IMG/VR virus record: IMGVR_UViG_3300029911_000017
Location: 1 to 64,000 of that record
Source: a virus
Reading direction: 5' to 3' (one strand)
DNA: 64,000 nucleotides
In this document: piece after piece, positions 1 to 64,000 of the stretch
How positions within the stretch are numbered: position 1 is the stretch's first letter
Layout of the letters: each line of letters opens with the position of its first letter
Position numbers and translations under genes: made by a program
The notes under the pieces: generated by a model
The model's input: only the letters and a program-made list of their open reading frames with translations
Told to the model about the DNA's origin: nothing
Databases searched by the model: none

Positions 1-2
1 TT

Positions 3-125
3 ACTAGAGCATTCCTTAGACAAGCTGGTGCGAGTCAGGCCATTTCACCATTTGAGGCAGCTGACTTAATTAAGGCGAATACAGGTTTATTTAAGCAACA
101 TCAACTACAAAGAGGACTAAACTGA
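3..125 (+). CDS. C-terminal fragment of a gene cut by the window edge
   Basis: An open frame enters from the left edge and stops at the TGA directly before the next ATG. About 40 residues are visible, beginning TRAFLRQAGASQ and ending KQHQLQRGLN. The segment looks helical and has no motif I recognise. The stop codon abuts the next start, so it is probably the upstream member of the same operon. Function unknown. Confidence 0.5.
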   Translation, partial: TRAFLRQAGASQAISPFEAADLIKANTGLFKQHQLQRGLN

Positions 126-365
126 ATGAAGTTAAAGTTCAATAAACTAAATATGCCATACAAAACCTTAAAATTAGTTCAGATGTTTAACACGGACGGA
201 CAAATATATGCATTCGGTAATGTAGTTAACATGGAAGTTACACGAGCTGGAGTAAAACTTACAGTATTGGAACGAAATGTAGGTAAAAAATTGAATACAA
301 GAAAACTAAAGCATTATAACTATCTTAGAAAGGATGGTTTTGACCGAATGTTAATTGGAATATAA
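126..365 (+). CDS. hypothetical small protein, 79 aa
   Basis: The frame starts immediately after the stop of the preceding gene, with a purine-rich AGAGGA about a dozen bases upstream. The protein is basic (many K/R) and probably a small beta-rich fold; no cysteines, signal peptide or membrane segment. I do not recognise a family. The tight junction with the upstream gene supports translation. Confidence 0.6.
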   Translation: MKLKFNKLNMPYKTLKLVQMFNTDGQIYAFGNVVNMEVTRAGVKLTVLERNVGKKLNTRKLKHYNYLRKDGFDRMLIGI

Positions 366-369
366 ACAT

Positions 370-486
370 ATGATTAAACCTAATATTTATAAACTGTTAA
401 TTTCTATAATTCAGCATCAAAGCTTTGCATGTACGCAAGCTGTTGAAGTGGATTATCATGAATATGCTGCTTATGAAAAACTCTAA
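370..486 (+). CDS. very small hypothetical ORF, 38 aa
   Basis: A 38-codon frame (MIKPNIYKLL...) fills the gap between the flanking genes and overlaps the start region of the next membrane protein. It contains one Cys and an acidic C-terminus (EVDYHEYAAYEKL). No family recognised. It is supported only by its fit into a gene-dense operon. Confidence 0.35.
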   Translation: MIKPNIYKLLISIIQHQSFACTQAVEVDYHEYAAYEKL

Positions 487-658
487 TTTTATAGGCTGGT
501 TGGTTGTTTTTATGGGCTTGTATTATTGTTTAACCGAAACAATTTTCCATGGTTCCAAAATATTTCCACAATCAGATGCAGAACTGATTGAAGATGGAAT
601 TAGTGGTGTTTTAGCCGCTATCGGATTTGTAATTCTCTCACTCCCTACTAAAAGATGA
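473..658 (+). CDS. small two-segment membrane protein
   Basis: Two hydrophobic stretches are visible (around NFIGWLVVFMGLYYC and GVLAAIGFVILSL) separated by an acidic loop, which suggests two membrane passes. Upstream in-frame starts exist at 425, 458 and 464. I prefer 473 because it leaves only a short overlap with the preceding small frame. The stop overlaps the next start (ATGA at 655), so it is translationally coupled to the C39-like peptidase gene. Function unknown. Confidence 0.5.
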   Translation: MKNSNFIGWLVVFMGLYYCLTETIFHGSKIFPQSDAELIEDGISGVLAAIGFVILSLPTKR

Positions 659-1137
659 AAAAGGAAACAATTTCTGGTCTATTAATGTGTTTTGGTTGGA
701 TGTGTGGATTTTTTGTAGCCTGGCTCATCTCAATTCACCAATTTAAACACATTCCTACACCTAGTTATCAAGAACAAACCCAACCTTTTTGTGGGCCTGC
801 TACTCTATCCATGTTTGCAGCAGAGGGACTTAACATGGATATTGAGGCTAGTACATGGAATCTGACTAATGAACCAATGACTGCTATAAAAGCAGCTTGG
901 TTTAAACAGACTGGACAGACTTTAAAATTCGTAGGTAAGATAAAATTTAATCAACCTTATGTTTGGGTTGGTTATTACAATACCAATCCACATGCTTGTC
1001 TAGTCTATTTTACTAGTACATATGTAGTATTAAAACACGGTCTTTACAATCCTTGGACCAGAACTAATTATATGGTTACCTGGCCTTATGAACAATTCTT
1101 TAGCAATACACTTGCAGTTTACACTACTACACTATGA
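655..1137 (+). CDS. membrane-anchored C39-like cysteine peptidase
   Basis: The 160-aa protein starts with one transmembrane segment (residues about 7-26) and then carries the papain-like signature QEQTQPFCGPATLSM (Cys near residue 46), typical of C39 / bacteriocin-processing peptidases. A likely catalytic His follows in NPHACLVYFT (about residue 118), then NPW, which resembles the Asp/Asn-containing end of C39 domains. The N-terminal anchor would place the domain outside the cytoplasmic membrane if N-in. C39 domains usually cleave double-glycine leaders or cross-links, but here the substrate is unknown. It overlaps by ATGA with the first cysteine-repeat gene, so a functional link is possible but inferred. 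Confidence 0.6.
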   Translation: MKKETISGLLMCFGWMCGFFVAWLISIHQFKHIPTPSYQEQTQPFCGPATLSMFAAEGLNMDIEASTWNLTNEPMTAIKAAWFKQTGQTLKFVGKIKFNQPYVWVGYYNTNPHACLVYFTSTYVVLKHGLYNPWTRTNYMVTWPYEQFFSNTLAVYTTTL

Positions 1138-1529
1138 AACTAACAAAAAGAGGTAATAGATGGTATGACAAAAACGATAATAGTTGGGATACGGAAGAAC
1201 TAGCTACTCTACACTCACCTACCCTAACTAATTGTAGATGTTGTAGTGATTGTAGTAGTTGTAGTTATTGTAGATGGTGTAGTAGTTGTAGTAGTTGTGC
1301 TTATTGTAGTAATTGTAGTAGTTGTATTGATTGTAGTTATTGTGGTCATTGTAGTGATTGTAATAATTGTAGTGGTTGTACATATTGTAGAGATCGTAAA
1401 GATTATCATCATAACGTCAATTCTATACAGGACCGAAATAAATATCCTTATTTCGTTTTAAAACTATTTCTTGTATTGCTTGGAGGAACCTTGATACTTA
1501 TGTTAGTAAACTATTTAACAAAACACTAA
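1134..1529 (+). CDS. (Cys-x-x)n repeat protein with C-terminal membrane anchor
   Basis: First member of the cysteine-repeat family. Residues 1-34 are the conserved head (KLTKR, NRWYD, NSW, SPTLTNC). Residues about 34-84 hold 19 cysteines, almost all spaced by two residues and encoded by TGT. Unlike the others it lacks the R-x-L-E-x-x-L tail and ends in a hydrophobic helix (about residues 106-127) followed by TKH, so it is probably a tail-anchored membrane protein. Its start overlaps the stop of the C39-like peptidase gene. The leader ACTACTACACT before the ATG is repeated in front of the copy at 26083, evidence of cassette duplication. Function unknown; metal binding or disulfide scaffolding are possible. 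Confidence 0.8.
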   Translation: MKLTKRGNRWYDKNDNSWDTEELATLHSPTLTNCRCCSDCSSCSYCRWCSSCSSCAYCSNCSSCIDCSYCGHCSDCNNCSGCTYCRDRKDYHHNVNSIQDRNKYPYFVLKLFLVLLGGTLILMLVNYLTKH

Positions 1530-1533
1530 AACT

Positions 1534-1671
1534 ATGCTTGACTACAAGAAAAAAGCGATCAAATACCTAATTTTAGGTTGGGTGATTACAGTAACAATCT
1601 ATTTAACTATACTGTGCGGGGTTATTTACTTTATTTTCTGGTGCCTTAAACATTTTGGAGTAATACACTAA
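1534..1671 (+). CDS. small single-pass membrane protein, 45 aa
   Basis: A short frame (MLDYKKKAIKY...) with a basic N-terminus and a long hydrophobic stretch (ILGWVITVTIYLTILCGVI). It lies 4 nt after the cysteine-repeat gene and 4 nt before the zinc-finger gene. A holin-like or accessory role cannot be judged from sequence. Confidence 0.5.
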   Translation: MLDYKKKAIKYLILGWVITVTIYLTILCGVIYFIFWCLKHFGVIH

Positions 1672-1675
1672 AATC

Positions 1676-1843
1676 ATGAAACACACAAAACTAGTCGAAG
1701 TACCAACCACCTGCCTTAATTGTGGTGGGAGAGGGATTGTTGGCAAGCATCACGTAACCAACAAAAGAAACAAGCAAAAATGTCCAGTCTGTAAAGGAAC
1801 TGGTGAAACAAAAAGAAACGAAGAACGGGAAGTATATTCCTGA
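1676..1843 (+). CDS. DnaJ-type zinc-finger miniprotein, 55 aa
   Basis: The protein contains two CxxCxGxG-like motifs, CLNCGGRG (about residues 13-20) and CPVCKGTG (about 36-43), separated by a basic linker. This is the half-unit of the DnaJ central zinc-binding domain, and such miniproteins are common in phages. Four cysteines would bind one zinc ion. No J domain is present. Its role, whether nucleic-acid or protein binding, is not established. Confidence 0.65.
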   Translation: MKHTKLVEVPTTCLNCGGRGIVGKHHVTNKRNKQKCPVCKGTGETKRNEEREVYS

Positions 1844-1891
1844 ACTAACACTAAGCTAAAACTCAAACTAAACATTAAACTCAAACTAATT

Positions 1892-2635
1892 ATGGCTAAA
1901 CTACATGAAATCCTGGCAGTAAAGTCAGGTGTCGTTGGTAAGCTCACAAAGCTAATCAGTGACTTGACTGAACTCTTCACTAAGAAGCACCTTCACTTTG
2001 TTGAAGAACATGTTATATTCAAACCTTTGGGCGAAAATCAACAGGATGTGGTGGAGAAGAACGTGAAGCGGCAAACTACAGTACGGAAAGAACTGAGCTG
2101 GATCGGCAATGATTTTGCTAATGTTCTGGATGTCTGTAATCGAATCAATTCCACAAATTGTCTGGCTAAGGCAGATGTAATTGTGGATGGTACAGTTCTA
2201 CTCAAGGACATTCCGGCTACTGGTCTGCTGGAACTTGAAAAGCATATTCAGACCTTCAAAAGTCTGCTCGAAAAGATCCCAACTCTTGATCCAGTCAAAA
2301 ACTTCAAGCCTGACCATGATCAAGGTGAAGATGTTTATAAAGCTGAACCTCGGGTCACTTCCAGGACTACCAAGGAGTTCTATCCTTTCGTACTGGTTCC
2401 TGCCACAGCTCAACATCCGGCCCAGGCTACGAAAGAAGTAAGGGATGTGATAATAGGTTATAAGCATGAAACGGAGTGGTCTGGCATGCTCACACCAGCT
2501 GAAAAAAGTGATCTTTTGTCTCGTTGTGAGGACTTGGTGGCCGCTATCAAGTCAGCACAAGCACGCGCCAACAATATTGATGTTGTGGGCGAGAAAATCG
2601 GCCAGGACATAGTCAAATACATCCTTGGTAAGTGA
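1892..2635 (+). CDS. conserved hypothetical protein, 247 aa
   Basis: A soluble helical protein beginning MAKLHEILAVKSG, with a central acidic/aromatic part containing LSWI and a later segment TKEFYPFVLVPATAQHPAQ. The pattern resembles a conserved hypothetical family found in bacteria and phages, but I cannot name it with certainty. Base composition and codon use are more GC-rich than the neighbouring small genes, suggesting higher expression or a different origin. It is preceded by an A-rich repetitive leader (copies of AAACTCAAACTAA) and followed by a strong hairpin. Function unknown. Confidence 0.6.
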   Translation: MAKLHEILAVKSGVVGKLTKLISDLTELFTKKHLHFVEEHVIFKPLGENQQDVVEKNVKRQTTVRKELSWIGNDFANVLDVCNRINSTNCLAKADVIVDGTVLLKDIPATGLLELEKHIQTFKSLLEKIPTLDPVKNFKPDHDQGEDVYKAEPRVTSRTTKEFYPFVLVPATAQHPAQATKEVRDVIIGYKHETEWSGMLTPAEKSDLLSRCEDLVAAIKSAQARANNIDVVGEKIGQDIVKYILGK

Positions 2636-2652
2636 TCAAACAATTTGGGTGA

Positions 2653-2680
2653 GCAGAGACATAGATATACTATGCTCTGC
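2653..2680 (+). terminator. hairpin after the 1892 gene, terminator-like
   Basis: GCAGAG and CTCTGC pair, extended by CATAG/CTATG with one bulged A and an ATATA loop. It lies 17 nt after the stop codon. There is no T-run, so it may be an RNA end-stabilising or processing hairpin rather than an intrinsic terminator. Confidence 0.45.
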
Positions 2681-2766
2681 AACTCAAGCTCAAGTTAAAG
2701 TTAAAGATAAGGTTGAAGCTCAAGTTTTCACCCTAAGTTCAAAATTAGTTTAGGTAGTTAATTACA

Positions 2767-2870
2767 ATAACAGATGTACTAAAGTAAAGACCTCGGTTCA
2801 AATCCGAGCTGGGCAGCCATTTTATTCCACTTCACAGAATTGCCCGGTAGCTTAGCGGTAGAGCGTTATG
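2767..2870 (+). tRNA. tRNA-like locus with 3' half upstream of 5' half (possible permuted tRNA)
   Basis: At 2792-2808 there is a perfect T arm (CTCGG, TTCAAAT, CCGAG), followed by CTGGGCA, G and an encoded CCA ending at 2819. No matching 5' half lies upstream. After a 21-nt linker, 2841 starts TGCCCGG-TA-GCTT-AGCGGTA-GAGC, a classic acceptor/D-arm 5' half. TGCCCGG pairs with CTGGGCA over all seven positions (one G-U). No 3' half follows it before the next gene. The halves are therefore in circularly permuted order. GTTAT (2865-2869) could pair with ATAAC (2767-2771) as the anticodon stem, and ATTAA/TTAAT could extend it, but no anticodon can be assigned. The alternative is two unrelated tRNA remnants. 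Confidence 0.5.
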
Positions 2871-2944
2871 ATTAAGTTAAACATTTGTTGCATTGTGATT
2901 AATAAGTTGATTAGCCTAGACGTTATATCTGAAATATAATTATG

Positions 2945-2976
2945 GGGAGTGGATACCGTGCTAAGGGTCCACTCCC
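2945..2976 (+). terminator. strong hairpin before the 3009 gene
   Basis: GGGAGTGGA and TCCACTCCC form a perfect 9-bp stem with a 14-nt loop, followed by TCCTTTG. It could end transcription of the tRNA-like locus or protect an RNA end. Confidence 0.5.
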
Positions 2977-3008
2977 TCCTTTGAACAACAGCCAAAACAA
3001 AACAAATA

Positions 3009-3800
3009 ATGAACACATTAACACCAGAACAACGTAAAGAAAGAATTCAAGCAATTGTAAAAATTGGAGGACTTTGCTTAACCGCATTGATAGTTGCTCC
3101 ATTTATATTCACCATTATCCAAGGATTGGTGGGTATGATAGTTGCTTTCGGTATCAGTTACTCCACCCTCTACTTCTGGCCTTATATCGGCATGAAATTT
3201 GCTAATTGGAGGTTGAAGGCTATTAGGGCTGAAGCTAATAAAAACCCAGTAGAAACTCTATTAGTGGAACAGCAGCGTAAGCAGAAATTGTGGGATGCTG
3301 CTAAAGTTGCAGTAGAGAATATTGGTGCCCAGTGCAAGAATTTTGACAGTAAATTGGATGGTTTTATTAAAGACTATCCTGATAGAGCAGCAGCTTATCG
3401 GGATGAGAGTGTGAAACTCCATCAAATCTATAAAGCCAGGACCCAGAAATTAATGGCGGCTAAGGATGAATTGCAGAAGTTTGGCAAGACTATTGAAAGA
3501 GTCGATGCTGAATGGCAATTAGCTCAAGCTGCTAGAGAAGCTAATGAGGCAGCTGGATTCAATGATAATGATATTTTTGCCAAGATAAAGACTACTACAG
3601 CTCTGGATAGCGTGCAGACTAGTCTTAATCAGGCATTCAGTAGTTTGGAGATCAGTCTAGCTGAGGAAGAGGCGGATAAACAGAAAGCTATTGTTAGCTC
3701 AACCCCTAAAGCCTTAAAAGATGCTGAGATTTGGGATGCGGAAGTTACTTCAACTAGTAACAATGACATCGTGAGAATACCTAAACAAAAAATCACATGA
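3009..3800 (+). CDS. membrane-anchored coiled-coil protein, 263 aa
   Basis: Residues about 16-60 contain one or two hydrophobic segments (GGLCLTALIVAPFIFTIIQ and VGMIVAFGISYSTLYFW). The rest is a long, highly charged alpha-helical/coiled-coil region rich in A, E, K and Q, broadly like PspA-type or phage membrane-associated helical proteins. The tail IVRIPKQKIT is basic. The stop overlaps the next ATG (ATGA at 3797). It probably acts at the inner membrane; the precise role is unknown. Confidence 0.55.
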   Translation: MNTLTPEQRKERIQAIVKIGGLCLTALIVAPFIFTIIQGLVGMIVAFGISYSTLYFWPYIGMKFANWRLKAIRAEANKNPVETLLVEQQRKQKLWDAAKVAVENIGAQCKNFDSKLDGFIKDYPDRAAAYRDESVKLHQIYKARTQKLMAAKDELQKFGKTIERVDAEWQLAQAAREANEAAGFNDNDIFAKIKTTTALDSVQTSLNQAFSSLEISLAEEEADKQKAIVSSTPKALKDAEIWDAEVTSTSNNDIVRIPKQKIT

Positions 3801-3931
3801 AACACTATAAACTGATGGGGTCAATTGTTATCATAGTCATCTTGATTTTGGTAGCTTTGGCCTTAAACCGTGCTCAACAACAACAAGATAGTCAAGCTGT
3901 TATGCCTGACCAAAACCAACAACAAAACTAA
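3797..3931 (+). CDS. small membrane protein with Gln-rich tail, 44 aa
   Basis: A 44-codon frame whose ATG overlaps the upstream stop. A single hydrophobic helix (SIVIIVILILVALAL) is followed by a polar Gln-rich tail (RAQQQQDSQ...NQQQN). It resembles small phage membrane or spanin-like peptides in shape only, and no lipobox is visible. It is likely co-translated with the coiled-coil membrane protein. Confidence 0.5.
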   Translation: MKHYKLMGSIVIIVILILVALALNRAQQQQDSQAVMPDQNQQQN

Positions 3932-3934
3932 TAC

Positions 3935-5011
3935 ATGAACACACATCTTTGGAAAATCAACAGCTTACTCCTATCACTTCTTTTTGTGCTCGGAGTATCG
4001 GCTCAAACACCTCCCTCACCCTTATTCATTAAAGGGACAATGGACATTAAATTCAATACCTTCAATTCACCCAACATACCTGGTGTGAGGGATGTGTATA
4101 ATCTGAATTTCAACGTAGCCAATAGTGTCTTATTTCACGGTACTATTCAAGACACTCCACAAATCATTAGTGGTTGGGTGAGCAAGGCTGTGACTCAACA
4201 TCGAGCATTGGCTTATAACGTTGATTGTGATGTAGTTAACCCACATAATCCTGCTCAAACCAAGAATATTGGATCATTACATGGTATTGTACCTATTAAT
4301 GATAATGGGGTATATAACTATGATTCAGGTAGTCTAGTATTTGATATTCTACCAATGGGACAAGCTGGAGGATTTACTAGCTACTTTAAAGGAACTGCTG
4401 CTGGCAAGATACCTAATAAACCGGATAATTGGGCTGATAGTCTAAGCCTGATTAACATTACCAGATGTATTAATGGTAAGACAACTACAGTACAACTAAA
4501 GAAGTATGATAAGATGTCGTTTAATCAAGTCATAATTGGTCAAGGCCCGTTAGGTTATTATGATTCCGTTACTGTCAATGGTGAGCTGTTATATGATTAT
4601 GATAAGAAATGTTGGTTTCTTAATAATCTGACTGCTCAATACAATGATATAAGTGGTGTGAAAATTGATCGAATTGCTGGTATTTTTAGGTGGGTTCCTG
4701 ATCCTAATCGAGAATCAAATGGTTTGGGTGAATATGACTTCGATATCAGAGTTAATGAACCTCTACCTAATCCTGATGCAGCTTTTAGTGTATCAACATC
4801 TGATGAATCCTCTTTCTTTGATACTGATACCAAGATTGCAGGATTGACCGGTACGATAAAATATAAAGATACGTTGCCATTAGTAGATGATGCAACGTCA
4901 CATTCAGCAGTTACAATTGATCTGACAGGTAACAATATTAGTAAGCAGCAATTGATGGTGCTTTTTAAGGTCATTATTCTACAATCCATCATCCCAGTAA
5001 ATTCAAACTAA
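3935..5011 (+). CDS. exported protein of unknown function, 358 aa
   Basis: A Sec signal peptide is clear (residues about 1-24: a basic start, LLLSLLFVLGV core, cleavage after SAQ). The mature part is rich in beta-prone residues and has no membrane helix, so it should be periplasmic or surface-exposed in a diderm host. It has no motif that I recognise; length and composition suggest a beta-sandwich or barrel-like fold. It is followed 15 nt later by a second exported, barrel-like protein, which suggests a moron-type pair modifying the host envelope. Confidence 0.55.
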   Translation: MNTHLWKINSLLLSLLFVLGVSAQTPPSPLFIKGTMDIKFNTFNSPNIPGVRDVYNLNFNVANSVLFHGTIQDTPQIISGWVSKAVTQHRALAYNVDCDVVNPHNPAQTKNIGSLHGIVPINDNGVYNYDSGSLVFDILPMGQAGGFTSYFKGTAAGKIPNKPDNWADSLSLINITRCINGKTTTVQLKKYDKMSFNQVIIGQGPLGYYDSVTVNGELLYDYDKKCWFLNNLTAQYNDISGVKIDRIAGIFRWVPDPNRESNGLGEYDFDIRVNEPLPNPDAAFSVSTSDESSFFDTDTKIAGLTGTIKYKDTLPLVDDATSHSAVTIDLTGNNISKQQLMVLFKVIILQSIIPVNSN

Positions 5012-5026
5012 AACAAAACAAAAGCA

Positions 5027-5596
5027 ATGATAAAAACTACAATCTTGCTGGCAATTACTATATTGTCAGCAATTACAACATTGGCCGAAACCAATACTAA
5101 CCACACACCAATTATACTCAGTCCGCCTACATTGAGTGAAACTAATGTAGGTAGTGTTGACTATAATAAGATCGACATTACATTTGGTGGTGCCGGTACT
5201 TCATATAACAACCACAATACAGTAGGATTTGATACCTCCTTCTCTATTGATCCGTTCAAACAGGTTCCGAGTATCTGGGTTGGTGCTAGTCAGAGCATTT
5301 ACTGGCAGCCTTTGTTTGGTGGGGCTACAGATATTGATGCAGATTGGAACCAGCAGATTTGGAGGAACCTATACTTTAACGGAGGTTGGAGTATAGGTAA
5401 CGTTTATGGTGCTGGTGTTTCTGATTTGTGGAGAACCGGGCCTGAAATCTTGCTGCAATGGTATTTTAACGATCATACCTATTCTTATGCCGGCGCTAAT
5501 TATGACTTGTTTACTCAAGAATCAGGTAAGAGTTGGCGTACTAGTGGGAGTGATAATGGAGTTCGTTGGCAGGCAGGGATCGGTCTTGAATTCTAA
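5027..5596 (+). CDS. outer-membrane beta-barrel-like exported protein
   Basis: The 189-aa product has a signal peptide (ILLAITILSAITTLAE) and a mature chain of alternating aromatic/small residues ending in VRWQAGIGLEF. A terminal Phe after an amphipathic strand is the usual barrel-assembly (BAM) signal. This implies insertion in the outer membrane of a diderm host. It resembles in style the exported protein at 25420, which also ends in an aromatic strand (FVSWKYNF). A superinfection-exclusion or receptor-masking role is an inference. Confidence 0.55.
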   Translation: MIKTTILLAITILSAITTLAETNTNHTPIILSPPTLSETNVGSVDYNKIDITFGGAGTSYNNHNTVGFDTSFSIDPFKQVPSIWVGASQSIYWQPLFGGATDIDADWNQQIWRNLYFNGGWSIGNVYGAGVSDLWRTGPEILLQWYFNDHTYSYAGANYDLFTQESGKSWRTSGSDNGVRWQAGIGLEF

Positions 5597-5605
5597 TAAA
5601 CCAAT

Positions 5606-6109
5606 ATGCATACTTTATTCACATTGTTCGCAGTTGGCACCTTAGCTTTCTGGTTGCTACTCATAATTGCCAATCTGATATTGGCAGCCGCTATTGATCA
5701 CAATAAACCAGTATTTGGAAGTATAGTTCTGGCTAGTTTGATTTTTATGTGTTGGGAACCTATTCATCATCATTTAACTTTGGGTTCAGTCATTCTTTAT
5801 TCTTTCTGTTATTTAGTGATAGGAATGCTTTGGTCCATTTTTCGGTGGTTCAAGTTTTCTGCAAAAATAATAGAAAAATTTAAAACAGCATACGGCAATG
5901 AATTAAGTGAAGTTCAATTAATGAGTTTAAAAAGTGAGCTATCCTTGTCTTATTGGAAGTCTAAGATTATAACTTGGATTGCTTATTGGCCTTGGAGTGT
6001 GTTTTGGAATTTGTTCGGTGATATATTTGAAGCAATTTACAACAACCTCAGTAAGGTCTATTCTAGTGTTTCTCAGTATCAATTACGTAAGTTTAAGTCT
6101 AAGGAATAG
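5606..6109 (+). CDS. phage membrane protein with 'YWPWS' motif
   Basis: Three hydrophobic segments lie in the first 85 residues, then a charged helix, then WIAYWPWSVFWNLFGD. In my recollection this 'W-x-x-Y-W-P-x-S' motif recurs near the C-terminus of membrane proteins in large tailed phages. Its function is unassigned. The stop is only four bases before the irregular tRNA-like locus at 6114. Confidence 0.6.
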   Translation: MHTLFTLFAVGTLAFWLLLIIANLILAAAIDHNKPVFGSIVLASLIFMCWEPIHHHLTLGSVILYSFCYLVIGMLWSIFRWFKFSAKIIEKFKTAYGNELSEVQLMSLKSELSLSYWKSKIITWIAYWPWSVFWNLFGDIFEAIYNNLSKVYSSVSQYQLRKFKSKE

Positions 6110-6113
6110 TTTT

Positions 6114-6247
6114 GCAGGTAGTGGTGGAATTGGCAGACGCAACGGATAGTAGGCTTACCTGACTTCAATCAGTAGCCGGTCTCCGTCGACGAACGTAGCA
6201 TTGAAGATATTAGATTCGTCTTGTAGGTTCGAATCCTACCTCCTGCA
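6114..6247 (+). tRNA. tRNA-Leu-like gene with oversized anticodon and variable arms
   Basis: The D region TGGTGGAATTGGCAGACGC is typical of class II tRNA-Leu. The T arm is intact (GTAGG, TTCGAAT, CCTAC) and GCAGG-U-AG pairs with CTCCTGC if one U is bulged. The anticodon stem ACGGA/TCCGT encloses 35 nt instead of 7, and these fold as GGCT/AGCC plus CTGA/TCAG with a CTTCAA tip. The variable arm GACGAA/TTCGTC has a loop of about 21 nt. Total length is 134 nt. A small intron, a degenerate tRNA or a tRNA-like RNA with another job are all possible. The anticodon cannot be assigned. Confidence 0.55.
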
Positions 6248-6276
6248 CTAAATAATAAAGCCCCCTTAGTCGAAAA

Positions 6277-6294
6277 CCTGATTCAATTATCAGG
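6277..6294 (+). other. small hairpin in the tRNA-tmRNA spacer
   Basis: CCTGAT pairs with ATCAGG around a TCAATT loop. It sits in the 157-nt AT-rich spacer between the tRNA-like gene and the tmRNA. I see no coding frame in this spacer. The hairpin could be a processing or pausing signal. Confidence 0.35.
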
Positions 6295-6404
6295 AGAATA
6301 ACAAAAATAAAGGATAAGTTCTTTAATAGAATCAAATCCTTCTTTAACTAAATTATACTAGCATATTATAATTTAGTAGTGTAACATTTTCTTATATGCT
6401 TTAT

Positions 6405-6816
6405 GGGCGTGTAACATAATCGACTTATTTTAGAAAGATATGACAGCAAGCGGTAGAAGCATTCTCGGCTACCTAAAAATGAATGCAAACGTTAAATGCT
6501 AACAAAATGAGCATTCTTGATGAAGCGATGGCGATTTCTGCGCAAGCGGATGAGTTCGTTCCCTCCGTCAATGAAGTGTTGGTTTAACCAATACCGGTTC
6601 CTGGTCTGAAACTTATGGGACTAACGAACCGTAATCTATAAGTGAGTTGTGATAGTTTAGTCTATGTACTATTACAATCTAATTAACAAGGACAAAATAC
6701 TGGAATAGCTAAGGTTGAGTCAGTTCCTTATTCTAGTATTAAAATTCTGGCTAAGCTTGTAGAAATCATATTGTTTTGAAGTAAACACGTTGGTGAGAAT
6801 CCAACCACGTCCACCA
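6405..6816 (+). ncRNA. ssrA: tmRNA
   Basis: The 412-nt gene has the tmRNA hallmarks. The 5' GGGCGTG pairs with 3' CACGTCC, including a G3-U70 wobble (the alanyl-tRNA synthetase identity element), and ends in encoded ACCA. ATCGAC in the D region and CTAAGCTTGTAG near the 3' end match conserved tmRNA sequence. Helix 2 pairing is visible (ATATGA with TCATAT). Pseudoknot 1 is GGTAG/CTACC (6452-6473) plus GCATTC/GAATGC (6459-6486). Eleven nt after it, the spacing seen in E. coli, a GCT resume codon (6498) opens a 29-codon frame to TAA at 6585. The tag starts ANKMSILDEA and ends NEVLV. The T loop TGAGAAT is non-canonical. It would rescue stalled ribosomes during infection. Confidence 0.88.
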
Positions 6817-6821
6817 CTTTC

Positions 6822-6846
6822 CCTGTCAATTTCATTATTTGACAGG
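6822..6846 (+). terminator. hairpin downstream of tmRNA
   Basis: CCTGTCAA and TTGACAGG form a perfect 8-bp stem with a 9-nt AT-rich loop, starting 6 nt after the CCA of the tmRNA. No T-run follows (CCTTAAT), so it may terminate inefficiently or guide 3' processing. Confidence 0.6.
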
Positions 6847-6853
6847 CCTTAAT

Positions 6854-6990
6854 GCCGTGAATTATTAACTGTACGTTGTTGGCTAGAGCGCGCGTTAATC
6901 TAGCTAATTAATGTCTTTTGAAAAAGTAGCTCAATAAGAAGAGCACCGAAGTAAATTCGGCCGATGTCGGTTCAAATCCGGCCCACGGCT
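6854..6990 (+). tRNA. irregular tRNA-like locus, acceptor stem split by about 66 nt
   Basis: The 3' part is a good tRNA end: D arm GCTC/GAGC (6929-6944), T arm GTCGG, TTCAAAT, CCGGC, then CCACGGC. The seven bases directly before the D arm do not pair with CCACGGC. GCCGTG at 6854-6859 plus the G at 6926 would do so exactly. The intervening segment contains a second D-loop-like string (GTTGGCTAGAGC). The anticodon arm CCGA/TCGG has a loop without T33, so no anticodon is assigned. No CCA is encoded. It is probably a disrupted or decayed tRNA, or an RNA with an insertion. Confidence 0.35.
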
Positions 6991-7030
6991 CCGCTTTCAT
7001 CATTATAGGTCACGAATATTATGATGATAT

Positions 7031-7091
7031 TACAGTACTTCATACTCGTTCCTGCTAAATATTTAGTCATCACGTAAGCTGAAGTACTGTA
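7031..7091 (+). repeat. 12-bp perfect inverted repeat before tRNA-Cys
   Basis: TACAGTACTTCA (7031-7042) and TGAAGTACTGTA (7080-7091) are perfect inverted copies around a 37-nt spacer. The spacing fits either an RNA hairpin or a site for a dimeric DNA-binding protein. It is preceded by another imperfect hairpin (TCATCAT/ATGATGA). Confidence 0.6.
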
Positions 7092-7106
7092 CTAATTTTA
7101 ATCCTA

Positions 7107-7180
7107 GACGGTATGGCTGAATGGCAAAGCACTTGTCTGCAAAACAAGTTTCATAGGTTCAATTCCTATTACCGTCTCCA
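7107..7180 (+). tRNA. tRNA-Cys(GCA)
   Basis: A canonical 74-nt tRNA with encoded CCA. The acceptor GACGGTA pairs perfectly with TACCGTC, the anticodon stem is CTTGT/ACAAG with loop CTGCAAA (anticodon GCA), and the T arm is ATAGG, TTCAATT, CCTAT. It is the only regular tRNA in the window. A phage tRNA-Cys fits the very high demand for cysteine codons (nearly all TGT) in the cysteine-repeat family, read by wobble from GCA. That link is inference. Confidence 0.92.
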
Positions 7181-7203
7181 ACCAAAGCAACAAAACTAAA
7201 ACA

Positions 7204-7455
7204 ATGAAAAATTCTAAAATTATATTTATAGATGGACATAGGTTAGTTTTATCAGCTATAACTAATTATTATGCATATAATGAGTTTGATAGTCCATCAC
7301 CTCAACCTAGAGATCTACTTAAAGCATGGTTGTATATTGGACTTACTGGTAATAAAGGTATTAATCTCAAGTATAAGGAAGGGTCAAAACGTGACCAGGC
7401 TTTAAAACAATTAGATGAAGCTTTTGAATACTATGAAAATAACAAAAAGATATAA
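7204..7455 (+). CDS. hypothetical protein, 83 aa
   Basis: A small soluble protein (MKNSKIIFIDGHRL...) with a charged helical C-terminus ending EYYENNKKI. Its end overlaps the start of the following cysteine-repeat gene by 23 nt. The junction sequence GAATACTATGAAAATAAC occurs again at 23325-23345, where an unrelated gene also ends EYYENN, so the junction appears to travel with the cysteine-repeat cassette. Function unknown. Confidence 0.6.
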   Translation: MKNSKIIFIDGHRLVLSAITNYYAYNEFDSPSPQPRDLLKAWLYIGLTGNKGINLKYKEGSKRDQALKQLDEAFEYYENNKKI

Positions 7456-7948
7456 TAGATGGTATGACGAAAACAATAATAGCTGGTTATCAGAAGAATT
7501 AGCTACTCTATACTCACCTACCCTAACCGGTTGTACTAGTTGTATTGATTGTGGTTGGTGTGATAATTGTAGTAGTTGTAATAATTGTAGTAATTGTAGA
7601 TATTGCAATGATTGTATTTATTGTAAAGGTTGTAATGGTTGCTATGATTGTAGAGATTGTAATAGTTGTAATTATTGTAGAGATTGTAGAGATTGTATAA
7701 GTTGTATTACTTGTATTGGTTTCAAATCTAACCCACAAAGATTTACTTCTTCTAAAATTGGTTCTAGAAACGCTCAAACTACCATTTATTGGGTAGGAAA
7801 GAATGTTCAAGTAGATTGTGGTTGTTTTACAGGAAATTTGACTGAGTTCAAAAACAAAGTAGAAAAGACTCATAAAAACAATAAGTTTGGTAAGCAGTAT
7901 AAGAAGTTAATCAATCTGGTTGAACACATTATCAAAACCAAAATCTGA
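7433..7948 (+). CDS. (Cys-x-x)n repeat protein fused to a phage C-terminal domain
   Basis: Start chosen at the ATG that gives the family head MKITKR...RWYDE...NSW. About 21 cysteines at three-residue spacing follow. The C-terminal 65 residues are unlike the other copies: AQTTIYWVGKNVQVDCGCFTGNLTEF..K.EKTH...GKQYKK. As I recall it, this matches a small domain (CxCF-x-G-x-L-x-x-F) found at the ends of varied phage proteins. The R-x-L-E-x-x-L tail is missing. The fusion shows the Cys array can be attached to different C-terminal modules. Function unknown. Confidence 0.75.
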   Translation: MKITKRYNRWYDENNNSWLSEELATLYSPTLTGCTSCIDCGWCDNCSSCNNCSNCRYCNDCIYCKGCNGCYDCRDCNSCNYCRDCRDCISCITCIGFKSNPQRFTSSKIGSRNAQTTIYWVGKNVQVDCGCFTGNLTEFKNKVEKTHKNNKFGKQYKKLINLVEHIIKTKI

Positions 7949-7951
7949 TTT

Positions 7952-8938
7952 ATGGAAGAGCCAAAAACTGAAAAAATAACTATAGTGACCCATACAGGAA
8001 TTTTTCACGCCGATGAAGTATTTGCTTGTGCCACCCTTCAACTACTTTATTCTGAAGAGATCCCTGTAACGGTAATAAGAAGTCGTGATCCTGTTGATTG
8101 GATAGGTGCTGATTATTTGGTAGACGTTGGGGGTGAGTATGATGCTCTTAATGGTAAGTTTGATCATCACCAACCTGGATTTAATAGTTGTAGGGAGGAT
8201 GGGACACTCTATAGCTCATTTGGTCTAGTCTGGTTAGCTCATGGTTGGCAAGTTGTAAGTTATCTTCTTTATGATTGTATGCAGAAGTTAAAGATTTATG
8301 ACTCCAACTTAGAATTTGATGTTGTTGATAAAGTTGATAACTTCGTCAAAAGTATTGATTGGCAGGACCAAGGTCAACTAAACATTGTAGCTAGAAATAG
8401 TAGTCATTCAGAACTCATTTGTGAAGTAGCTACAATTCAATCAATTATAAGTAGTTTTAATCCAATTCCTTTAGTAGGCTATGATTTAGATGATGATGCA
8501 TTTAAACTAGCGGTTGGTACTGCTGGTATTGTGCTTACTAGATTGATCTTAAAGAAGGCTAGTGAGATTCTGGCCAAGCCTTATATCGAAGCTAGGATTA
8601 GCAAGCATAGTCCTTTCTTATACTTAGAGGAGTTTTGTACTTGGTATGATGTGGTAAAAGACCATCCTCATATAACCCATGTAATATTTCCTAACCAGGA
8701 AAAAACTGCTCATGTAGTCACAGCAGTCAGAATGGATGGCAATCAAAGTAATGGCCCGGAAAATCTTAGAATACCATTTCCTAAAGAATGGGCAGGATTA
8801 ACTGACCAAAAACTTCAAGCAATTTCGGGAGTAGAAGAGGCAATATTCTGTCATTCTGCTCAATTCCTGGCAACCGCAAAAACAATAGAAGGAGCAACAA
8901 AACTAGCAATAGCAGCAACCAAACAAAATGAATTATGA
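7952..8938 (+). CDS. MYG1-family (UPF0160) metal-dependent protein
   Basis: The 328-aa protein opens with THTGIFHADEVFACA (about residues 13-27), then LVDVGGEYDALNGKFDHHQPGF and SSFGLVW. These are the diagnostic blocks of the MYG1 family, whose His/Asp set (HxD, DHH) binds metal; eukaryotic MYG1 has been reported to be a 3'-5' RNA exonuclease. Length is close to the family norm and no block is missing. In a phage it could act on host or phage RNA, but this is inferred. It overlaps the next gene by four bases (ATGA). Confidence 0.82.
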   Translation: MEEPKTEKITIVTHTGIFHADEVFACATLQLLYSEEIPVTVIRSRDPVDWIGADYLVDVGGEYDALNGKFDHHQPGFNSCREDGTLYSSFGLVWLAHGWQVVSYLLYDCMQKLKIYDSNLEFDVVDKVDNFVKSIDWQDQGQLNIVARNSSHSELICEVATIQSIISSFNPIPLVGYDLDDDAFKLAVGTAGIVLTRLILKKASEILAKPYIEARISKHSPFLYLEEFCTWYDVVKDHPHITHVIFPNQEKTAHVVTAVRMDGNQSNGPENLRIPFPKEWAGLTDQKLQAISGVEEAIFCHSAQFLATAKTIEGATKLAIAATKQNEL

Positions 8939-9585
8939 ATGAAAAAGTAGAAGACAAACAAAAGAAACCAGCAAAAAGGAAATGGCTTGGCAAAGTTACA
9001 GATACAAATGTGATTGTGCTGGCTGACATTTTTGAGAATCTGGAAAAGCCAACCACAATTCGTACTACTCTGGAAAAATTGAATTACACTGTAAACGTTG
9101 AAGTAAAGCGGTTTAGTGACTGGGATGGTGTATCATTGACAAATGTGTGGAAGGAAAAATTGAGAAGATTGGGGGCAACCAATAAAGCTCAATATGTCCA
9201 TGCCCTTTCAAAGTTTAAGCGTATGTGCCAGGATGTACTTCAACCAGTACATCAACTTCATGCAAGACGAGAATTGGATGTTCTGAATGAAATTGCTGGT
9301 GGTATAGCTGAAAATTATGCCCGGCATACTAATTATATTTTTCCTAACGGCGGATCAACCAAAGTATCATTTACACATCCAGTTACTGGTAAGGTATATA
9401 CTGGAGAGTCTAAATGTTTTGTTCTTGATCCTTTTAATCATACGAAAGGTTTGCAAAGTGCCTGGGGTCAGCTTTACGGGTCACTTCTCGAAGATTTTCC
9501 TACCGGTAAAAAGTTAGCGAAGCGGATGGTTAAACAGATAGTTAATGATTCTACGGAACACACACAAAACACACAAAACCAGTAA
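8935..9585 (+). CDS. hypothetical protein, 216 aa
   Basis: A soluble, basic protein whose start overlaps the MYG1-like gene stop. The N-terminus is Lys-rich. A central WKEKLRRLGATNKAQYVHALSKFKR segment (a helical basic region, split here across motif parts) and a later FTHPVTGKVYTGESKCFVLDPF block are visible. No family recognised. The position suggests co-expression with the MYG1-like protein. Confidence 0.6.
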   Translation: MNEKVEDKQKKPAKRKWLGKVTDTNVIVLADIFENLEKPTTIRTTLEKLNYTVNVEVKRFSDWDGVSLTNVWKEKLRRLGATNKAQYVHALSKFKRMCQDVLQPVHQLHARRELDVLNEIAGGIAENYARHTNYIFPNGGSTKVSFTHPVTGKVYTGESKCFVLDPFNHTKGLQSAWGQLYGSLLEDFPTGKKLAKRMVKQIVNDSTEHTQNTQNQ

Positions 9586-9619
9586 ACCAAAGTTAGTAAA
9601 CCACAAACAAAAATAGTAT

Positions 9620-10408
9620 ATGGAAACACAAAACTTGCCGGAAACTGAAGTCACACCCTCTCTTACAGAGGTCATTCTCACTGCTTATCGTAATGCAGTG
9701 AACAACCTGGAAAACATTCAAAGCAAGGAGGAATTCGAAATTGAGAAAATCCGGCTAGCTCATGGATACCGGGAAGGCTCTGCGGTTGTTGGTGTTACTG
9801 ACTTCCTCTCAGTAGAAGCCATGTTTATGGAGGTCATTTCTCATCCTACCAGTATGGATAAGAATTTGACCTCTGTTACGGCTGATGGTGACATGGCCTG
9901 GGTCTTCAACTTGGTGGATTCTTATAAGGGGAAAGGTCACAGCACCATCGCTACTATTGCGGAAATCGAAAAGGCGAACTGGGGCAAATCTTTGGGTATT
10001 GCCAAGGACTATGATCCGGAGCATAACACCTACTCCTATGTAGCCCATGCAGCCGGGTTCAGGTTCTTGAAGTGTGATGTGATTACGATCATCACATCCC
10101 AGGACCAGCAGACTTTCCTGGCCTGGTTCTGCGGTAAACCGAAGAAAATATGGACACCCAGCAATGTGCATACTCTTCTCTCCAAGAATGGTAATATCGA
10201 TATAGGAGAGTTGGAGGTACATATCGGCGTGGATTACGAGAAGCGGAACGAATTCCGGCGCAACCAGTTTAAAGGGAGCTATAACTTCAGCAAGGTGAAA
10301 TCCAAGCCCAAAATCAAGTTCGTTGCCCCTCCTCCAATCAACTCGATGCAGGAGGCTATGGCGGATTTGGATAAGGTGTTGGAGGAATCTGAACAGCACA
10401 AATCATAA
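9620..10408 (+). CDS. hypothetical protein, 262 aa
   Basis: A soluble, mixed alpha/beta protein without signal peptide, ending in a Lys/Pro-rich linker and an acidic C-terminal helix (MQEAMADLDKVLEESEQH). Codon use is notably more GC-rich than the surroundings, similar to the 1892 gene, suggesting high expression or recent acquisition. No motif recognised. Confidence 0.6.
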   Translation: METQNLPETEVTPSLTEVILTAYRNAVNNLENIQSKEEFEIEKIRLAHGYREGSAVVGVTDFLSVEAMFMEVISHPTSMDKNLTSVTADGDMAWVFNLVDSYKGKGHSTIATIAEIEKANWGKSLGIAKDYDPEHNTYSYVAHAAGFRFLKCDVITIITSQDQQTFLAWFCGKPKKIWTPSNVHTLLSKNGNIDIGELEVHIGVDYEKRNEFRRNQFKGSYNFSKVKSKPKIKFVAPPPINSMQEAMADLDKVLEESEQHKS

Positions 10409-10419
10409 CCTTCTCCTAC

Positions 10420-10650
10420 ATGCCTAAACATAAAAAGGGATCAGGTTGGAAAAGGTCCTACTACGAAGCCCAAAAATCAGTCACTATCCGTCATAAAAAG
10501 CAGCAGTTGGCTAAACGAGTTGCTAAACGGGATATGTGGATTAAGAAGGGTGTGAAGAAGAATGGTAAGAAAGTGTTGAGTTTGGCTGATCGGAAAGCCC
10601 AAAAGCTTAATCACAATACCGGTCACAAATCAAAGCCTGAAAAGGCCTAG
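10420..10650 (+). CDS. small highly basic protein, 76 aa
   Basis: About one third of the residues are Lys or Arg (KHKKGSGWKRSYY..., KRVAKRDMW, KKGVKKNGKKV), which suggests nucleic-acid binding. It starts 12 nt after the preceding stop. No zinc-binding or helix-turn-helix pattern is visible. It ends at the edge of a hairpin-containing intergenic stretch. Confidence 0.55.
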   Translation: MPKHKKGSGWKRSYYEAQKSVTIRHKKQQLAKRVAKRDMWIKKGVKKNGKKVLSLADRKAQKLNHNTGHKSKPEKA

Positions 10651-11033
10651 ATATGTTCTTGTAGAAACATCATTAATTGCTGATAGAATTCGGGAGGTAG
10701 CCAGGTTTTAATAGCTAAAGCTGCCTCCCGAATTGCTTGTAAGGAACGTGTGCTGGTTATTTGCCACATAACATTATGGTGTTTATCACGGTTTATTCTA
10801 CTAACCGTCCCACCCCACTCTTGCTGCAAAGCTAGAGCCAAATACCTTTTAGTTTCAGGTAGATAAATTCGCATTCGTTTCTTATTATGGTTTATACACC
10901 ATTTAGAGGCAATTATACCTAATAAGAAAATGAACAAGAAGTTAACTTCCTCTGGTTGGTTGGCATTATTTATTCTAGTAGCTGGTTTATATGAAACTGG
11001 TTTGTTATTTAAAGTAGTAGTTATAGTATTTTC
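10647..11033 (-). pseudogene. possible LAGLIDADG-type homing endonuclease remnant
   Basis: On the minus strand, after a nondescript start, the frame reads LLGIIASKWCINHNKKRMRIY and later ALQQEWGGTVSRIN and MWQITSTRSLQAI. This recalls the core of single-motif LAGLIDADG endonucleases (L-x-G-x-I..., L...L-Q-x-x-x-G-G, W-x-I-x-S). The acidic active-site residue of the LAGLIDADG motif is not present, so it is probably inactive or the resemblance is fortuitous. The frame overlaps the plus-strand gene at 10930 in its N-terminal part. Confidence 0.35.
10687..10734. repeat. 15-bp inverted repeat
   Basis: AATTCGGGAGGTAGC (10687-10701) and GCTGCCTCCCGAATT (10720-10734) pair over 15 positions with one G-U, around an 18-nt loop. 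It lies just after the small basic protein gene and could be a terminator or mRNA-end hairpin. It is also inside the minus-strand endonuclease-like frame. Confidence 0.6.
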
Positions 11034-11160
11034 CATAAAAATAATGTGGGCGATTTTTAAGTATGATTGGTGTGCTGCTGATACAATCAAAAAACCTAGA
11101 GAGAAAGTGAAACTTCCTGCACCTTTGGCAGAAAAACTGGCTAAAAGGAACAAAACATAA
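10930..11160 (+). CDS. small membrane protein, 76 aa
   Basis: Two hydrophobic segments (WLALFILVAGLYETGLLF and VVVIVFSIKIMWAIF) are followed by a basic C-terminal tail (KKPREKVKLPAPLAEKLAKRN). It is preceded by A-rich leader AATAAGAAA and ends seven bases before a strong hairpin. No family recognised. The opposite strand is also open here, so confidence is moderate. Confidence 0.5.
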   Translation: MNKKLTSSGWLALFILVAGLYETGLLFKVVVIVFSIKIMWAIFKYDWCAADTIKKPREKVKLPAPLAEKLAKRNKT

Positions 11161-11166
11161 TTTTGC

Positions 11167-11194
11167 GCCCCTCCTATTCTTTAGTAGGAGGGGC
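11167..11194. terminator. hairpin between convergent operons
   Basis: GCCCCTCCTA (11167-11176) and TAGGAGGGGC (11185-11194) form a perfect 10-bp stem with an 8-nt loop, exactly between the rightward genes ending at 11160 and the leftward genes ending at 11281. A symmetrical GC-rich stem can stop RNA polymerase in both directions. There is no long T-run on either side. Confidence 0.7.
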
Positions 11195-11280
11195 CTAGTA
11201 TTGAACTGCTTTAGTTTGACTACAAGATGGAGAACTGTAGGGAAATTTTCTCTATAAGTTTTCCAGCTCATTTTTATTTT

Positions 11281-12075
11281 TTAGCTAGCAGATATAGTTA
11301 AGGTATTAGTAGCTGGATTTAAACTTAATGTAATATTAGCCCCAGCAACTATGGTTAAGGTAGTATTAGTAGATGATAATGCGTTATTGCCACCTACAGT
11401 AACTTGATTGAAGGGTAGTCCGGTATCTAAAGTAGTAGCCGAATTAGCGTGTAGAGCATTATTAGCAGTAACAGCAGTACTGGCAGATTGCACACTAATA
11501 TTATATGCACCACTAAGCAAGCTTGATCCGATAGTACCATTAACTAGATTAGATGCATTAGTAAAGTAATCTCCTCGCTGACTACCAATTACACTATTAA
11601 CATAAAGATAATTTGCTGTTAAATTAGTTACTAGACTAGCATTAGAAACACTGAATGGAGGATTATTAGTGAATGAGACTAAACCTGTTATTGTACCTCC
11701 AGTATTAAGCAAGGTTTTCCCTGCTAATTCATTTATCGCAGCTTGAACATTAGTGCTGGAAAACCCAGCTCCAGTAAAAGGTAATACTCCAGAACCAGTA
11801 TAGCTTATCAATAACCAACCACTTAAGGAGTAAACATAGACTGAAGAACTATCTAATATAGCTATTTCACAAGTTTTAGGACTAGTAATACTTCCTAATC
11901 CACCACCAATAGTCGTTACTTGATATACTGATTGGGTACTAGTGAATAAGGTTGCATCTATTACTCCAGAGTTATTAGTAGATACAAGATAGTTGGGAAA
12001 ATTGATGCCACCTAAAGTTGTGGCACCATTTATATTTAATCTACTAAGTATTTCTTGTAGTGATGGACTAGACAT
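11281..12075 (-). CDS. fibre-like virion protein
   Basis: The 264-aa protein is Ser/Thr/Asn/Gly-rich. Its middle part LPFTGAGFSSTNVQAAINELA resembles the linker 'F...STNVQDAI-x-L' common in phage tail fibres. The C-terminal half has fibre-type repeats (SNASLVTNLTANYLYVNS, SNLVNGTIGSSLLSGAYN) ending in a beta-rich tail. Last gene of a leftward operon and 3 nt after the zinc-finger gene. Likely a trimeric surface or baseplate fibre. Confidence 0.6.
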   Translation of the reverse strand: MSSPSLQEILSRLNINGATTLGGINFPNYLVSTNNSGVIDATLFTSTQSVYQVTTIGGGLGSITSPKTCEIAILDSSSVYVYSLSGWLLISYTGSGVLPFTGAGFSSTNVQAAINELAGKTLLNTGGTITGLVSFTNNPPFSVSNASLVTNLTANYLYVNSVIGSQRGDYFTNASNLVNGTIGSSLLSGAYNISVQSASTAVTANNALHANSATTLDTGLPFNQVTVGGNNALSSTNTTLTIVAGANITLSLNPATNTLTISAS

Positions 12076-12078
12076 AGG

Positions 12079-12414
12079 TTAGACTTTTTCCTCTTCACTA
12101 TTATCTTCTAAATCAGTCTCTGCACTCTTAAATACACTTCTAACTGAGTCATTATATACTCTAGTACAGATCTGTAATTGACTAGTTCCACTCTCACCCA
12201 AGTATAAACCTTTAACTTTACTTACCTGACTACAACCAATACAAGTCCATCTATCTCTAGTAGTATTCATTAACTTAAGTGCCTCTAACCTTTCAGCTGG
12301 TATGGTCTTTTCACAGATCAGACAGGTAGTAGGATAAGTTACTTCTTTAAGTATTTTAGCCTTACCTAGAATAGCGTCAGTAGTTGTAGTTTTGGGTTTG
12401 TTTGGTTTAGACAT
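12079..12414 (-). CDS. DksA/TraR-like zinc-finger protein
   Basis: The 111-aa protein contains CLICEKTIPAERLEAL (about residues 31-46) and WTCIGCSQVSKVKG (about 56-69). Together they make the C4 zinc finger of the DksA/TraR type (CxxC...IP..RL.A...C..C). The N-terminal coiled coil of full DksA is missing; instead there is a short basic start and an acidic tail (DLEDNSEEEK). It sits between portal and a fibre gene, so a structural or assembly role is as likely as transcription control. Confidence 0.55.
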   Translation of the reverse strand: MSKPNKPKTTTTDAILGKAKILKEVTYPTTCLICEKTIPAERLEALKLMNTTRDRWTCIGCSQVSKVKGLYLGESGTSQLQICTRVYNDSVRSVFKSAETDLEDNSEEEKV

Positions 12415-12416
12415 AA

Positions 12417-14171
12417 TTATTGTTGCTGCCCGCCTTGAGCTTGTTGTTTGCTTCCTTGTACTCCCTGTGACTTAGCCTGACTAGTCATATCGTCCAAAGC
12501 AGATTTAACACTAGACCATAATGTTTGATTAGTAGCTTTAATCTTCTGCAATTCAGTTCTGCGTTGTGCTCCATCTAACGGGAATAGTTGTTGAGCAATA
12601 GTCTGGGCTTGTTGCAATACATCACCTGGACTAGAACCACCTTGTTGATTAGATTGACCAGATTCAGCCATTTGCTTAAGTTGATCTTTAATTTGTTGTT
12701 CTTCCTGCAATTCTTTTGTAATCTCATCTTCTTCCATCTTCTTCTTGAGCTGGTCTTTGAAGTCGAGATGGTAAATGTCGAGCAAGGTACTTCTAGCAAT
12801 TGAATTAGCACTGACTAATTGACCAATAATACTCTTACGTTCAATATCATCTGAAAGAGTGACTGGCAATATACTCACCTTAGCCTTGGCATATCCTTGA
12901 ATTTTACTAATGATATCTGCTATTTCTTGTAATAAGTTATTATATACATCAATCATAAAAGACCAGCTATTCTCAAATAATCTAAGTGCTGGACTCATAG
13001 CTTGTACTTGTAGATTCATGGTATATAGTTCTTGAGGTATATTAAGGGCATTAAGAATATTACCTATAGTGTTCTGAATAAGCTCAGTAGGTGCAATTTG
13101 TTTACCATCACCACCTAAATGGTCATATTGAAATGGAAAGGGGAACATATGATAAGCACCTGGGTCTTGTCTATGCTTCTCTATCATATTATTTATGTGT
13201 GCCTTCCATTGACTTGCATTTTGATGAATAACAGGACTTGTTTGCCTATTATCTCCACCAGGTTGAGCCATGCTAAATACTCTAAAAGGAACTATATCTT
13301 CAAACATTATAGTTTCATTATAACGTTCTAATACTTTAAGCATGAAGAACGAATCCCATAAATAAATACAAAGTGGAATACCCTTACCAGTTTGAGGCAT
13401 AAGAACTGGAGTAGGTGTTTTAATATGTACAAAGTTCTTATTGTTAAATGCAAACAATCTTTTATTATAAATAGCATCAAATATAGGTTTAGGAGTAACC
13501 TTGCTAAAAAACTTATTGTTTACTTGAGTGACTTTACTGCTGTATTCTTGAGGAATATCCCACAAGTATTCTGAGGTATTGGTAGTTCTATCAAATCTAA
13601 TCTGAATTTCCCTAGGATTCCAGAAAATAAGGTTAAGTCTTTCCAGATCTTTACTAGGTTTATCTATGCATAAATGATCACCTTTAACCTGGCATTGAGG
13701 GCATTGAAGAATATAATGTCCTTTTGCTGTAAATTCATAATTGTCTATCTTTTGTATATTAGTAATTCTCTTACAACCTTCAGTCTGACATTGAAGGAAT
13801 CTATCAAATCCCTGGGCTACAGAGACCATAAGATTGCCGGAAGACAACAAGTTTAATCCTGATTCTGCAAGTCTTTCTTTCCACTTAAGTTTTTCAAAGG
13901 CATCTTCATATTTCTGTTTAGTATCAATATCATCACATTCTATCTTAAGAGAAGTAATGAAATAGTTAGCTATTCTCTCCAATGCGGTTCTGTAAAAGCC
14001 AAAGCGTACCAAAAAATGTGCAGACCACCAAATTTGATGGTCAATATTTAATGGTAGAAATTGCTGCGGGACCCCGTAGAAGGGATTAGAATATCTTAAT
14101 GGTCCTGCACCAGCTCCAAAAAAGTTAGGTATCTGTGCATTATCAATTTCAGTTAAGTGGCCTTGGCTCAT
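12417..14171 (-). CDS. portal protein
   Basis: The 584-aa product has a portal-like plan. An N-terminal part contains DHQIWWSAHFLVRFGFYRTAL and RIANYFITSL. A core contains MFPFPFQYDHLGGDG and LNIPQELYTMNLQVQAMSPALRLFE, which resembles the conserved 'L-x-I-P-x-x-L...S-A-L-R' region where portals line the tunnel. A Gln-rich, disordered C-terminus follows (from about residue 500). An extra zinc-ribbon-like insert is visible around residues 127-168 (CQTEGCKR ... CPQC). Portals form the dodecameric DNA entry vertex. The assignment rests on pattern and position, not on an alignment. Confidence 0.68.
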   Translation of the reverse strand: MSQGHLTEIDNAQIPNFFGAGAGPLRYSNPFYGVPQQFLPLNIDHQIWWSAHFLVRFGFYRTALERIANYFITSLKIECDDIDTKQKYEDAFEKLKWKERLAESGLNLLSSGNLMVSVAQGFDRFLQCQTEGCKRITNIQKIDNYEFTAKGHYILQCPQCQVKGDHLCIDKPSKDLERLNLIFWNPREIQIRFDRTTNTSEYLWDIPQEYSSKVTQVNNKFFSKVTPKPIFDAIYNKRLFAFNNKNFVHIKTPTPVLMPQTGKGIPLCIYLWDSFFMLKVLERYNETIMFEDIVPFRVFSMAQPGGDNRQTSPVIHQNASQWKAHINNMIEKHRQDPGAYHMFPFPFQYDHLGGDGKQIAPTELIQNTIGNILNALNIPQELYTMNLQVQAMSPALRLFENSWSFMIDVYNNLLQEIADIISKIQGYAKAKVSILPVTLSDDIERKSIIGQLVSANSIARSTLLDIYHLDFKDQLKKKMEEDEITKELQEEQQIKDQLKQMAESGQSNQQGGSSPGDVLQQAQTIAQQLFPLDGAQRRTELQKIKATNQTLWSSVKSALDDMTSQAKSQGVQGSKQQAQGGQQQ

Positions 14172-14307
14172 ATATTATTCTTTATAATTTGTGGATTACC
14201 AATGATTTATTACTTTTCTCTGAATTCCCTACATAGCTATCCATAATGGTTGTAAATTAGTGTAGTTTAACTTAAGTACTCTTCTTTCATTTCTTCAGAA
14301 TTGTTAT

Positions 14308-14532
14308 TCACGCTTCACTAAAATCTACATAGAACACTTGTCCTGGTTTAAACTTGTCTGTTAAAGCTGGATTAGTAATAGTAAGTGAAGCTGAAGCTAC
14401 GGGTGTATATTTAGAATAGCTATTATCTTCAGGATTGTCAGAATACTTAACAGTTAAGTTTAGTATTTGTCCATATTCAGTTAAAGTGATTGAATCTACT
14501 TTAAGCTTAGCTCTCATTATTGGATTATTCAT
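14308..14532 (-). CDS. conserved small phage structural-module protein, 74 aa
   Basis: The sequence has the pattern MRAKLKVDSIT...G..L.L..KYSDNPEDNSYSKYTP.AS..LTI.NPAL.DKFKPGQVFYVDF. I know it from small proteins encoded in the head/neck regions of many tailed phages, often next to capsid or portal genes. It is a probable small beta-barrel. Its exact role is unassigned. A long structured leader precedes it. Confidence 0.6.
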   Translation of the reverse strand: MNNPIMRAKLKVDSITLTEYGQILNLTVKYSDNPEDNSYSKYTPVASASLTITNPALTDKFKPGQVFYVDFSEA

Positions 14533-14542
14533 ATATTATTGT

Positions 14543-14622
14543 AGTTATCTAGTTAGTTGCATTAACTCCCAAACTAGGGTCCTGATGCAACAGAAACAGG
14601 TAGCTTTTTTAACTAGATAACT
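14543..14622 (-). promoter_or_regulatory. long nested inverted repeat in the leader of the 14308 gene
   Basis: AGTTATCTAGTTA (14543-14555) and TAACTAGATAACT (14610-14622) are perfect inverted copies. Inside them TTGCAT/ATGCAA and a CCC/GGG pair continue the stem. The whole 80-nt element can fold as one long arm upstream of the ATG at 14532 (minus strand). It could be a terminator/antiterminator, a processing site, or a protein-binding RNA. Confidence 0.5.
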
Positions 14623-14655
14623 TAATGTTTTACGGTATCAGATAACAAATAAAAG

Positions 14656-14826
14656 TCAAGAAGATTTTTGCTTAGTAGGTTCAATTTCTATCAATTTAGG
14701 TTCTTTAAGCTTATCTTTGTTCTGCTCATCAGCAATCTCAGTACCTAGTTCATCATAGTACTTGGCCTTTTTAGTAAGGTCGAAATCTGAATGAGAGTCT
14801 TTATCTACGATGCCATATTTAATCAT
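14656..14826 (-). CDS. small charged protein, 56 aa
   Basis: A 56-codon frame on the minus strand (MIKYGIVDKDSHSD...PTKQKSS), rich in K, D and E and predicted helical. Its ATG overlaps the stop of the upstream 63-aa gene (ATGA at 14823-14826), typical of co-translated phage genes. No family recognised. Confidence 0.55.
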   Translation of the reverse strand: MIKYGIVDKDSHSDFDLTKKAKYYDELGTEIADEQNKDKLKEPKLIEIEPTKQKSS

Positions 14827-15014
14827 ATAGTTTTTGGTGGTGCTTTTTGATCTAATGAATTTAGACTAGCAATACCTGCCACTACACCACTACCTAAAAC
14901 TGTAGCACTATTAGATACAGCATCATATACTTTTCTGGTAGGAGAATGTTGTTCTTCTAGTTTTTCAGGTTCTGGTTCCATTGCCATCTTGATTAAATCA
15001 TTAATATCAATCAT
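14823..15014 (-). CDS. hypothetical protein, 63 aa
   Basis: A small protein with an acidic, Pro/Glu-rich first half (MAMEPEPEKLEEQHSPT) and a Gly/Ala/Ser-rich, mildly hydrophobic second half (SATVLGSGVVAGIASL). It could associate with a membrane or be an assembly factor. It is coupled to the next gene by an ATGA overlap. Confidence 0.5.
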   Translation of the reverse strand: MIDINDLIKMAMEPEPEKLEEQHSPTRKVYDAVSNSATVLGSGVVAGIASLNSLDQKAPPKTI

Positions 15015-15043
15015 AGAATTAATTATAGCATCATTACTTATGT

Positions 15044-15700
15044 TTAGCTAACTTTTTCCTGTTTAAGGAATAATAATATTTGTTGATTAGTATTGTACCA
15101 ATCTAATTGAGAGCCTGAAAAAACTACATTTAATTGTCTTTTATCAGGTAACAATAATTTTAATGGACTGCCTTGTTCTGGTACATAAGTTACTGATCCC
15201 TCATTATTAAATACTAGTGCCAGGAATAATTCATCTTCCAATACTGCATCTATCATACCCTTGATCTTACCTGACTCAATAATGAAAGTGACAGGGTATT
15301 CTGTTTTAGTAGGCATAGTTTCTTCCATAATAGGTAATGATTCAATTTCTTGTAGTTTAGCTTTCTTACCTTTTTTAGGTTTGGTTAAGTTTTGTACTTC
15401 TTCAGTTGCTTGCTTAGTAAATTTAATAGTTAAAGGTTCCTGCTTAGCATGTACTGCTTTTATAGGGCCAGTAGGAGTCATTACAAACCCCGGCATCAAA
15501 GAACCTCTATTCTGCATACTATCTAACATTAATCTTTTTAGTTTCTCTGCTTCTTTACTACCACCTACCATTTCACCATTTACTTTCTTTTTACCAAAAT
15601 TATCGAATTTAGGAACAATATAACTTTTAGGTGGAGCAGAAGCATCAGGGCTTACTTCAACGATTTCCGGGTCATAAGGTATGCTTAAAATACTTGCCAT
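15044..15700 (-). CDS. hypothetical structural-module protein, 218 aa
   Basis: The first gene of the leftward portal operon. The N-terminal half is Lys/Pro-rich and probably disordered. The C-terminal part (PVTFIIESGKIKGMIDAVLEDELFL, in segments, then QLNVVFSGSQLDWY) looks like a compact beta domain. No family recognised. It diverges from the plus-strand gene at 15728, so promoters of both operons should lie in the 27-nt AT-rich gap or within the starts. Confidence 0.5.
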   Translation of the reverse strand: MASILSIPYDPEIVEVSPDASAPPKSYIVPKFDNFGKKKVNGEMVGGSKEAEKLKRLMLDSMQNRGSLMPGFVMTPTGPIKAVHAKQEPLTIKFTKQATEEVQNLTKPKKGKKAKLQEIESLPIMEETMPTKTEYPVTFIIESGKIKGMIDAVLEDELFLALVFNNEGSVTYVPEQGSPLKLLLPDKRQLNVVFSGSQLDWYNTNQQILLFLKQEKVS

Positions 15701-15727
15701 AATTTGTTTAATATAATAATTTGTGGT

Positions 15728-16126
15728 ATGACATCCATAACATTAACACAACAGACTGCTCAATCAACCAGACCGAGCAACTACTTATTAAATATTACCG
15801 TCACTTCTTCTAATAATATAGATTCTCATATATTTGTCAAACAACGTATTGTTAGAGCTGATGGTACTTTTGACGATACTTTCTATACTGTAGCTTCACC
15901 TACTGAGATGGAGGATTTGCCTTATAGTAGTCCTAATCAAGGCAATATGTTTTTCAGAGATAGTGCCATATCTTTAATATCAGAAGATCCCACTTTATTA
16001 ACTGATATAAGTACACACATATATTCTGACATTCAAATTCTATGTCAACAAACGGATGATTTAAGTACTTTATCCACTCCTGAAACCGTTACCATCAATA
16101 GTTCCTCAATTACTGTCTCTCCTTGA
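15728..16126 (+). CDS. conserved phage protein, 132 aa
   Basis: The start at 15728 is preferred because the extra upstream residues (MFNIIICG) look unlike a protein start. The protein has IFVKQRIVRADGTFDDTFYTVASPTEMEDLPY and FFRDSAISLISEDPTLL. I recall this pattern (SxxIFVxxR...D.F..VAsP..lEdlP...FfR) from hypothetical proteins of large phages. It is beta-rich, and function is unknown. It is the first gene of the accessory island's operon. Confidence 0.55.
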   Translation: MTSITLTQQTAQSTRPSNYLLNITVTSSNNIDSHIFVKQRIVRADGTFDDTFYTVASPTEMEDLPYSSPNQGNMFFRDSAISLISEDPTLLTDISTHIYSDIQILCQQTDDLSTLSTPETVTINSSSITVSP

Positions 16127-16156
16127 CATATAAATAGGTTAGTATAGATTTCCTTA

Positions 16157-16330
16157 ATGCTGGATCAAATATTAAGTATTGGCTTATTTGATTCAGCTCT
16201 ACTATTTTATACGATAAAAATTAACTCATTAGCAGACAATACTCTGCTTATAAATCAACAACTTAGGCTTAAAATATCAAATATTAAGCTTAAATCTAAA
16301 GGGGCTGGAGGGTTGGGGGTAAATTCATAA
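16157..16330 (+). CDS. small hypothetical protein, 57 aa
   Basis: A 57-codon frame between two clear genes (MLDQILSIGLFDSALLF...), ending four bases before the next start. The first half is hydrophobic/amphipathic and the end is basic then Gly-rich (KSKGAGGLGVNS). It resembles one-helix membrane peptides of phages with a periplasmic or cytoplasmic tail. No family recognised. Confidence 0.45.
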   Translation: MLDQILSIGLFDSALLFYTIKINSLADNTLLINQQLRLKISNIKLKSKGAGGLGVNS

Positions 16331-16333
16331 TTT

Positions 16334-16861
16334 ATGTTAAACAAACTCAAAGCTAAATTCATTAATTGGTTATTCAACAGTATTAAACCTGAAACTAAAG
16401 GCGCTGATATAACTTATGTAGGTAAGCATATAATTTACATAGGTAAGAGTAATGAAGTATGTAGTTTACCTACTCATCAATTTTCGGCCCAGTCTGAATT
16501 AAAAGGACTTAAAAGTAATTTAGATAGTCGTTATAGAGACGTATGTGAACTAAGATCTAATATAGAATTATTAGCAAATTCGATTAATTCTTTAAGGACA
16601 GAGATGGAATATATAAGGCAGGTAAGCAATATTATGAGAAGAGATACTGTCGTTGGAGTTCCTGCTAGCGTAGGAGGAGTACTACAAGGAATTAGAGGAT
16701 CTGAAATTGTAGTTGATACTAGAAGTGTTGTTCCATCATTAAATGAAGATCCTACAAATTATACAGCCTCTCTAAGACCTACAGTAAGACCAGTAGACGA
16801 GCAATCTACTACTAGAACTATGTATTCAGATGAAGATAGAAATTTAGATCCAAATCTATGA
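16334..16861 (+). CDS. coiled-coil protein carrying the island's C-terminal tail peptide
   Basis: The 175-aa protein has a basic amphipathic start (MLNKLKAKFINWLF), a heptad-like region (about residues 55-95) and a disordered Pro/Arg/Thr-rich end. The last residues are YSDEDRNLDPNL, matching the R-x-L-[ED]-x-x-L tail found on most cysteine-repeat proteins although this protein has only two cysteines. The stop overlaps the start of the next cysteine-repeat gene (ATGA). This is one of four non-Cys proteins with the tail, which suggests a shared destination or partner. Confidence 0.65.
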   Translation: MLNKLKAKFINWLFNSIKPETKGADITYVGKHIIYIGKSNEVCSLPTHQFSAQSELKGLKSNLDSRYRDVCELRSNIELLANSINSLRTEMEYIRQVSNIMRRDTVVGVPASVGGVLQGIRGSEIVVDTRSVVPSLNEDPTNYTASLRPTVRPVDEQSTTRTMYSDEDRNLDPNL

Positions 16862-17229
16862 CAATAATTAAAAGAAATAATAGATACTTTGATGAAAACA
16901 ATAATAGTTGGATAACTGAAGAAGAAGCTACTCAATACTCACCTACCCTAACTAATTGTAGTAGTTGTAGAGATTGTAGTTATTGTAGAGAGTGTAGAGA
17001 TTGTAGAGATTGTAGTCGTTGTAGTTGGTGTAATGATTGTATTGCGTGTATTAATTGTTATGATTGTAGTAATTGCAGAGATTGTTATGCTTGTCATGCT
17101 TGTAGAAGTTGCATACATTGCGCTAATTATTTAAATAAAATAAACCTAGAACCCCAAGAAATTGTTCGTGAATCAACTTTAAGAGAAGAATTTGACCCGG
17201 CCCAGAGACTTTTAGAACCAGACTTATGA
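16858..17229 (+). CDS. (Cys-x-x)n repeat protein, 123 aa
   Basis: The family head is slightly diverged (IIKRNNRYFDENNNSW). It is followed by 19 cysteines with two-residue spacers, mostly S/R/D/N, between residues about 35 and 91. It ends EFDPAQRLLEPDL, the shared tail. ATGA overlaps couple it to the coiled-coil gene upstream and the VWA gene downstream. No signal peptide, so the array should stay reduced in the cytoplasm unless exported another way. Function unknown. Confidence 0.8.
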   Translation: MTIIKRNNRYFDENNNSWITEEEATQYSPTLTNCSSCRDCSYCRECRDCRDCSRCSWCNDCIACINCYDCSNCRDCYACHACRSCIHCANYLNKINLEPQEIVRESTLREEFDPAQRLLEPDL

Positions 17230-18038
17230 GTAATACAAATTATACACATATCGTAGTATTAGTAGACAATAGTGGTAGCATGTTTAATACTAGACAAGCT
17301 ACCGTAGATGGCATAAATAACTTCTTGAATCAACAGAAGGTATTGCCAAGCCAGGATAGAAATCTTAGTTTTGCAGAAGATTTAAGTGATAGTAGTAATA
17401 ATGTTAAATGTACTACTTCGGTAGTATTCTTTAGTAGTGTTAGTCATCCTAGTAATTGGTTTACTAACTATAATTCTAATCATGGAGAACCTGTTGATGT
17501 TAATTTCAATTATGTAGTTCATTTCGATAAAGTTAATATTAACGACATCACTCCTATTCAAGAGATAAGTCCTGTAGGTGGAACTCCATTAATAGATGCA
17601 TTTTGTAAAGCTATTGATGATTGCACACAGTTTATTAATGTGACTAAAGAAGAAGACAGGCCTGGTAGGATTATTTTTCTAGTCATTACTGATGGGGCGG
17701 AAAATAGCAGTACTAAGTTTAAGAAGGATGATCTGTCTAGAAGGATAGCGGATAAACAAAGTCTTAATTGGCAGTTTATCTATCTAGGTGCTAATCAGGA
17801 TGCAATTCAAGAAAGTTCACAATATAGTGTAGCTCCAGGGCAAAGTTTGAATTATCAGCAAACTAGTAGTGGTATTGCATATGCTTATAGTTTAGCTTCT
17901 TCCAATGTCCTACAAAAGCGTTGTGTCGATACTGTTGCCATGTTTACTTGTTCTATTGATGCCCTGGATAAAGTCACAAGTACTAGTCAGATAAGTTTCA
18001 TCACTAATCCAACTTCAACTAATGATACTAAAATATGA
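17226..18038 (+). CDS. von Willebrand factor A (VWA) domain protein
   Basis: The 270-aa protein is a single VWA domain. The MIDAS motif is VVLVDNSGSM (D-x-S-x-S, residues about 10-19), the conserved Thr is in PVGGTPLIDAF, and the third metal-site Asp is in FLVITDGAENSS. VWA domains bind a divalent metal and mediate protein-protein contacts or act with AAA+ partners. Stand-alone VWA proteins occur in several phages with unknown role. It is overlapped on both sides (ATGA), next to cysteine-repeat genes, and no AAA+ partner is visible nearby. Confidence 0.82.
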   Translation: MSNTNYTHIVVLVDNSGSMFNTRQATVDGINNFLNQQKVLPSQDRNLSFAEDLSDSSNNVKCTTSVVFFSSVSHPSNWFTNYNSNHGEPVDVNFNYVVHFDKVNINDITPIQEISPVGGTPLIDAFCKAIDDCTQFINVTKEEDRPGRIIFLVITDGAENSSTKFKKDDLSRRIADKQSLNWQFIYLGANQDAIQESSQYSVAPGQSLNYQQTSSGIAYAYSLASSNVLQKRCVDTVAMFTCSIDALDKVTSTSQISFITNPTSTNDTKI

Positions 18039-18253
18039 CTTATAAAATCTGTGAAGAAATAACTAGTAAAGGTTGGAATTATGGTGTGACTAATGCTCCA
18101 GCAGAGTTAGTTACCAAAGCTAAAAGTATGATTGACGATGAAATGCCAGTAGTATTTGGAATGATACTGAATACAGATAAACCTAAATGGGTATTGCTAA
18201 GCGTAAATAAAGATAATCAACTTTATGTTGCGGCTAGAGGTGTTGATAGCTAA
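18035..18253 (+). CDS. hypothetical protein, 72 aa
   Basis: A small mixed alpha/beta protein coupled by ATGA to the VWA gene. It contains LVTKAKSMIDDEMPVVFGMI and a closing beta segment (WVLLSVNKDNQLYVAARG). No motif recognised. A 40-nt gap follows before the next cysteine-repeat gene, with ATCTTCCCC but no clear terminator. Confidence 0.55.
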   Translation: MTYKICEEITSKGWNYGVTNAPAELVTKAKSMIDDEMPVVFGMILNTDKPKWVLLSVNKDNQLYVAARGVDS

Positions 18254-18293
18254 AAATAAGATGGGAGGATAGTTACTATCTTCCCCTTAATAT

Positions 18294-18746
18294 ATGACAA
18301 TAACAAAAATAAACAATAGATGGTATGACGAAAACAATAATAGCTGGTTATCAGAAGAAGCAGCTACTCAATACTCACCTACCCTAACTAATTGTAGAGA
18401 TTGTAGAGGTTGTAGTAATTGTGATGATTGTAGTTATTGTGATGATTGTAGTAATTGTAGTGGTTGTAGTACTTGTAGAGGTTGTATTAGTTGTAGTGTT
18501 TGTAGTGTTTGTAGTGATTGTAGTAGTTGTAGTAGTTGTAGTGGTTGTAATAGTTGTAGTGGTTGTAGTACTTGTTATAATTGTAGTGGTTGTAATAGTT
18601 GTAGTAGTTGGTGTGATCATTGTATTAATTGTAATAATTGTAGTAGTTGTAGTGGTTGTAATGACTGGACTAATAACATGAAATATGAACCGGTAATTAG
18701 ACCATTTATAGACTGTACTAACAGACTATTAGAACCAGACTTATGA
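18294..18746 (+). CDS. (Cys-x-x)n repeat protein, 150 aa, longest array
   Basis: The head is TITKINNRWYDENNNSW. About 30 cysteines follow, the largest array in the window, with one spacing slip (SSWC). The tail is KYEPVIRPFIDCTNRLLEPDL in type. The first roughly 180 nt are identical to the copy at 20390, and the last part matches the copies at 20812 and 23332, so it is a mosaic of recently exchanged segments. The coding DNA is a 9-nt-periodic TGT-rich repeat that leaves other frames open, which may promote slippage. Function unknown. Confidence 0.82.
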   Translation: MTITKINNRWYDENNNSWLSEEAATQYSPTLTNCRDCRGCSNCDDCSYCDDCSNCSGCSTCRGCISCSVCSVCSDCSSCSSCSGCNSCSGCSTCYNCSGCNSCSSWCDHCINCNNCSSCSGCNDWTNNMKYEPVIRPFIDCTNRLLEPDL

Positions 18747-19000
18747 ACAATCCAAACATATCAATAGTTATAGCTAAAAATATAGTAAATGGTAATACTA
18801 TAACCTCAGAATTTAAGCTTAAACCTGAAGAAACAGCTATTATAACTGAACCAGATCACCTAGAATTTACAAACTTCATACCTAATGAAACAGTATTCAT
18901 GGAAGCTGATATGAATTTAAGGATGATGAATTCCTTCCTAGAAAAGATTAAAATTTTACCAACTAAACAAAGTATTAATATAAAAATGATAAATATATGA
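18743..19000 (+). CDS. hypothetical protein, 85 aa
   Basis: A small Asn/Ile-rich protein coupled by ATGA overlaps to both neighbours. It shows an acidic centre (KPEETAIITEPDHLEF) and a helical part (ADMNLRMMNSFLEKI). No family recognised. It lacks the R-x-L-E tail. Confidence 0.55.
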   Translation: MNNPNISIVIAKNIVNGNTITSEFKLKPEETAIITEPDHLEFTNFIPNETVFMEADMNLRMMNSFLEKIKILPTKQSINIKMINI

Positions 19001-19317
19001 ATTATTTCCTCATCGTAGCCAAACCTACCAAAGAGCTAGTCCCACTTAGTATTATAAAAGATTTGTTTGATGGATTTAGTGGATCTACAAATATTTCAAA
19101 GGTATTGGACGAATCAACCGTATATATTAGAATTTCGAGTAAAGAATCACTAAAGAAGGTGGAACTTGATAATAATGATACAGTCTATTTAGCTGCTAAA
19201 GTAGATTCCACTTATTATAAAGTAATAGATAAAGATGATTTTGAATTAGCTACACAGATTTATGCTGAGCTTAAATTGAATAAATGTAGAATACACCCTA
19301 AAATATTGTTTATATGA
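18997..19317 (+). CDS. hypothetical protein, 106 aa
   Basis: The protein starts MNYFLIVAKPTKELVPLSII and contains alternating strands and helices, compatible with a small ferredoxin-like alpha/beta fold. No catalytic motif is visible. ATGA overlaps tie it to the genes on both sides. Confidence 0.55.
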   Translation: MNYFLIVAKPTKELVPLSIIKDLFDGFSGSTNISKVLDESTVYIRISSKESLKKVELDNNDTVYLAAKVDSTYYKVIDKDDFELATQIYAELKLNKCRIHPKILFI

Positions 19318-19793
19318 CTTTCCTAGAACAATGCTTCCAAGACCATAATAGTACAATAGTTAAAATTAATATAGATTTAGTTAATAGATTGGTTCAAATA
19401 TGGAATACTAATAATACTTATTCTAATTTAACTTTTGGTGGGATAGAACAAAAAAATAACAATAAATTAAAAGTAGGTCAATGTAGAGACATTAACATCT
19501 ATTTAGAGATTCCAATAATAAGTTCTCTTCTATATTTTGAGTTTGATAGATTAACCTATAATTACCACTATTTTAGTCCTGGTTCGGAATATATAGAAGT
19601 TGATAATAGTCTGATTAAAATACAAAGGTCGATTGTACATTATAGTAGTGTTATTCCAGCATTGATCCGAAAAGCAAAAGATATTGAAAAGAAGAAGAAA
19701 CATTATGCTAAACTAACTACCAGAAGCATAAAAACAGCTCAGCAAGAACTCAAGAATTTCCAGGATGCTATTAAACCAAAAACCAAAAAGTAA
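19314..19793 (+). CDS. hypothetical protein, 159 aa
   Basis: The N-terminal two thirds are beta-rich with many aromatic residues (LYFEFDRLTYNYHYF). The C-terminal 45 residues are a strongly basic helix (KAKDIEKKKKHYAKL...). No family recognised. It closes a run of ATGA-coupled genes; the next start lies 33 nt away in a CAACAAACCAA-rich leader. Confidence 0.55.
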   Translation: MTFLEQCFQDHNSTIVKINIDLVNRLVQIWNTNNTYSNLTFGGIEQKNNNKLKVGQCRDINIYLEIPIISSLLYFEFDRLTYNYHYFSPGSEYIEVDNSLIKIQRSIVHYSSVIPALIRKAKDIEKKKKHYAKLTTRSIKTAQQELKNFQDAIKPKTKK

Positions 19794-19826
19794 ACAACCA
19801 AACCAACAAACCAACAAACTAATATT

Positions 19827-20114
19827 ATGCCTATATCACCATTACCAGCCCTAGTCTCTGACCCTAAAGATGCCATTCTTTGGGCAGTTTTAAATCAATT
19901 AGAGAATATCGATGACACTACCGGTACTAGAATGGCTTTTGCAACTAGTGTAGCTTATAACATTCACTTAGGTCTGGATCGTCCTATATTTGAAGATATT
20001 ATTAGAGAAATTAGAACTGTACTCAAGGTTCCAGAGCCGGTTATCAGTGAAGTTGAAGAACCAGGAACTATGCGGGCTGATATAACTGAATTCGATACTA
20101 TGCGTGACCTTTAA
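19827..20114 (+). CDS. hypothetical acidic protein, 95 aa
   Basis: A compact helical protein (MPISPLPALVSDPKDAILWAVLNQL...) with an acidic C-terminus (EVEEPGTMRADITEFDTM). It is preceded by a repetitive CAAACCAACAAACCAACAAAC leader. No motif recognised. Confidence 0.55.
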   Translation: MPISPLPALVSDPKDAILWAVLNQLENIDDTTGTRMAFATSVAYNIHLGLDRPIFEDIIREIRTVLKVPEPVISEVEEPGTMRADITEFDTMRDL

Positions 20115-20126
20115 TTAAGAAGTAGT

Positions 20127-20393
20127 ATGAAAACTTATGACTATAAAGTAATACTAATAAATCATGATGGTTGTAATGATTGCTACAATTGTAGTGATTG
20201 TATTGATTGTTGGGATTGTAGTGGTTGTAATGATTGTAATAATTGTAGTAATGGTATTAATTGTAGTGATTGTGAAGGACTTTATAATTTTATAAATAAG
20301 AAAAATTGGTCAGCGCAACCTAGCATTGATACAACAAATGAAAAACGACCTATCTTAGACATTAATGATAGAAATCTAGACCCTTTCTTATGA
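20127..20393 (+). CDS. short (Cys-x-x)n protein without the standard head
   Basis: This 88-aa variant replaces the usual head with MKTYDYKVILINHDG. It has 11 cysteines at three-residue spacing with one interruption (SNGIN), then a linker and the tail LDINDRNLDPFL. It shows that the Cys array and tail can occur without the RWYDE/NSW module. ATGA overlap to the next copy. Possibly a degraded cassette, but the frame is intact. Confidence 0.7.
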   Translation: MKTYDYKVILINHDGCNDCYNCSDCIDCWDCSGCNDCNNCSNGINCSDCEGLYNFINKKNWSAQPSIDTTNEKRPILDINDRNLDPFL

Positions 20394-20815
20394 CAATAAC
20401 AAAAATAAACAATAGATGGTATGACGAAAACAATAATAGCTGGTTATCAGAAGAAGCAGCTACTCAATACTCACCTACCCTAACTAATTGTAGAGATTGT
20501 AGAGGTTGTAGTAATTGTGATGATTGTAGTTATTGTGATGATTGTAGTAATTGTAGTGGTTGTAGTACTTGTGGAGGTTGTATTAATTGTAGTGTTTGTA
20601 GTGTTTGTAGTGATTGTAGTAGTTGTGGAGGTTGTATTAATTGTAGTGTTTGTAGTGTTTGTAGTGATTGTAGTAGTTGTAATGATTGTAGTGATTGTAA
20701 AAAATGTTATAAATGTGATAATGGAACACATCTAGAGCCAGTTCAAATTAAGACTGAAGTTATGATAAGACCAGAATTAGACATTAATGATAGAAAGTTG
20801 GAACCAGACTTATGA
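20390..20815 (+). CDS. (Cys-x-x)n repeat protein, 141 aa
   Basis: Head and first repeats are identical in DNA to the copy at 18294. About 26 cysteines are present. Within the array an 18-residue unit (CGGCINCSVCSVCSDCSS) is tandemly duplicated. The tail is ELDINDRKLEPDL. It is the middle of three consecutive ATGA-coupled cysteine-repeat genes (20127, 20390, 20812). The duplication shows the array length is changing by unequal exchange or slippage. Confidence 0.82.
   Translation: MTITKINNRWYDENNNSWLSEEAATQYSPTLTNCRDCRGCSNCDDCSYCDDCSNCSGCSTCGGCINCSVCSVCSDCSSCGGCINCSVCSVCSDCSSCNDCSDCKKCYKCDNGTHLEPVQIKTEVMIRPELDINDRKLEPDL
20570..20677 (+). repeat. 54-bp tandem duplication inside a Cys array
   Basis: Positions 20570-20623 and 20624-20677 repeat the same 54 bp, beginning TGTGGAGGTTGTATTAATTG. 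It keeps the reading frame and adds six cysteines. The two units look identical, so the event is recent. Confidence 0.85.
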
Positions 20816-21189
20816 CAATAACAAAAAGAAATAATAGATGGTATGACGAAAATAATAATAGTTGGATAACTGAAGAATCAGCTACTCAATACTCACCTAC
20901 CTTAACTAATTGTTATGATTGTAGAGGTTGTAGTAATTGTAGTAGTTGTAGAGATTGTTATAATTGTAGTTATTGTAGTAGTTGTAGTAATTGTAGTAGT
21001 TGTATTAATTGTAATAATTGTAGTAATTGTAGTAATTGTAATAATTGTAATAGGTGTAGTGATTGTAGTGATTGTAGTTATTGTAGTCGTTGTAGAGATT
21101 GTAGTGATTGGACTGATAATAAGAAATATGAACCGGTAATTAGACCATTTATAGACTGTACTAACAGACTATTAGAACCAGATTTATGA
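20812..21189 (+). CDS. (Cys-x-x)n repeat protein, 125 aa
   Basis: The head is TITKRNNRWYDENNNSW, followed by about 22 cysteines and the tail EPVIRPFIDCTNRLLEPDL. From 20830 to about 21010 the DNA is the same as in the copy at 27163 (6.3 kb away), while the C-terminal part instead matches 18294 and 23332. ATGA overlaps link it to the preceding copy and to the macro-domain gene. Function unknown. Confidence 0.82.
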   Translation: MTITKRNNRWYDENNNSWITEESATQYSPTLTNCYDCRGCSNCSSCRDCYNCSYCSSCSNCSSCINCNNCSNCSNCNNCNRCSDCSDCSYCSRCRDCSDWTDNKKYEPVIRPFIDCTNRLLEPDL

Positions 21190-21683
21190 ATAACAACCTT
21201 AAAATAGTAGAACAAAACATATTATTAGCAGACGCCCAAGTAGTTGCTCATTGCTGTAATAATATGAACAAAATGGGTAGTGGGGTAGCCAGAGCCCTAA
21301 GATGTAGATTTCCGGAAGTATATGCAACTGATACCAAGTCTTATATTAACTTTGGTTCAGCTATGTTGGGTAAATGTGTGTTAGTTCCTATCACTACTCT
21401 ACCTAATCAGACCAAGCTACTATACGTTGCCAATCTATATGGTCAATTAGGTTATGGTACAATGCATCTTAGATATGTGCATTATGAAGGATTTTACTTA
21501 GCTTTAGAGTCATTAATAAAGCAAATGAGTGAGCAGAATATGACTAGACTGGCTTTACCTTATAAGATAGGTGCGGATAGGGCTGGCGGTAATTGGAATA
21601 TTATTGAAACTATGGTTAAGGAGGTTATTAAAGGAAGTAACATTGAAGTTACTCTATATAAACTTCCTAAAAAGTTAATGTAG
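21186..21683 (+). CDS. macro-domain protein (ADP-ribose binding/hydrolysing)
   Basis: The 165-aa protein is a single macro domain. AHCCNNMNKMGSGVARALRCRFPEVY (shown here as the family block around residues 20-45) corresponds to the ADP-ribose-binding 'HxxNxxxxxGxGxAxA' region. ALPYKIGADRAGGNWNII (about residues 120-137) is the second block and resembles Poa1p/ALC1-like macro domains. Such enzymes remove ADP-ribose or ADP-ribose-1''-phosphate. A phage copy could reverse ADP-ribosylation-based or NAD-derived host defence signals, or recycle metabolites; this is inference. It is ATGA-coupled to a cysteine-repeat gene. Confidence 0.85.
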   Translation: MNNNLKIVEQNILLADAQVVAHCCNNMNKMGSGVARALRCRFPEVYATDTKSYINFGSAMLGKCVLVPITTLPNQTKLLYVANLYGQLGYGTMHLRYVHYEGFYLALESLIKQMSEQNMTRLALPYKIGADRAGGNWNIIETMVKEVIKGSNIEVTLYKLPKKLM

Positions 21684-21685
21684 TT

Positions 21686-21919
21686 ATGACTCTTTATATC
21701 ATTCTAAGACATATCAGATCTCCATCAACTAACGCTATTATAGACGTCCTATATCAAGCGTTTCAAAATAAGGAGGCAGCCCTGGAATATATCAAATTTT
21801 TAACAGATAATAGTACTGTAGTAGGTGAATTTGAATTGAAGGAGTTTGTATCGGTTGAGAAAGATGAGATAACAATTAGAAGTGAGGGTGGGGAAAGAAG
21901 ATTAGAACCAGATTTATGA
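21686..21919 (+). CDS. hypothetical protein with the island's C-terminal tail
   Basis: The 77-aa protein has an alpha/beta start (MTLYIILRHIRSPSTNAI) and no cysteines. It ends ITIRSEGGERRLEPDL, almost the same ending as the unrelated gene at 24377 (SIRSEGGERRLELDL). The stop overlaps the next cysteine-repeat gene. It is one of the four non-Cys proteins with the R-x-L-E tail. Confidence 0.65.
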   Translation: MTLYIILRHIRSPSTNAIIDVLYQAFQNKEAALEYIKFLTDNSTVVGEFELKEFVSVEKDEITIRSEGGERRLEPDL

Positions 21920-22329
21920 CAATAACTAAAAGAGATACTAGATGGTATGACGAAAACTATAATAGCTGGGATACTAAAGAATCAGCTACTTTACACTCAC
22001 CTACCCTAACTGATTGTAGATGGTGTAGAGGTTGTAGTGATTGTAGAAGGTGTAGTAATTGTAGATATTGTAGTGATTGTAATGCTTGTAGTGGTTGTAA
22101 TGGTTGTAGAGATTGTTATAATTGTAGTAATTGTATTGATTGTAGAGATTGTAATGGTTGTAGTGATTGTAGTAGTTGTAGAGATTGTATTTATTGTAGT
22201 AGTTGTAGTAATATTTCTTCAGAAAATGATAAATCGTGGTTTAAGTCCATGTATTATGGAGATGAAGTTAATAAGGAAATAAGACCAGAATTAGACATTA
22301 ATAATAGAAAGCTAGACCTAGATTTATGA
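21916..22329 (+). CDS. (Cys-x-x)n repeat protein, 137 aa
   Basis: The head is TITKRDTRWYDENYNSWDTKE. About 22 cysteines follow with spacers rich in R, D, N and G. After the array a linker (SSENDKSWFKSMYYGDE) leads to the tail PELDINNRKLDLDL. ATGA overlaps on both sides. Confidence 0.82.
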   Translation: MTITKRDTRWYDENYNSWDTKESATLHSPTLTDCRWCRGCSDCRRCSNCRYCSDCNACSGCNGCRDCYNCSNCIDCRDCNGCSDCSSCRDCIYCSSCSNISSENDKSWFKSMYYGDEVNKEIRPELDINNRKLDLDL

Positions 22330-22652
22330 TTGTATATGCTATTAAAATATTGAAAGTTAAATATAGTAGAAATACCCTACCTAATAAGTTTGTTAGAGTA
22401 GTTATTAAGTATATCGAATTTTATGATAGGGAAGGTTACTGTGATGATGAAGAACAGACTAGTATTGAACCTGTAGATTTATACCAAGCCTCTTTGTATC
22501 TTAGTAAAGAAGCTGTGGAACAAGAAATTAAAAGGGTAAGGATGATAAAAGAAGCGTACAAATACGAAATAGTTGAGATAGAATTAGCTGAGTTAAGTAA
22601 GCCTGAAATAAGAATAGAGAACCAGTACAGAAGATTAGATCTAGAATTATAA
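22326..22652 (+). CDS. hypothetical protein with the island's C-terminal tail, 108 aa
   Basis: A soluble, charged protein with an acidic loop (GYCDDEEQTS) and helices (SKEAVEQEIKRVRMIKEAY). It ends EIRIENQYRRLDLEL, a variant of the shared tail. Unlike most, it is not followed by a cysteine-repeat gene but by the phosphatase, so the tail is not merely part of the junction with the cysteine-repeat head. Function unknown. Confidence 0.62.
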   Translation: MIVYAIKILKVKYSRNTLPNKFVRVVIKYIEFYDREGYCDDEEQTSIEPVDLYQASLYLSKEAVEQEIKRVRMIKEAYKYEIVEIELAELSKPEIRIENQYRRLDLEL

Positions 22653-22657
22653 ACAAT

Positions 22658-23098
22658 ATGCCTAAAGCCACAAATATAAATTGTCATGCCGCCAAAGATA
22701 TCAATAAACTACCAGATAACACAGTATTGATATCAATAAATGAAGAATATGAGCCACTTTATCCTTTAAAGTTGGATAGAGAGTCAGAAAATGTGTTAAC
22801 TTTAAGATTTACTGATATAACTGCACCTTTAACTCATGAAGGCGAAATGTATCATCCTATTAGTGCTGAAGATGCTTTTAAAATATTAAAGTTCATTGAT
22901 AAGCATTTAACCAAAGATTTCATAGTTCATTGTGCAGCTGGGGTATCTAGAAGTTCAGCTATTTGTCTCTATCTACATATTATGCATTCATATGTGTTAA
23001 AAGACAATTTTTGGCTTTCTTCTTCACCTAATTGCTATGTACTTGGTATGTTAATGCGGCGTAAGGTTGAGCAGGAATCTATGTTAGACGAGATTTAG
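22658..23098 (+). CDS. dual-specificity-type protein phosphatase
   Basis: The 146-aa protein carries the Cys-dependent phosphatase loop HCAAGVSRSSA (HCx5R[ST], residues about 91-101) and a preceding helix IDKHLTKDFIV. This is the compact dual-specificity / tyrosine phosphatase fold. The general-acid Asp is probably in the FTDI segment or nearby loop, but I cannot place it with certainty. It could dephosphorylate host proteins or small phosphorylated signals. It starts 5 nt after the preceding stop. Confidence 0.8.
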   Translation: MPKATNINCHAAKDINKLPDNTVLISINEEYEPLYPLKLDRESENVLTLRFTDITAPLTHEGEMYHPISAEDAFKILKFIDKHLTKDFIVHCAAGVSRSSAICLYLHIMHSYVLKDNFWLSSSPNCYVLGMLMRRKVEQESMLDEI

Positions 23099-23099
23099 T

Positions 23100-23345
23100 A
23101 TGTCAGATCCAAATCCTCGTATCTTTCCTACTCGATTTCGGCTTTTGAGTAATATGGAAGTCATAATAACTAAAGAAATAGATGTACAGTGGTGGGGTGA
23201 TCTACATTATTTATTCGATGTAATTATAGAAGATAATAATAACTACTTTTTAGTATATAATAAAGTAGGAGAGACACAGGTTAAAGCTATTATAAAAAGG
23301 AGAGAACTTAAACAGTATAATGGTGAATACTATGAAAATAACTAA
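23100..23345 (+). CDS. hypothetical protein, 81 aa
   Basis: A small beta-rich protein (MSDPNPRIFPTRFRLL...), starting 1 nt after the phosphatase stop. It contains VQWWGDLHYLFDVIIEDNNNYFL and a basic RRELKQ near the end. It ends EYYENN, overlapping the start of the next cysteine-repeat gene by 14 nt in a junction shared with 7425-7450. Function unknown. Confidence 0.55.
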   Translation: MSDPNPRIFPTRFRLLSNMEVIITKEIDVQWWGDLHYLFDVIIEDNNNYFLVYNKVGETQVKAIIKRRELKQYNGEYYENN

Positions 23346-23664
23346 AAGAGATGATAGATGGTATGACGAAAACGATAATAGTTGGTCTACAGAAGAATCA
23401 GCTACTCAATTCTCACCTACTCTAACTAATTGTATTAGTTGTAGAGATTGTAGATGGTGTAATGATTGTAGAGATTGTAGAGATTGTTATAATTGTAGTA
23501 ATTGTAGTAATTGTAGTAATTGTAGTAGTTGTACTTATTGTAGATGGTGTAATGATTGTAGTAACTGTATTGATTGTAGTGATTGGACTGATAATAAGAA
23601 GTATGAACCAGTAACTAGACCGTTTATAGATTGTAGAGATAGACTATTAGAACCAGATTTATGA
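23332..23664 (+). CDS. (Cys-x-x)n repeat protein, 110 aa
   Basis: Start at 23332 chosen to give the family head MKITKRDDRWYDENDNSW; an in-frame ATG 12 nt upstream would add MVNT. About 17 cysteines follow and then DWTDNKKYEPVTRPF and the tail CRDRLLEPDL, shared with the 18294 and 20812 copies. ATGA-coupled to the next copy. Confidence 0.8.
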   Translation: MKITKRDDRWYDENDNSWSTEESATQFSPTLTNCISCRDCRWCNDCRDCRDCYNCSNCSNCSNCSSCTYCRWCNDCSNCIDCSDWTDNKKYEPVTRPFIDCRDRLLEPDL

Positions 23665-24059
23665 AAATAACAAAAATAGCTAATAGATGGTATGACGAAA
23701 ACAATAATAGCTGGGATACTGAAGAAGCAGCTACTTTATATTCACCTACCCTAACTAATTGTTATAATTGTAGTAATTGTAGTAATTGTAGTGTTTGTAG
23801 TGATTGTAGTAATTGGTGTAGTAATTGTAATGATTGTGATAGTTGTAGAGATTGTATTAATTGTAATAATTGTGGTAGTTGTAGTAGTTGTAGTAATTGT
23901 AGGAGTTGTTGTAGGTGTAGTGATTGTGATAATTGTAAGTTTATTGCTTCTTTATTTGATAGAGTTGAAGTTGATGCAAGTTTAATTGAAAGCTGCAAAG
24001 AAAATTTAGTTAGAGAAGAATTTGACTTAAACAATAGAAAACTGGAAATAGAACTATGA
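23661..24059 (+). CDS. (Cys-x-x)n repeat protein, 132 aa
   Basis: The head is KITKIANRWYDENNNSWDTEEA. About 21 cysteines follow, with two departures from the strict period (SNWC and RSCCRC). A distinctive linker (FIASLFDRVEVDASLIESC) precedes the tail EEFDLNNRKLEIEL. ATGA overlaps on both sides. Confidence 0.8.
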   Translation: MKITKIANRWYDENNNSWDTEEAATLYSPTLTNCYNCSNCSNCSVCSDCSNWCSNCNDCDSCRDCINCNNCGSCSSCSNCRSCCRCSDCDNCKFIASLFDRVEVDASLIESCKENLVREEFDLNNRKLEIEL

Positions 24060-24328
24060 AGACACTATACGAATTTGAAGAACAACAAAAAGAACTTATA
24101 GCTGCTTGTGAGAGAGAAGCTAAAGCTAAATTAGAAGGCAAAAATGTATTTATGGATACTTTTGCGCATCGGTTTGAAGATATAGTTGAAGAAATACAAA
24201 GAGATGCTAGGAGAGAAGGGGTTAGAGATTGTATAAGGGATATACATATGTGTAAATCAGTTCAATCTAATCCAGACATTATTTATACCCATGAATTAAT
24301 AATAGCAAGATTAATTAAACTATTATGA
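24056..24328 (+). CDS. helical hypothetical protein, 90 aa
   Basis: A strongly charged, mainly helical protein (EFEEQQKELIAACEREAKAK...), with an Arg-rich centre (EIQRDARREGVRDCIRD). No family recognised. It is coupled by ATGA to neighbours on both sides. It lacks the shared tail. Confidence 0.58.
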   Translation: MKTLYEFEEQQKELIAACEREAKAKLEGKNVFMDTFAHRFEDIVEEIQRDARREGVRDCIRDIHMCKSVQSNPDIIYTHELIIARLIKLL

Positions 24329-24426
24329 ACATATATGAAGTAGTAGATAAATATGAACTAGCACAATATATTCTAAATGAAAATATACCTAATACAGGTT
24401 CTAAAACTAAATGGTTTTCTATATGA
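24325..24426 (+). CDS. very small ORF, 33 aa, possibly frameshifted part of the next gene
   Basis: Its ATG overlaps the preceding stop as in the rest of the operon (MNIYEVVDKYELAQYIL...), but it ends after 33 codons while the next frame already opened at 24377. The arrangement suggests either two overlapping small genes or one original gene broken by an indel near 24410. Confidence 0.4.
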   Translation: MNIYEVVDKYELAQYILNENIPNTGSKTKWFSI

Positions 24427-24670
24427 TAATGCTGATGAAATTCGGTATTTAGCAGTGAATTCTTATATAGACTATACAACAAGGGAAGTAAAAAATGCTA
24501 GAGTATTTGAAGATAGAGAAAAAATTGGAGACGAACTATATGAAATTACACTAATGAATAGTTTTAATTTTCTCGTTACTAAAATTCTTGAGTTTGAGCT
24601 AGTAGAATTTAAAGGTAATAAGTCAATTAGAAGTGAGGGAGGAGAGAGAAGATTAGAACTAGACTTATGA
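24377..24670 (+). CDS. hypothetical protein with the island's C-terminal tail, 97 aa
   Basis: A soluble charged protein whose start lies inside the preceding 33-codon frame. The middle has TTREVKNARVFEDREKIGDEL. The end SIRSEGGERRLELDL is shared with the otherwise different protein at 21686. The stop overlaps the next cysteine-repeat gene. The true N-terminus is uncertain if a frameshift links it to the 24325 frame. Confidence 0.55.
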   Translation: MKIYLIQVLKLNGFLYDNADEIRYLAVNSYIDYTTREVKNARVFEDREKIGDELYEITLMNSFNFLVTKILEFELVEFKGNKSIRSEGGERRLELDL

Positions 24671-25146
24671 CAATAACTAAAATAGATAATAGATGGTATG
24701 ACGAAAACAATAATAGTTGGTCTACAGAAGAACTAGCTACTACTGACTCTCCTACCCTAACTAATTGTAGTAGTTGTAGAGATTGTAGATGGTGTAGGAA
24801 TTGTATTCATTGTAAAGGTTGTATTGGTTGTATTGATTGTTATGATTGTAATGATTGTAGTAATTGTAGTAGTTGTAGTGGTTGTAGTAGTTGTATTGAT
24901 TGTAATCGTTGTAGTGATTGTACTGGCTGTATTGATTGTAGTTATTGTAGTTATTGTAATAATTGTAGTGAGTGTAGTAACTGTAAAAACTGTTATAAAT
25001 GTAATACCTTTTCTTTTTGTAGAAACTGTGCTTTTGGTTTTAAGAAAAGCTATTATAAACCTATGAAGTATAAACGTAGAGCTAAGAAGAGTAAAATTAG
25101 ACAGGAATATGACATTAATGATAGAAGATTGGAGATTGAACTGTGA
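24667..25146 (+). CDS. (Cys-x-x)n repeat protein, 159 aa
   Basis: The head is TITKIDNRWYDENNNSWSTEEL. About 29 cysteines follow, interrupted once near the end (KCNTFSFCRNC). A basic linker (KKSYYKPMKYKRRAKKSKIRQE) precedes the tail DINDRRLEIEL. The Lys/Arg linker is like those in the 26083, 27163 and 27752 copies and may bind nucleic acid. It is followed by a gene using a GTG start in a GTGA overlap. Confidence 0.82.
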   Translation: MTITKIDNRWYDENNNSWSTEELATTDSPTLTNCSSCRDCRWCRNCIHCKGCIGCIDCYDCNDCSNCSSCSGCSSCIDCNRCSDCTGCIDCSYCSYCNNCSECSNCKNCYKCNTFSFCRNCAFGFKKSYYKPMKYKRRAKKSKIRQEYDINDRRLEIEL

Positions 25147-25388
25147 TAGCAAACCATATAATATTAACCAGCTGTTACTTAGTAGTAGGGATACTTATAG
25201 CTTTAAGAACTGTTATTGAATATACTGACATCCATTACTATCCTAAGAAGTGTAAGTTAATATTATTTATCCTAGTAATTGCCATATATGCTGTAATAGA
25301 TGTAACAATTTGGCCTTTATATGCAATTTTAGGTTTGATATCAGGAATAAGAAGATTAACCAAAGAATTTTTTAAGAATAACAACTAG
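25143..25388 (+). CDS. small membrane protein, 81 aa, GTG start
   Basis: Two hydrophobic segments (HIILTSCYLVVGILIAL and LILFILVIAIYAVIDVTIW) with a short charged loop, followed by a basic tail. The start codon is GTG, overlapping the stop of the upstream cysteine-repeat gene (GTGA). Function unknown. Confidence 0.55.
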   Translation: MIANHIILTSCYLVVGILIALRTVIEYTDIHYYPKKCKLILFILVIAIYAVIDVTIWPLYAILGLISGIRRLTKEFFKNNN

Positions 25389-25419
25389 ACAAACAAACAA
25401 ATTAACGTATAATAAACAT

Positions 25420-26052
25420 ATGAAATTAACATCAATAACATCAATAATGGCAGTAATTAGTCTATGCACTATTTCTGCTTTCGGTCAAACTAATGTCACT
25501 CAAGTCCCAAACTTGATGGCCAACATTCCTGTCTCAACAGCTGTGCAGGCTATCTATCAGGACATTGCAAATTCTGGTATTATGCAGGCAACTAATTGGG
25601 GAGTTAGTCCTTATGGTACTTATGCACCTAAGTCAGCTAACAAATATGGTGGTGGTGTATTGGCAGTATATAATGTCCCAACACTTACCGGGTCTTTAGG
25701 AGCAGTTGGTGCAGTGTTAGGGGCAGATTGGTTGGGGTCCTGGTCTTTGGTCAGTGGTTCAGTAACTCTTTCAACACCTACGCATCCATTAGCATCAACA
25801 TCACTATTAAACTGGCTTCCTACCGGTATTCGTAACATTGAAGCTGATCCTATTGCTATTGCTGGTATCGGAACACCCTTATCTGGGTCATCTGGGGCAG
25901 CTGAGTTGTGGGATATAGGATACAACGTTGATATTTATAATACTGCTACTAGTAAAGTCGGCGCTGGGTTTACTTGGGGTGAATGGATCAATGCCGGAAC
26001 TGAGTCTGGACATAGATATCACTTATTCGTTAGTTGGAAATACAACTTCTAA
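25420..26052 (+). CDS. exported outer-membrane-type protein, 210 aa
   Basis: A signal peptide (ITSIMAVISLCTISAFGQ, cleavage after Gln or Gly-Gln) precedes a Gly/Ala/Ser-rich mature chain with amphipathic strands. The end HLFVSWKYNF has the aromatic C-terminal residue typical of outer-membrane barrels. A recurring style with the 5027 protein suggests a related role at the host surface, perhaps blocking re-infection. It is not overlapped by its neighbours, unlike the rest of the island. Confidence 0.58.
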   Translation: MKLTSITSIMAVISLCTISAFGQTNVTQVPNLMANIPVSTAVQAIYQDIANSGIMQATNWGVSPYGTYAPKSANKYGGGVLAVYNVPTLTGSLGAVGAVLGADWLGSWSLVSGSVTLSTPTHPLASTSLLNWLPTGIRNIEADPIAIAGIGTPLSGSSGAAELWDIGYNVDIYNTATSKVGAGFTWGEWINAGTESGHRYHLFVSWKYNF

Positions 26053-26082
26053 TTTAGTTAGAGTAGTTTATACTACTACACT

Positions 26083-26406
26083 ATGAAACTAACAAAAAGA
26101 AATGATAGATGGTATGACGAAAACAATAATAGTTGGATAACAGAACAACTAGCTACTCTACACTCACCTAATCTAACTAATTGTAACTGGTGTAGTGATT
26201 GTAGTAATTGTAATAATTGTAATAGTTGTAGTGATTGTAGTGATTGTAGAGATTGTTATATGTGTGTTAATTGTAGGAGTTGTAATCATCTTGCAAATAA
26301 GAAAAACTATAAACCACAACCTATTAAATCTAAGAAAAAGAAGAAAATTACTAAAATTAGACAAGAATACAATATTAACGATAGAAGATTGGAACTAGAA
26401 TTATGA
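26083..26406 (+). CDS. (Cys-x-x)n repeat protein, 107 aa, short array
   Basis: The head is KLTKRNDRWYDENNNSWITEQL; 12 cysteines; a Lys-rich linker (KPQPIKSKKKKKITKIRQE) and the tail YNINDRRLELEL. The sequence before the ATG (ACTACTACACT) matches that before the 1134 copy, where it codes for the end of the C39-like protein. The cassette therefore appears to have been copied together with its leader. ATGA-coupled to the SGNH gene. Confidence 0.8.
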   Translation: MKLTKRNDRWYDENNNSWITEQLATLHSPNLTNCNWCSDCSNCNNCNSCSDCSDCRDCYMCVNCRSCNHLANKKNYKPQPIKSKKKKKITKIRQEYNINDRRLELEL

Positions 26407-27101
26407 AAATAATAGCAGATGGTGATAGTTGGAACAGCTACCCACTTCCTTTCTCTGGTGGTGGGTTGGCTGATCATTTAGCTGTTGTGTTAGATATTGA
26501 TATTGAAAACTATGCCCATCCCGGTGATAGTACTGAAGAAACAATGGGCTTAAAGAAGAGATTAAAGTTGGAACAATATCTACCAAACAGTGATATCTTA
26601 TTATTCTCAGGTGGTGGTGATGATTTTGTGGGTGATCAGCTTCCTATATTTCTAAATGATAATAAGGATGGAAATATTAATAAAGCCATAGATCTTGATA
26701 GACTTGATGCAGCCATGGATCTTGCTATAGCAGATTATGAGGATCTGTTTCAGTTAAGAGATGAAATAGCTCCTAACTGTCTCATAATTACACATAGCTA
26801 TGATTTTCCTGTTCCTGAAATGATTGGTAATGGTGTATTGTGGTTAGGTCCTTGGATTAAACCTGGGATGGATCATTGTGGCTGGACTAATCCTAAAGAT
26901 GCTGCTGATATAACGAAGCTTATTCTTTTAGAATTTGAAAGAAGAATAAGTTTGCTCAGTCTACCTAATCATCTTCATATTAATTTTCAAGGAACATTAA
27001 CTACTTCTGACTGGGGTAATGAAATACATCCTAATAGTAGTGGTTGGAAGAAGTTAGCTAATCAAATTAAATTGAAATTAGTCCATTATTTAAATAAATA
27101 A
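26403..27101 (+). CDS. SGNH/GDSL-type hydrolase
   Basis: The 232-aa protein begins IADGDSWNSYP, which gives the nucleophile Ser of block I (GDSW variant). ILLFSGGGDDFVG fits the Gly/Asp block III. NEIHPNSSGWKKLA near the end supplies the Asx-x-x-His block V. The set points to an esterase or deacylase of the SGNH superfamily, the 'GDSW-x-x-Y' subgroup. There is no signal peptide, so the substrate is cytosolic or it acts after lysis. It ends just before a strong terminator. Confidence 0.78.
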   Translation: MKIIADGDSWNSYPLPFSGGGLADHLAVVLDIDIENYAHPGDSTEETMGLKKRLKLEQYLPNSDILLFSGGGDDFVGDQLPIFLNDNKDGNINKAIDLDRLDAAMDLAIADYEDLFQLRDEIAPNCLIITHSYDFPVPEMIGNGVLWLGPWIKPGMDHCGWTNPKDAADITKLILLEFERRISLLSLPNHLHINFQGTLTTSDWGNEIHPNSSGWKKLANQIKLKLVHYLNK

Positions 27102-27116
27102 TATCAATCTTAACAT

Positions 27117-27140
27117 AGCCTCCTACAAAATTAGGAGGCT
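27117..27140 (+). terminator. intrinsic terminator after the SGNH gene
   Basis: AGCCTCCTA and TAGGAGGCT form a 9-bp stem around CAAAAT, followed by ATTATCATTT. It closes the run from 26083 and separates it from the last two cysteine-repeat copies. Confidence 0.72.
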
Positions 27141-27162
27141 ATTATCATTTACAAACAGCACT

Positions 27163-27576
27163 ATGAAACTAAGAAAACGAAATAATAGATGGTATGACGA
27201 AAATAATAATAGTTGGATAACTGAAGAATCAGCTACTCAATACTCACCTACCTTAACTAATTGTTATGATTGTAGAGGTTGTAGTAATTGTAGTAGTTGT
27301 AGAGATTGTTATAATTGTAGTTATTGTAGTAGTTGTAGTAATTGTAGTAGTTGTATTAATTGTTATAATTGTAGTGATTGTAGTAATTGTAGAAATTGTA
27401 TTAGTTGTAGTCGTTGTAGTGGTTGTAGTATTTGTAAAGGTTGCAAACAGTCAATAGAATTAGACTTTAAGAAAAACTATAAACCACAGCCTATTAAATC
27501 TAAGAAAAAGAATAAAATTGCTAAAATTAGACAGGAATACAATATTAATGATAGAAGATTGGAGATTGAACTATGA
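27163..27576 (+). CDS. (Cys-x-x)n repeat protein, 137 aa
   Basis: The head is KLRKRNNRWYDENNNSW; about 21 cysteines; then KGCKQSIELDFKKNYK, a Lys-rich linker and the tail INDRRLEIEL. The first half is the same in DNA as the 20812 copy and the second half as the 27752 copy, making it a clear recombinant. ATGA-coupled to the next gene. Confidence 0.82.
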   Translation: MKLRKRNNRWYDENNNSWITEESATQYSPTLTNCYDCRGCSNCSSCRDCYNCSYCSSCSNCSSCINCYNCSDCSNCRNCISCSRCSGCSICKGCKQSIELDFKKNYKPQPIKSKKKNKIAKIRQEYNINDRRLEIEL

Positions 27577-27755
27577 TAATAAACAATAAAAATACAATCG
27601 ATGATACTTATATATTGGTTGATAAGATAAATGGAACATTAAATTTTGAAGACCTTACCATAGTTGATTTAAGTGATGATGAAGTTAGAATACTTAATTA
27701 CGCTTATGCTTTAAATGGTAGTTCTTTACGTTATATTTCAGTAACACAATCATGA
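27573..27755 (+). CDS. hypothetical protein, 60 aa
   Basis: A small acidic protein (MIINNKNTIDDTYILVDKIN...) with a likely beta-hairpin start and helical end. It is sandwiched by ATGA overlaps between two cysteine-repeat genes. No family recognised. Confidence 0.55.
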   Translation: MIINNKNTIDDTYILVDKINGTLNFEDLTIVDLSDDEVRILNYAYALNGSSLRYISVTQS

Positions 27756-28129
27756 AACTAACAAAAAGAGCTGATAGATGGTATGACGAAAACGGTAATA
27801 GTTGGATAACTGAAGAACTAGCTACTACATATTCACCTACCTTAACTAATTGTTATAATTGTAGAGATTGTAGTAGTTGTAGTAATTGTAGTAGTTGTAT
27901 TAATTGTAGTTATTGTAGTGATTGTATTAATTGTAATAGTTGTAGAAGTTGTAGTCGTTGTAGTGCTTGTTATAATTGTATAGGTTGTAAAGGTTGCAAA
28001 CAGTCAATAGAATTAGACTTTAAGAAAAACTATAAACCACAGCCTATTAAATCTAAGAAAAAGAATAAAATTGCTAAAATTAGACAGGAATACAATATTA
28101 ATGATAGAAAGCTAGAATTAGAATTATGA
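27752..28129 (+). CDS. (Cys-x-x)n repeat protein, 125 aa
   Basis: The last copy of the family. The head is KLTKRADRWYDENGNSW; about 17 cysteines; the KGCKQSIELDF module and Lys-rich linker are shared with the 27163 copy; the tail is INDRKLELEL. ATGA overlap with a very small frame that ends the island. Confidence 0.82.
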   Translation: MKLTKRADRWYDENGNSWITEELATTYSPTLTNCYNCRDCSSCSNCSSCINCSYCSDCINCNSCRSCSRCSACYNCIGCKGCKQSIELDFKKNYKPQPIKSKKKNKIAKIRQEYNINDRKLELEL

Positions 28130-28233
28130 AACTTCACATATTATATAATATAGCAACAATGGCAGATATTAAGTTGACTAAGAATGAAGCTAGACCACTT
28201 AATTATAGCCCTCCCAGATATGTTCTGTTTTAA
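28126..28233 (+). CDS. very small ORF ending the island operon, 35 aa
   Basis: A 35-codon frame whose ATG overlaps the last cysteine-repeat stop (MKLHILYNIATMADIK...). It ends eight bases before the terminator hairpin. It keeps the ATGA coupling of the operon, which supports translation; nothing is known of its role. Confidence 0.42.
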   Translation: MKLHILYNIATMADIKLTKNEARPLNYSPPRYVLF

Positions 28234-28240
28234 TCTACCT

Positions 28241-28271
28241 AAGGTGATAGCTGCAAAGCACACCTTTTTTT
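28241..28271 (+). terminator. intrinsic terminator ending the cysteine-repeat island
   Basis: AAGGTG pairs with CACCTT followed by a run of T residues. An alternative outer stem uses TGATAGCT (28245-28252) and AGCTATCA (28272-28279). The T-run makes this the clearest intrinsic terminator in the window. Confidence 0.75.
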
Positions 28272-28325
28272 AGCTATCAGTAAGTTTGCCTTGAATATAG
28301 ATTAACTTGATTGTATTATATAGTT

Positions 28326-28877
28326 ATGTCAGCTATTATCTCATTGTGTGAAAGGAATGGTGTTATACCAGGCTTGATTACAGAGAATATAAGCTCAATT
28401 AGTTGGAAAGCTGTAGATGATGTTACTACTCCATATAGTTCTTATAATGCTGTCCTCAATCTAGGCAATAATAGCTATACTGTATATAATTATTTTAAAT
28501 TTACTGGAGTATTTACAAGTATAGGAAATGTATCAGTTACTCATTTAACCGGTACCCTCCCTTCCGGAGTGAAATTAATGTCGAATCCAACTATAACTCA
28601 AACTAGTAATAGACCACTTTATATTACACCTACTACAGCAACTACCTCCATCACCTCCAATGATTTAAGTAGTGTAGGTAGTTCAGTTAATCTGTTAATA
28701 GGTCCTGCTCCTAATAATGTAGATGGTGCTGGAGCTGATGGTAAGTCTAATGCAGCTGGTAATTCAGGAACTCCATTATATAGCACATATTTTATAACTC
28801 AATTACAAGTAGCCATCAATGCCAATGCTGGAGATTTAAACAATGTAATACTCCAGGTAAGTTATAATGAAGTTTAA
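28326..28877 (+). CDS. putative virion protein, 183 aa
   Basis: Start taken at 28326 (MSAIISLCERNG) rather than 15 nt upstream. The protein is Ser/Thr/Asn-rich and beta-prone, with VTHLTGTLPSGVKLMSNPTIT and a Gly/Ala/Asn-rich loop (NNVDGAGADGKSNAAGNSG). This composition is typical of small tail or head decoration proteins. It is the first gene after the island terminator, leading into the fibre genes. Confidence 0.5.
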   Translation: MSAIISLCERNGVIPGLITENISSISWKAVDDVTTPYSSYNAVLNLGNNSYTVYNYFKFTGVFTSIGNVSVTHLTGTLPSGVKLMSNPTITQTSNRPLYITPTTATTSITSNDLSSVGSSVNLLIGPAPNNVDGAGADGKSNAAGNSGTPLYSTYFITQLQVAINANAGDLNNVILQVSYNEV

Positions 28878-29241
28878 ATATTTATACAAAGTAGTTTATA
28901 ATGATGGGTCTACTTATGAACAGAATGAGGAAGATATTTCTATTATAGATCCTACTAAAAGCTGTTATTCTGATCTTAAATTGGATGAAATTAAGACATT
29001 TACTCTCTATAATGACGAAAACTGGTTTAGTTTGGACCTAGCTACATTAACATTTTATTTTAAAAAGCATATAATATTTAAACCAACCCATACTAATCCT
29101 AACTATATAAAATTGAAGCACTTTAGAAGAAATACTATAACTATCCAAAGTGACGGTAAAATAATTAATACTGAGTATCATTTAGGTTATACTGGTGAAG
29201 ATGATGGAAAACTTATAGGCGAGACGATAATCATAACATAA
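28867..29241 (+). CDS. hypothetical protein, 124 aa
   Basis: A charged beta-rich protein (MKFKYLYKVVYNDGSTYEQNEED...) overlapping the previous gene by 11 nt. It contains KHFRRNTITIQSDGKII and ends GETIIIT. It resembles small hypothetical proteins often found near phage fibre genes. No motif to assign function. Confidence 0.52.
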   Translation: MKFKYLYKVVYNDGSTYEQNEEDISIIDPTKSCYSDLKLDEIKTFTLYNDENWFSLDLATLTFYFKKHIIFKPTHTNPNYIKLKHFRRNTITIQSDGKIINTEYHLGYTGEDDGKLIGETIIIT

Positions 29242-29244
29242 TTT

Positions 29245-30342
29245 ATGGCTTTTACTTTTGATCTTCACAAGAACCTGGTTAGTACTTCAGTATTAGGTGC
29301 CCCTAGTCCAGCCCTATCCGGAACATCTTTAACTCTAGCTAGTGGTGGTGGAGCCTTATTTCCTAGCCCGCCATTTAATGTAGTAGTATATCCTACAGGT
29401 ATTTTCCCAACCTTATTAAACTCGGAAATCTTTAGAGTTACTGCTGTTAGTGGGGATACATTTACAGCAATAACTAGAGCACAGGAAGGAACTAGTCCAA
29501 GGTCTATATTAGTAGGGGATATAATTAGTTTAGTAGTTACAGCAAAAACACTTACTGATATTGAATCTGCTATCAATACATTAGCAGCTACTACTTCTAC
29601 TTTTGATGCCTCTGCTATTATATCCGGAACATTGCCTACGCTAAGAATGCCAGCCTTGACCGGAGATATAACAACTTCAGTAGGATCAGTATTAACTACC
29701 TTAGCTACAGTAAACTCTAATGTAGGTATTTTTGGTGATTTACAACACATTCCAGTAATTACAGTTAATGCTAAAGGTTTGATTACTGCAGTTTCTACTC
29801 AAGCGGTATCAGGAGCTTCCTTCTTTCCAGACATAACCGATGCTGGAGGTATTGTTAGTGGTACAAGTTTAAATTACGTTAATTATATATATAATAACAG
29901 TAGTTTAAATATGACCAGGGATTTATATGGTAATTATACATTAGGGGTTACTGGAGTTAGGTTTAAAGAGAATATAGGGTGGCAATTATATCATATACCT
30001 ACAACTTCCTGGTATACATTAATGAATTACGGCTCAACCCCCCAACCAGCTTTTAATAATAACTTATTTAATAATAACTTCTCTAATGTGAGATTTATAG
30101 ACAATCTAGGTTTTCAATTCTACAATACTTCTACTACTAAATGGCATACGCTTCTTTGTATAAGTAATCCAGCCGAACTAGCTTTTGATGATGGAACCAC
30201 AACTACAGGTTCAGGTAGTAACTTTAGATTTGATTTGGTAAAAGGTATGCAATATCATAATAGTACAACCAATCTATGGCATACCCTAACTACAGGCAAT
30301 ACCTCCTTACCCACACCTACATTAGATGCAGGTAATGTATAA
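29245..30342 (+). CDS. tail fibre protein
   Basis: The N-terminal 110 residues match a common phage fibre domain: FNVVVYPTG, EIFRVTAVSGDTFTAITRAQEGT and VGDIISLVVTAKTLTDIE. The middle contains SGTLPTLRMPALTGDITTS, a frequent fibre linker, and the C-terminal part has three repeats of the type VRFKENIGWQLYHIPTTSWYTL. Likely a trimeric host-range fibre. There is no signal peptide, in contrast to the fibre-like genes downstream. Confidence 0.75.
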   Translation: MAFTFDLHKNLVSTSVLGAPSPALSGTSLTLASGGGALFPSPPFNVVVYPTGIFPTLLNSEIFRVTAVSGDTFTAITRAQEGTSPRSILVGDIISLVVTAKTLTDIESAINTLAATTSTFDASAIISGTLPTLRMPALTGDITTSVGSVLTTLATVNSNVGIFGDLQHIPVITVNAKGLITAVSTQAVSGASFFPDITDAGGIVSGTSLNYVNYIYNNSSLNMTRDLYGNYTLGVTGVRFKENIGWQLYHIPTTSWYTLMNYGSTPQPAFNNNLFNNNFSNVRFIDNLGFQFYNTSTTKWHTLLCISNPAELAFDDGTTTTGSGSNFRFDLVKGMQYHNSTTNLWHTLTTGNTSLPTPTLDAGNV

Positions 30343-30344
30343 TT

Positions 30345-30857
30345 ATGAGTACAAATCTAATAACTAACAAGACTTTGGCTGCAACCTATGAATATGATGC
30401 CAATGCTATTCAAGTAGGTGGTGGCTGGACTTCTCCTACCTTTACCGTAACTTTAGTAAATGGTACTAATCCTCCAGCTCAAGGTGCAGAAGTAAGTATC
30501 AATTATCTTATTACAAGTTCCAATCTACCTTTAACTAGTTCTGGTCTAATTGCTGGTTCGATTAGGCAGAATGTTGTAGTAGACGGTAATTCAGGGTCTA
30601 CTACTATAAAGACTATTAATCCTTATAATAGTAACTTATTTGATTTTGAATCAAATACTAATCTTAATTTAACCGGTAATTATCTATATATTTGGATCTC
30701 TCATGATAATCTATATAATCCAGTAACATTATCTGTAGTAGGATCTAGTACATCAAATGGTTCATCGTTTATTTATAGCAATACCACTACTGGATTAAGT
30801 TATAATTTACAGTGTGTCAACAATCCTCCTCAACTCGCTTGGGTAGTATCTAATTAA
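30345..30857 (+). CDS. putative virion protein with C-terminal 'NNPPQLAWV' module
   Basis: The 170-aa beta-rich protein ends with NTTTGLSYNLQCVNNPPQLA and WVVSN. The same roughly 30-residue module is present three times in the minus-strand protein at 44735. This suggests a small exchangeable domain of surface proteins, perhaps carbohydrate or receptor binding. It starts 2 nt after the fibre gene. Confidence 0.58.
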   Translation: MSTNLITNKTLAATYEYDANAIQVGGGWTSPTFTVTLVNGTNPPAQGAEVSINYLITSSNLPLTSSGLIAGSIRQNVVVDGNSGSTTIKTINPYNSNLFDFESNTNLNLTGNYLYIWISHDNLYNPVTLSVVGSSTSNGSSFIYSNTTTGLSYNLQCVNNPPQLAWVVSN

Positions 30858-30860
30858 TTT

Positions 30861-33356
30861 ATGTTTAAGAAATTCATAGCATCATCAATCCTATTATTTA
30901 GTTTAGTATCAATCCAGGCTAATATTATATCAGTAGCTGTTATTACTGATACTAATGGGGTTTTAGCAGGTTCAAGTACTAATCTATTCCAGACCAATGC
31001 TCCGGCTTTGGCTGCAACACTGACTAATAGCACAGTGTTAGGATTTACCATACCTCAGAATATCCTTAGTAATAATGCTACTGGACCTGTAACCTTTAGT
31101 AATAATGTAACCGTGAACAACACACTATTGGTGAGTGGTAATTTTACGGCTACGAATGGCATTACACAGACAGCTAGTGAGACGATTTACGGACTAACTG
31201 GATTTGATTTCATTGGTGGCTTTCAGGCAATTAATACAACTACTCGACAGCTTCGTGATTCTGGTGGAAACTTAGTAGCAACGTGGACGAATGGATTTAA
31301 CCTCGTCGAGCCATCGAATCTAGGCGCTGGGACTAATCTGTCCGGCCCAAACATCGTCGGTATTATCAACCCGACCAATCTACCTTCGTTTGTCACTAAT
31401 GGCGCATCACCAGCATTGAATCTGGTCAACGCAACCAACTACTCGGTTTCCACCGCAACCGGCACGCTCCCAATCGCCAGCCTGCCAGGGAGTGTGGTGA
31501 CGACGAATAACTACGTCAGCACAAATACTGCAATAACGATATATAATGACACTCTTGCCAGAACTTACTGCAATACAAATCATGTATCAGACATTGAAGC
31601 ACAGTCATTTCTTACAACAGCTTGGAATGATCAGTACGCATTAAGTGTCGCGTCTAATGTGGTGTCAGCTGGATGCTTTGATAGCCGGTTCAACCCCACC
31701 AATTACGATTTAATGCTGAACCCGATGACAGTCCCATTGGGGGTGAGCTACGGTTTTACAGGCCCGAACATCAACGGAGCACGGGAGTCCGGAACCAACA
31801 TTTTCACGGTCAACATTGCCCCATTAACTAATTTCTTTGCGGTCTTATGGTATTGGAATAATGCCAGCAATATGGATGCAAATAACCTTAACGAGGGTAA
31901 TGGGGCGTGTCCATGGGTGGCACTTTATAATACCAATAATTGGTCCGGCATTGCTGGTACGACCATTGACGTAAACCAAAATGAACAGATATGGGCAAGC
32001 CCATTTGGTACAAATTTCAACACTTATCAGAACCCATTTAATATTTCGACAAATCAAGCCAAGATCATGATGAATGGGCAGTACGATTCGCGCACACCGA
32101 TGGGAATCCCTTATGTCATCGGCATTAGTGGTAACACCAATGGTCAAGCCAGTTATTGGTGCCAGTCGAAGCCTGGTTTCTTCACATTCGCGGCAGTGCC
32201 AACGAATGTCAACAACTTTGGTCCAGCAGGCGGCCCTTATAATCAATTATGGATTGGTGGTGCTGGAACCAATTTTGCCTTGAGTGCACCTGGGAACTTC
32301 ATCACCAACGCCGTGGGCACTCTGGGTGGTTATATCCTGTACAATGTTAGTGCGGAAAATAACCCGTCTGTTGCTATCGCGGGATACAAATTTGCGACCG
32401 ATTTAATGCGTTATCACTCGGCGGTTGATTTTGGCGGGTCGAGTCTCATTAATTTTGCTGTACCTGCCAAGTTCGTCGGTCTGGGAAGCGGCATTGTCTA
32501 CACCAACTCGATGCCTTATTTGTTCGCGGTCGAGAACCCAGACGTGCTGACGCTTGTTGATGCTTCGCCCGGAAGCACGATGGCGACCTATAACAATGAG
32601 GGTTATGGGACAAACTCTTGGAGTCCGGGTGCCATGACCAACCTAAACCGCTTGCGCTATCCCAGTGTAATATTTGAGACTGATGGGCCGCGCAACGATG
32701 CCTTTGCCAACACGTCCATTGCCAATATTATCTCTTATTGGAACTCGTTTTATATCCCCTTATACAATGTGGGCATCCCAATTTGGTTAATAGATACACA
32801 CTGGGACTACCGCTTTGGGGCGTCAACGAATCTGTATTGGAAGAACGTGCAAGCGGCCTTGTATACCAACTTTCTGCAATCCATCGCCGGGGTAATCCGG
32901 GAGTCGGATTATGTGGGGTCAAATGTCGAGGCCGCATTTTCGGCCGACGTGCCCCCCATCCATCCTGACGCACGCACTCTTTTCGCGCACAATTTTAACC
33001 TCGGTTTCGCGGATCTCTGTGCATTCAAACCGTGGCCGTATCCGAACTGGTCAGCAACATGGCTGAATTACAATTCCAGCATGGGGACGGTTGATGCCGG
33101 GATTCAGGGAATGCAACAGCTGTCGTTTCAATTGGGGGATACAAATGGCGCACAACGCACGACATTTGATGGAAGTGCATTGACCAATCTAGTATATCGC
33201 ATTTACAACTTAACGAGTACTCCGACATGGTTTGGAATTTCTAACGTATCGCTTTTGTGGGAAAGCAACAATGCAGCAGGGACCGCTGTACCAATCGGAT
33301 ACAGAACGTACTTTGATGCTGGACAGGTGGCACATACAGCAGTGACTGGATTCTAA
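30861..33356 (+). CDS. large secreted fibre-like protein with signal peptide and GC-rich insert
   Basis: A signal peptide (FIASSILLFSLVSIQA) is followed by a short module VAVITDTNGVLAGSSTNLF, also found at the N-terminus of the 35497 protein. Fibre-type repeats follow (SNNVTVNNTLLVSGNFTA, PTNLPSFVTNG). From about 31250 to the end the base composition is much richer in G+C than the flanks, suggesting transfer. The late part has DTHWDYRFG and PPIHPDARTLFAHN, which faintly recall SGNH-esterase blocks. It may be a secreted enzyme or spike. A signal peptide is unusual for a virion protein. Confidence 0.6.
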   Translation: MFKKFIASSILLFSLVSIQANIISVAVITDTNGVLAGSSTNLFQTNAPALAATLTNSTVLGFTIPQNILSNNATGPVTFSNNVTVNNTLLVSGNFTATNGITQTASETIYGLTGFDFIGGFQAINTTTRQLRDSGGNLVATWTNGFNLVEPSNLGAGTNLSGPNIVGIINPTNLPSFVTNGASPALNLVNATNYSVSTATGTLPIASLPGSVVTTNNYVSTNTAITIYNDTLARTYCNTNHVSDIEAQSFLTTAWNDQYALSVASNVVSAGCFDSRFNPTNYDLMLNPMTVPLGVSYGFTGPNINGARESGTNIFTVNIAPLTNFFAVLWYWNNASNMDANNLNEGNGACPWVALYNTNNWSGIAGTTIDVNQNEQIWASPFGTNFNTYQNPFNISTNQAKIMMNGQYDSRTPMGIPYVIGISGNTNGQASYWCQSKPGFFTFAAVPTNVNNFGPAGGPYNQLWIGGAGTNFALSAPGNFITNAVGTLGGYILYNVSAENNPSVAIAGYKFATDLMRYHSAVDFGGSSLINFAVPAKFVGLGSGIVYTNSMPYLFAVENPDVLTLVDASPGSTMATYNNEGYGTNSWSPGAMTNLNRLRYPSVIFETDGPRNDAFANTSIANIISYWNSFYIPLYNVGIPIWLIDTHWDYRFGASTNLYWKNVQAALYTNFLQSIAGVIRESDYVGSNVEAAFSADVPPIHPDARTLFAHNFNLGFADLCAFKPWPYPNWSATWLNYNSSMGTVDAGIQGMQQLSFQLGDTNGAQRTTFDGSALTNLVYRIYNLTSTPTWFGISNVSLLWESNNAAGTAVPIGYRTYFDAGQVAHTAVTGF

Positions 33357-33431
33357 CTATGACCCTAACCACCGCAATCCTGTTTTTGACCAATATTATT
33401 AAGTGAATTCCGAAATCAGACTTAAATTAAA

Positions 33432-35264
33432 ATGAAGATCGTGAATCAAGTATTTATTCTATTATTGTTATCAATTAACTATATTTTAGCTTCTACCTCC
33501 ATACCTAATGAGTATTGGGTATCTACAGTTAATACCGGTAATATCTTTCCTACTAATGGTACTATAGATAATCCATTAGACGGTTCAAATAATACTAATT
33601 TCGATTTGAATATGGGTCTAATCCCAGCAAATTCTACTATTCACTTATTAACAGGTACATTCCAAACTAAAGGATCGTGGCAAGGATATGGATTAAAGTC
33701 TGGACAGAAAGTATGCGGTAGTGGCATTGATAATACTATAGTCCAATTAGTAGCACCAACTTTTGTAGGAGGTTCAGGAGTATCAGTAATGGGAAATTTT
33801 GGTTCAGTTACTAACAATGAGATACAAGACTTAACTATAGATTGTAATGTAAGTAATGTTTTAGATACATATAGTGGAGTTGGATTGATTGGTACAGAAA
33901 ATAGTATAAGAAGAGTTAAGGTAATTAACTGCGGTAAATTTGGTGGCAATAGTGAGGCTTGGGGAATAGTGATAGCAAATTATTATTTACCAGACAGTAT
34001 AGGAAATATTATAGAAGAATGTGAAGTATCTCAGTATAGGGGTGGTGGAGGTATCACTAGTATAGCATTAGCAGGTGGTGGAGATAATTTTGGTAGTAAT
34101 TCAGAACCAGCTCAAACTATATCTGGTATTATAAGAAATAATAAAGTTATATTAGTTAGTACAAATTATCCTATATATTCAAAAGGTTCATGGTTTGGTA
34201 TCGGTTTAGGTGGTTGGCAGCATGATGTATTGATTGAAGGCAATTATCTAGAAGGTTGTGACGTTGGCATACCTGGAGATACGGGTTGGGCACATAATGT
34301 AATAATTCAAAATAATCAAATACTGGATTGTGATTACGGAGTAGAAGCTATAGGATTTGATAGAGTTAATATAACTATAGCCAATAATCATGTAAGGATA
34401 TTAAGTTTCTTTAATAACTCAACTAATGTAGGAGCTGAACCATTTCCTCCCTGTGCATTCTATTTTTATCCAGGAACTATATATACTTCATTTACGAACA
34501 TCTGGATAACAGGGAATGTAGTTGAATATGTAGCAGGTGTATCTAATGCAATCTGGCAAGGATTCGTAGCTGGTGGGGCATTTACTGGATTAAATGTAAG
34601 CGGTAATAGTTATGATAGTTCAATGAATTATAATATATTTACCTGGGCACCTTCCATTAATGTAGCTATTCATAACAATACAGATTTATTCGGAAATCCA
34701 ATGCTAGGTATAGGTACTAATATATTCACTGATCCTATAAATGTGAGGAATGATTTAACTGTAAATGGTGCTATAACAGGTAATGGGTCTACTATAACAA
34801 ATATTAATACTACTAATTTGGTTGGGTTTATAACATCTTCATTAATATCAGGTAACTACTCTAATATAGTTAACTTTACAAGTACTAGTAATACATTCAT
34901 AGGTAATTATATAGGTAATGGAGTTAATCTTACTAATCTAACCGCCTCCAATCTATTACCTGGAACTTATTCTAATAACTTTACCGGTACTTTTAGTGGG
35001 AGTGGACTTAATCTAACTAATTTAAATACTACTAACCTAAATAAGGGTACAATTAGTTCTTCATTGATTTCTGGCACATATTCCAATACAATTAATCTTA
35101 ACAACAATACTAATAAGTTAACTGGTACATTTTCAGGTAATGGTAGTGGAGTTACAAATATACCTTATCTAGGATTAATAGGTGGATTGACAACTAATGA
35201 AGTAATATCATCTAATATAACTCTAGTATATAGTAATGGGGTATTAGTAGGTATTAAGAAATAA
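33432..35264 (+). CDS. secreted parallel beta-helix protein with fibre repeats
   Basis: The signal peptide (VFILLLLSINYILA) is followed by a pectate-lyase-like right-handed beta-helix of roughly 350 residues (IQDLTIDCNVSNV, IRRVKVINCGKFGG, IIRNNKVILVS, VIIQNNQILDCDYGVEA). The last 150 residues carry repeats such as GNGSTITNINTTNLVGF, GNGVNLTNLTASNLLPGTYSN and GSGLNLTNLNTTNL. Beta-helices of this kind bind or cleave surface polysaccharide. No catalytic residues could be assigned. It lacks the ITDTN module but otherwise belongs with its two signal-peptide neighbours. Confidence 0.65.
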   Translation: MKIVNQVFILLLLSINYILASTSIPNEYWVSTVNTGNIFPTNGTIDNPLDGSNNTNFDLNMGLIPANSTIHLLTGTFQTKGSWQGYGLKSGQKVCGSGIDNTIVQLVAPTFVGGSGVSVMGNFGSVTNNEIQDLTIDCNVSNVLDTYSGVGLIGTENSIRRVKVINCGKFGGNSEAWGIVIANYYLPDSIGNIIEECEVSQYRGGGGITSIALAGGGDNFGSNSEPAQTISGIIRNNKVILVSTNYPIYSKGSWFGIGLGGWQHDVLIEGNYLEGCDVGIPGDTGWAHNVIIQNNQILDCDYGVEAIGFDRVNITIANNHVRILSFFNNSTNVGAEPFPPCAFYFYPGTIYTSFTNIWITGNVVEYVAGVSNAIWQGFVAGGAFTGLNVSGNSYDSSMNYNIFTWAPSINVAIHNNTDLFGNPMLGIGTNIFTDPINVRNDLTVNGAITGNGSTITNINTTNLVGFITSSLISGNYSNIVNFTSTSNTFIGNYIGNGVNLTNLTASNLLPGTYSNNFTGTFSGSGLNLTNLNTTNLNKGTISSSLISGTYSNTINLNNNTNKLTGTFSGNGSGVTNIPYLGLIGGLTTNEVISSNITLVYSNGVLVGIKK

Positions 35265-35265
35265 T

Positions 35266-35493
35266 ATGAATACGAACGAAATTCAATTAGCACAACAAAT
35301 AGCTAGTGCAGCAGGTTATCATTTAAGTGGTTATGAAGTAGCATTACTACTTGCACTCCCTCACACACTCTATCTTCATATCTGGGCTTGTATTAAGTTC
35401 TGGACTCAATTAGGTGGGTGGAAGGGTGTTAGTCTATTCTTTAAAACTGGTACTTTAAATCCAGAGATAATTGAGGAAGTTAAACCGAAATAA
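35266..35493 (+). CDS. hypothetical protein, 75 aa
   Basis: A small protein between two spike-like genes. The middle (YEVALLLALPHTLYLHIWAC) is hydrophobic and may be a membrane helix, followed by WTQLGGWKGVSLFF. A fibre chaperone, anchoring peptide or holin-like protein are all possible. It starts 1 nt after the preceding stop. Confidence 0.5.
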   Translation: MNTNEIQLAQQIASAAGYHLSGYEVALLLALPHTLYLHIWACIKFWTQLGGWKGVSLFFKTGTLNPEIIEEVKPK

Positions 35494-35496
35494 TTT

Positions 35497-37389
35497 ATGT
35501 TTAAGAAATATTTAATACCGTTAGCTTTATTATTTAATGTATTTTGCGTTAAAGCCCAACTAGTAGATTTGGAAGTTGTTACTGATACTAACGAAGTTCT
35601 GCTAGGTCAAAGTACAAATATATTTGCCTCCAACTCTATTCCTTTTAATGCTGCAGTAAATGCTAGTAGCCCTACAATTGTGACTAATTTTACCTTTATT
35701 TCACCGATGCAATATGGTGCAGTTGGTAACGGTATAGCAAATGATACTTTGGCTTTGAGCAATTCAGTTACCGCCATGAACGCGGGCAACATCCTGGTAT
35801 GGGATGGGCAGGGGCAGACGTATTATATCACCTCTGGAGTTGCTTGGACTAGGGGACATATTGAAATTAGGAATGCAACCATAGTAGTCCCTAGTAATTT
35901 CGTTGGGTCTGTGTTTATACACAGCCAATCAATACAAGGACAGTTAGGCAATGGAGCTTATTATCACGGTCTAACAATTGAGAGACAAGGAACAAATGCC
36001 CCCGATCCATCCGTTGTAGGTATCCAAAATGGGGTATTAGGATTTAGCTATTTCGAAGATTTAAAAACAGAATTTGTTCACTTTTCAAACCTCTGGAGGA
36101 ATGTAGAGATTATTAATACACCGCAATTCGATATTAGACATTGTATGATGGGTAACTGTTGGAGCAACAAGGTTTATGTGGCCCAGTCGGTTGCACAATC
36201 GCAGACGTCGAGCGAGGGCGGTGACGAGAGCATAATCACGCTGAACGACATGAACACCCTGGATGACAATAACTCGTCACCGACCAGCGTTGTTGATTCA
36301 CAGCGTCATAATTGCATCGACATCCAGCTAGATGCGTACTGCATCCATCTAGAGGTCAGCTACAATAACGGCGGCAGCGATAAGCAAGCTTTCAAAGTGT
36401 CGCCCTGGGTGGGTGGATCAACGATCTTTTTCCGGGGTGGCGAATATGAAGGGATGTTTGCGAGCTATCCCACAAATCTGTGCCAGTTCGAAATCTGGAA
36501 CTCAGTAGTGCACTTCGAGGATTGCCACATTGCGGGGAACGGTGTCTTTGGAACAAGTAATTATCTTGCCGCAATTGGTTTGTACGCGACGAACGGTCAG
36601 CATATCTCTTTCCGGTCGGACACGTTTACCGGCCAGCTGCCGAATGAGACGAACGTATTCGATATTTGGACGGCAGACGGATTCATGGGCAACATTGATT
36701 TTTTGCAATATCCGCAATATTTATCTGCAAACACATGTGGTTTTACGTGGCATACAAACTTGAATGATGTAGGGGTAAATTATCCGATTCAAGGGACGGT
36801 GCCGGCAGTAATTAGCGGGACAAATACGGTAGTTTGGGCGCCAGGCCAAGGCACGGTAACAATTGGGGCGGCAGGATGTATGGTTGCAGTGAATGAAAAC
36901 GGCGTAGGACAATATTGCACGTTTGGCAATTCAGCGAATTTTAATAACGGTTTTTTGTCGCTTGGGAATGCTTATTTTAATAACGGAGTCACGGAAAACG
37001 GAGGAAGACCAGACATGTCGGTCAATGCTCCTTATTCTCACGTCTTAGACTTTTTTGTGCAATCATCAGGTTTATCAGATTCACACTGGGTTAACGGGAC
37101 AAATTGGGTAGCAGATGTTGTTGATTATACCAATCAAGCTAATGTATTTGCTGGTTCAATCGGAATATTAGGTACTAATCAAGCAACTATGACCTCTACC
37201 GGTTATACTAACAATAATACCTATGATGTTAGAGTATTCAATCTTCAAGGTACAACTATCATATTTAGTAATAACGTTAGTACCGCCAATGCTATTATAG
37301 GTACGATTGCTGTTAATAATGATTTCCTTACTCTACATCCTCACGAAATGTTATATGGTACTGGTATGACTGGTAGTATCATACAATAA
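35497..37389 (+). CDS. tailspike-like pectate-lyase-fold protein with signal peptide
   Basis: The signal peptide (YLIPLALLFNVFCVKAQ) is followed by the module LEVVTDTNEVLLGQSTNIF, shared with the 30861 protein. ISPMQYGAVGNGIANDTLAL is the start of a pectate_lyase_3 type beta-helix. Later parts include HGLTIERQG and VEIINTPQFDIRHCMMGN, typical helix rungs. The segment around 36180-36960 is GC-rich relative to both ends, so the central receptor or enzyme part was probably acquired separately. The product may be a depolymerase or adhesin. Confidence 0.65.
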   Translation: MFKKYLIPLALLFNVFCVKAQLVDLEVVTDTNEVLLGQSTNIFASNSIPFNAAVNASSPTIVTNFTFISPMQYGAVGNGIANDTLALSNSVTAMNAGNILVWDGQGQTYYITSGVAWTRGHIEIRNATIVVPSNFVGSVFIHSQSIQGQLGNGAYYHGLTIERQGTNAPDPSVVGIQNGVLGFSYFEDLKTEFVHFSNLWRNVEIINTPQFDIRHCMMGNCWSNKVYVAQSVAQSQTSSEGGDESIITLNDMNTLDDNNSSPTSVVDSQRHNCIDIQLDAYCIHLEVSYNNGGSDKQAFKVSPWVGGSTIFFRGGEYEGMFASYPTNLCQFEIWNSVVHFEDCHIAGNGVFGTSNYLAAIGLYATNGQHISFRSDTFTGQLPNETNVFDIWTADGFMGNIDFLQYPQYLSANTCGFTWHTNLNDVGVNYPIQGTVPAVISGTNTVVWAPGQGTVTIGAAGCMVAVNENGVGQYCTFGNSANFNNGFLSLGNAYFNNGVTENGGRPDMSVNAPYSHVLDFFVQSSGLSDSHWVNGTNWVADVVDYTNQANVFAGSIGILGTNQATMTSTGYTNNNTYDVRVFNLQGTTIIFSNNVSTANAIIGTIAVNNDFLTLHPHEMLYGTGMTGSIIQ

Positions 37390-37390
37390 G

Positions 37391-37495
37391 ATGTTCAATC
37401 TAGTTCATCAGTATATGAGGTATGATGGTAGCCTTAATTGGTGGGAGCATGCCTGGTTTATTGAATGGAAAAGACTGGCTAATATCTCTTCTTGA
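37391..37495 (+). CDS. very small ORF, 34 aa
   Basis: A 34-codon frame 1 nt after the spike gene (MFNLVHQYMRYDGSLNWWEHAWFIEW in two aromatic-rich parts). The aromatic content is unusual. Its stop overlaps the TTG upstream start candidate of the next gene. Supported only by position. Confidence 0.4.
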   Translation: MFNLVHQYMRYDGSLNWWEHAWFIEWKRLANISS

Positions 37496-37527
37496 CTAGT
37501 TCTTTATTTCATCATAGTATTTCAATT

Positions 37528-37761
37528 ATGAATAAAGGATATTTACTTACAATACCGGAAGAGGTCACATTAACTCCAGAAGTGTTTAAGCAGATGATGA
37601 ATCAATATAAACATTATAGGAGTGTTTCATATACATTTAGTAAGAAACATACTAATGATATTCTCAATTATAGGAAGTCTTCAGGAAAGAGTAATATAAT
37701 CCCTGGTAATGTATATAATCTGCCTATTACTTATAACGCAGATATTACTGGCGTTAAATAG
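37528..37761 (+). CDS. hypothetical protein, 77 aa
   Basis: Start at 37528 preferred (ATGAATAAAGG after TTTCAATT); a TTG at 37492 would extend it by 12 residues. Begins MNKGYLLTIPEEVTLTPEVF, followed by a basic Tyr-rich helix (QYKHYRSVSYTFSKKH). Last gene of the rightward fibre operon; its end overlaps by a few bases the end of the convergent minus-strand operon. Confidence 0.5.
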   Translation: MNKGYLLTIPEEVTLTPEVFKQMMNQYKHYRSVSYTFSKKHTNDILNYRKSSGKSNIIPGNVYNLPITYNADITGVK

Positions 37762-38020
37762 GAAGATAAATCGGCCTTCTAGTCATTCTGGCATTACAGT
37801 TATAACTAACTTTATTAGTTTGTGTAAAGCCAGAAGTATTAATTATCCTGGCATGACTACGATAACAATGCTCAGAAGTTTTATATACCAAGGTATTCTC
37901 TCTCCAAACCGGTTGCCCTAACTCACACAATCCTAGAATACCAGGCATTACAGGATTAATAGGTGGTATTATAGCTGGACTACCTAATTCCGGCTCGCCA
38001 TATTCAATAGTTCCTATCAT
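37754..38020 (-). CDS. hypothetical protein, 88 aa, end of the leftward tail operon
   Basis: Pro/Gly/Ile-rich first half (MIGTIEYGEPELGSPAIIPPINP) resembling a short structural loop region; basic end. It starts 1 nt after the stop of the next upstream gene (38022), as in the rest of the operon. No family recognised; the tail of the frame converges with the plus-strand gene at 37528. Confidence 0.45.
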   Translation of the reverse strand: MIGTIEYGEPELGSPAIIPPINPVMPGILGLCELGQPVWRENTLVYKTSEHCYRSHARIINTSGFTQTNKVSYNCNARMTRRPIYLPI

Positions 38021-38021
38021 A

Positions 38022-38393
38022 TTAGTTATTGAACATTTTAGGGAATTTATCGAATTGGGTAGGAACGTTTAACTTCACCTTATTATCTAACAATCTTTCA
38101 TTAAAGAAGGTAGATATATTACTCCCTCTAGGTCTCATATTTTTAGATAGAATAGAAGCAAGAATAAGTCTAGGTCTATTAACTACTCCTCCTACTACCT
38201 TATAAGCAGCATAGCCTAGTAAATTCTGTCTCGGGTCTCTAATATTGCTATAATAGTTCTTTCCAGTAAGTTTCTTATACCCACCAGAATACCACATCTT
38301 ATCAGCAGCTCTTTGTAAAGCACTGACAGATTCTGGACTGAGGTTTAGTCTTTCTTTGCCTCTCTCCTCTGCATGATAAGGTTTAATATTCAT
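38022..38393 (-). CDS. hypothetical basic protein, 123 aa
   Basis: A helical, basic protein (EERGKERLNLSPESVSALQRAADKMW...), with a conserved-looking Gly/Arg/Asn-rich end. It overlaps the upstream gene by ATGA. No motif for function; could be a small baseplate or assembly component. Confidence 0.52.
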   Translation of the reverse strand: MNIKPYHAEERGKERLNLSPESVSALQRAADKMWYSGGYKKLTGKNYYSNIRDPRQNLLGYAAYKVVGGVVNRPRLILASILSKNMRPRGSNISTFFNERLLDNKVKLNVPTQFDKFPKMFNN

Positions 38394-38857
38394 CCTGCAC
38401 TAAAATATTGAATACCTACATAATTAGGTATTGGTCTACCTACATCATTATTACAGTATCTATTATTGATATTGATATTAAAGTAATTACTACTAGCTGC
38501 AGGAGTGATCGAAAATACTAGCTGTGTCAAAACATGTCTAGTATTAACATCTCGATCTGTAGAGCCGGCTAGCGTTAAATAGTATATACCTGGCAGAAAG
38601 GTTTGTGCAGTACTAGCTCTTATCTTTATAATAACAAATCCATCTTCTAATACTATGCCATCATCTCTAGAACCTTCCCAGACTAGACCCGGACCATCTA
38701 ATTCAGCTTTAAGATATGCATGTAATGTATATTTAGCAGTATCTATCAGTTCAAAAATAGGAATAATAATATTATCTCCTTGATAGTGGTTAGGAGCTTC
38801 TTGTTTCACACCATACATTTCAAATTGGGTTGGCAAGTAATTTGGTAACTCTTTCAT
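38390..38857 (-). CDS. putative virion protein, 155 aa
   Basis: A beta-sandwich-like protein: YTLHAYLKAELDGPGLVWEG, DGFVIIKIRASTAQTFLPGIYYLTLAG and HVLTQLVFSITP. The pattern 'TFLPGIYYLTL' is typical of Ig-like or jelly-roll domains in tail accessory proteins. It is part of the late leftward operon. Confidence 0.55.
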   Translation of the reverse strand: MKELPNYLPTQFEMYGVKQEAPNHYQGDNIIIPIFELIDTAKYTLHAYLKAELDGPGLVWEGSRDDGIVLEDGFVIIKIRASTAQTFLPGIYYLTLAGSTDRDVNTRHVLTQLVFSITPAASSNYFNININNRYCNNDVGRPIPNYVGIQYFSAG

Positions 38858-38875
38858 AATTCATTATAGCTTAAT

Positions 38876-39187
38876 CTAGATACACTTCAAAGTAGTTTTA
38901 CCAGAGCTATCTCTAGTATAATAACAGATTTTATCCACTTTTAATATAGTTTTTGCAACTATATGATCACCCTGGCTTAACATATCTAGACTGCGTTCAA
39001 AGGTGTTCTTATTAGCAGCATAGACTGGTCCAGCACTACAACCACAACCACTCTTCTTTACTGCATCCTGGGCTTTCTTAGCTATGTCTTTAATAGGAGT
39101 AAGACTAGATAAGGCCATTAATTGAGGATATTGGCTTAATAGTCTTATTACATGGTCTATTCCACTTATAGTATAACTGTTACTCAT
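38876..39187 (-). CDS. hypothetical protein, 103 aa
   Basis: The centre has IKDIAKKAQDAVKKSGCGCSAGPVYAANK, with a CGC motif, and the end has ICYYTRDSSGKTTLKCI with two further cysteines. The four cysteines could bind a metal. It is ATGA-coupled to the larger fibre-type gene upstream in transcription. Confidence 0.52.
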   Translation of the reverse strand: MSNSYTISGIDHVIRLLSQYPQLMALSSLTPIKDIAKKAQDAVKKSGCGCSAGPVYAANKNTFERSLDMLSQGDHIVAKTILKVDKICYYTRDSSGKTTLKCI

Positions 39188-39933
39188 ATTGTAGGAGGGT
39201 TAGGTAGGGTTGTAGGAAGTATATCTGTAATGTTAAAATCCAACCCAATATAAACACGACTATTGTTAATATCATCGTATACTTTAAAGTGATTCCCTGC
39301 TTTTATATAGATTGGGTTGCCAGTATTTGAGGGACTAGCTCCATTAACCGTACTAACTATGCTGCTACAATCATTTACTACACCTTTAATATTGATACAA
39401 GGTAGTGGATGTCCTTCATTTCTACCCACTTCTATACTTAATTCTTGTTTTTCTGGTAATAAAGTTAATTGATATCCATCACTTAAACTCACATTTCCAG
39501 TAAGATTATTCCCATTTATATTAAGATTAGTCAGACCTAAAGTGTTGGGGTAAATCTCTATCAAAGTAGTAGGTTCAAATACAGCATTGACATTAAAGGT
39601 AAGATTATTTGATATGTGGGTTGCATCTCCTACTACTAATAAACTATTACTACTATTTCTTACATAATAAGGATAAGTTGCAGTAAGATAGTTAGGTATC
39701 GTAAATACAGGTTGTCCAGTTATGTTTATGGATAATGCAGTAGTTGTAATTATGGTATTTAAAGTAACCGAACTAGGCACACTACTATAGAATAAGCAGG
39801 CATCAAGTATCAATGGTTTAATATATATTGTAGTACTCCCTGTAGTGATTGAATAAGGACTATTTGCTACTAAAGGATAATCCCTTAAAGCATTTTCATT
39901 CAGCCACTCTAATATTGTTGAACTATTACTCAT
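39184..39933 (-). CDS. 'LRxYP'-headed baseplate/fibre paralog, 249 aa
   Basis: The N-terminus (ILEWLNENALRDYPLVANSP...LILDACLF) is the common head of a family of at least five genes in this operon. The rest is beta-rich and ends in TTLPNPPTI. Two parts carry fibre-like sequence (LTNLNINGNNLTGNVSLSDGY; NGASPSNTGNPIYIKAGNH). The head is probably a docking domain and the remainder an exposed tip. It overlaps its upstream neighbour by eight bases. Confidence 0.6.
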   Translation of the reverse strand: MSNSSTILEWLNENALRDYPLVANSPYSITTGSTTIYIKPLILDACLFYSSVPSSVTLNTIITTTALSINITGQPVFTIPNYLTATYPYYVRNSSNSLLVVGDATHISNNLTFNVNAVFEPTTLIEIYPNTLGLTNLNINGNNLTGNVSLSDGYQLTLLPEKQELSIEVGRNEGHPLPCINIKGVVNDCSSIVSTVNGASPSNTGNPIYIKAGNHFKVYDDINNSRVYIGLDFNITDILPTTLPNPPTI

Positions 39934-41359
39934 AAACTACAGACCTGGCTACATTTAAGTTACTGTCTTTAATAGGTATATTCAAGGTTAAAGTATTTCC
40001 AGTAGTTTGAGCGATGGACATTACTGCATCACCTGTAATAGTAATTTGATTATTATATGGTGATACTCCATTAATAGTTTTTAAAGGTATAATGCTATTC
40101 AATGTAATAGTAGGTCCTCCAATAAATACAGTGTTTATATTATTCGATAAGTTGTAAGTTGATTGAAAATAAGGAGTTATATAAAGTGTATTAGTGTTGA
40201 TATTGTATATATTAAAACTAGTACTATACATATTCCAACCATACAATGCATTATTATAGATGAATATCCCTCCTAACCAAGGAACATGTTGATTAGCAGT
40301 ATAATGTATAGAGTTATTTATAGTTGGATCTACTAGAGGGCCTAATAATGTAGAAGTAGCAGTAAGACCACTAACTGTAACAGTATAAATAAAGCTGCTA
40401 AAATATACAATACTCGGCAATGTACTATAATCTTGTGGACCATTAGTAAAGGTATAAAAAGTACTATTTAGATAAGTTAGTCCTAGAGTATTAGTTATCC
40501 CAGTATCGATTCCAGTATTATTAACGGTATATGGATAATGACCATAGTTATAAAGACTATTGTTTATTAATACCCAAAGATTAGAAGCATTATCTGTAGT
40601 GATACCAGTTATATTTCCAGTTATATTAGTTAATAATGGTGTAGCTGGAATACTGGATAAATCATAGATGGTAGCTTTATTATATTCATTTAATACTCCA
40701 ATTAAATGAGAACTTTCATCATAGATAATATCATACACCTTATCTAATGTAGTTTGAGGGGAAAGCGTATTATTTACAGTATTTGCTAGAATGAGTTCCT
40801 GGCTAGAGTTAAAAAGGTATGCTTGGTTAGCAGATAATTCTAAAGTTTGTAGATTTGTAGGTAGACTAGCAGCACTGATGGTAGGGTAGCCGAAGTAGGA
40901 GCTAGTGTTATATATTAGATTGTTATCGAAAGCTATACTTACATTCCCTAATAAGCCATTAATACTATATACTCCATTAGTAGAGGTAATTGTCCTTACC
41001 GTATTATTATTGAAAGCGGCATTTAAAGTAATTATATTACTGTATTTCTTAGCTATTATATCAGATATTAACTGGCCAAATACTAGACATCCGTAGCTTC
41101 TATTAATAGTCCTTAGTCTAACTGATACACCTTCAGACAAAGTAGATAATGCATAAGCAAAATCATAAGCTCCATCATCCATTAATATATTTAGTATAAG
41201 CTCAGTTTCAGTAATGGTAATAGTATTTAATGTAGGTACAAAATTATCATAGCTAATAAATGATGCATCACAGAATACTCCATTTAATCCTCCAGCATTG
41301 ACTAGAGGATATTCAGTATTATTTATATTTTGCCAGTTAGTTATTCCTATTCCTTGCAT
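39926..41359 (-). CDS. 'YP'-headed baseplate/fibre paralog, 477 aa
   Basis: The head is diverged (GITNWQNINNTEYPLVNAGGL). The middle contains repeated motifs of a beta-propeller-like kind (DKVYDIIYDESSHLIGVLNEYN, ITTDNASNLWVLINNSLYNYG), suggesting repeated blades. Near the end TINGVSPYNNQITITGDAVMSI matches the linker 'ting.sP...n..i.g' seen in related phage proteins. Likely a surface-exposed receptor-interaction protein. Confidence 0.55.
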   Translation of the reverse strand: MQGIGITNWQNINNTEYPLVNAGGLNGVFCDASFISYDNFVPTLNTITITETELILNILMDDGAYDFAYALSTLSEGVSVRLRTINRSYGCLVFGQLISDIIAKKYSNIITLNAAFNNNTVRTITSTNGVYSINGLLGNVSIAFDNNLIYNTSSYFGYPTISAASLPTNLQTLELSANQAYLFNSSQELILANTVNNTLSPQTTLDKVYDIIYDESSHLIGVLNEYNKATIYDLSSIPATPLLTNITGNITGITTDNASNLWVLINNSLYNYGHYPYTVNNTGIDTGITNTLGLTYLNSTFYTFTNGPQDYSTLPSIVYFSSFIYTVTVSGLTATSTLLGPLVDPTINNSIHYTANQHVPWLGGIFIYNNALYGWNMYSTSFNIYNINTNTLYITPYFQSTYNLSNNINTVFIGGPTITLNSIIPLKTINGVSPYNNQITITGDAVMSIAQTTGNTLTLNIPIKDSNLNVARSVVYE

Positions 41360-41360
41360 A

Positions 41361-42182
41361 TTAAGAGTATTGTGGCCAGGTACTATATTCTGGATTAACT
41401 ATGGTATTAATAGGCTCATAGCTAGTCTGGGATGGGTTAATAGGAGGTAGATTGATAGGAACACAAACATTAGACAAGGTTATTCCAGGTGTAGTTATAA
41501 TTAGTTGAGTAACTCCATCTACTACACCAGTACTTATTACTAATGGAGATATGGCATAGATATCAATATTTCCATTAAGGTTAGGTATTACAGTATTTAT
41601 ACCAGATATTACAAAGTTATTGCAAGATAACTGGGTTGAACTTAAATCCCCTCTAGATAATATATTAACTGGATAAAGGACAGATAGATTTAGTTCTGAA
41701 CCTGTATTTATACCAAGACTAGTACTGGTCAATGTAATAGCACCCGTCATAGTTGTACCTTTGATAGTTATACCAGTTACTAGAGGTGGTGAGATAATCG
41801 TAATAGTGCTTCCTTCAATCAATCCATTAGTATTGTTAAACGAGAATGTTTGCTTAGGCATGATTCTGGCACTATTCCCTATCGTAACATTTCCTATCAC
41901 TCCTTCATTAAAGTTATAGATGATTAAGTTTTGATTATTTGTAGTAATTACACTATTAGCATAACCTATTGGACCATTATTACCTGCAAATGTAATCCCT
42001 ATATTCCCATTATCAGTTACAATCTTGTTAATATATAAATCTAAATCTGATAATAGACAACTTATCTTTAAACCTACTATAATATCGGTAGGTAATTTAT
42101 TATTATAAGAATCAAATCCACCGTTAAAATTCCTAAACGGATATTGTCTTAACCAATTGCTCTGTATAAAATTTAATTCCAT
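41361..42182 (-). CDS. 'LRxYP'-headed baseplate/fibre paralog, 273 aa
   Basis: It starts FIQSNWLRQYPFRNFNGGFD...LPTDIIVGLKI, the family head (L-R-x-Y-P, later I-V-x-L). The body is beta-rich with fibre-like segments (IKGTTMTGAITLTSTSLGINTG; NTVIPNLNGNIDIYAISPL). It is separated by 1 nt from both neighbours. Likely attached to the baseplate periphery by the common head. Confidence 0.58.
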   Translation of the reverse strand: MELNFIQSNWLRQYPFRNFNGGFDSYNNKLPTDIIVGLKISCLLSDLDLYINKIVTDNGNIGITFAGNNGPIGYANSVITTNNQNLIIYNFNEGVIGNVTIGNSARIMPKQTFSFNNTNGLIEGSTITIISPPLVTGITIKGTTMTGAITLTSTSLGINTGSELNLSVLYPVNILSRGDLSSTQLSCNNFVISGINTVIPNLNGNIDIYAISPLVISTGVVDGVTQLIITTPGITLSNVCVPINLPPINPSQTSYEPINTIVNPEYSTWPQYS

Positions 42183-42183
42183 A

Positions 42184-43860
42184 TTAAATTAGCACTATAT
42201 TCACAGTCTTGCTAGCACTTCCTACTCCAGAAGTAGTAAAAGTTATGGGATATGTACCACTTAAAGTTGCAGCACAGGTTAGAGTTAAGTAATAATGATT
42301 ACTATTTACAGGATTAATACTTAAACTAGTAAATCCAGAACCACTATGACTAGCTGTAACTCCATCAAATATAGTCTGATTAAGAGTTACTGTACCTACT
42401 ATTCCTGAAACTGCCAAGCTTAAATTTCCAGTAGTATTAGTTGGATCTAGAAAACCTAAATCAAATGATACTACTTGATAAGCTATAGGTGATAATATGT
42501 TACCTGGAACTGAATAGATGTATTGAACTACATAAGCTAGTGTGAAGTTAAAATTACTTGGGTTTAAAGGCAAAACAAATCCACTTATCCCAACACTACT
42601 AGTAGTTAATAAAAAGGTTGCATCATATAAAGCAGTTCCTTGATTTAAATGGGACATGCCTGATACTGCCGCTTCTTGTAAAGTCAGTCCAGCTAATGTA
42701 GTAGTGGCACAATTAAATGAAGTATTGAATAATGGAGCAGTACTGGATGAAAATACTGGGGTAGGCTGAACCTTCTTAGTATTATCTTCCACTAAATAAT
42801 AAGTTCCACTTACTATAGTAAACTCAGAGGTATTTAAAGATAGTGATAATGAAGTAGTTATAGCTGAATTAGTAGAATAATACACACCTACAACGATGGT
42901 ATGATATTGATTAACTATATTAGTAATACTGTTGGCCTGAGCTAATATATATGGAGTAGATGGTTGTAGCTGTGCATTTTGAGTTATAGTATAGTTAGTA
43001 AGCCAGGTATTATAATTGGTATTAGTTGTATTAGCATAACCAGCCATCTGAGTTGTTAAATCTGTAACTCTATTATAGTAGTCAGCAAAATTGATTATAT
43101 TAGCTGCAGTACATTCGGGGTTACATATATTTTGTAGATGTAATCCACTTATTCCTGCATAAGAAGAATAGCAGCCATCATTAGTTAACACAAAATTTCC
43201 CGTACTATCAGCTTCAACCTCATTAATAGTTAAGATTGCACTACTAGCAGGACAATTATCATATTGTCCTTGGCCTAACCCTTGATTAACATCAAAAGTA
43301 CAAGTATTAGGTGTAGTGGTAAAGCCAAGATTTGTTCCTTCACTCAAAGCCAATCCAGTTCCAGGTACTAGTATAGCTCCGGTATCATATATAGTAGTTA
43401 TTCCTAAACTAGTAGTATTAATCAAAGCTATTCTAGTTATATTAGGAGGTAGTAGTTTTACACAAGATAAACAGATTGAACAACTACCATCAAAGGTATA
43501 AGTTCCGTAAGATAATCCAGTAAAATAAGTTGTTAATGCAGTAACGTTAATATCTACATATAATACTTTAGTAGAAGTACTTATATTAAATGTACTTATA
43601 CAGGCAGGACTAGGTATAGGTACCGTTATTGATAAGCTTGCTGAACCAGTGAAATTAAATATCCAGGAAATAGAACTATACACTATTGTTGTTAAGGATA
43701 GTGAGGAAAATACACTATCCAGAGCTATTAATTGAGCATCGACAATAACATTATTAGGCAGAACTCCACTATTACCGCCACTACTCCATATTAATGTAGC
43801 TGTATCCCGGAATGGATAGCGAATTTGGCTACATTCATTTTGATATTCTAAAACCTGCAT
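42184..43860 (-). CDS. 'RYP'-headed baseplate/fibre paralog, 558 aa
   Basis: The head is VLEYQNECSQIRYPFRDTATL...LPNNVIVDAQL. A Cys-containing stretch (GSCSICLSCVKLLPPNITRI) and a later block NEVEADSTGNFVLTNDGCYS followed by ICNPEC may form a small disulfide or metal site; comparable Cys positions occur in the 43864 paralog. The C-terminal 150 residues look like a cadherin/Ig-type domain with GSASKTVNIVLI. Large size suggests several stacked domains. Confidence 0.58.
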   Translation of the reverse strand: MQVLEYQNECSQIRYPFRDTATLIWSSGGNSGVLPNNVIVDAQLIALDSVFSSLSLTTIVYSSISWIFNFTGSASLSITVPIPSPACISTFNISTSTKVLYVDINVTALTTYFTGLSYGTYTFDGSCSICLSCVKLLPPNITRIALINTTSLGITTIYDTGAILVPGTGLALSEGTNLGFTTTPNTCTFDVNQGLGQGQYDNCPASSAILTINEVEADSTGNFVLTNDGCYSSYAGISGLHLQNICNPECTAANIINFADYYNRVTDLTTQMAGYANTTNTNYNTWLTNYTITQNAQLQPSTPYILAQANSITNIVNQYHTIVVGVYYSTNSAITTSLSLSLNTSEFTIVSGTYYLVEDNTKKVQPTPVFSSSTAPLFNTSFNCATTTLAGLTLQEAAVSGMSHLNQGTALYDATFLLTTSSVGISGFVLPLNPSNFNFTLAYVVQYIYSVPGNILSPIAYQVVSFDLGFLDPTNTTGNLSLAVSGIVGTVTLNQTIFDGVTASHSGSGFTSLSINPVNSNHYYLTLTCAATLSGTYPITFTTSGVGSASKTVNIVLI

Positions 43861-43863
43861 AGA

Positions 43864-44742
43864 TTAGCACTGACATTGGTAGTTCAGTAATGTTGTTGCT
43901 TGAGTAATAGCAGCTTGCAGGTTATTTGTAAAGTTTCTTATATTGATCACACTAGTCTCCAAGCTATTTACTTGAGTAGTTAGTGTTTCTATAGCTGTAC
44001 AACCCAAACAAGTCTGGCCACAATTATCAGCAATAGATAAACCGAATTGTGCAGTTGTTAATGCTACACATTGCTCAGGAATTAGCGTAAAATTACCATC
44101 TGAATTAGGAGGCACCCCATTAATAGTAGTAATAGGGATTTGATTGGAAACACAAATTTTATTTAGTCCTAAATCTTCACCAGCATCTATATAGACTACC
44201 CCACTACCTAGTCTGAATTGGATGTTACTATGACCATCAATTTGTACATAGCCAGTTTGAGTTGAGGTATTGCCTTTAACATCACTAAATGATATCCAGC
44301 TAAGTCCTGGATTACTAGGACTATAAACTCTCATTAATAAAGTTGTAGCAGTATAACTAAAGATAAAGTTTCCTGATACTAAATCTACTAAATCATCTCC
44401 TGAACCAATAGTAATATTCCCAGTAGCTGAGGGGAAGTTTGAACCAGGAATCAAAGATAAATCAGTATTATAGTTAGTTAGTGGTAATGTAGTTTGAAAT
44501 ACCCCCATTTCTCCTAAAGTTTGATCAGATATTTCAATAGATAAATTTGTAGGAGAGACAGATACAGCAGAAATATAAAGGCTTAAACTCACTGTACCTG
44601 GATTACATAATACCAAATCTACAATTAAACTGTTCGGAATAGTAAACAATCCATCCACAGAAGTTCTAGAGCAACCATCCTTAATAGGGTAGTTACGTAG
44701 TGAATTCGTGTTAAGATAATCTAATGTTACCATATTATGCAA
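43864..44742 (-). CDS. 'LRNYP'-headed baseplate/fibre paralog, 292 aa
   Basis: The clearest head of the family: LDYLNTNSLRNYPIKDGCSR...FTIPNSLIVDLVL. The body has VKGNTSTQTGYVQIDGHSNI and INGVPPNSDGNFTLIPEQCV, then a Cys-rich turn (CGQTCLGC) and a final coiled-coil-like helix (IETLTTQVNSLETSVINI) with YQCQC at the end. The coiled coil suggests a trimer. It overlaps the 44735 gene by eight bases. Confidence 0.62.
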   Translation of the reverse strand: MHNMVTLDYLNTNSLRNYPIKDGCSRTSVDGLFTIPNSLIVDLVLCNPGTVSLSLYISAVSVSPTNLSIEISDQTLGEMGVFQTTLPLTNYNTDLSLIPGSNFPSATGNITIGSGDDLVDLVSGNFIFSYTATTLLMRVYSPSNPGLSWISFSDVKGNTSTQTGYVQIDGHSNIQFRLGSGVVYIDAGEDLGLNKICVSNQIPITTINGVPPNSDGNFTLIPEQCVALTTAQFGLSIADNCGQTCLGCTAIETLTTQVNSLETSVINIRNFTNNLQAAITQATTLLNYQCQC

Positions 44743-46930
44743 TTATCCAAAGAACACCAAGTATACCTATGGAATTACTATAGTTAGAATTCACTCTAGC
44801 TATTCTGAAGTTTACATATGACCCTCCTGAGAACGCAGAGGCTGGAATAGTGAAATAAGGATTATTGTTTGAATCAGTATAAATAGTAGTCTGAGTTAAA
44901 CTAGGGAATAGTGAACCAGGTATACTTACATTAGATAATACTGTAGCACTTGATATGGAAGAGGTATTATAGCTTACTGCATATTCAAATGTAAAGGCAG
45001 CCGTACCAGAACCAACCGTATTATTATCAGTAAAGCATACTAATTGAATAGAGATTGGCGTATTACTTGGTATAGTAGCAGGCACCATAAACTTGCCTAC
45101 AAACCCCAGCTTTTGATTAACTATAGGATTCTTTAGTCTAAGATATGCATTAAGTCCTTTATATATAAAATCTGCCTCTTCTGGCTCAATATCGGCAACT
45201 TCTCCGGTTAATGAGAAATTACTAAGTGAAAGGACTAATTGACCTGGTATATTCTGCGTAACTACTAATCCAGGTCCTACCACTACACTATTTATTACTG
45301 GTGCAGTTTGTGTAGTAGTTAATCCAGTAGAAGTATTATAAGCTATACTTTGTAGTGCAGTTCCATTACCAGTACTTCCTATATTAGTAATAGGAAGTTG
45401 TAGCTGTATATTTAAATTCCCTACCGTAGCAGGTTGACCGGCAGGATTAGTTATGGTTAAAGCTGAGTTAGTCGGTGTTAGACTAGTAACTACACTATCA
45501 CTAAAGTTAGGATTAAGCTTGGTTATAAGCAATTGCAAATCTACTGGACCTGGACTTCCTGACCAAGGTACATAATTGATTTGATTTTGAGTCCACCATA
45601 ATCCATTCTCATCTATAATATAAGCTCCGTTAGGGTGGTCAGTATCATTTAAGGTCTGTAATATACCATTCATGAAAACCATGGTATAAGCTACTGGATA
45701 AGCTGGTAAAGCATTCAACAATTCCAAAGCATTATCTTTTTGCAGAGCTGTCAAATAATAGGGTTGAGTATTATCTTCTGTAGTTGCAATAATTACTGCA
45801 GCAGTAGGAAGATTATAATAGAATTGAGCATTAGTAGGCGGTGTGATTAATAGTACTGATTGAGCATCTGAAGCATTAACCCAACCTACTTTATTAGTCA
45901 TGTCAGTAGTAGCATTTGGATTATGAATAATAGTCCAAACATTAGTATTAACTGAGGTTGTAAGCCAGGCTAGTTGGGGAGGAGCACCAATAGCTTCAAT
46001 AGTATAGTTTAGATTAGTAGTTGTATTATTCCATACCATCACTGCTCCGTTATTAGTATTGGGAGAACCGGTTAGTACCCAAGCTAGTTGGGGTGGGTTA
46101 TTGACACAGCTAATAGTATAATTAAGTCCATTAGTAGGATCGGTCCAGATTAAACCTGCTCCATTATTGTTAGCATTAATAGCAGTAGCGGTAACAACCC
46201 AGGCTAGTTGGGGTGGGTTATTAACACTACTAATAGTATAATTAAGACCAGTAGTAGTATTATGCCATACAAATAAAGAACCATTGTCAGCACTAGGTAA
46301 TGACGGTGTACCAGCTACTAGAGGAGGGACTTCTATTCTATAATTAAAATATAGTTGATTTAAAGAATCAATGTTAGGAGCTAGTACCAGGCTTTCTGAA
46401 CCAATATAATAACCTACAAATATACCAGCACCACTAGGATAGATGGTTAATTTACCAGGCTCATTACTAGAGAGATAAAGTGGTCCAGGTTGTAAAGTCC
46501 CTTCAGCTAAACTTGCAGTATCTAGTACCTGACTAAAATCAATACCACTTATCAATCCTCTTACATAAATATCACCATATACTACAGGACCGGTTTGCCC
46601 TTCATATATATCATCTACTATACCAAATATAAAGGCAGAGGTAGCAGGAATTAGATGACCGGTACTATCAGGTGAATATCCAGCTTGCGCAGGATATAAG
46701 ACTGCCTGCCCACTAGAGTTATTAAAGTAAACTGGTGTGCCTGGAGCTAGGTTACCATAAATAGGTTGGTTATAACTGATTAATACAGTCTTATCTGACT
46801 TATTATTCAGCATTTCAAATAGATATTGATCTCTATTAGCTAGTGCAGTAACTACAGGATTAACCGTAGCTTGATTCAATATACTAACACCGTCTGTAAA
46901 TAACGGCACATTTGCAGTCCATGTACTCAT
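44735..46930 (-). CDS. large baseplate/fibre protein with three 'PPQLAWV' modules
   Basis: The N-terminal 200 residues resemble a baseplate-attachment domain (VPLFTDGVSILNQATVNPV, TVLISYNQPIYGNLAPGTPVYF). Between residues about 220 and 330 come three copies of a roughly 33-residue module ending in PPQLAWV/L (NTTTGLNYTISSVNNPPQLA, GLNYTISCVNNPPQLAWVL, NLNYTIEAIGAPPQLAWL). The module also closes the plus-strand protein at 30345. The C-terminal 130 residues look like a beta-sandwich (VGKFMVPATIPSNTPISIQL). A multi-domain adhesin is the most likely function. Confidence 0.6.
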   Translation of the reverse strand: MSTWTANVPLFTDGVSILNQATVNPVVTALANRDQYLFEMLNNKSDKTVLISYNQPIYGNLAPGTPVYFNNSSGQAVLYPAQAGYSPDSTGHLIPATSAFIFGIVDDIYEGQTGPVVYGDIYVRGLISGIDFSQVLDTASLAEGTLQPGPLYLSSNEPGKLTIYPSGAGIFVGYYIGSESLVLAPNIDSLNQLYFNYRIEVPPLVAGTPSLPSADNGSLFVWHNTTTGLNYTISSVNNPPQLAWVVTATAINANNNGAGLIWTDPTNGLNYTISCVNNPPQLAWVLTGSPNTNNGAVMVWNNTTTNLNYTIEAIGAPPQLAWLTTSVNTNVWTIIHNPNATTDMTNKVGWVNASDAQSVLLITPPTNAQFYYNLPTAAVIIATTEDNTQPYYLTALQKDNALELLNALPAYPVAYTMVFMNGILQTLNDTDHPNGAYIIDENGLWWTQNQINYVPWSGSPGPVDLQLLITKLNPNFSDSVVTSLTPTNSALTITNPAGQPATVGNLNIQLQLPITNIGSTGNGTALQSIAYNTSTGLTTTQTAPVINSVVVGPGLVVTQNIPGQLVLSLSNFSLTGEVADIEPEEADFIYKGLNAYLRLKNPIVNQKLGFVGKFMVPATIPSNTPISIQLVCFTDNNTVGSGTAAFTFEYAVSYNTSSISSATVLSNVSIPGSLFPSLTQTTIYTDSNNNPYFTIPASAFSGGSYVNFRIARVNSNYSNSIGILGVLWIIA

Positions 46931-46933
46931 ATT

Positions 46934-47458
46934 TTAAGAAGCACGAAAAGTTAATCCCCAAGTAATTACTAATCCTTGAGTACTATTATATGTAATAGGG
47001 CTAAAAGCAATTCTAGAAAATAGCTTATCACCAGAAGAGCTACTCGGAACACTAGCATTGACAAGACCCAAACTAGTAATAAAATTTCCATTAGGTATTG
47101 TAGAACCTGTAATATACACACTAAAATAGACCAGATTTGATGTATAACCTGCTTCATTTGAATAGTTGGGTGAAAATGTTAATGGTATTCTAGTAAATGT
47201 ACTACCAAAACTAGTTACCGTATCATTGACTGTTACTGTAGGAATAGCCCCTACATTATCATTAGCTACATACATATGAGTAATACCAGTATTAGGTAAT
47301 CCACTCAATGCTTTGGCTGTAATGTCTGCTCCACCTAAAACAATAGTGTTCTGTTGTTCAAGTATCAGTTCTTTACTACCTTCAGGATTAACACGCCATA
47401 TCCGAACTCTACCAAATGCATCTTTATTTACAGTATAGGCTTTATCTAAATAGTCCAT
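46934..47458 (-). CDS. putative tail/baseplate protein, 174 aa
   Basis: The protein has FGRVRIWRVNPEGSKELILEQQNTIVLGGAD at its start (visible in parts) and a beta-rich remainder with FSPNYSNEAGY and TLGLV-like strands, a pattern I associate with small tail accessory proteins of large phages. It lies between the baseplate genes and the fibre array. Confidence 0.55.
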   Translation of the reverse strand: MDYLDKAYTVNKDAFGRVRIWRVNPEGSKELILEQQNTIVLGGADITAKALSGLPNTGITHMYVANDNVGAIPTVTVNDTVTSFGSTFTRIPLTFSPNYSNEAGYTSNLVYFSVYITGSTIPNGNFITSLGLVNASVPSSSSGDKLFSRIAFSPITYNSTQGLVITWGLTFRAS

Positions 47459-47498
47459 AATAATGATAATAACAGTTTTATTCTAGCATCTCAATGTT

Positions 47499-49169
47499 TT
47501 AAGATGCAATAGTTAAGCTCACACCAGTAATTGGTGAAATAGGATTAGTTACAATAACCCGGCTCGGACTCATATCTTTAATCAGCAATCCTGAACCTGA
47601 GTTAAATGATACTAAATCGTTAGTCTTTTGTAGTGGTTGATAAGTCCTCATTCCATCATCGATCACTTCAGTATTCATCTGGTAAATTTCATCTCCAACA
47701 TTACCAATATCACATAAAACTATCAAGAATATATTAGGAGGCAGCATATCCTTTACTGCTTCGAAATATTGTTGAAATGCTGCAACTTGGTCAGTAGTAA
47801 AGAACTTTATCCTTAATAGAGCGGCACAACTCTTTAATATGCAATTAAATATGAAATTTACTGGATTAATTACATTAACTGGATTTGAATTGGATAGAGG
47901 TGGGGATATTTGAGTATTAACCAAGTTTAAAAATGCTGTATTTTTTAATGATGCTTGATAGTTAGCTACGTCAGTTGGATTGCCTATTACTGGGAAGATA
48001 GGAAATCCATTATTATCCAAAGAGATTGGTTCCAGATCATTATTGAATTGAACTGAATAATTAGCAGAGACTAATATCATACTAGCAGGTAATACTAAAG
48101 GAACCAGAGATAATCCAGTAACAGGTACTAATAATCCTGATTGATGTGTAGGGTCAATTACATATCTAGTTGTAGGCGTAGATATATTAATACCTAATTG
48201 TGTCTGCCACCAATTAGCAGTATTTACTTCATCATATACTTCTACTACTTCTACTGGAACATCACCTATATTCAATACAGAACTTACAATTATACCAGGT
48301 TTGATGGTATATGTATTTGGATATCTATAAGCTCCAGTATTAGTTACAAATACATTATATCCATTATCACTTAATATGGATTGGATAGTTGATTGCTGAG
48401 TAATGACCGGCAAGCCTAGACTACTAAGAGCAATTGCTTTTAGATCATTTATGGTAGGTCCATTAGTAAACATTTGTACTACACTTGCTAATACTTGTTT
48501 ACCTAGTTCTGAATGAGGGACATCAAGGCCGAATAAATAACCTATATTGTATTTTAAACTCTCACTATCTATGGCCGCATTATAACACCATAGAGTAAGT
48601 AATCTATCTCCAGAATCTGTACCGTCAGAATTATAGATGATAGTTGGAGTTACCCCAGGTATGGTAAAAGGGTTTCCATAAAAGAATAACCTTTCATTTA
48701 TTAATTGAAAGTTCTGACCATTAACCCATACATAGTTAGGATTGATTATCTGATCTACTATAATAGAAGTTAACATCAAGCTATTAGGTAGAATTACACT
48801 ATAAACATTGGTATCTTCAGGTATGGGGGCTCCGAATAAATACGGATTCCCCATCACTTCAGCTCCAAACAATACATTTTCACCAAATAATAAGGTGTTA
48901 TTATCCATTGCCGATAAATATATGTAAATAGGATACCAATTTTGATGATCAAATATACTTATCTGTTTACTACTATAACTATTAATCAATTCAAGCATGT
49001 TAGTATATGCTTGTTGTGCTGCCGCTGCTTGCCCAGAAGTCAACCCAGTAATAACTTGTTGCTCACTAAATACTCGCTGCCAGAAATAGCCTAGAGAATT
49101 GAACAAATATCTACTATCGGTAGCATTGTTACCAGGATAAATATCTTGATTGTAACTTAAGAAGCTCAT
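47499..49169 (-). CDS. large baseplate protein, 556 aa
   Basis: The protein follows the baseplate J-like gene with an ATGA overlap, the position where tail protein I or wedge components occur. It is mixed alpha/beta with IFDHQNWYPIYIYLSAMDN, NVYSVILPNSLMLTS and a block around GYLFGLDVPHSELGKQVLASVVQ. The C-terminal RTYQPLQKTNDLVSFNSG and IVTNPISPITGV suggest beta structure. I cannot assign a named homolog; a baseplate wedge or arm role is inferred. Confidence 0.55.
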   Translation of the reverse strand: MSFLSYNQDIYPGNNATDSRYLFNSLGYFWQRVFSEQQVITGLTSGQAAAAQQAYTNMLELINSYSSKQISIFDHQNWYPIYIYLSAMDNNTLLFGENVLFGAEVMGNPYLFGAPIPEDTNVYSVILPNSLMLTSIIVDQIINPNYVWVNGQNFQLINERLFFYGNPFTIPGVTPTIIYNSDGTDSGDRLLTLWCYNAAIDSESLKYNIGYLFGLDVPHSELGKQVLASVVQMFTNGPTINDLKAIALSSLGLPVITQQSTIQSILSDNGYNVFVTNTGAYRYPNTYTIKPGIIVSSVLNIGDVPVEVVEVYDEVNTANWWQTQLGINISTPTTRYVIDPTHQSGLLVPVTGLSLVPLVLPASMILVSANYSVQFNNDLEPISLDNNGFPIFPVIGNPTDVANYQASLKNTAFLNLVNTQISPPLSNSNPVNVINPVNFIFNCILKSCAALLRIKFFTTDQVAAFQQYFEAVKDMLPPNIFLIVLCDIGNVGDEIYQMNTEVIDDGMRTYQPLQKTNDLVSFNSGSGLLIKDMSPSRVIVTNPISPITGVSLTIAS

Positions 49170-50740
49170 TTAACAGTTATATTAATATTTTGTGTCCCAG
49201 AATCATTATAATAGCTTAAGAAGAACATTGTATTTGCTGGAGAGACACCATATTGAGTTAATGTAGTAGGTATCTCTAAGAAGTCATTTCCTTCAATTAT
49301 AATATTTTCATCAGTAGCGTTTTGATTTGCATCATAAGGAGCTAGTATTTGTCCATTTAACAATATAGGTAAATCTACTCTAGCTATATTAAACTGATGA
49401 CAAATACTGACTATTTGACTTACTGCTACTGAACTTCCGATAGGCAGGCTATTGACATAATTAAATATGGCAGATTGGATAGCAGATACATTAATTACAT
49501 CAGTTACATTATTTCTTACAATAGAAATAGACATGCTAACATTACAAGGAATAATACCTTTAGCTAGATAATCGGTACAAGGAATCCTATTATTATTGTT
49601 TAAAAACAGTGCTTGGGTAGGACTTAGATTAAATGGAGCAATAGCTGTTATATTGAATGTAAACGGCTGACTCATTACAGGAGGTACATAAGTAATAGCT
49701 AAAGTTGCGGTCTGATAAATGGAATATCTAGCTTGAGCAGGTGTGGTTATCTGACTAGGAGTAGTATTATCATAACCATAAGTAACTGTAAATGGTAAAT
49801 AAGCTAAGTTTGTAGCTGCTGCATCCTGTACATTAACTATTCTATAAAATCCAGGAGCTTGAGTAGCTGGAATAGTAACATCCCAGACTGCATTGATTGA
49901 ATCATAAGAACCAACTATTTGGAAGCTTGTTTGTGGAATAGTAATGTCATTTTTAACATATACATCTACACAACCAGGTACTTTTATATTTAGAAGGTTA
50001 TTTTGACTTCTTATATTTACTGGAGAAGTTGTATCTGCTAAATATGCCCCTCTAAAGCTGGGATATAACTGAGTTAATTGATTATTAATACTAGCAGCAG
50101 TTAATAGATTTGTTGTAGCCAGCCCAGTTCTGAATCTAGTAATAAGTTGTTGGTCTGTTTCTTGATTAATACCTTGTGAGAAAGTGCCATAAGCCACTGA
50201 ATTTACATAGTTTGGAATAGCACTAGTAGCATTTAGTATGAATGGAGCTAGATTAGATACTGCAGTTTGAATACCTATCGTAGTAGCATAAACAGGTATG
50301 ATAAAGTAATACAAACCATTTTGAAGTATGAATGAACCAGAATTTAAGGTTATCGGACTAGTAGTTTGATAAGTATAGCCTAGAGCTGGTTGGGTAAACG
50401 AAGTCCCACTAGGTAAAACATAAGTGTTGGCATTTTGTGCAGAAGTGAATACTTTAATATTACCAGCAGCTGCCGCTCCTTGAATTCTAGTTACATTATA
50501 ATTACTAGCAATTTGATCTATTATAGAGCTGTAAGTAGGTGTTAAGCTATTGATGACTTGACTAATAGCTTGTTCTGTAGATATAGCATCAATATCATTA
50601 TATACCTGATTCTGTATTTGAGATTCCAAACCTAGTATTAGCTCACTAAATACTGAACCTGGAGATAAATCAAGAGTAGGTGCTGATGATTGTATAAATG
50701 CAGTCAATCTAGCTAAAGTCTGGGCAATTGTTTCTGACAT
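49166..50740 (-). CDS. baseplate J-like wedge protein
   Basis: The 524-aa protein has the J-family plan. An N-terminal helical region contains LDLSPGSVFSELILGLESQ ('d..pGS...lL...a'). A beta region contains NTYVLPSGTSFTQPAL and QTTSPITL. The diagnostic QETDQQLITRFRTGL (E-T-D-x-x-L-x-x-R) follows at about residue 190, and the C-terminal domain contains YVNSLPIGSSVAVSQIVSICHQF. J/gp6-like proteins form the wedge ring around the hub of contractile tails. It is ATGA-coupled to the 47499 gene. Confidence 0.82.
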   Translation of the reverse strand: MSETIAQTLARLTAFIQSSAPTLDLSPGSVFSELILGLESQIQNQVYNDIDAISTEQAISQVINSLTPTYSSIIDQIASNYNVTRIQGAAAAGNIKVFTSAQNANTYVLPSGTSFTQPALGYTYQTTSPITLNSGSFILQNGLYYFIIPVYATTIGIQTAVSNLAPFILNATSAIPNYVNSVAYGTFSQGINQETDQQLITRFRTGLATTNLLTAASINNQLTQLYPSFRGAYLADTTSPVNIRSQNNLLNIKVPGCVDVYVKNDITIPQTSFQIVGSYDSINAVWDVTIPATQAPGFYRIVNVQDAAATNLAYLPFTVTYGYDNTTPSQITTPAQARYSIYQTATLAITYVPPVMSQPFTFNITAIAPFNLSPTQALFLNNNNRIPCTDYLAKGIIPCNVSMSISIVRNNVTDVINVSAIQSAIFNYVNSLPIGSSVAVSQIVSICHQFNIARVDLPILLNGQILAPYDANQNATDENIIIEGNDFLEIPTTLTQYGVSPANTMFFLSYYNDSGTQNINITVK

Positions 50741-50743
50741 AAA

Positions 50744-51187
50744 TTAAAGTGGTAAAGGTAATAAAACTGTAACTGTGGTACCTGCTTGAGTAGTTAAAGT
50801 CATGGAATAATTTACATATGTCCCAGTACTGGTCACGTTATTTAGTTGCACTGTGCTTAACTGTTCATCCAAGAATAAAGAGGGTGTTTGACTATTCTGA
50901 TAACTCTTAAAGTTTTGAATAACAATAGCATTATAGTTGTTAAATAAATTCTTGGCAGTCTGTATATTATTACTGGATAACCCTATCAAATCTTCAACAA
51001 ATCCTGAATTTATAAGACTTATAATATAACGTTGTATTAACTTTTGTACCCCAGCTATATATTGAGTAGGATAGCCAAATGAATAAGTAATATTCTGAGT
51101 AGCGGTACTTAATGGATTTAAAGTACCAGAAATATACATATCAACTAGTCTACCACTATAATCTACTGATGTTCCTGAGACTGGCAT
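50744..51187 (-). CDS. putative gp25-like baseplate protein
   Basis: The 147-aa protein directly precedes the J-like gene, the usual place of the gp25/W-like wedge protein. GVQKLIQRYIISLINSGFVEDL resembles the helix after the 'EDP' core of gp25-like proteins, although the core motif itself is not obvious. It ends in a hydrophobic beta strand (TVTVLLPLPL). Assignment is mainly by position. Confidence 0.5.
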   Translation of the reverse strand: MPVSGTSVDYSGRLVDMYISGTLNPLSTATQNITYSFGYPTQYIAGVQKLIQRYIISLINSGFVEDLIGLSSNNIQTAKNLFNNYNAIVIQNFKSYQNSQTPSLFLDEQLSTVQLNNVTSTGTYVNYSMTLTTQAGTTVTVLLPLPL

Positions 51188-51600
51188 TAAGTACCTTTCA
51201 TTATTGCTTGTAACAAATTATATCTACCTAAACTTATTGCTATGGATGTTGAGGTTCTAATATCTTTATTCTCAATATCATCCCGATAATTTCTCAGCCT
51301 AGGTTGATGTCTATACACCATTGATTTAGCTAGACTATATATATTATCTGCTTCTAGTTGTAGTTGGGCTACTGGTACATTGGTTAATGTTTTAGCTTGT
51401 GCCACAGCTGCTACTTGGGCATCAAATGCTTTATTAGGGACACTTGAATCAAAATAAGTATCTATATTGCTTGGTGTAAGTATATCAGTTATTCCTAGTA
51501 AACACCACTGTCTTTCAGTAGGATCAGTATACATTGAAGTATATGTATCACTTAACCAAGTTCTAATAGATTCTGCTAATTGTGTATATGTTTGAGGCAT
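51187..51600 (-). CDS. hypothetical protein in baseplate operon, 137 aa
   Basis: A helical protein (TYTQLAESIRTWLSDTYTSMY, VAAVAQAKTLTNVPVAQLQLEA, YRHQPRLRNYRDDIENKD). It begins at the last base of the sigma-factor-like gene's stop and ends at the start of the next gene. No family recognised; possibly a tail assembly or structural component. Confidence 0.5.
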   Translation of the reverse strand: MPQTYTQLAESIRTWLSDTYTSMYTDPTERQWCLLGITDILTPSNIDTYFDSSVPNKAFDAQVAAVAQAKTLTNVPVAQLQLEADNIYSLAKSMVYRHQPRLRNYRDDIENKDIRTSTSIAISLGRYNLLQAIMKGT

Positions 51601-52241
51601 TATTCATCATCCTCCCAACCAGATTTAACTTTATCTCCTATAACTTTTACCCTACTTATTACAGTATTGGTAGAGATATTCAATTTTTTAGCTATCTCTT
51701 CGTTATTTAATGTAGGTTTATTATTAAAACCAGTTTTATATTCAAATATTACTCTATCTAAATCTGATAAATCATGGTATACAAAATGAAGCCAATCATC
51801 ATTTTGATTAGTTAAAAAGACTGGAGTATGTGTTAAACTACTTAGATTAACTTCATTGGCTTTGTTTTGTTTTATCTTATTTACATGAACCAATGGTATA
51901 TGTGTATACTCACTTACTTCCATAGCTGATGGTTCTCTACCTAATTCATCTTTTAGATATAGTTCCGCCTCATTAATGTGCTGTGATTTAAATTGTTTAT
52001 TTTCAGGCAATCTCACTGCAGCACCATATAAAGTTGATATTCTACTAAGCTTCTTCAATTGATTAGTAAGATGAGTACTGAATTTAATATTCTTAGAAGG
52101 ATCAAATGACTCAGCTGCTTTATGAGCTAACTTATATGCCTCAGCCAATACTACTTCATAAGGAATTAACTTACTATATTTTCCAGCTTCATATTTTATC
52201 ATTTTATCGTAGTCAGCTAAAAGTTTTTTAATATCGTTCAT
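51600..52241 (-). CDS. RNA polymerase sigma-70-family factor
   Basis: The 213-aa protein has a region-2-like N-terminus (PYEVVLAEAYKLAHKAAESFDPSKNIKFSTHLTNQLKK, seen in parts). VRLPENKQF and the region-3 signature LYLKDELGREPSAMEVSEYTHI follow. The C-terminal region-4 helix-turn-helix is LNNEEIAKKLNISTNTVISRVKVI. It is shorter than a housekeeping sigma and would redirect host RNA polymerase to phage promoters. It lies inside the baseplate operon between the hub gene and the 51187 gene, so it may drive a late or structural gene set. Confidence 0.82.
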   Translation of the reverse strand: MNDIKKLLADYDKMIKYEAGKYSKLIPYEVVLAEAYKLAHKAAESFDPSKNIKFSTHLTNQLKKLSRISTLYGAAVRLPENKQFKSQHINEAELYLKDELGREPSAMEVSEYTHIPLVHVNKIKQNKANEVNLSSLTHTPVFLTNQNDDWLHFVYHDLSDLDRVIFEYKTGFNNKPTLNNEEIAKKLNISTNTVISRVKVIGDKVKSGWEDDE

Positions 52242-52242
52242 A

Positions 52243-53916
52243 TTAACTAGGAGATATATCAGTTACAAAATGGTTACAAAAATCCTGACTATTAGCATAT
52301 GTATAATTATATAGAGGCACAGAAGTTAAGCCAGAACTAATTGATTTACCAGGTCTTCCCCCGTTAAAGTTTACATTGGTTGATGCATTACCACTGCCAG
52401 GAGTTACTTGAAATGAATGACTTACTTCAGTTACGTAAAAGTGAACCCAAGTACCAGGATGATTAGTATATGCAGCCCCAGGAGCACCAGGAGTCCAATT
52501 ATTGTTAAATGGCATTGATATCGAACCAACTCTATCGCCATACTTTATTCTACAATATTCACCTTGAGCCCAGGCATTTAAGAATGATAAAATATTATCC
52601 CGTTCAGCCAGTATCTGGCTCTTATTAGCCATGAAATTATCAGTAGCTTCTTCAGTTTCCACTTTTTTAGTTATCAAATTATCTCCATTTTTTATATTTG
52701 TCTGAATAGCCATACTACCTTGAGTAACTATCCTACTAACGTATGATTCCGCTAACTGAGGTAGTGTTTTTACTACAATATTACCTAAGGTATTAGGAGC
52801 AGGATCTATATAATAACCATTTAATACATTAACCCCTCCAACTGCCCAAGTTCCTTGCAAACCTACTGTATCTGGTACTACATATACGCCTTTAATCGTA
52901 TTCTCTCCATTATCATTAAAGTTAAAAGAATCATAATCAGCAGGGTAAGCCACATTTCTTTGTATTGACCTTTTATTGACTAGTAGTGAAGGATCTATAG
53001 TAACTTGTAGATATGCCGCTTCAGGAACAACAAAGGCAGTTTTATTACCAACTACAAATGTCGAACCATATTGTCCTATAAAGCGTATCATTGAATTAAG
53101 TACTGTATCATCCAGACCAGACATGGCACTTATGATGGAACAGGCGATGGTCGGACTACCAGCACTTAATAAGGTATTACTAGCTTGTAATACCTCATTT
53201 GAAGTATAACTTGTATTAATTTGATTTAAGAGATTCTTAACAACTGGTAATAGATTATTGGCATTTATTTGTTGGGCTTCGATAACCTTGCCTAAAGCAT
53301 TTTGTATGTTTAAATAACTGTTAGCTACTTGTAGAACACCAGTAGTTGCTTGATATACTACTACAATTTTAAATAATTGAATAATAAATGGAATAATAGG
53401 TAATGTCAGGTCAGGTGTAAATTGTGGTCCACTAAATATGCCATATAAAGGTAAATCACTGGTCAAGAATTGAGTATTGGCTGAAGCTGGTCCAAATTGA
53501 TTAGGTTCATAAGTTACTGGTTGTTGGACCGTAAACATATTAGCAGTACCGGCGTTGAGTCCTAATATTCTAGGATAAATTTCATTCAACAATACAAACT
53601 TATGCTTGATTATTAAAGCCGAAGATAAGCTACCAGGATGTTGGGATATATTAACACCATCCAACCAGCCATTAAATTGTAAGCAACCAGGATCATAGGA
53701 TAACCCACCAGTCTTTATAGTTACCGTAAGATCTCTTCTACGGTAGTTATCAAAGTCACAGAAAGTTTGCAGTCCTGATGGATCTACATCTACTTGAGCT
53801 ACAGGCAACCTATTTATTCCATAAGATATAGAAGCTCCTAATACCTTTAAGTTTGGGATAATAGCAGTTATAATCGGGTCGGTGCTGCTCAAAGTTATCT
53901 GTACATTTGTATTCAT
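52243..53916 (-). CDS. baseplate hub protein (gp27/D-like)
   Basis: The 557-aa protein starts with a domain typical of hubs (LKVLGASISYGINRLPVAQVDVDP; LTVTIKTGGL; QFNGWLDGVNISQH). The C-terminal third includes ILSFLNAWAQGEYCRIKYGDRVGSI and WVHFYVTEVSHSFQVTPG, like the second half of D/gp27-type hubs. Position after tape measure and two small genes agrees. It should form the trimeric platform on which the spike sits. Confidence 0.62.
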   Translation of the reverse strand: MNTNVQITLSSTDPIITAIIPNLKVLGASISYGINRLPVAQVDVDPSGLQTFCDFDNYRRRDLTVTIKTGGLSYDPGCLQFNGWLDGVNISQHPGSLSSALIIKHKFVLLNEIYPRILGLNAGTANMFTVQQPVTYEPNQFGPASANTQFLTSDLPLYGIFSGPQFTPDLTLPIIPFIIQLFKIVVVYQATTGVLQVANSYLNIQNALGKVIEAQQINANNLLPVVKNLLNQINTSYTSNEVLQASNTLLSAGSPTIACSIISAMSGLDDTVLNSMIRFIGQYGSTFVVGNKTAFVVPEAAYLQVTIDPSLLVNKRSIQRNVAYPADYDSFNFNDNGENTIKGVYVVPDTVGLQGTWAVGGVNVLNGYYIDPAPNTLGNIVVKTLPQLAESYVSRIVTQGSMAIQTNIKNGDNLITKKVETEEATDNFMANKSQILAERDNILSFLNAWAQGEYCRIKYGDRVGSISMPFNNNWTPGAPGAAYTNHPGTWVHFYVTEVSHSFQVTPGSGNASTNVNFNGGRPGKSISSGLTSVPLYNYTYANSQDFCNHFVTDISPS

Positions 53917-53918
53917 CT

Positions 53919-54368
53919 TTAACCTAATTTATATGAATAATTACAGATTAGCCCAGCCAATTTTTGCAAATTAGTAGTGCCATTTTCATATATATCCAAA
54001 TATAAAGGATAGTTGGTATTGTAATTTAACATATTGGTAGTAGTTATATTACCAATGACACTTGAAGCCACACTTATTAAATTTGGCGGAGTAGTTTGAA
54101 ACACTGCTAAATCTTGTAATGTATAGGCTATTCTAGGATCTACTTGTTTAAAAACCTGATCTAATTTACAAGCAACTATTAACTGAGTATAAGCATTAGT
54201 TCTGGTAAGAATATCAGTCTCTGTATTGGATGGATACAATAAACTATAGAAGCTGCTTAATTGTGTAGGTAAAGTTATGGTTGTAAAGGTTGAATCAATA
54301 TATTCTCCAGCTATATTAGTGGGAGTAATATTCATCAATCTAGTTCTAAAATTATTAATGTATGACAT
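53919..54368 (-). CDS. hypothetical tail protein, 149 aa
   Basis: A helical/beta protein with MSYINNFRTRLMNITPTNIAGEY at the start and CKLDQVFKQVDPRIAYTLQDL in the centre. It lies between the 54370 gene and the hub, with 1-2 nt gaps. In other myoviruses this slot holds small baseplate hub-associated proteins. No named family. Confidence 0.52.
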   Translation of the reverse strand: MSYINNFRTRLMNITPTNIAGEYIDSTFTTITLPTQLSSFYSLLYPSNTETDILTRTNAYTQLIVACKLDQVFKQVDPRIAYTLQDLAVFQTTPPNLISVASSVIGNITTTNMLNYNTNYPLYLDIYENGTTNLQKLAGLICNYSYKLG

Positions 54369-54369
54369 A

Positions 54370-54888
54370 TTAACAGTTTGAAATAAATACTGGTGATGGC
54401 AAAGTATGATCTACAATCTCGAATTGCAGGTTATACTCTACAAAGTTTATGGCTGAAGACTCGGATGAAGCCTTAAAAGAGAAACTGGATAATACACACC
54501 AGAATGTAGTATTTCCAAAGGTTATCTGTTGTGACTTGCCTCTTAATTGATTTCCTATTACATTCATTAACTGATCTACTCCAGGATAGTTTGTAGGTCC
54601 ATTATAACTGAATTGTGAAGAAGAAGTTAAACAGGAACCAGCAATTAACCCACTAATAGACAAACTACCCAATCCTTTACCGAAATAAAAGAAGGTAACC
54701 AAATCATTGAAGGTTAAAAAGTATTGTACCGTATCTTTATTCTGAATGCTTACTTCACAAACTATTAACATAGCATCTGGATTAATAAGATTGGTGAGAA
54801 ATGGTATATGAACAGAGTTATTTACAGTTATTCCTCCTTGAAAGACACTGTTACCATTATCAGGGATTGTATAAAATATAGCAGCCAT
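54370..54888 (-). CDS. putative baseplate hub-associated protein, 172 aa
   Basis: The beta-rich protein directly follows the tape-measure gene. VQYFLTFNDLVTFFYFGKGLGSLSISG (in parts) and a C-terminal strand pair (INFVEYNLQFEIVD) suggest a tail-tube-like fold, as in proteins linking the tube to the hub. Assignment by fold impression and position only. Confidence 0.52.
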   Translation of the reverse strand: MAAIFYTIPDNGNSVFQGGITVNNSVHIPFLTNLINPDAMLIVCEVSIQNKDTVQYFLTFNDLVTFFYFGKGLGSLSISGLIAGSCLTSSSQFSYNGPTNYPGVDQLMNVIGNQLRGKSQQITFGNTTFWCVLSSFSFKASSESSAINFVEYNLQFEIVDHTLPSPVFISNC

Positions 54889-54895
54889 ATTACGT

Positions 54896-57604
54896 TTACA
54901 TGTTGGTTAAGGTACTGTTTATTTGTTGTAATTGCGTGACTAAACTAGCAATACCATTTTTTATACCATCCATATCACTTGCTTGTTTCACAGCACTATC
55001 CTTAATTGCCTGACTATCTGCATCAGCTTGGGTCTTTTCTCCTACTAATCCTGTTACAGTAGAATTAGAACCAGCTATGGCTTGTACGGTTTCAGCAGCT
55101 TTTTTAGCCGCATCTTCTGAATCAAATTCTTTCCCCCAATCTTTACCTATGCCCAAGCCAAACTTTAATGTGTCTCCAGTTAATACATATTTACCATTTT
55201 TATTTTTTTCATAACCCATTCCAGCCTCACTCTGTATACCATTTAATACATCCCAAGCATTACTACCAAGGCTACTAATAGCCTTACCTAACTGACCACC
55301 TTCCCCACCACCTTTTTGAAGGTCTGAAGCCCAACCCATCAACATATCATTGAAACCTTTATTCCTTTGAGCTGTATTCCCTAACGCATCTACCGTAGCT
55401 CCAACTAAAGGTTGTTTTAAGAAATCAGCAATACTACCTTGAGAAAAATCTCCAACATAACCTGATAACGTTCCACCATTAACCATATGTTGGGTAGCGG
55501 TGAATAATTGCTGAGCTGAAGCTGAATCCATATTAGCAGGATTAGCTACTAGTTTTTTCAATGCATCAGCACTTGGCCCAGCCTTTAATATGTCTTGTAT
55601 AGCACTGGATTTTATTCCAAATTTCTGAGCTAAAGCTGCAAAAGTAGCTACATTTTTAGCAGCTGGTCCTTTAGCTCCAGATACAAGCATTAAATTCTCT
55701 ATAGAATTAGCACCTGTTAACTTCTGTATCTGGTCTACATTTTTCATTATACCAGCAGTTACAGTATTATCTTTTGAGAATCCCAAACTTTCAAACATGG
55801 ATGAAATACCCTTATCTTTCAAATCACCACTAAACAAAGACTGAATCATTCTTTGCATAGTAGGGGCATTCATTTTACCCATATGATAAGATACAGTTTT
55901 ATCTAATAATATAGTAGATTGTACTCTATTTCTTAACAATGCATCTTGTTTAGCAAATGTACTATTATTAGCTACCGCATAATCATAAAGATACCCTTTA
56001 GATAAAGCATCTTCCCAAGCCGGTCCAAATTCCCCTTGATTTAATCTTCTATCAGTTAACAATTGCTTAAAATTACCACTTCTAATCAAACCAGCAGCAT
56101 ATTTACCATAACTATTATTACCATAGAATAAGTTTATACCTTGTAGTAAACCTTGTACTTGAGCTTGTCCACCAGCTTTTAATATTTCCGGAGCATCTTG
56201 AAAACCATATCTAGTAGCAGCAGGATTGTATTGGGTATATCTCTGCATATCCACAGCATTTACACCAGTTGCTCTAGCTATACTTTCTTGAAATGCCTGC
56301 CAACCACCAGCAGTCTTATTACCAGATACGGCATAATTTCTTATTGCTTGTTGCACAGTTCCATTACCTTGAAAGTAAGTGTGCATAGCGGCTAATTGAG
56401 TAGATATACCTTGTCCAGCACTACTTAAATTCCCCTCAATAGTACTTCTAAACATATTAGCAGTACCACCTAAATAACGAACATCTTGCCCAGTCATACC
56501 AGAAGCCATCACCATAGTCCTTAAAGCTGCCTCACTAGCCATGGGTCCTAATTCAGCACCACCTAAATGAGATAATAGAGGATTACTTCCTGCTACTCCT
56601 TGTGCCTGACCTATAACATTCAGCATAGTATCGTAACTAATACCAGTTACTCTAGCAGTGGCTTTTAAAGTACGTAGATTATTCTCTAATGCTGTCTGAC
56701 CAGCTGTAGTATTGAGATTGTAATTACTGTATCCTACAAATGAGCTTAATCTATCTGCTAATTGCTTGCCACTTAAGTCATTACCAAAAGCAGATCTAGC
56801 AGCATCTAATAACTTGGGTATTCCGGCATTATTACTCCCACCAAATTGTTCACTTATCTTTATTAAATCAGTAAATCCCTTTCCACCTACCAGACCATTT
56901 CTAATCATCTCATCTCTAGCACCCATCAAATTCTCATAACTAAAGCCCAAAGTATTAGTATAATTTACACCTCTAGTAATCTTAAAAGAATCTTCCGTAC
57001 CTTTAGATATGCCAGCTTTAGCACCCTTCTCCACAGCATCAGTAATTTGCTTAAGGCTGTCTGGGGCTAGTTTAATACCAGTATTCTGTTGATTATAGAA
57101 GTACTTCTCAAAAGCGTCTGCAGCCCCTCTAAGCTCTCCAATACTAGTACCAGTGACTTTACCTAACCCTGCAGCTCCAATGCCTTGTAGGTTAGCGAAA
57201 GCGGCCATTTGAGCTTGTATAGGGTTACCTCCTAAGAAAGGCTTCATTAAAGTAGCAGCAATACCATCTGGATTGCTCATCATACTAGTAGCTACCGTAC
57301 TTAGTAGACTATTTTGATTTAAACCGCCTAAATTCTGAAATGGCCTCCAACTAGCAACAGTATTTCTAGCTATCTGCATCATCTGAATACTCTGCTGCCT
57401 TTGAGCCATAGCATCATATATACCTTCAGGAGTACCCGGAGAAGGTATAGGAGCCATCATATTACCCATTAAGGCTGTAAGCAAGCTACCACTACCAAAA
57501 GATAGTCTATCTCCGTAACCTGCCCCAGTAGAATAGGAATGAAGCCCTGCAAATTGAGCTAGACTTGCAGGTTGTTCACCAGGTAAATATATAAAATGTC
57601 CCAT
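54896..57604 (-). CDS. tail tape measure protein
   Basis: The 902-aa protein is the longest in the window and lies directly after the tail chaperone pair, as tape measures do. It is Ala/Gly/Gln-rich with long helical stretches (FANLQGIGAAGLGKVTGTS, LPAPDSLKQI-like segments, VGEKTQADADSQAIKDSAVKQ) and a final amphipathic region (VTQLQQINSTLTNM). At roughly 1.5 angstrom per residue this would correspond to a tail of about 130 nm if the whole protein is used, which is an estimate only. It overlaps the chaperone extension frame by 1 nt. Confidence 0.72.
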   Translation of the reverse strand: MGHFIYLPGEQPASLAQFAGLHSYSTGAGYGDRLSFGSGSLLTALMGNMMAPIPSPGTPEGIYDAMAQRQQSIQMMQIARNTVASWRPFQNLGGLNQNSLLSTVATSMMSNPDGIAATLMKPFLGGNPIQAQMAAFANLQGIGAAGLGKVTGTSIGELRGAADAFEKYFYNQQNTGIKLAPDSLKQITDAVEKGAKAGISKGTEDSFKITRGVNYTNTLGFSYENLMGARDEMIRNGLVGGKGFTDLIKISEQFGGSNNAGIPKLLDAARSAFGNDLSGKQLADRLSSFVGYSNYNLNTTAGQTALENNLRTLKATARVTGISYDTMLNVIGQAQGVAGSNPLLSHLGGAELGPMASEAALRTMVMASGMTGQDVRYLGGTANMFRSTIEGNLSSAGQGISTQLAAMHTYFQGNGTVQQAIRNYAVSGNKTAGGWQAFQESIARATGVNAVDMQRYTQYNPAATRYGFQDAPEILKAGGQAQVQGLLQGINLFYGNNSYGKYAAGLIRSGNFKQLLTDRRLNQGEFGPAWEDALSKGYLYDYAVANNSTFAKQDALLRNRVQSTILLDKTVSYHMGKMNAPTMQRMIQSLFSGDLKDKGISSMFESLGFSKDNTVTAGIMKNVDQIQKLTGANSIENLMLVSGAKGPAAKNVATFAALAQKFGIKSSAIQDILKAGPSADALKKLVANPANMDSASAQQLFTATQHMVNGGTLSGYVGDFSQGSIADFLKQPLVGATVDALGNTAQRNKGFNDMLMGWASDLQKGGGEGGQLGKAISSLGSNAWDVLNGIQSEAGMGYEKNKNGKYVLTGDTLKFGLGIGKDWGKEFDSEDAAKKAAETVQAIAGSNSTVTGLVGEKTQADADSQAIKDSAVKQASDMDGIKNGIASLVTQLQQINSTLTNM

Positions 57605-58008
57605 TAAGGTTTAGGAGGTTTCTTTGTTAACTTCTTATTAGTTACTGCTTTAGGTTGCTGCATTAACTTCTTCATAGCTGCCAAGTTATCTTTGATTGCT
57701 TTAATTTCAGTCTTAGGTATATCCTTAATATTAGCCAATTTTTTGTTGTTGGGCAAAACTATTCCACAATAAGCTTCATACTTATCAAACACATTCTTAG
57801 CTATATCTTTGGATTTACCTGAAAGAGGGAGAAGACTAGACAACATTAATGCCTGAACCTTTAACAATTCAGCCACTACTTGATTTTCTAGATAATTTAC
57901 TAGGTAATCCTCCCTAAGCCGGCTAAACGGCATGGGATATTCAAAACTAGTCAAGCCGCCAACATACCCTCTAGTTATAGCTATGGCGCGACGGCTATTT
58001 AAAAATTT
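57604..58008 (-). CDS. tail assembly chaperone extension made by -1 frameshift (T part)
   Basis: The frame is open from the slippery site at 58002-58008 to the stop at 57604, giving an extension that reads LNSRRAIAITRGYVGGL and continues into TSFEYPMPFSRLREDY and a Lys-rich end (KLTKKPPKP). There is no good ATG until PM, well into the frame, which argues for synthesis by frameshifting from the upstream gene rather than a separate start; a TTG at 57954 is an alternative. In phages the G-T fusion binds the tape measure and recruits tail tube subunits. Confidence 0.7.
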   Translation of the reverse strand, partial: KFLNSRRAIAITRGYVGGLTSFEYPMPFSRLREDYLVNYLENQVVAELLKVQALMLSSLLPLSGKSKDIAKNVFDKYEAYCGIVLPNNKKLANIKDIPKTEIKAIKDNLAAMKKLMQQPKAVTNKKLTKKPPKP

Positions 58009-58499
58009 TCTTTGAAACTTTCCTCAGTCAATGCCCTGACTTTCTTCTCAAAGCTCTGGAAAGCTGCTGTTATACCACTAATTTTGAAAGTAGGCCAGTT
58101 ATCCATTATCTTGAGTTTTTCAATCAAATAAGTTGTGCCAGTTTTAAGGTCAGTTGGATTGCTGGTTTCATTTATACCAGCGTTAAATGGCTTTTTATCT
58201 AATTCTATTAAACTAGCTGCTATTCTATATTGAATAACTTTAATAAGGTAAGCATCATTATCCTTGGCTGTACCATTTTCTTTGTCTAGTTGCATTTGTA
58301 GCATGACTAGATTGCTTTCAGCCATATTCAATGTCTTAAACTTGGCTGTTAGTTTTCCATTAAAAAGAGTTTCCTCTGCTACATAAGGTTTATCTGCTAA
58401 GAAAGCTTTAAAGAATTGCTCCTTCTCCGCTTCAGTTAACTTCTCTTTTACTTCTTTTAATTGATCTGTCTGTGTATTAGGTAATATTAGGTCTTCCAT
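57999..58499 (-). CDS. tail assembly chaperone (G part)
   Basis: The 166-aa acidic, helical protein (LTEAEKEQFFKAFLADKPYVAEE; KLTAKFKTLNMAESNLVMLQ; YLIEKLKIMDNWPTFK) lies just upstream of the tape measure. Features fit the G-type chaperone: short, helical, ends at a slippery heptamer and is extended by a second frame. It would coat the tape measure before tube assembly. No direct family motif is needed for this call, but it rests on the frameshift and synteny. Confidence 0.68.
   Translation of the reverse strand: MEDLILPNTQTDQLKEVKEKLTEAEKEQFFKAFLADKPYVAEETLFNGKLTAKFKTLNMAESNLVMLQMQLDKENGTAKDNDAYLIKVIQYRIAASLIELDKKPFNAGINETSNPTDLKTGTTYLIEKLKIMDNWPTFKISGITAAFQSFEKKVRALTEESFKENF
58002..58008 (-). 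promoter_or_regulatory. predicted -1 ribosomal frameshift site
   Basis: On the minus strand the chaperone gene ends GAA AAT TTT TAA. This contains the heptamer A AAT TTT (X XXY YYZ) directly before the stop. A shift of -1 enters the open frame that continues to 57604. Downstream, AGCCG and CGGCT can pair as a stimulatory stem with a loop of about 30 nt. Confidence 0.7.
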
Positions 58500-58501
58500 A
58501 T

Positions 58502-60844
58502 TTAAAATGATTTATAATCTGTGAATATATTTTTAACGGCGAAAGGTTGTTCTTGGGAGATTAATCCCACTGCTTTGTTTGCTAGATCGGTATTTGATAT
58601 ATTACTTAAAGGTATGGTGATATAGGTTTGAGCATTATCATTACCTGGATAAGGATAAGTATTATTTACCGGGGTTTCAATCCAATTATTTAAGTTTTCA
58701 TTTAACAAGGCATCAATTTGCTGGGATACGGTTTGAGGAATAACATCAGAAGCTTCCAACTCATAATAACTGCTAGGTAGAAATTGAAATTTGATAGTAT
58801 TGTATTGTGTAGGAGTGCTAAATACATCTAGTAGTTTAGCTGTGTTTGTAGCCTCTAATTGAGTTACCACTGCTTGTACCTGGGTTATGAACTTGTTAGA
58901 TTGAGGTAATAATCCTTCTACTGGAATTTCTCCACCACCAAAGTTAGCTGCCCCAAAGTATTGTCCTTTAATACCAACTAAACTTTGAGACAATCCTATC
59001 ATTACATTTGACCCATTACTAAAGCTTATTATTTCCTGGTCTGCAAATACACCAGTTACATTACTAGATAGATATAAGCTTTGATCACTTAATAGTAGTA
59101 GATCATTGGTAGTTTGAATAATTGCGTCCGGAGAAGTAGCTATGAGTGAATTGCTGGCATTTAATCCTATTTGACTAGCGTTAGCACTTATTGATGAATT
59201 GGGAGCATTTATTACAATACCAGATACACTAGATATTACAGTTGAGTTAGGATAAGTAGATACATTGTTGGTAAAGTCCTGACCATCTGTATGTAATACT
59301 ATCCCGCCTTGGCTACTATATAGATATTGTGCCAAGTTTGTCTTTACTCTCATACCACCAGAAGTACTGCTTAAATCTATATCTTGTTGAGCTGCAATAC
59401 TTATATTACCACCAACCTTACCTATAATATTTCGATTAGGTTGAACTATTAAATCCTTGGCTGGTTGAATATAGATGTTGCCACCTTCCATATTAATAGC
59501 ACTACCCCAACTATCAGAAAGACTTATTCCACCATTCTTCATTAAAGCTATGCAACTCTTATTCTTTTTAAAACTAGAACCAGTTAATGGATCTACAAAG
59601 GTGATATTATTTAACTCTGTCTCTTTAGTAATATCATCATTAACATAGAAATCCTTGGTCTGGGCTTTAAAATTAGCATAACCTATCTCTTCATTGATAT
59701 AAGCTAGATAATCTTTCAGCTGTAGATAATAAAGAAAAGCTGTGTCATTGTAATTTGCATCTAGTGCAGTATAAGTATCAGTAAATGTATAATCTTCGGT
59801 AGTAGGATAATCTAATAGATCACCAGCATCACCAGTAGGGTCTTCTGGAGTTCTAATTCTATGTGGTACTCTAATCCAATCAGTTTTCTCCAAATATATA
59901 CCATTGGCACTTCTAAGAATGAGTGTACCGTCTAATCCTGCTTTAACTTGTAGCAAACCGGTATCTGGTGTTTTAGGTACAGTTCCGTCCAAAGTGTGAG
60001 GTATATTAGCAGGTTTAACTATTAAAAAGTTCACAAATTGCCCTAATTTACCTACAAATACTTTCATTCTTTCCAACATATTTAATTGGTCAGAAGATAA
60101 TTTATAGAATCTTGATAAATTAGATTCGGTTTGTGGATCGGTAGGTGATATAGCAGGATTGACGGAATTCCCCATACTTTCATCTGGATCATGAGTAGCG
60201 CCAATTTCAAGATGGATTCCTTGTCCATCATGAAATACTCTTAACTCACCCAAAGCTGTATAATGTTGAAAGTTATGACTAATAATTCTAACCAAATCAT
60301 CCAGAAAGTGACATTGAATTTGTGATAGTTCAGAAGCTTTGAGATTAGCAAATAACTTAAATAAACCCATCATTACACCAAATTCATTGGCAATAACTTT
60401 CTCACCCTGCACAGTATCAGTAGGTAGATTATTATTTAATACTGCACCTTTAGTTATATGAGAGGCATAACCAGTTTTATGAACTGAATCATGTACCGGC
60501 TCCCTACTAGCCAGGATTGCTTTATTAGCTAAAACTGAGGAAGCTAAAACACCATTGGATTCAGGACTAGGAATAGTGCCAATTAATATTGTACTATCAC
60601 CACTTCTACCTTGACACAATACTCTAGAACCAACTCCAGGTAAGATAGTTTCATTAAATCCCATAGCTGCACTGTAAGTAGCACAAAGGGGATGTGCTTG
60701 ATAAGTCATAAATCCAGACTCACCATCAGGAGAGACAATTATACAATGAGTAGCCGGATCACAACTAACTACAGTGGCATTAAAAATATCACTATTAAGA
60801 TAGGGGGCGAAATTTTTACTCAGTTCTTGTTGACTTAGAGACAT
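58502..60844 (-). CDS. baseplate/spike-type virion protein with OB-like domain, 780 aa
   Basis: The N-terminal 110 residues resemble an OB-fold (FNATVVSCDPATHCIIVSPDG; LPGVGSRVLCQGRSGDSTILIGTI), as in gp5/VgrG-like proteins. A later region is beta-helical in character with repeats (INMEGGNIYIQPAKDLIVQP, GGNISIAAQQDIDLSSTSGGM, GGIVLHTDGQDF, SGIVINAPNSSISANASQIGL), as in spikes and lysozyme-linked needles. No lysozyme active site was seen. It is located between tail tube and chaperone genes. A tail-associated spike or baseplate protein is likely. Confidence 0.55.
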   Translation of the reverse strand: MSLSQQELSKNFAPYLNSDIFNATVVSCDPATHCIIVSPDGESGFMTYQAHPLCATYSAAMGFNETILPGVGSRVLCQGRSGDSTILIGTIPSPESNGVLASSVLANKAILASREPVHDSVHKTGYASHITKGAVLNNNLPTDTVQGEKVIANEFGVMMGLFKLFANLKASELSQIQCHFLDDLVRIISHNFQHYTALGELRVFHDGQGIHLEIGATHDPDESMGNSVNPAISPTDPQTESNLSRFYKLSSDQLNMLERMKVFVGKLGQFVNFLIVKPANIPHTLDGTVPKTPDTGLLQVKAGLDGTLILRSANGIYLEKTDWIRVPHRIRTPEDPTGDAGDLLDYPTTEDYTFTDTYTALDANYNDTAFLYYLQLKDYLAYINEEIGYANFKAQTKDFYVNDDITKETELNNITFVDPLTGSSFKKNKSCIALMKNGGISLSDSWGSAINMEGGNIYIQPAKDLIVQPNRNIIGKVGGNISIAAQQDIDLSSTSGGMRVKTNLAQYLYSSQGGIVLHTDGQDFTNNVSTYPNSTVISSVSGIVINAPNSSISANASQIGLNASNSLIATSPDAIIQTTNDLLLLSDQSLYLSSNVTGVFADQEIISFSNGSNVMIGLSQSLVGIKGQYFGAANFGGGEIPVEGLLPQSNKFITQVQAVVTQLEATNTAKLLDVFSTPTQYNTIKFQFLPSSYYELEASDVIPQTVSQQIDALLNENLNNWIETPVNNTYPYPGNDNAQTYITIPLSNISNTDLANKAVGLISQEQPFAVKNIFTDYKSF

Positions 60845-60912
60845 AAATGATAAAACCTAGTTTAGCTATTAAAGGATAAAGCCAAACTAGGTTGTTGTCA
60901 AATTTCTTATTA

Positions 60913-61449
60913 TTAGCTAGGACCAGTAGGAGGAAAGTTAGGATCTTGGGAAACATTAATAGGAGACCAGCCAGATGTAAGTAGTTGCAAGAATTCAATA
61001 GTAATATTATCAACTACTTGTAGGTCATCAGCGTTACCTTGGAATGAGTAAGCAGTGACGTAACAACCAGCTAATTGAAAAGCACCAGTAGAAGTAGAAC
61101 AATCAGTAGCATTTGCACCACTAAGATTAATATGAATGGTTGCTGGGTTTAAACAGACATTCCAACCTAGCAATGTAGTAAAAATATCTTGCTGAGTACC
61201 AACAAATAAACGGCCAATCGTCATGGTACCTATAGGACGACCTGGAATTATAACTGCTTGATTCTGTTGGCTAGAAAGTGTGTATCTACGAGACACTGAT
61301 TGCTGATATTGAAGCTGCACATTAGTAGCTTGATAAATATCATCAAAACTACCATCCACACCTTCCCATTGTATATAAATCTGGTCAGCTGTAATTGGAT
61401 GGGTGATTCCAAATTGTGGCTTGCCAAAGATGTCTTGGTTTGTTGCCAT
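60913..61449 (-). CDS. tail tube protein
   Basis: The 178-aa protein follows the sheath gene and a small gene, as tube proteins do. It is beta-rich with SRRYTLSSQQNQAVIIPGRPIGTMTIGRLF and FQLAGCYVTAYSFQGNADDLQVVDNITIEFLQL (quoted in parts). The 'G-C-x-V-T-x-x-S...D-N-x-x-x-E-F-x-x-L' pattern is characteristic of tube proteins in large myoviruses. Hexamers would stack inside the sheath. Confidence 0.7.
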   Translation of the reverse strand: MATNQDIFGKPQFGITHPITADQIYIQWEGVDGSFDDIYQATNVQLQYQQSVSRRYTLSSQQNQAVIIPGRPIGTMTIGRLFVGTQQDIFTTLLGWNVCLNPATIHINLSGANATDCSTSTGAFQLAGCYVTAYSFQGNADDLQVVDNITIEFLQLLTSGWSPINVSQDPNFPPTGPS

Positions 61450-61474
61450 ATATTATTATCCTGTAAATATTTTG

Positions 61475-61675
61475 TTAAATTAAGCCTAAATCAGCTGCTA
61501 CTTCACTAAAATTCTTATCTTCACCTTTAGTAAATCTTATCCAACCTTTACCAGTATCTTGAATTTTATAGATTACGTTTGGTCTGCCTTCGTCATCAGC
61601 TATCAATAATGCTGTGGCCTCAGTTGTATCTAGTAATACTGGGTTTTTAAGCCCACCTGCTACTAAAATTCTCAT
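61475..61675 (-). CDS. hypothetical protein between sheath and tube, 66 aa
   Basis: A small beta-rich protein (MRILVAGGLKNPVLLDTTEATALLI, in two strands, then VIYKIQDTGKGWIRFTKGED). It starts 1 nt into the stop of the sheath gene. I recall similar small proteins next to sheath genes in other phages, but no function. Confidence 0.55.
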   Translation of the reverse strand: MRILVAGGLKNPVLLDTTEATALLIADDEGRPNVIYKIQDTGKGWIRFTKGEDKNFSEVAADLGLI

Positions 61676-63333
61676 TAAACACTCAGAGACAAGGTGATAA
61701 AGTTCATTGGGTATGGAACCTGCAATGTAACTACAATATCAATCTGGTCTAGATAAGTTGGGTCTTGCTGAATACTATTAATAGTATATCCGATTAATTG
61801 ATTACCAGCTCTTTCAGTAAAGGTTTCCAACATGTAAAATTGCAATACTGAATTGATAGCAGCTTTAACTCCAAGAACCGTAGCTGGTGTAATGTTGTAA
61901 ATACCTATGAATGGAGTTAGAGCAGCTTGTAGTGCATAGCTAATACTATCTACGTTAGCTGTAATACTATCTTCTGAGAAATTAAGATTAGTATTATCAC
62001 CAGTTAATTGCTGTCTAGTATAGGCTGTAGCACCTTTACCTACCTGTGTTACAATCCAGACACCAGCCGCAGCTAATTGATTGAGTTGTGTATCAGTAAA
62101 AGTAGACAAAGGTTTATCTAGATAGTAAGGTCCAAGAACCTGAGTATTGGTTAAACTCTGATTAGGAGCAGCACCAGACCTCGTAGCAGCTAATGAAGCA
62201 GCTAAGTAATATCCAGAAACATTAGTACTAGGTCCAATATAATAAGTATCAGGGAAAACATAGTGTATTCTACGAGGACCAGTATTAATGTTAATATTCT
62301 CAGCTAATCCGTCTGGAAGAGCTGCAATATATGCATTAATTTGTGTTTGTAAACTACCAATACCAGAAAGTGAGGGAGACAACCAACAAGTACGCCATTT
62401 AGCATTGGCTGGTGTACTCATAGAGTTTATATGACTAATAACGGCAGCACTGATTCCAGAAATAGTTGCATCATTAGTTAACGGTACAATACCATAGTAA
62501 TTATTTGATTTAGCAGCCAAGGCTAAAATAGCATTGTAGCCAGCCAAGTTATTAGTAGGAACTGCACCATAATAAACAGTATTGTTATTACTATTTAATA
62601 CTGCACAATAAAGACCATAAGCTAAAGGATTTGCACTAGGATTAGCAGTAGGATTACCAAACAAATTTTCGATATCTGTTATTGTGTTGACCGAGCCAAT
62701 AGCAGAACTATAAGCAGTATTAAGAACAGGTGAAGAACTTATAGTAACAGTGCCAGGAACTGCATTTACACCACTACCATTAGAATCAGTAACCACCAGA
62801 ACTGGTGTAAGATAACTATTACCACCATTTACAACAGTATAACTAGTAATAGCACCAGTAGATAGAGTTGCAGCACCAGGAACAGCGTTATGCCCAGTAG
62901 AATCTCCAGGAGCATTAGTTACTGTGATAACTGGAGAAGTATAATTAAATCCACCAGAAACTACAGTATATGAACCAACTGCATTACCACTTAAATTTGA
63001 TGTGATTACTGCACCATAACCAGTAGGATCAGCAATTGAAACTATAGGTGGAAGAGTATACAAAGAACCAGCAGTACCCAGAGCTACAGCAGTAATTGCA
63101 CCTACTGGAACACAATTAGCTGTAATAATTGCACCAGCACCAGAACCGGTTGAATCAGTTACTGCAACTACTGGGGCTGTGTAACCAGTACCAGCAGTAC
63201 CCAGAGCTACAGCAGTAATAGAATTATTAGTGTAAGCGGGACCAATTATCAAGGCAGAAAGTGGGCTTACTACAGAAGTTGGCGTATTAGTAAATTGCTG
63301 ACTAATCTGTAGTTGGGGGACTGTATATGCCAT
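61675..63333 (-). CDS. tail sheath protein with inserted beta repeats
   Basis: The 552-aa protein has sheath features in its C-terminal part: PLSTFTDTQLNQLAAAGVWIVTQ, the block STISY-like VDSISYALQAALTPFIG, and IDIVVTLQVPYPMNFI at the end, where subunits link by beta-strand exchange. The N-terminus (VPQLQISQQFTNTPTSVVSPLSALIIG) also fits. Residues about 40-200 contain four copies of a glycine-rich repeat (AVALGTAGTGYTAPVVAVTD; TVVNGGNSYLTPVLVVTD), unusual for sheaths and probably forming an external domain. It drives contraction. Confidence 0.8.
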   Translation of the reverse strand: MAYTVPQLQISQQFTNTPTSVVSPLSALIIGPAYTNNSITAVALGTAGTGYTAPVVAVTDSTGSGAGAIITANCVPVGAITAVALGTAGSLYTLPPIVSIADPTGYGAVITSNLSGNAVGSYTVVSGGFNYTSPVITVTNAPGDSTGHNAVPGAATLSTGAITSYTVVNGGNSYLTPVLVVTDSNGSGVNAVPGTVTISSSPVLNTAYSSAIGSVNTITDIENLFGNPTANPSANPLAYGLYCAVLNSNNNTVYYGAVPTNNLAGYNAILALAAKSNNYYGIVPLTNDATISGISAAVISHINSMSTPANAKWRTCWLSPSLSGIGSLQTQINAYIAALPDGLAENININTGPRRIHYVFPDTYYIGPSTNVSGYYLAASLAATRSGAAPNQSLTNTQVLGPYYLDKPLSTFTDTQLNQLAAAGVWIVTQVGKGATAYTRQQLTGDNTNLNFSEDSITANVDSISYALQAALTPFIGIYNITPATVLGVKAAINSVLQFYMLETFTERAGNQLIGYTINSIQQDPTYLDQIDIVVTLQVPYPMNFITLSLSV

Positions 63334-63413
63334 AAAATTATTTATCTCTTGTTAGATTACTTAAATGTCTTACTATAATATTATCTTGTTATACTGGCTT
63401 AGGCAACTACTTT

Positions 63414-63965
63414 TTATAACGAAATCTCTTCTATTAAGTCCTGCACTGCATTATAAATCTCAATAGATATATGCTTCATTTTCAGTGAGTTTCTAGTAAT
63501 AGACCAACTATCATTATAAGTTACATTAAGCATTAATTGGATGGAAAAGTTGTTTTTACCTTCTTTTAAGAGTTCAGGAGCTGACATCTTTTCTAGTTCA
63601 AATGTTCTAATACCGAAATCTTGTTGAATAGTACGTCTAAAATATAATAGTGGTTGTTTAACGTATTCAGCTAAGTTTTCAACTACCTCTACTGGTTCGG
63701 CTGCTACACAAGTAATGATGACTGGTAATTTAACAAATACATCTCTAATCTCTAATCCATCTGGTTGATTACCTGCTATAGCCTGTCTCAGTACTTTGGC
63801 CTGAAAATCTGCCTCACCTCTTTGAACATAGATAGCTGGAACCTTACTCATCGTCTTAGGTTTCCAATCATAACCAATAGCTAATAGAATGTCACTCTCA
63901 GCTTCTATCGCACTATATTTTTGAGCTAGCCTGACACCTACATCACAAGGTTTATTAGTGAGCAT
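63414..63965 (-). CDS. putative tail terminator/neck-type protein, 183 aa
   Basis: The gene precedes the sheath in transcription. It has VFVKLPVIITCVAAEPVEVVENLAEYVKQPLLYFR (in parts) and a later QLMLNVTYNDSWSITRNSLKMKHI. The alternating strands plus one long helix, and the position directly upstream of the sheath, resemble tail terminator or sheath-completion proteins. No decisive motif. Confidence 0.5.
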   Translation of the reverse strand: MLTNKPCDVGVRLAQKYSAIEAESDILLAIGYDWKPKTMSKVPAIYVQRGEADFQAKVLRQAIAGNQPDGLEIRDVFVKLPVIITCVAAEPVEVVENLAEYVKQPLLYFRRTIQQDFGIRTFELEKMSAPELLKEGKNNFSIQLMLNVTYNDSWSITRNSLKMKHISIEIYNAVQDLIEEISL

Positions 63966-64000
63966 ATACCTCTTTATTATTTCATATACTATTCTAGGTA

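Follow-up and report, generated by a model that had tools for sequence, protein, structure and literature searches.

Phage proteins built from a common head, a (Cys-x-x)n array and exchangeable C-termini

Fourteen proteins encoded in the bacterial virus DNA analysed here (a stretch of 64,000 nucleotides, called the window below) are assembled from three exchangeable modules, namely an N-terminal head, an array of Cys-x1-x2 triplets and one of several C-termini, and a common C-terminal tag unites twelve of them with four neighbouring proteins that have no array. Between near-identical phages the arrays are hypervariable: most of them are largely replaced, and the heads are changed as well. Our reading, to which we give a probability of roughly 40%, is that these are diversifying phage accessory proteins, thin solenoid rods that would be addressed by the tag and reshuffled as binders or decoys.

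The array family, its relatives and its fold

All fourteen frames are present at the starts given in the original prediction, open and with ATG, and, as it had it, twelve lie between positions 16858 and 28129, the other two being 1134..1529 (131 aa, 19 Cys) and 7433..7948 (171 aa, 23 Cys); every window gene named here is on the plus strand. Its estimate of close to 290 cysteines, nearly all TGT and nearly all at three-residue spacing, agrees with our count of 293 (284 TGT and 9 TGC), 285 of which fall within arrays of exact three-residue spacing. The range of 11 to 30 cysteines per protein is right at its lower bound and has to be extended to 31 at its upper, the number found in 18294. A head with the elements RWYDE, NSW and SPTLTNC can be aligned in thirteen members, as claimed, 20127 being headless, yet the strict wording does not hold for five of them, which read RYFDE (16858), RWYDK (1134), SPTLTGC (7433), SPTLTDC (21916) and SPNLTNC (26083). 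A pattern of eight TGY codons at 9-nt spacing has 171 matches in the window and none in 100 dinucleotide shuffles, while scans for promoters and terminators gave no enrichment over shuffles.

The original prediction would be refuted, by its own account, if stop codons or frameshifts interrupted the majority of copies in relatives, which is not what is seen. A survey of the window and its relatives gave 49 complete frames with a run of at least seven TGY codons, a threshold that is blind to arrays split into shorter runs; L302, a chance run containing a stop, was left out, and three further frames cut by the end of a stretch stood outside the survey. None of the 48 genuine frames is interrupted by a stop inside the run; in frame with the run, the head is present in 47 of them and the tag in 45. 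At one locus of the cultured Campylobacter relatives, a truncation or frame shift affects three of seven array copies, and two of the three damaged copies are identical.

The family has a profile, phrog_15341, which all seven scanned members (of the fourteen) match with E values from 3e-7 to 1e-19, 20127 by its array only, and which has a match in eight of eight records. The best matches of this profile are in the Campylobacter Firehammervirus phages CP220 and CPt10, where the same architecture is seen, a head of the form Y.D.NNN.W...EEA...S.SL.NC followed by (Cxx)n. In those phages there are two copies each, untagged and with spacers rich in K, E, V and I, whereas the phage studied here has fourteen copies, the tag and spacers of S, N, D and R. 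Among the matches listed in scans for the (Cxx)n pattern, at least 20 of 118 viral stretches (five from this phage group) and at least 11 of 117 genome stretches, some of them doubtful, are array-like as judged by a filter for spacer diversity; many others are simple DNA repeats. One head query gave no match in plasmids. We found no description of (Cys-x-x)n phage proteins in the literature surveyed, including passages of PMC2853527 and PMC3322345. One annotator labelled F379_061 'cysteine rich'.

With cysteine making up 11–21% of each protein, the family calls to mind a metal or thiol buffer, that is, a metallothionein-like phage sponge in which only cysteine density and solubility would count, the spacers would drift and copy number would represent dose. 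This is the main rival to our reading, and it is in keeping with the range of 9 to 66 cysteines in the Campylobacter phage arrays and with the order of units, which between paralogues is no better conserved than shuffled; such freedom of order fits a repertoire equally well. Metallothioneins are likewise small and very rich in cysteine. Their spacing, however, is a mixture of CxC and CC, in contrast to the strict Cxx found here, and no scanned member matches a metallothionein family in Pfam or NCBIfam. A buffer would also leave unexplained why the head is conserved, and why the two spacer positions differ: x1 is chiefly S, R, I or N and x2 chiefly D, N, S or G, and the commonest residue is not the same at the two positions here and in 17 of 18 other listed arrays (in L129 it is N at both). 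Together with the C-terminal features described below, which recur on proteins lacking the cysteine ladder, these preferences argue against metal binding or redox buffering as the main reading, as first proposed, and we regard it as rather unlikely.

No Pfam family reaches its cut-off for the seven scanned members. The three-residue repeat is shared with the HxsA (His-Xaa-Ser) family, and the HxsA4 family is linked to radical SAM enzymes. One could thus imagine the arrays as precursors of radical-SAM-modified (thioether) peptides, particularly as the Campylobacter phages have many radical SAM genes: at a second Campylobacter locus the array gene stands three genes before one of them (CPt10, F379), and in IBB_35 four genes before. 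In addition, L164 weakly matches the NCBIfam model HxsA4, scoring 17.1 bits where the cut-off is 55. That said, the HxsA model has no match in four window members or in L100, the radical SAM family PF04055 is absent from all six records of these phages (which may be fragments), no such enzyme is annotated in the fetched stretches around the portal-locus array, and we hold this origin to be highly improbable.

As for the fold, AlphaFold2 gives the head as a hairpin and a helix, with a pLDDT of 86 for the first ten-residue block and 79 for the second, while the array stays at about 36–49 and 26–42 by blocks in two jobs, and no array fold is obtained; a Foldseek search against the PDB returned nothing at E 0.001. 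A structural analogy is offered by the Tenebrio-type beetle antifreeze protein (PF02420, 1EZG), which is cysteine-rich and whose beta-helix, according to PMC8038014, points every third residue inward (positions 2, 5, 8 and 11 of 12), a period equal to that of the arrays and the arrangement we propose for them. The antifreeze protein differs in its 12-residue motif, TCT face, disulfides and secretion; its repeat TCTxSxNCxxAx gave no Pfam hit in the seven members, and the match to its PDB entry is compositional (sequence E 0.066, best stretch i-E 3.5). The record of CPt10 itself carries weak PF02420 hits on the CPt10 array protein. The idea of a regular column with one thiol face, put forward in the original prediction, is a fair one.

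C-terminal tag, caps and neighbours

The tag, R-x-L-[DE]-x-x-L at the very C-terminus, is found on twelve of the fourteen array proteins. It reads RLLEPDL in 16858..17229 (123 aa, 19 Cys), 18294..18746 (150 aa, 31 Cys), 20812..21189 (125 aa, 23 Cys) and 23332..23664 (110 aa, 18 Cys), RKLEPDL in 20390..20815 (141 aa, 26 Cys), RKLDLDL in 21916..22329 (137 aa, 22 Cys), RKLEIEL in 23661..24059 (132 aa, 22 Cys), RRLEIEL in both 24667..25146 (159 aa, 29 Cys) and 27163..27576 (137 aa, 21 Cys), RRLELEL in 26083..26406 (107 aa, 12 Cys), RKLELEL in 27752..28129 (125 aa, 17 Cys) and RNLDPFL in the headless 20127..20393 (88 aa, 11 Cys). The four tagged proteins without an array are 16334..16861 (RNLDPNL), which overlaps the next gene by 4 nt, 21686..21919 (RRLEPDL), 22326..22652 (RRLDLEL), which ends in TAA and does not overlap the next gene, and 24377..24670 (RRLELDL). 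Between them lies an untagged neighbour, 21186..21683, a DarG-like macrodomain protein (PADLOC DarG, E 1.6e-8; Pfam Macro, E 0.004, below cut-off), while none of eight scanned array or tagged proteins matches a PADLOC defence model.

The tag is borne by 16 of 177 genes in one record, 11 of 200 in a second and 27 of 151 in a third, and internal copies number 0 in 38037, 0 in 44762 and 1 in 24924 positions, or one in about 108,000. The tag is conserved at the amino-acid level more than at the base level: its third codon positions are unconstrained, the last codon excepted, and the 21-nt sequences can be as little as 38% identical. It is, in other words, a protein-level tag. An overlap with the start of the following gene is far commoner among tagged genes (58 of 76) than among untagged ones (65 of 333), so the last codon of the tag is partly set by this overlap. 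An RNA signal or ribosome site as the whole cause was nevertheless rejected, because codon choice at Arg1 and Leu3 is near that of the genome and 18 of the 76 tagged genes have no ATGA overlap with a start downstream.

What would such a tag be for? A single short motif shared by the ends of many small, otherwise different proteins is familiar from cargo peptides such as the T4 capsid-targeting sequence and those of encapsulin cargo, and the tag may similarly be a virion-packaging signal, the array proteins being internal and injected with the DNA. We consider this improbable, as the Campylobacter phage relatives (eight sequences) have no tag. A PDZ-type reader was also considered and dropped, the PDZ_2 and PDZ_6 models having no match in five records. 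Searches with one 27-residue tail (tblastn against a phage collection) gave no match, three viral scans with tagged non-array queries matched no contigs from outside this phage group, and neither a precedent for the tag nor a binding partner was found.

The two remaining members end differently. In 1134, the C-terminus is a hydrophobic helix, FVLKLFLVLLGGTLILMLVNYL, identified by eye, which is likely a membrane anchor. The protein 7433 ends in a solenoid-type cap, GSRN..CGCFTG..EF, unique to it in the window. The general form of this cap, GSR..CGCF.G..EF, recurs at four other (Cxx)n loci, namely L040 (which belongs to this phage group), L100, L129 and L164, and, what is more, closes hexapeptide (VYGNARVSGDA) and pentapeptide (SGANL) repeat proteins of other phages (phrog_7964/20532). 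Those proteins differ in having a period of 6 or 5, no cysteine ladder and another head; repeats of the type A-N-L-x-x or V-x-G-N-A-x are not seen in our arrays, whose period is 3. A search with a second type of cap (L152) matched one phage record. That the cap closes arrays without a cysteine ladder, and that the tag sits on proteins without any array, both weigh against the buffer reading. The original prediction did not touch on the tag, the exchangeable C-termini, the relatives or the variability.

Array replacement between close phages

Compared with its close relative L010, the phage has fourteen of fourteen neighbouring genes at 98.8–100% identity, whereas in nine of the ten array genes compared, the aligned array positions are only 75–94% identical and most of the alignments have gaps, the tenth gene (the headless 20127) being identical. 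The heads are 86–99% identical (one could not be aligned) and the tails 88–100%. L010 arrays have few 27-mers in common with their orthologues, the exception being 24667 (33 of 80), and some in common with paralogues (27 of 92 and 14 of 26 from 24667), although L010 is a metagenome assembly in which repeats may be misplaced. In the window itself, 20812 and 27163 have an identical stretch of 185 nt in common. The same contrast is found in seven cultured Campylobacter phages, with portal at 97.0–100%, ligase at 94.9–100% and arrays of very different length. Arrays thus seem to change chiefly through the copying and shuffling of units.

The claim that multiplication of the gene implies strong selection therefore needs care, with dN/dS of the heads at about 0.57 and arrays that seem mostly copied and shuffled. 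An excess of nonsynonymous over synonymous changes of 64:1 is weakened as a sign of positive selection because the arrays here use nearly one codon per residue; the constancy of cysteine over 180 compared codons says little, as the runs had been selected for cysteine. Diversity-generating retroelements of phages also produce a hypervariable region within a fixed frame. Here, however, the changes extend to whole units and to the heads, bases other than A are also altered in the 24667 pair, and the reverse transcriptase PF00078 is absent from all six records (possibly fragments), so this source was rejected.

One may ask whether the proteins matter at all, or whether the arrays and tag seams are simply DNA-level repeats, substrates for recombination and slippage, with products of little function. 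The codon monotony of the arrays, with 1.7% C on the coding strand, would suit this, as would the over-representation of identical units at distances of one and of four steps, the lack of the interval 20812–27163 in L018 (where assembly collapse is possible) and the damaged Campylobacter copies. The lag-4 signal comes from identical whole units only and does not amount to a coil-length periodicity; other lineages lean to a spacer lag of 5, or show no lag. Against a DNA-level cause stand the 48 unbroken arrays of the phage group, the constraint on the heads, the conservation of the tag in amino acids and the serine codons, which in like triplets vary by lineage between AGT, TCA, TCG and AGC. 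Taken together, we find a pure DNA repeat quite improbable.

Proposed mechanism and significance

To return to the solenoid reading, the hairpin and helix of the head would act as N-cap, and the array would form a thin solenoid with cysteine inside, leaving two exposed residues per triplet and x2 (mostly D, N, S or G) at the turns. In the reducing cytosol, the core would hold free or metal-bound thiols, not disulfides. The tag may bring the array proteins, along with accessory proteins of other kinds, to a single partner or location. A dozen different rods would be retained, with recombination reshuffling them, for the sake of their variable faces, which would bind changing host factors or act as decoys for them. 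The rods are probably a repertoire of binders or decoys that is reshuffled in this way, encoded in an accessory island together with the DarG-like macrodomain protein. Points against such a repertoire are the missing AlphaFold2 array fold, the missing coil-length periodicity and the three of seven broken Campylobacter copies. In its fullest form, with a recombination-driven binder repertoire, a three-residue cysteine solenoid as a new class of repeat and a common target of the tag, for example a host defence machine, we deem the proposal unlikely, if far from negligible.

If it is right, phages would possess a repeat fold of shorter period than the pentapeptide and hexapeptide solenoids, one that evolves fast through the shuffling of units and needs no retroelement to do so. 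A C-terminal signal would unite accessory proteins of different families, and the accessory proteins of such phages could be listed from their last seven residues. Even under a rival reading, fourteen genes and 293 cysteines spent on thiol-rich proteins demand an explanation.

Array genes and their island

The fourteen frames that the original prediction had read as (Cys-x1-x2)n arrays, x1 and x2 being the spacer residues of each triplet, are real, and its estimate of about 290 cysteines, nearly all TGT, agrees with our count of 293, 284 of them TGT. Three-spaced arrays hold 285 of the 293, and an eight-unit TGY pattern matches the window 171 times, against 0 in 100 shuffles. The common N-terminal head (RWYDE / NSW / SPTLTNC type) is likewise present in thirteen members, the exception being 20127 (members are named by their start in the window). 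The island at 16.3-28.1 kb is densely packed, with 30 predicted genes, all on the plus strand, and four-base overlaps at 18 of 29 junctions. It includes a DarG-like macrodomain protein (21186-21683; PADLOC DarG E 1.6e-8), which may strip ADP-ribose from DNA and thereby counter DarT-type defence. Also seen there were a VWA-type domain protein (17226-18038; weak Pfam matches below cut-off) and a dual-specificity/tyrosine phosphatase-like protein with HCAAGVSRS (22658-23098; E 5e-5, below the Pfam cut-off).

The virus record comprises 80,229 bases, 10,477 of which are identical to part of a 127,352-base contig, and a tail-sheath match at 61675-63333 suggests that the phage is contractile-tailed. 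It carries a MYG1/UPF0160 exonuclease-family protein (7952-8938; Pfam E 9.5e-55). Several adjoining minus-strand proteins (38876-44742) have, by eye, a common N-x-L-R-x-Y-P-like N-terminal motif and are perhaps duplicated baseplate or fibre parts.

Fold, cap and C-terminal tag

AlphaFold2 predicts a hairpin and a helix for the head and leaves the array without a confident fold; no coil period was found in the array spacers. The two spacers have different preferences: S, R, I, N and Y prevail at x1, and D, N, S, G and Y at x2, all of the latter except Y being turn formers. As for possible geometry, PMC8038014 describes the beetle antifreeze helix as a 12-residue coil with residues 2, 5, 8 and 11, i.e. 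every third, pointing inward, and a (Cxx)4 coil with its four cysteines inward would fit this frame. The likeness is one of geometry; at sequence level, the match with the antifreeze protein 1EZG is compositional. By eye the array proteins show no signal peptide, so that their cysteine core is probably reduced or metal-bound.

The C-termini are exchangeable. In 7433 the last 70 or so residues form a cap (GSRN..CGCFTG..EF type), found in ten phage records. In the eight inspected by eye, the repeats before it are hexapeptide or hexapeptide-like (six), pentapeptide (one) and short pentapeptide-like (one). (Cxx)n precedes the same cap in 7433 and at four loci (L040, of the same phage group, L100, L129 and L164), and thus occupies the place of known solenoids. 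Protein 1134 ends in a hydrophobic helix; the gene immediately before it (655-1137) encodes a protein whose N-terminus has a hydrophobic helix and in which a CGPATL motif resembles, by eye, a papain-type peptidase, a reading without Pfam or NCBIfam support.

A C-terminal tag, R-x-L-[DE]-x-x-L, is carried by twelve of the window's array proteins and also by proteins of other kinds. It is terminal in 16 of 177, 11 of 200 and 27 of 151 predicted genes of three records, the latter two having some genes in common, and internal in 0, 0 and 1 cases over about 108,000 positions. Its 42 distinct DNA versions are as little as 38% identical (mean 67%), third codon positions vary, the last codon excepted, and the Arg1 and Leu3 codons are near genome usage, so that the constraint acts on the protein. 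Tagged genes overlap the next start in 58 of 76 cases, versus 65 of 333 others, which accounts for the last Leu codon but for no other part of the tag. Among proteins without arrays, 32 distinct tagged ones are listed, counting near-identical versions. A search seeded with tagged members minus their last 20 residues gave a family of about 88 residues (MNEFxIGDxV), often in tandem (L011 1662-2991; L320 16092-19729), with the strict tag in 12 of 13 members; the thirteenth ends RRIDIEL.

Array growth and variability

In the window's phage group, serine in arrays is 98% AGT, versus 36% in other genes, and the coding strand contains 1.7% C. The dominant Ser codon differs by lineage (AGT here, TCA in L164, TCG in L066/L152, AGC in L099); one codon per residue predominates in several lineages, L097, L262 and L293 being mixed. 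A triplet of this kind, with one commonest residue at x1 and another at x2, recurs in 17 of the 18 listed arrays. Given this monotony and recurrence, arrays seem to grow by copying units, the protein pattern being what is retained.

In the near relative L010, DNA identity is 98.8-100% for all 14 genes without arrays that were compared, and complete for seven of these; the headless 20127 is identical as well. Nine other array genes have tails 88-100% and heads 86-99% identical (one head unaligned), while the aligned part of their arrays is only 75-94% identical, gaps reaching 473 columns where L010 carries an extra gene, a comparison in which arrays could be misplaced by metagenome assembly. 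The mildest change is that of 24667 (94%, gap-free). The 27-mers of the nine L010 arrays rarely match the orthologue, except in 24667 (33 of 80); two arrays share 27-mers with the paralogue 24667 (27 of 92 and 14 of 26). Heads are constrained (dN/dS 0.57; 36 heads, 630 pairs). Among window paralogues, unit order is overall no more alike than shuffled (median and mean 0.18, 91 pairs), a few pairs such as 20812/27163 being alike. The main rival explanation, a bulk thiol or metal buffer, accounts equally well for such free spacer order. At L018 ~4000-4270, 20812 and 27163 are fused and the intervening ~6 kb absent, by either deletion or assembly collapse. The original prediction had named broken frames in most related copies as evidence against it; all 48 genuine arrays in the group are intact.

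Because of the assembly caveat, we turned to phages isolated in culture. In seven Campylobacter phages compared at their portal-ligase locus (CP21 was excluded, its portal being annotated in pieces), identity is 97.0-100% for the portal and 94.9-100% for the ligase, whereas the array protein varies between 69 and 240 residues in length and between 9 and 66 in number of cysteines. Non-Cys identity is 26-80%, setting aside pairs CPt10/CP20, CPt10/CP220 and CP20/CP220. Truncation or a shift is seen in three of the seven copies, that of CJLB-14 and those of CPt10 and CP20 (identical to each other), and speaks against a strict need for the protein in these phages. In CPt10 (L325 2183-2392), a (Cxx)n array runs into a stop codon after 12 cysteines, and the profile match spans one TGA.

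Relatives and possible function

The proposed profile search did find a phage family, phrog_15341 (function not annotated; strongest matches CP220 and CPt10, where the head is still recognisable), but no model exceeded the cut-off in Pfam (seven members) or NCBIfam (four members and two relatives). The sole NCBIfam match, L164 to HxsA4, lies far below (17.1 bits, cut-off 55). A query with a related head gave Campylobacter records in 17 of 19 matches; further lineages carry (Cxx)n arrays with related or quite different heads. In bacterial proteins (L212, L221 and L255, from Mycobacterium; L258 and L283), by eye, six-residue AGS-type repeats lead into (Cxx)n, and these proteins share an SGL-type tail.

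The array proteins are real, present in many phages, nameless in the libraries searched, and richer in features than originally reported; their anatomy, tag and hypervariability are firm. They would form a maintained, reshuffled set of differing rods, steered by one common tag. This retention and reshuffling, the tag, and an island with a DarG-like macrodomain suggest that they may act against host factors, as variable binders or as decoys.
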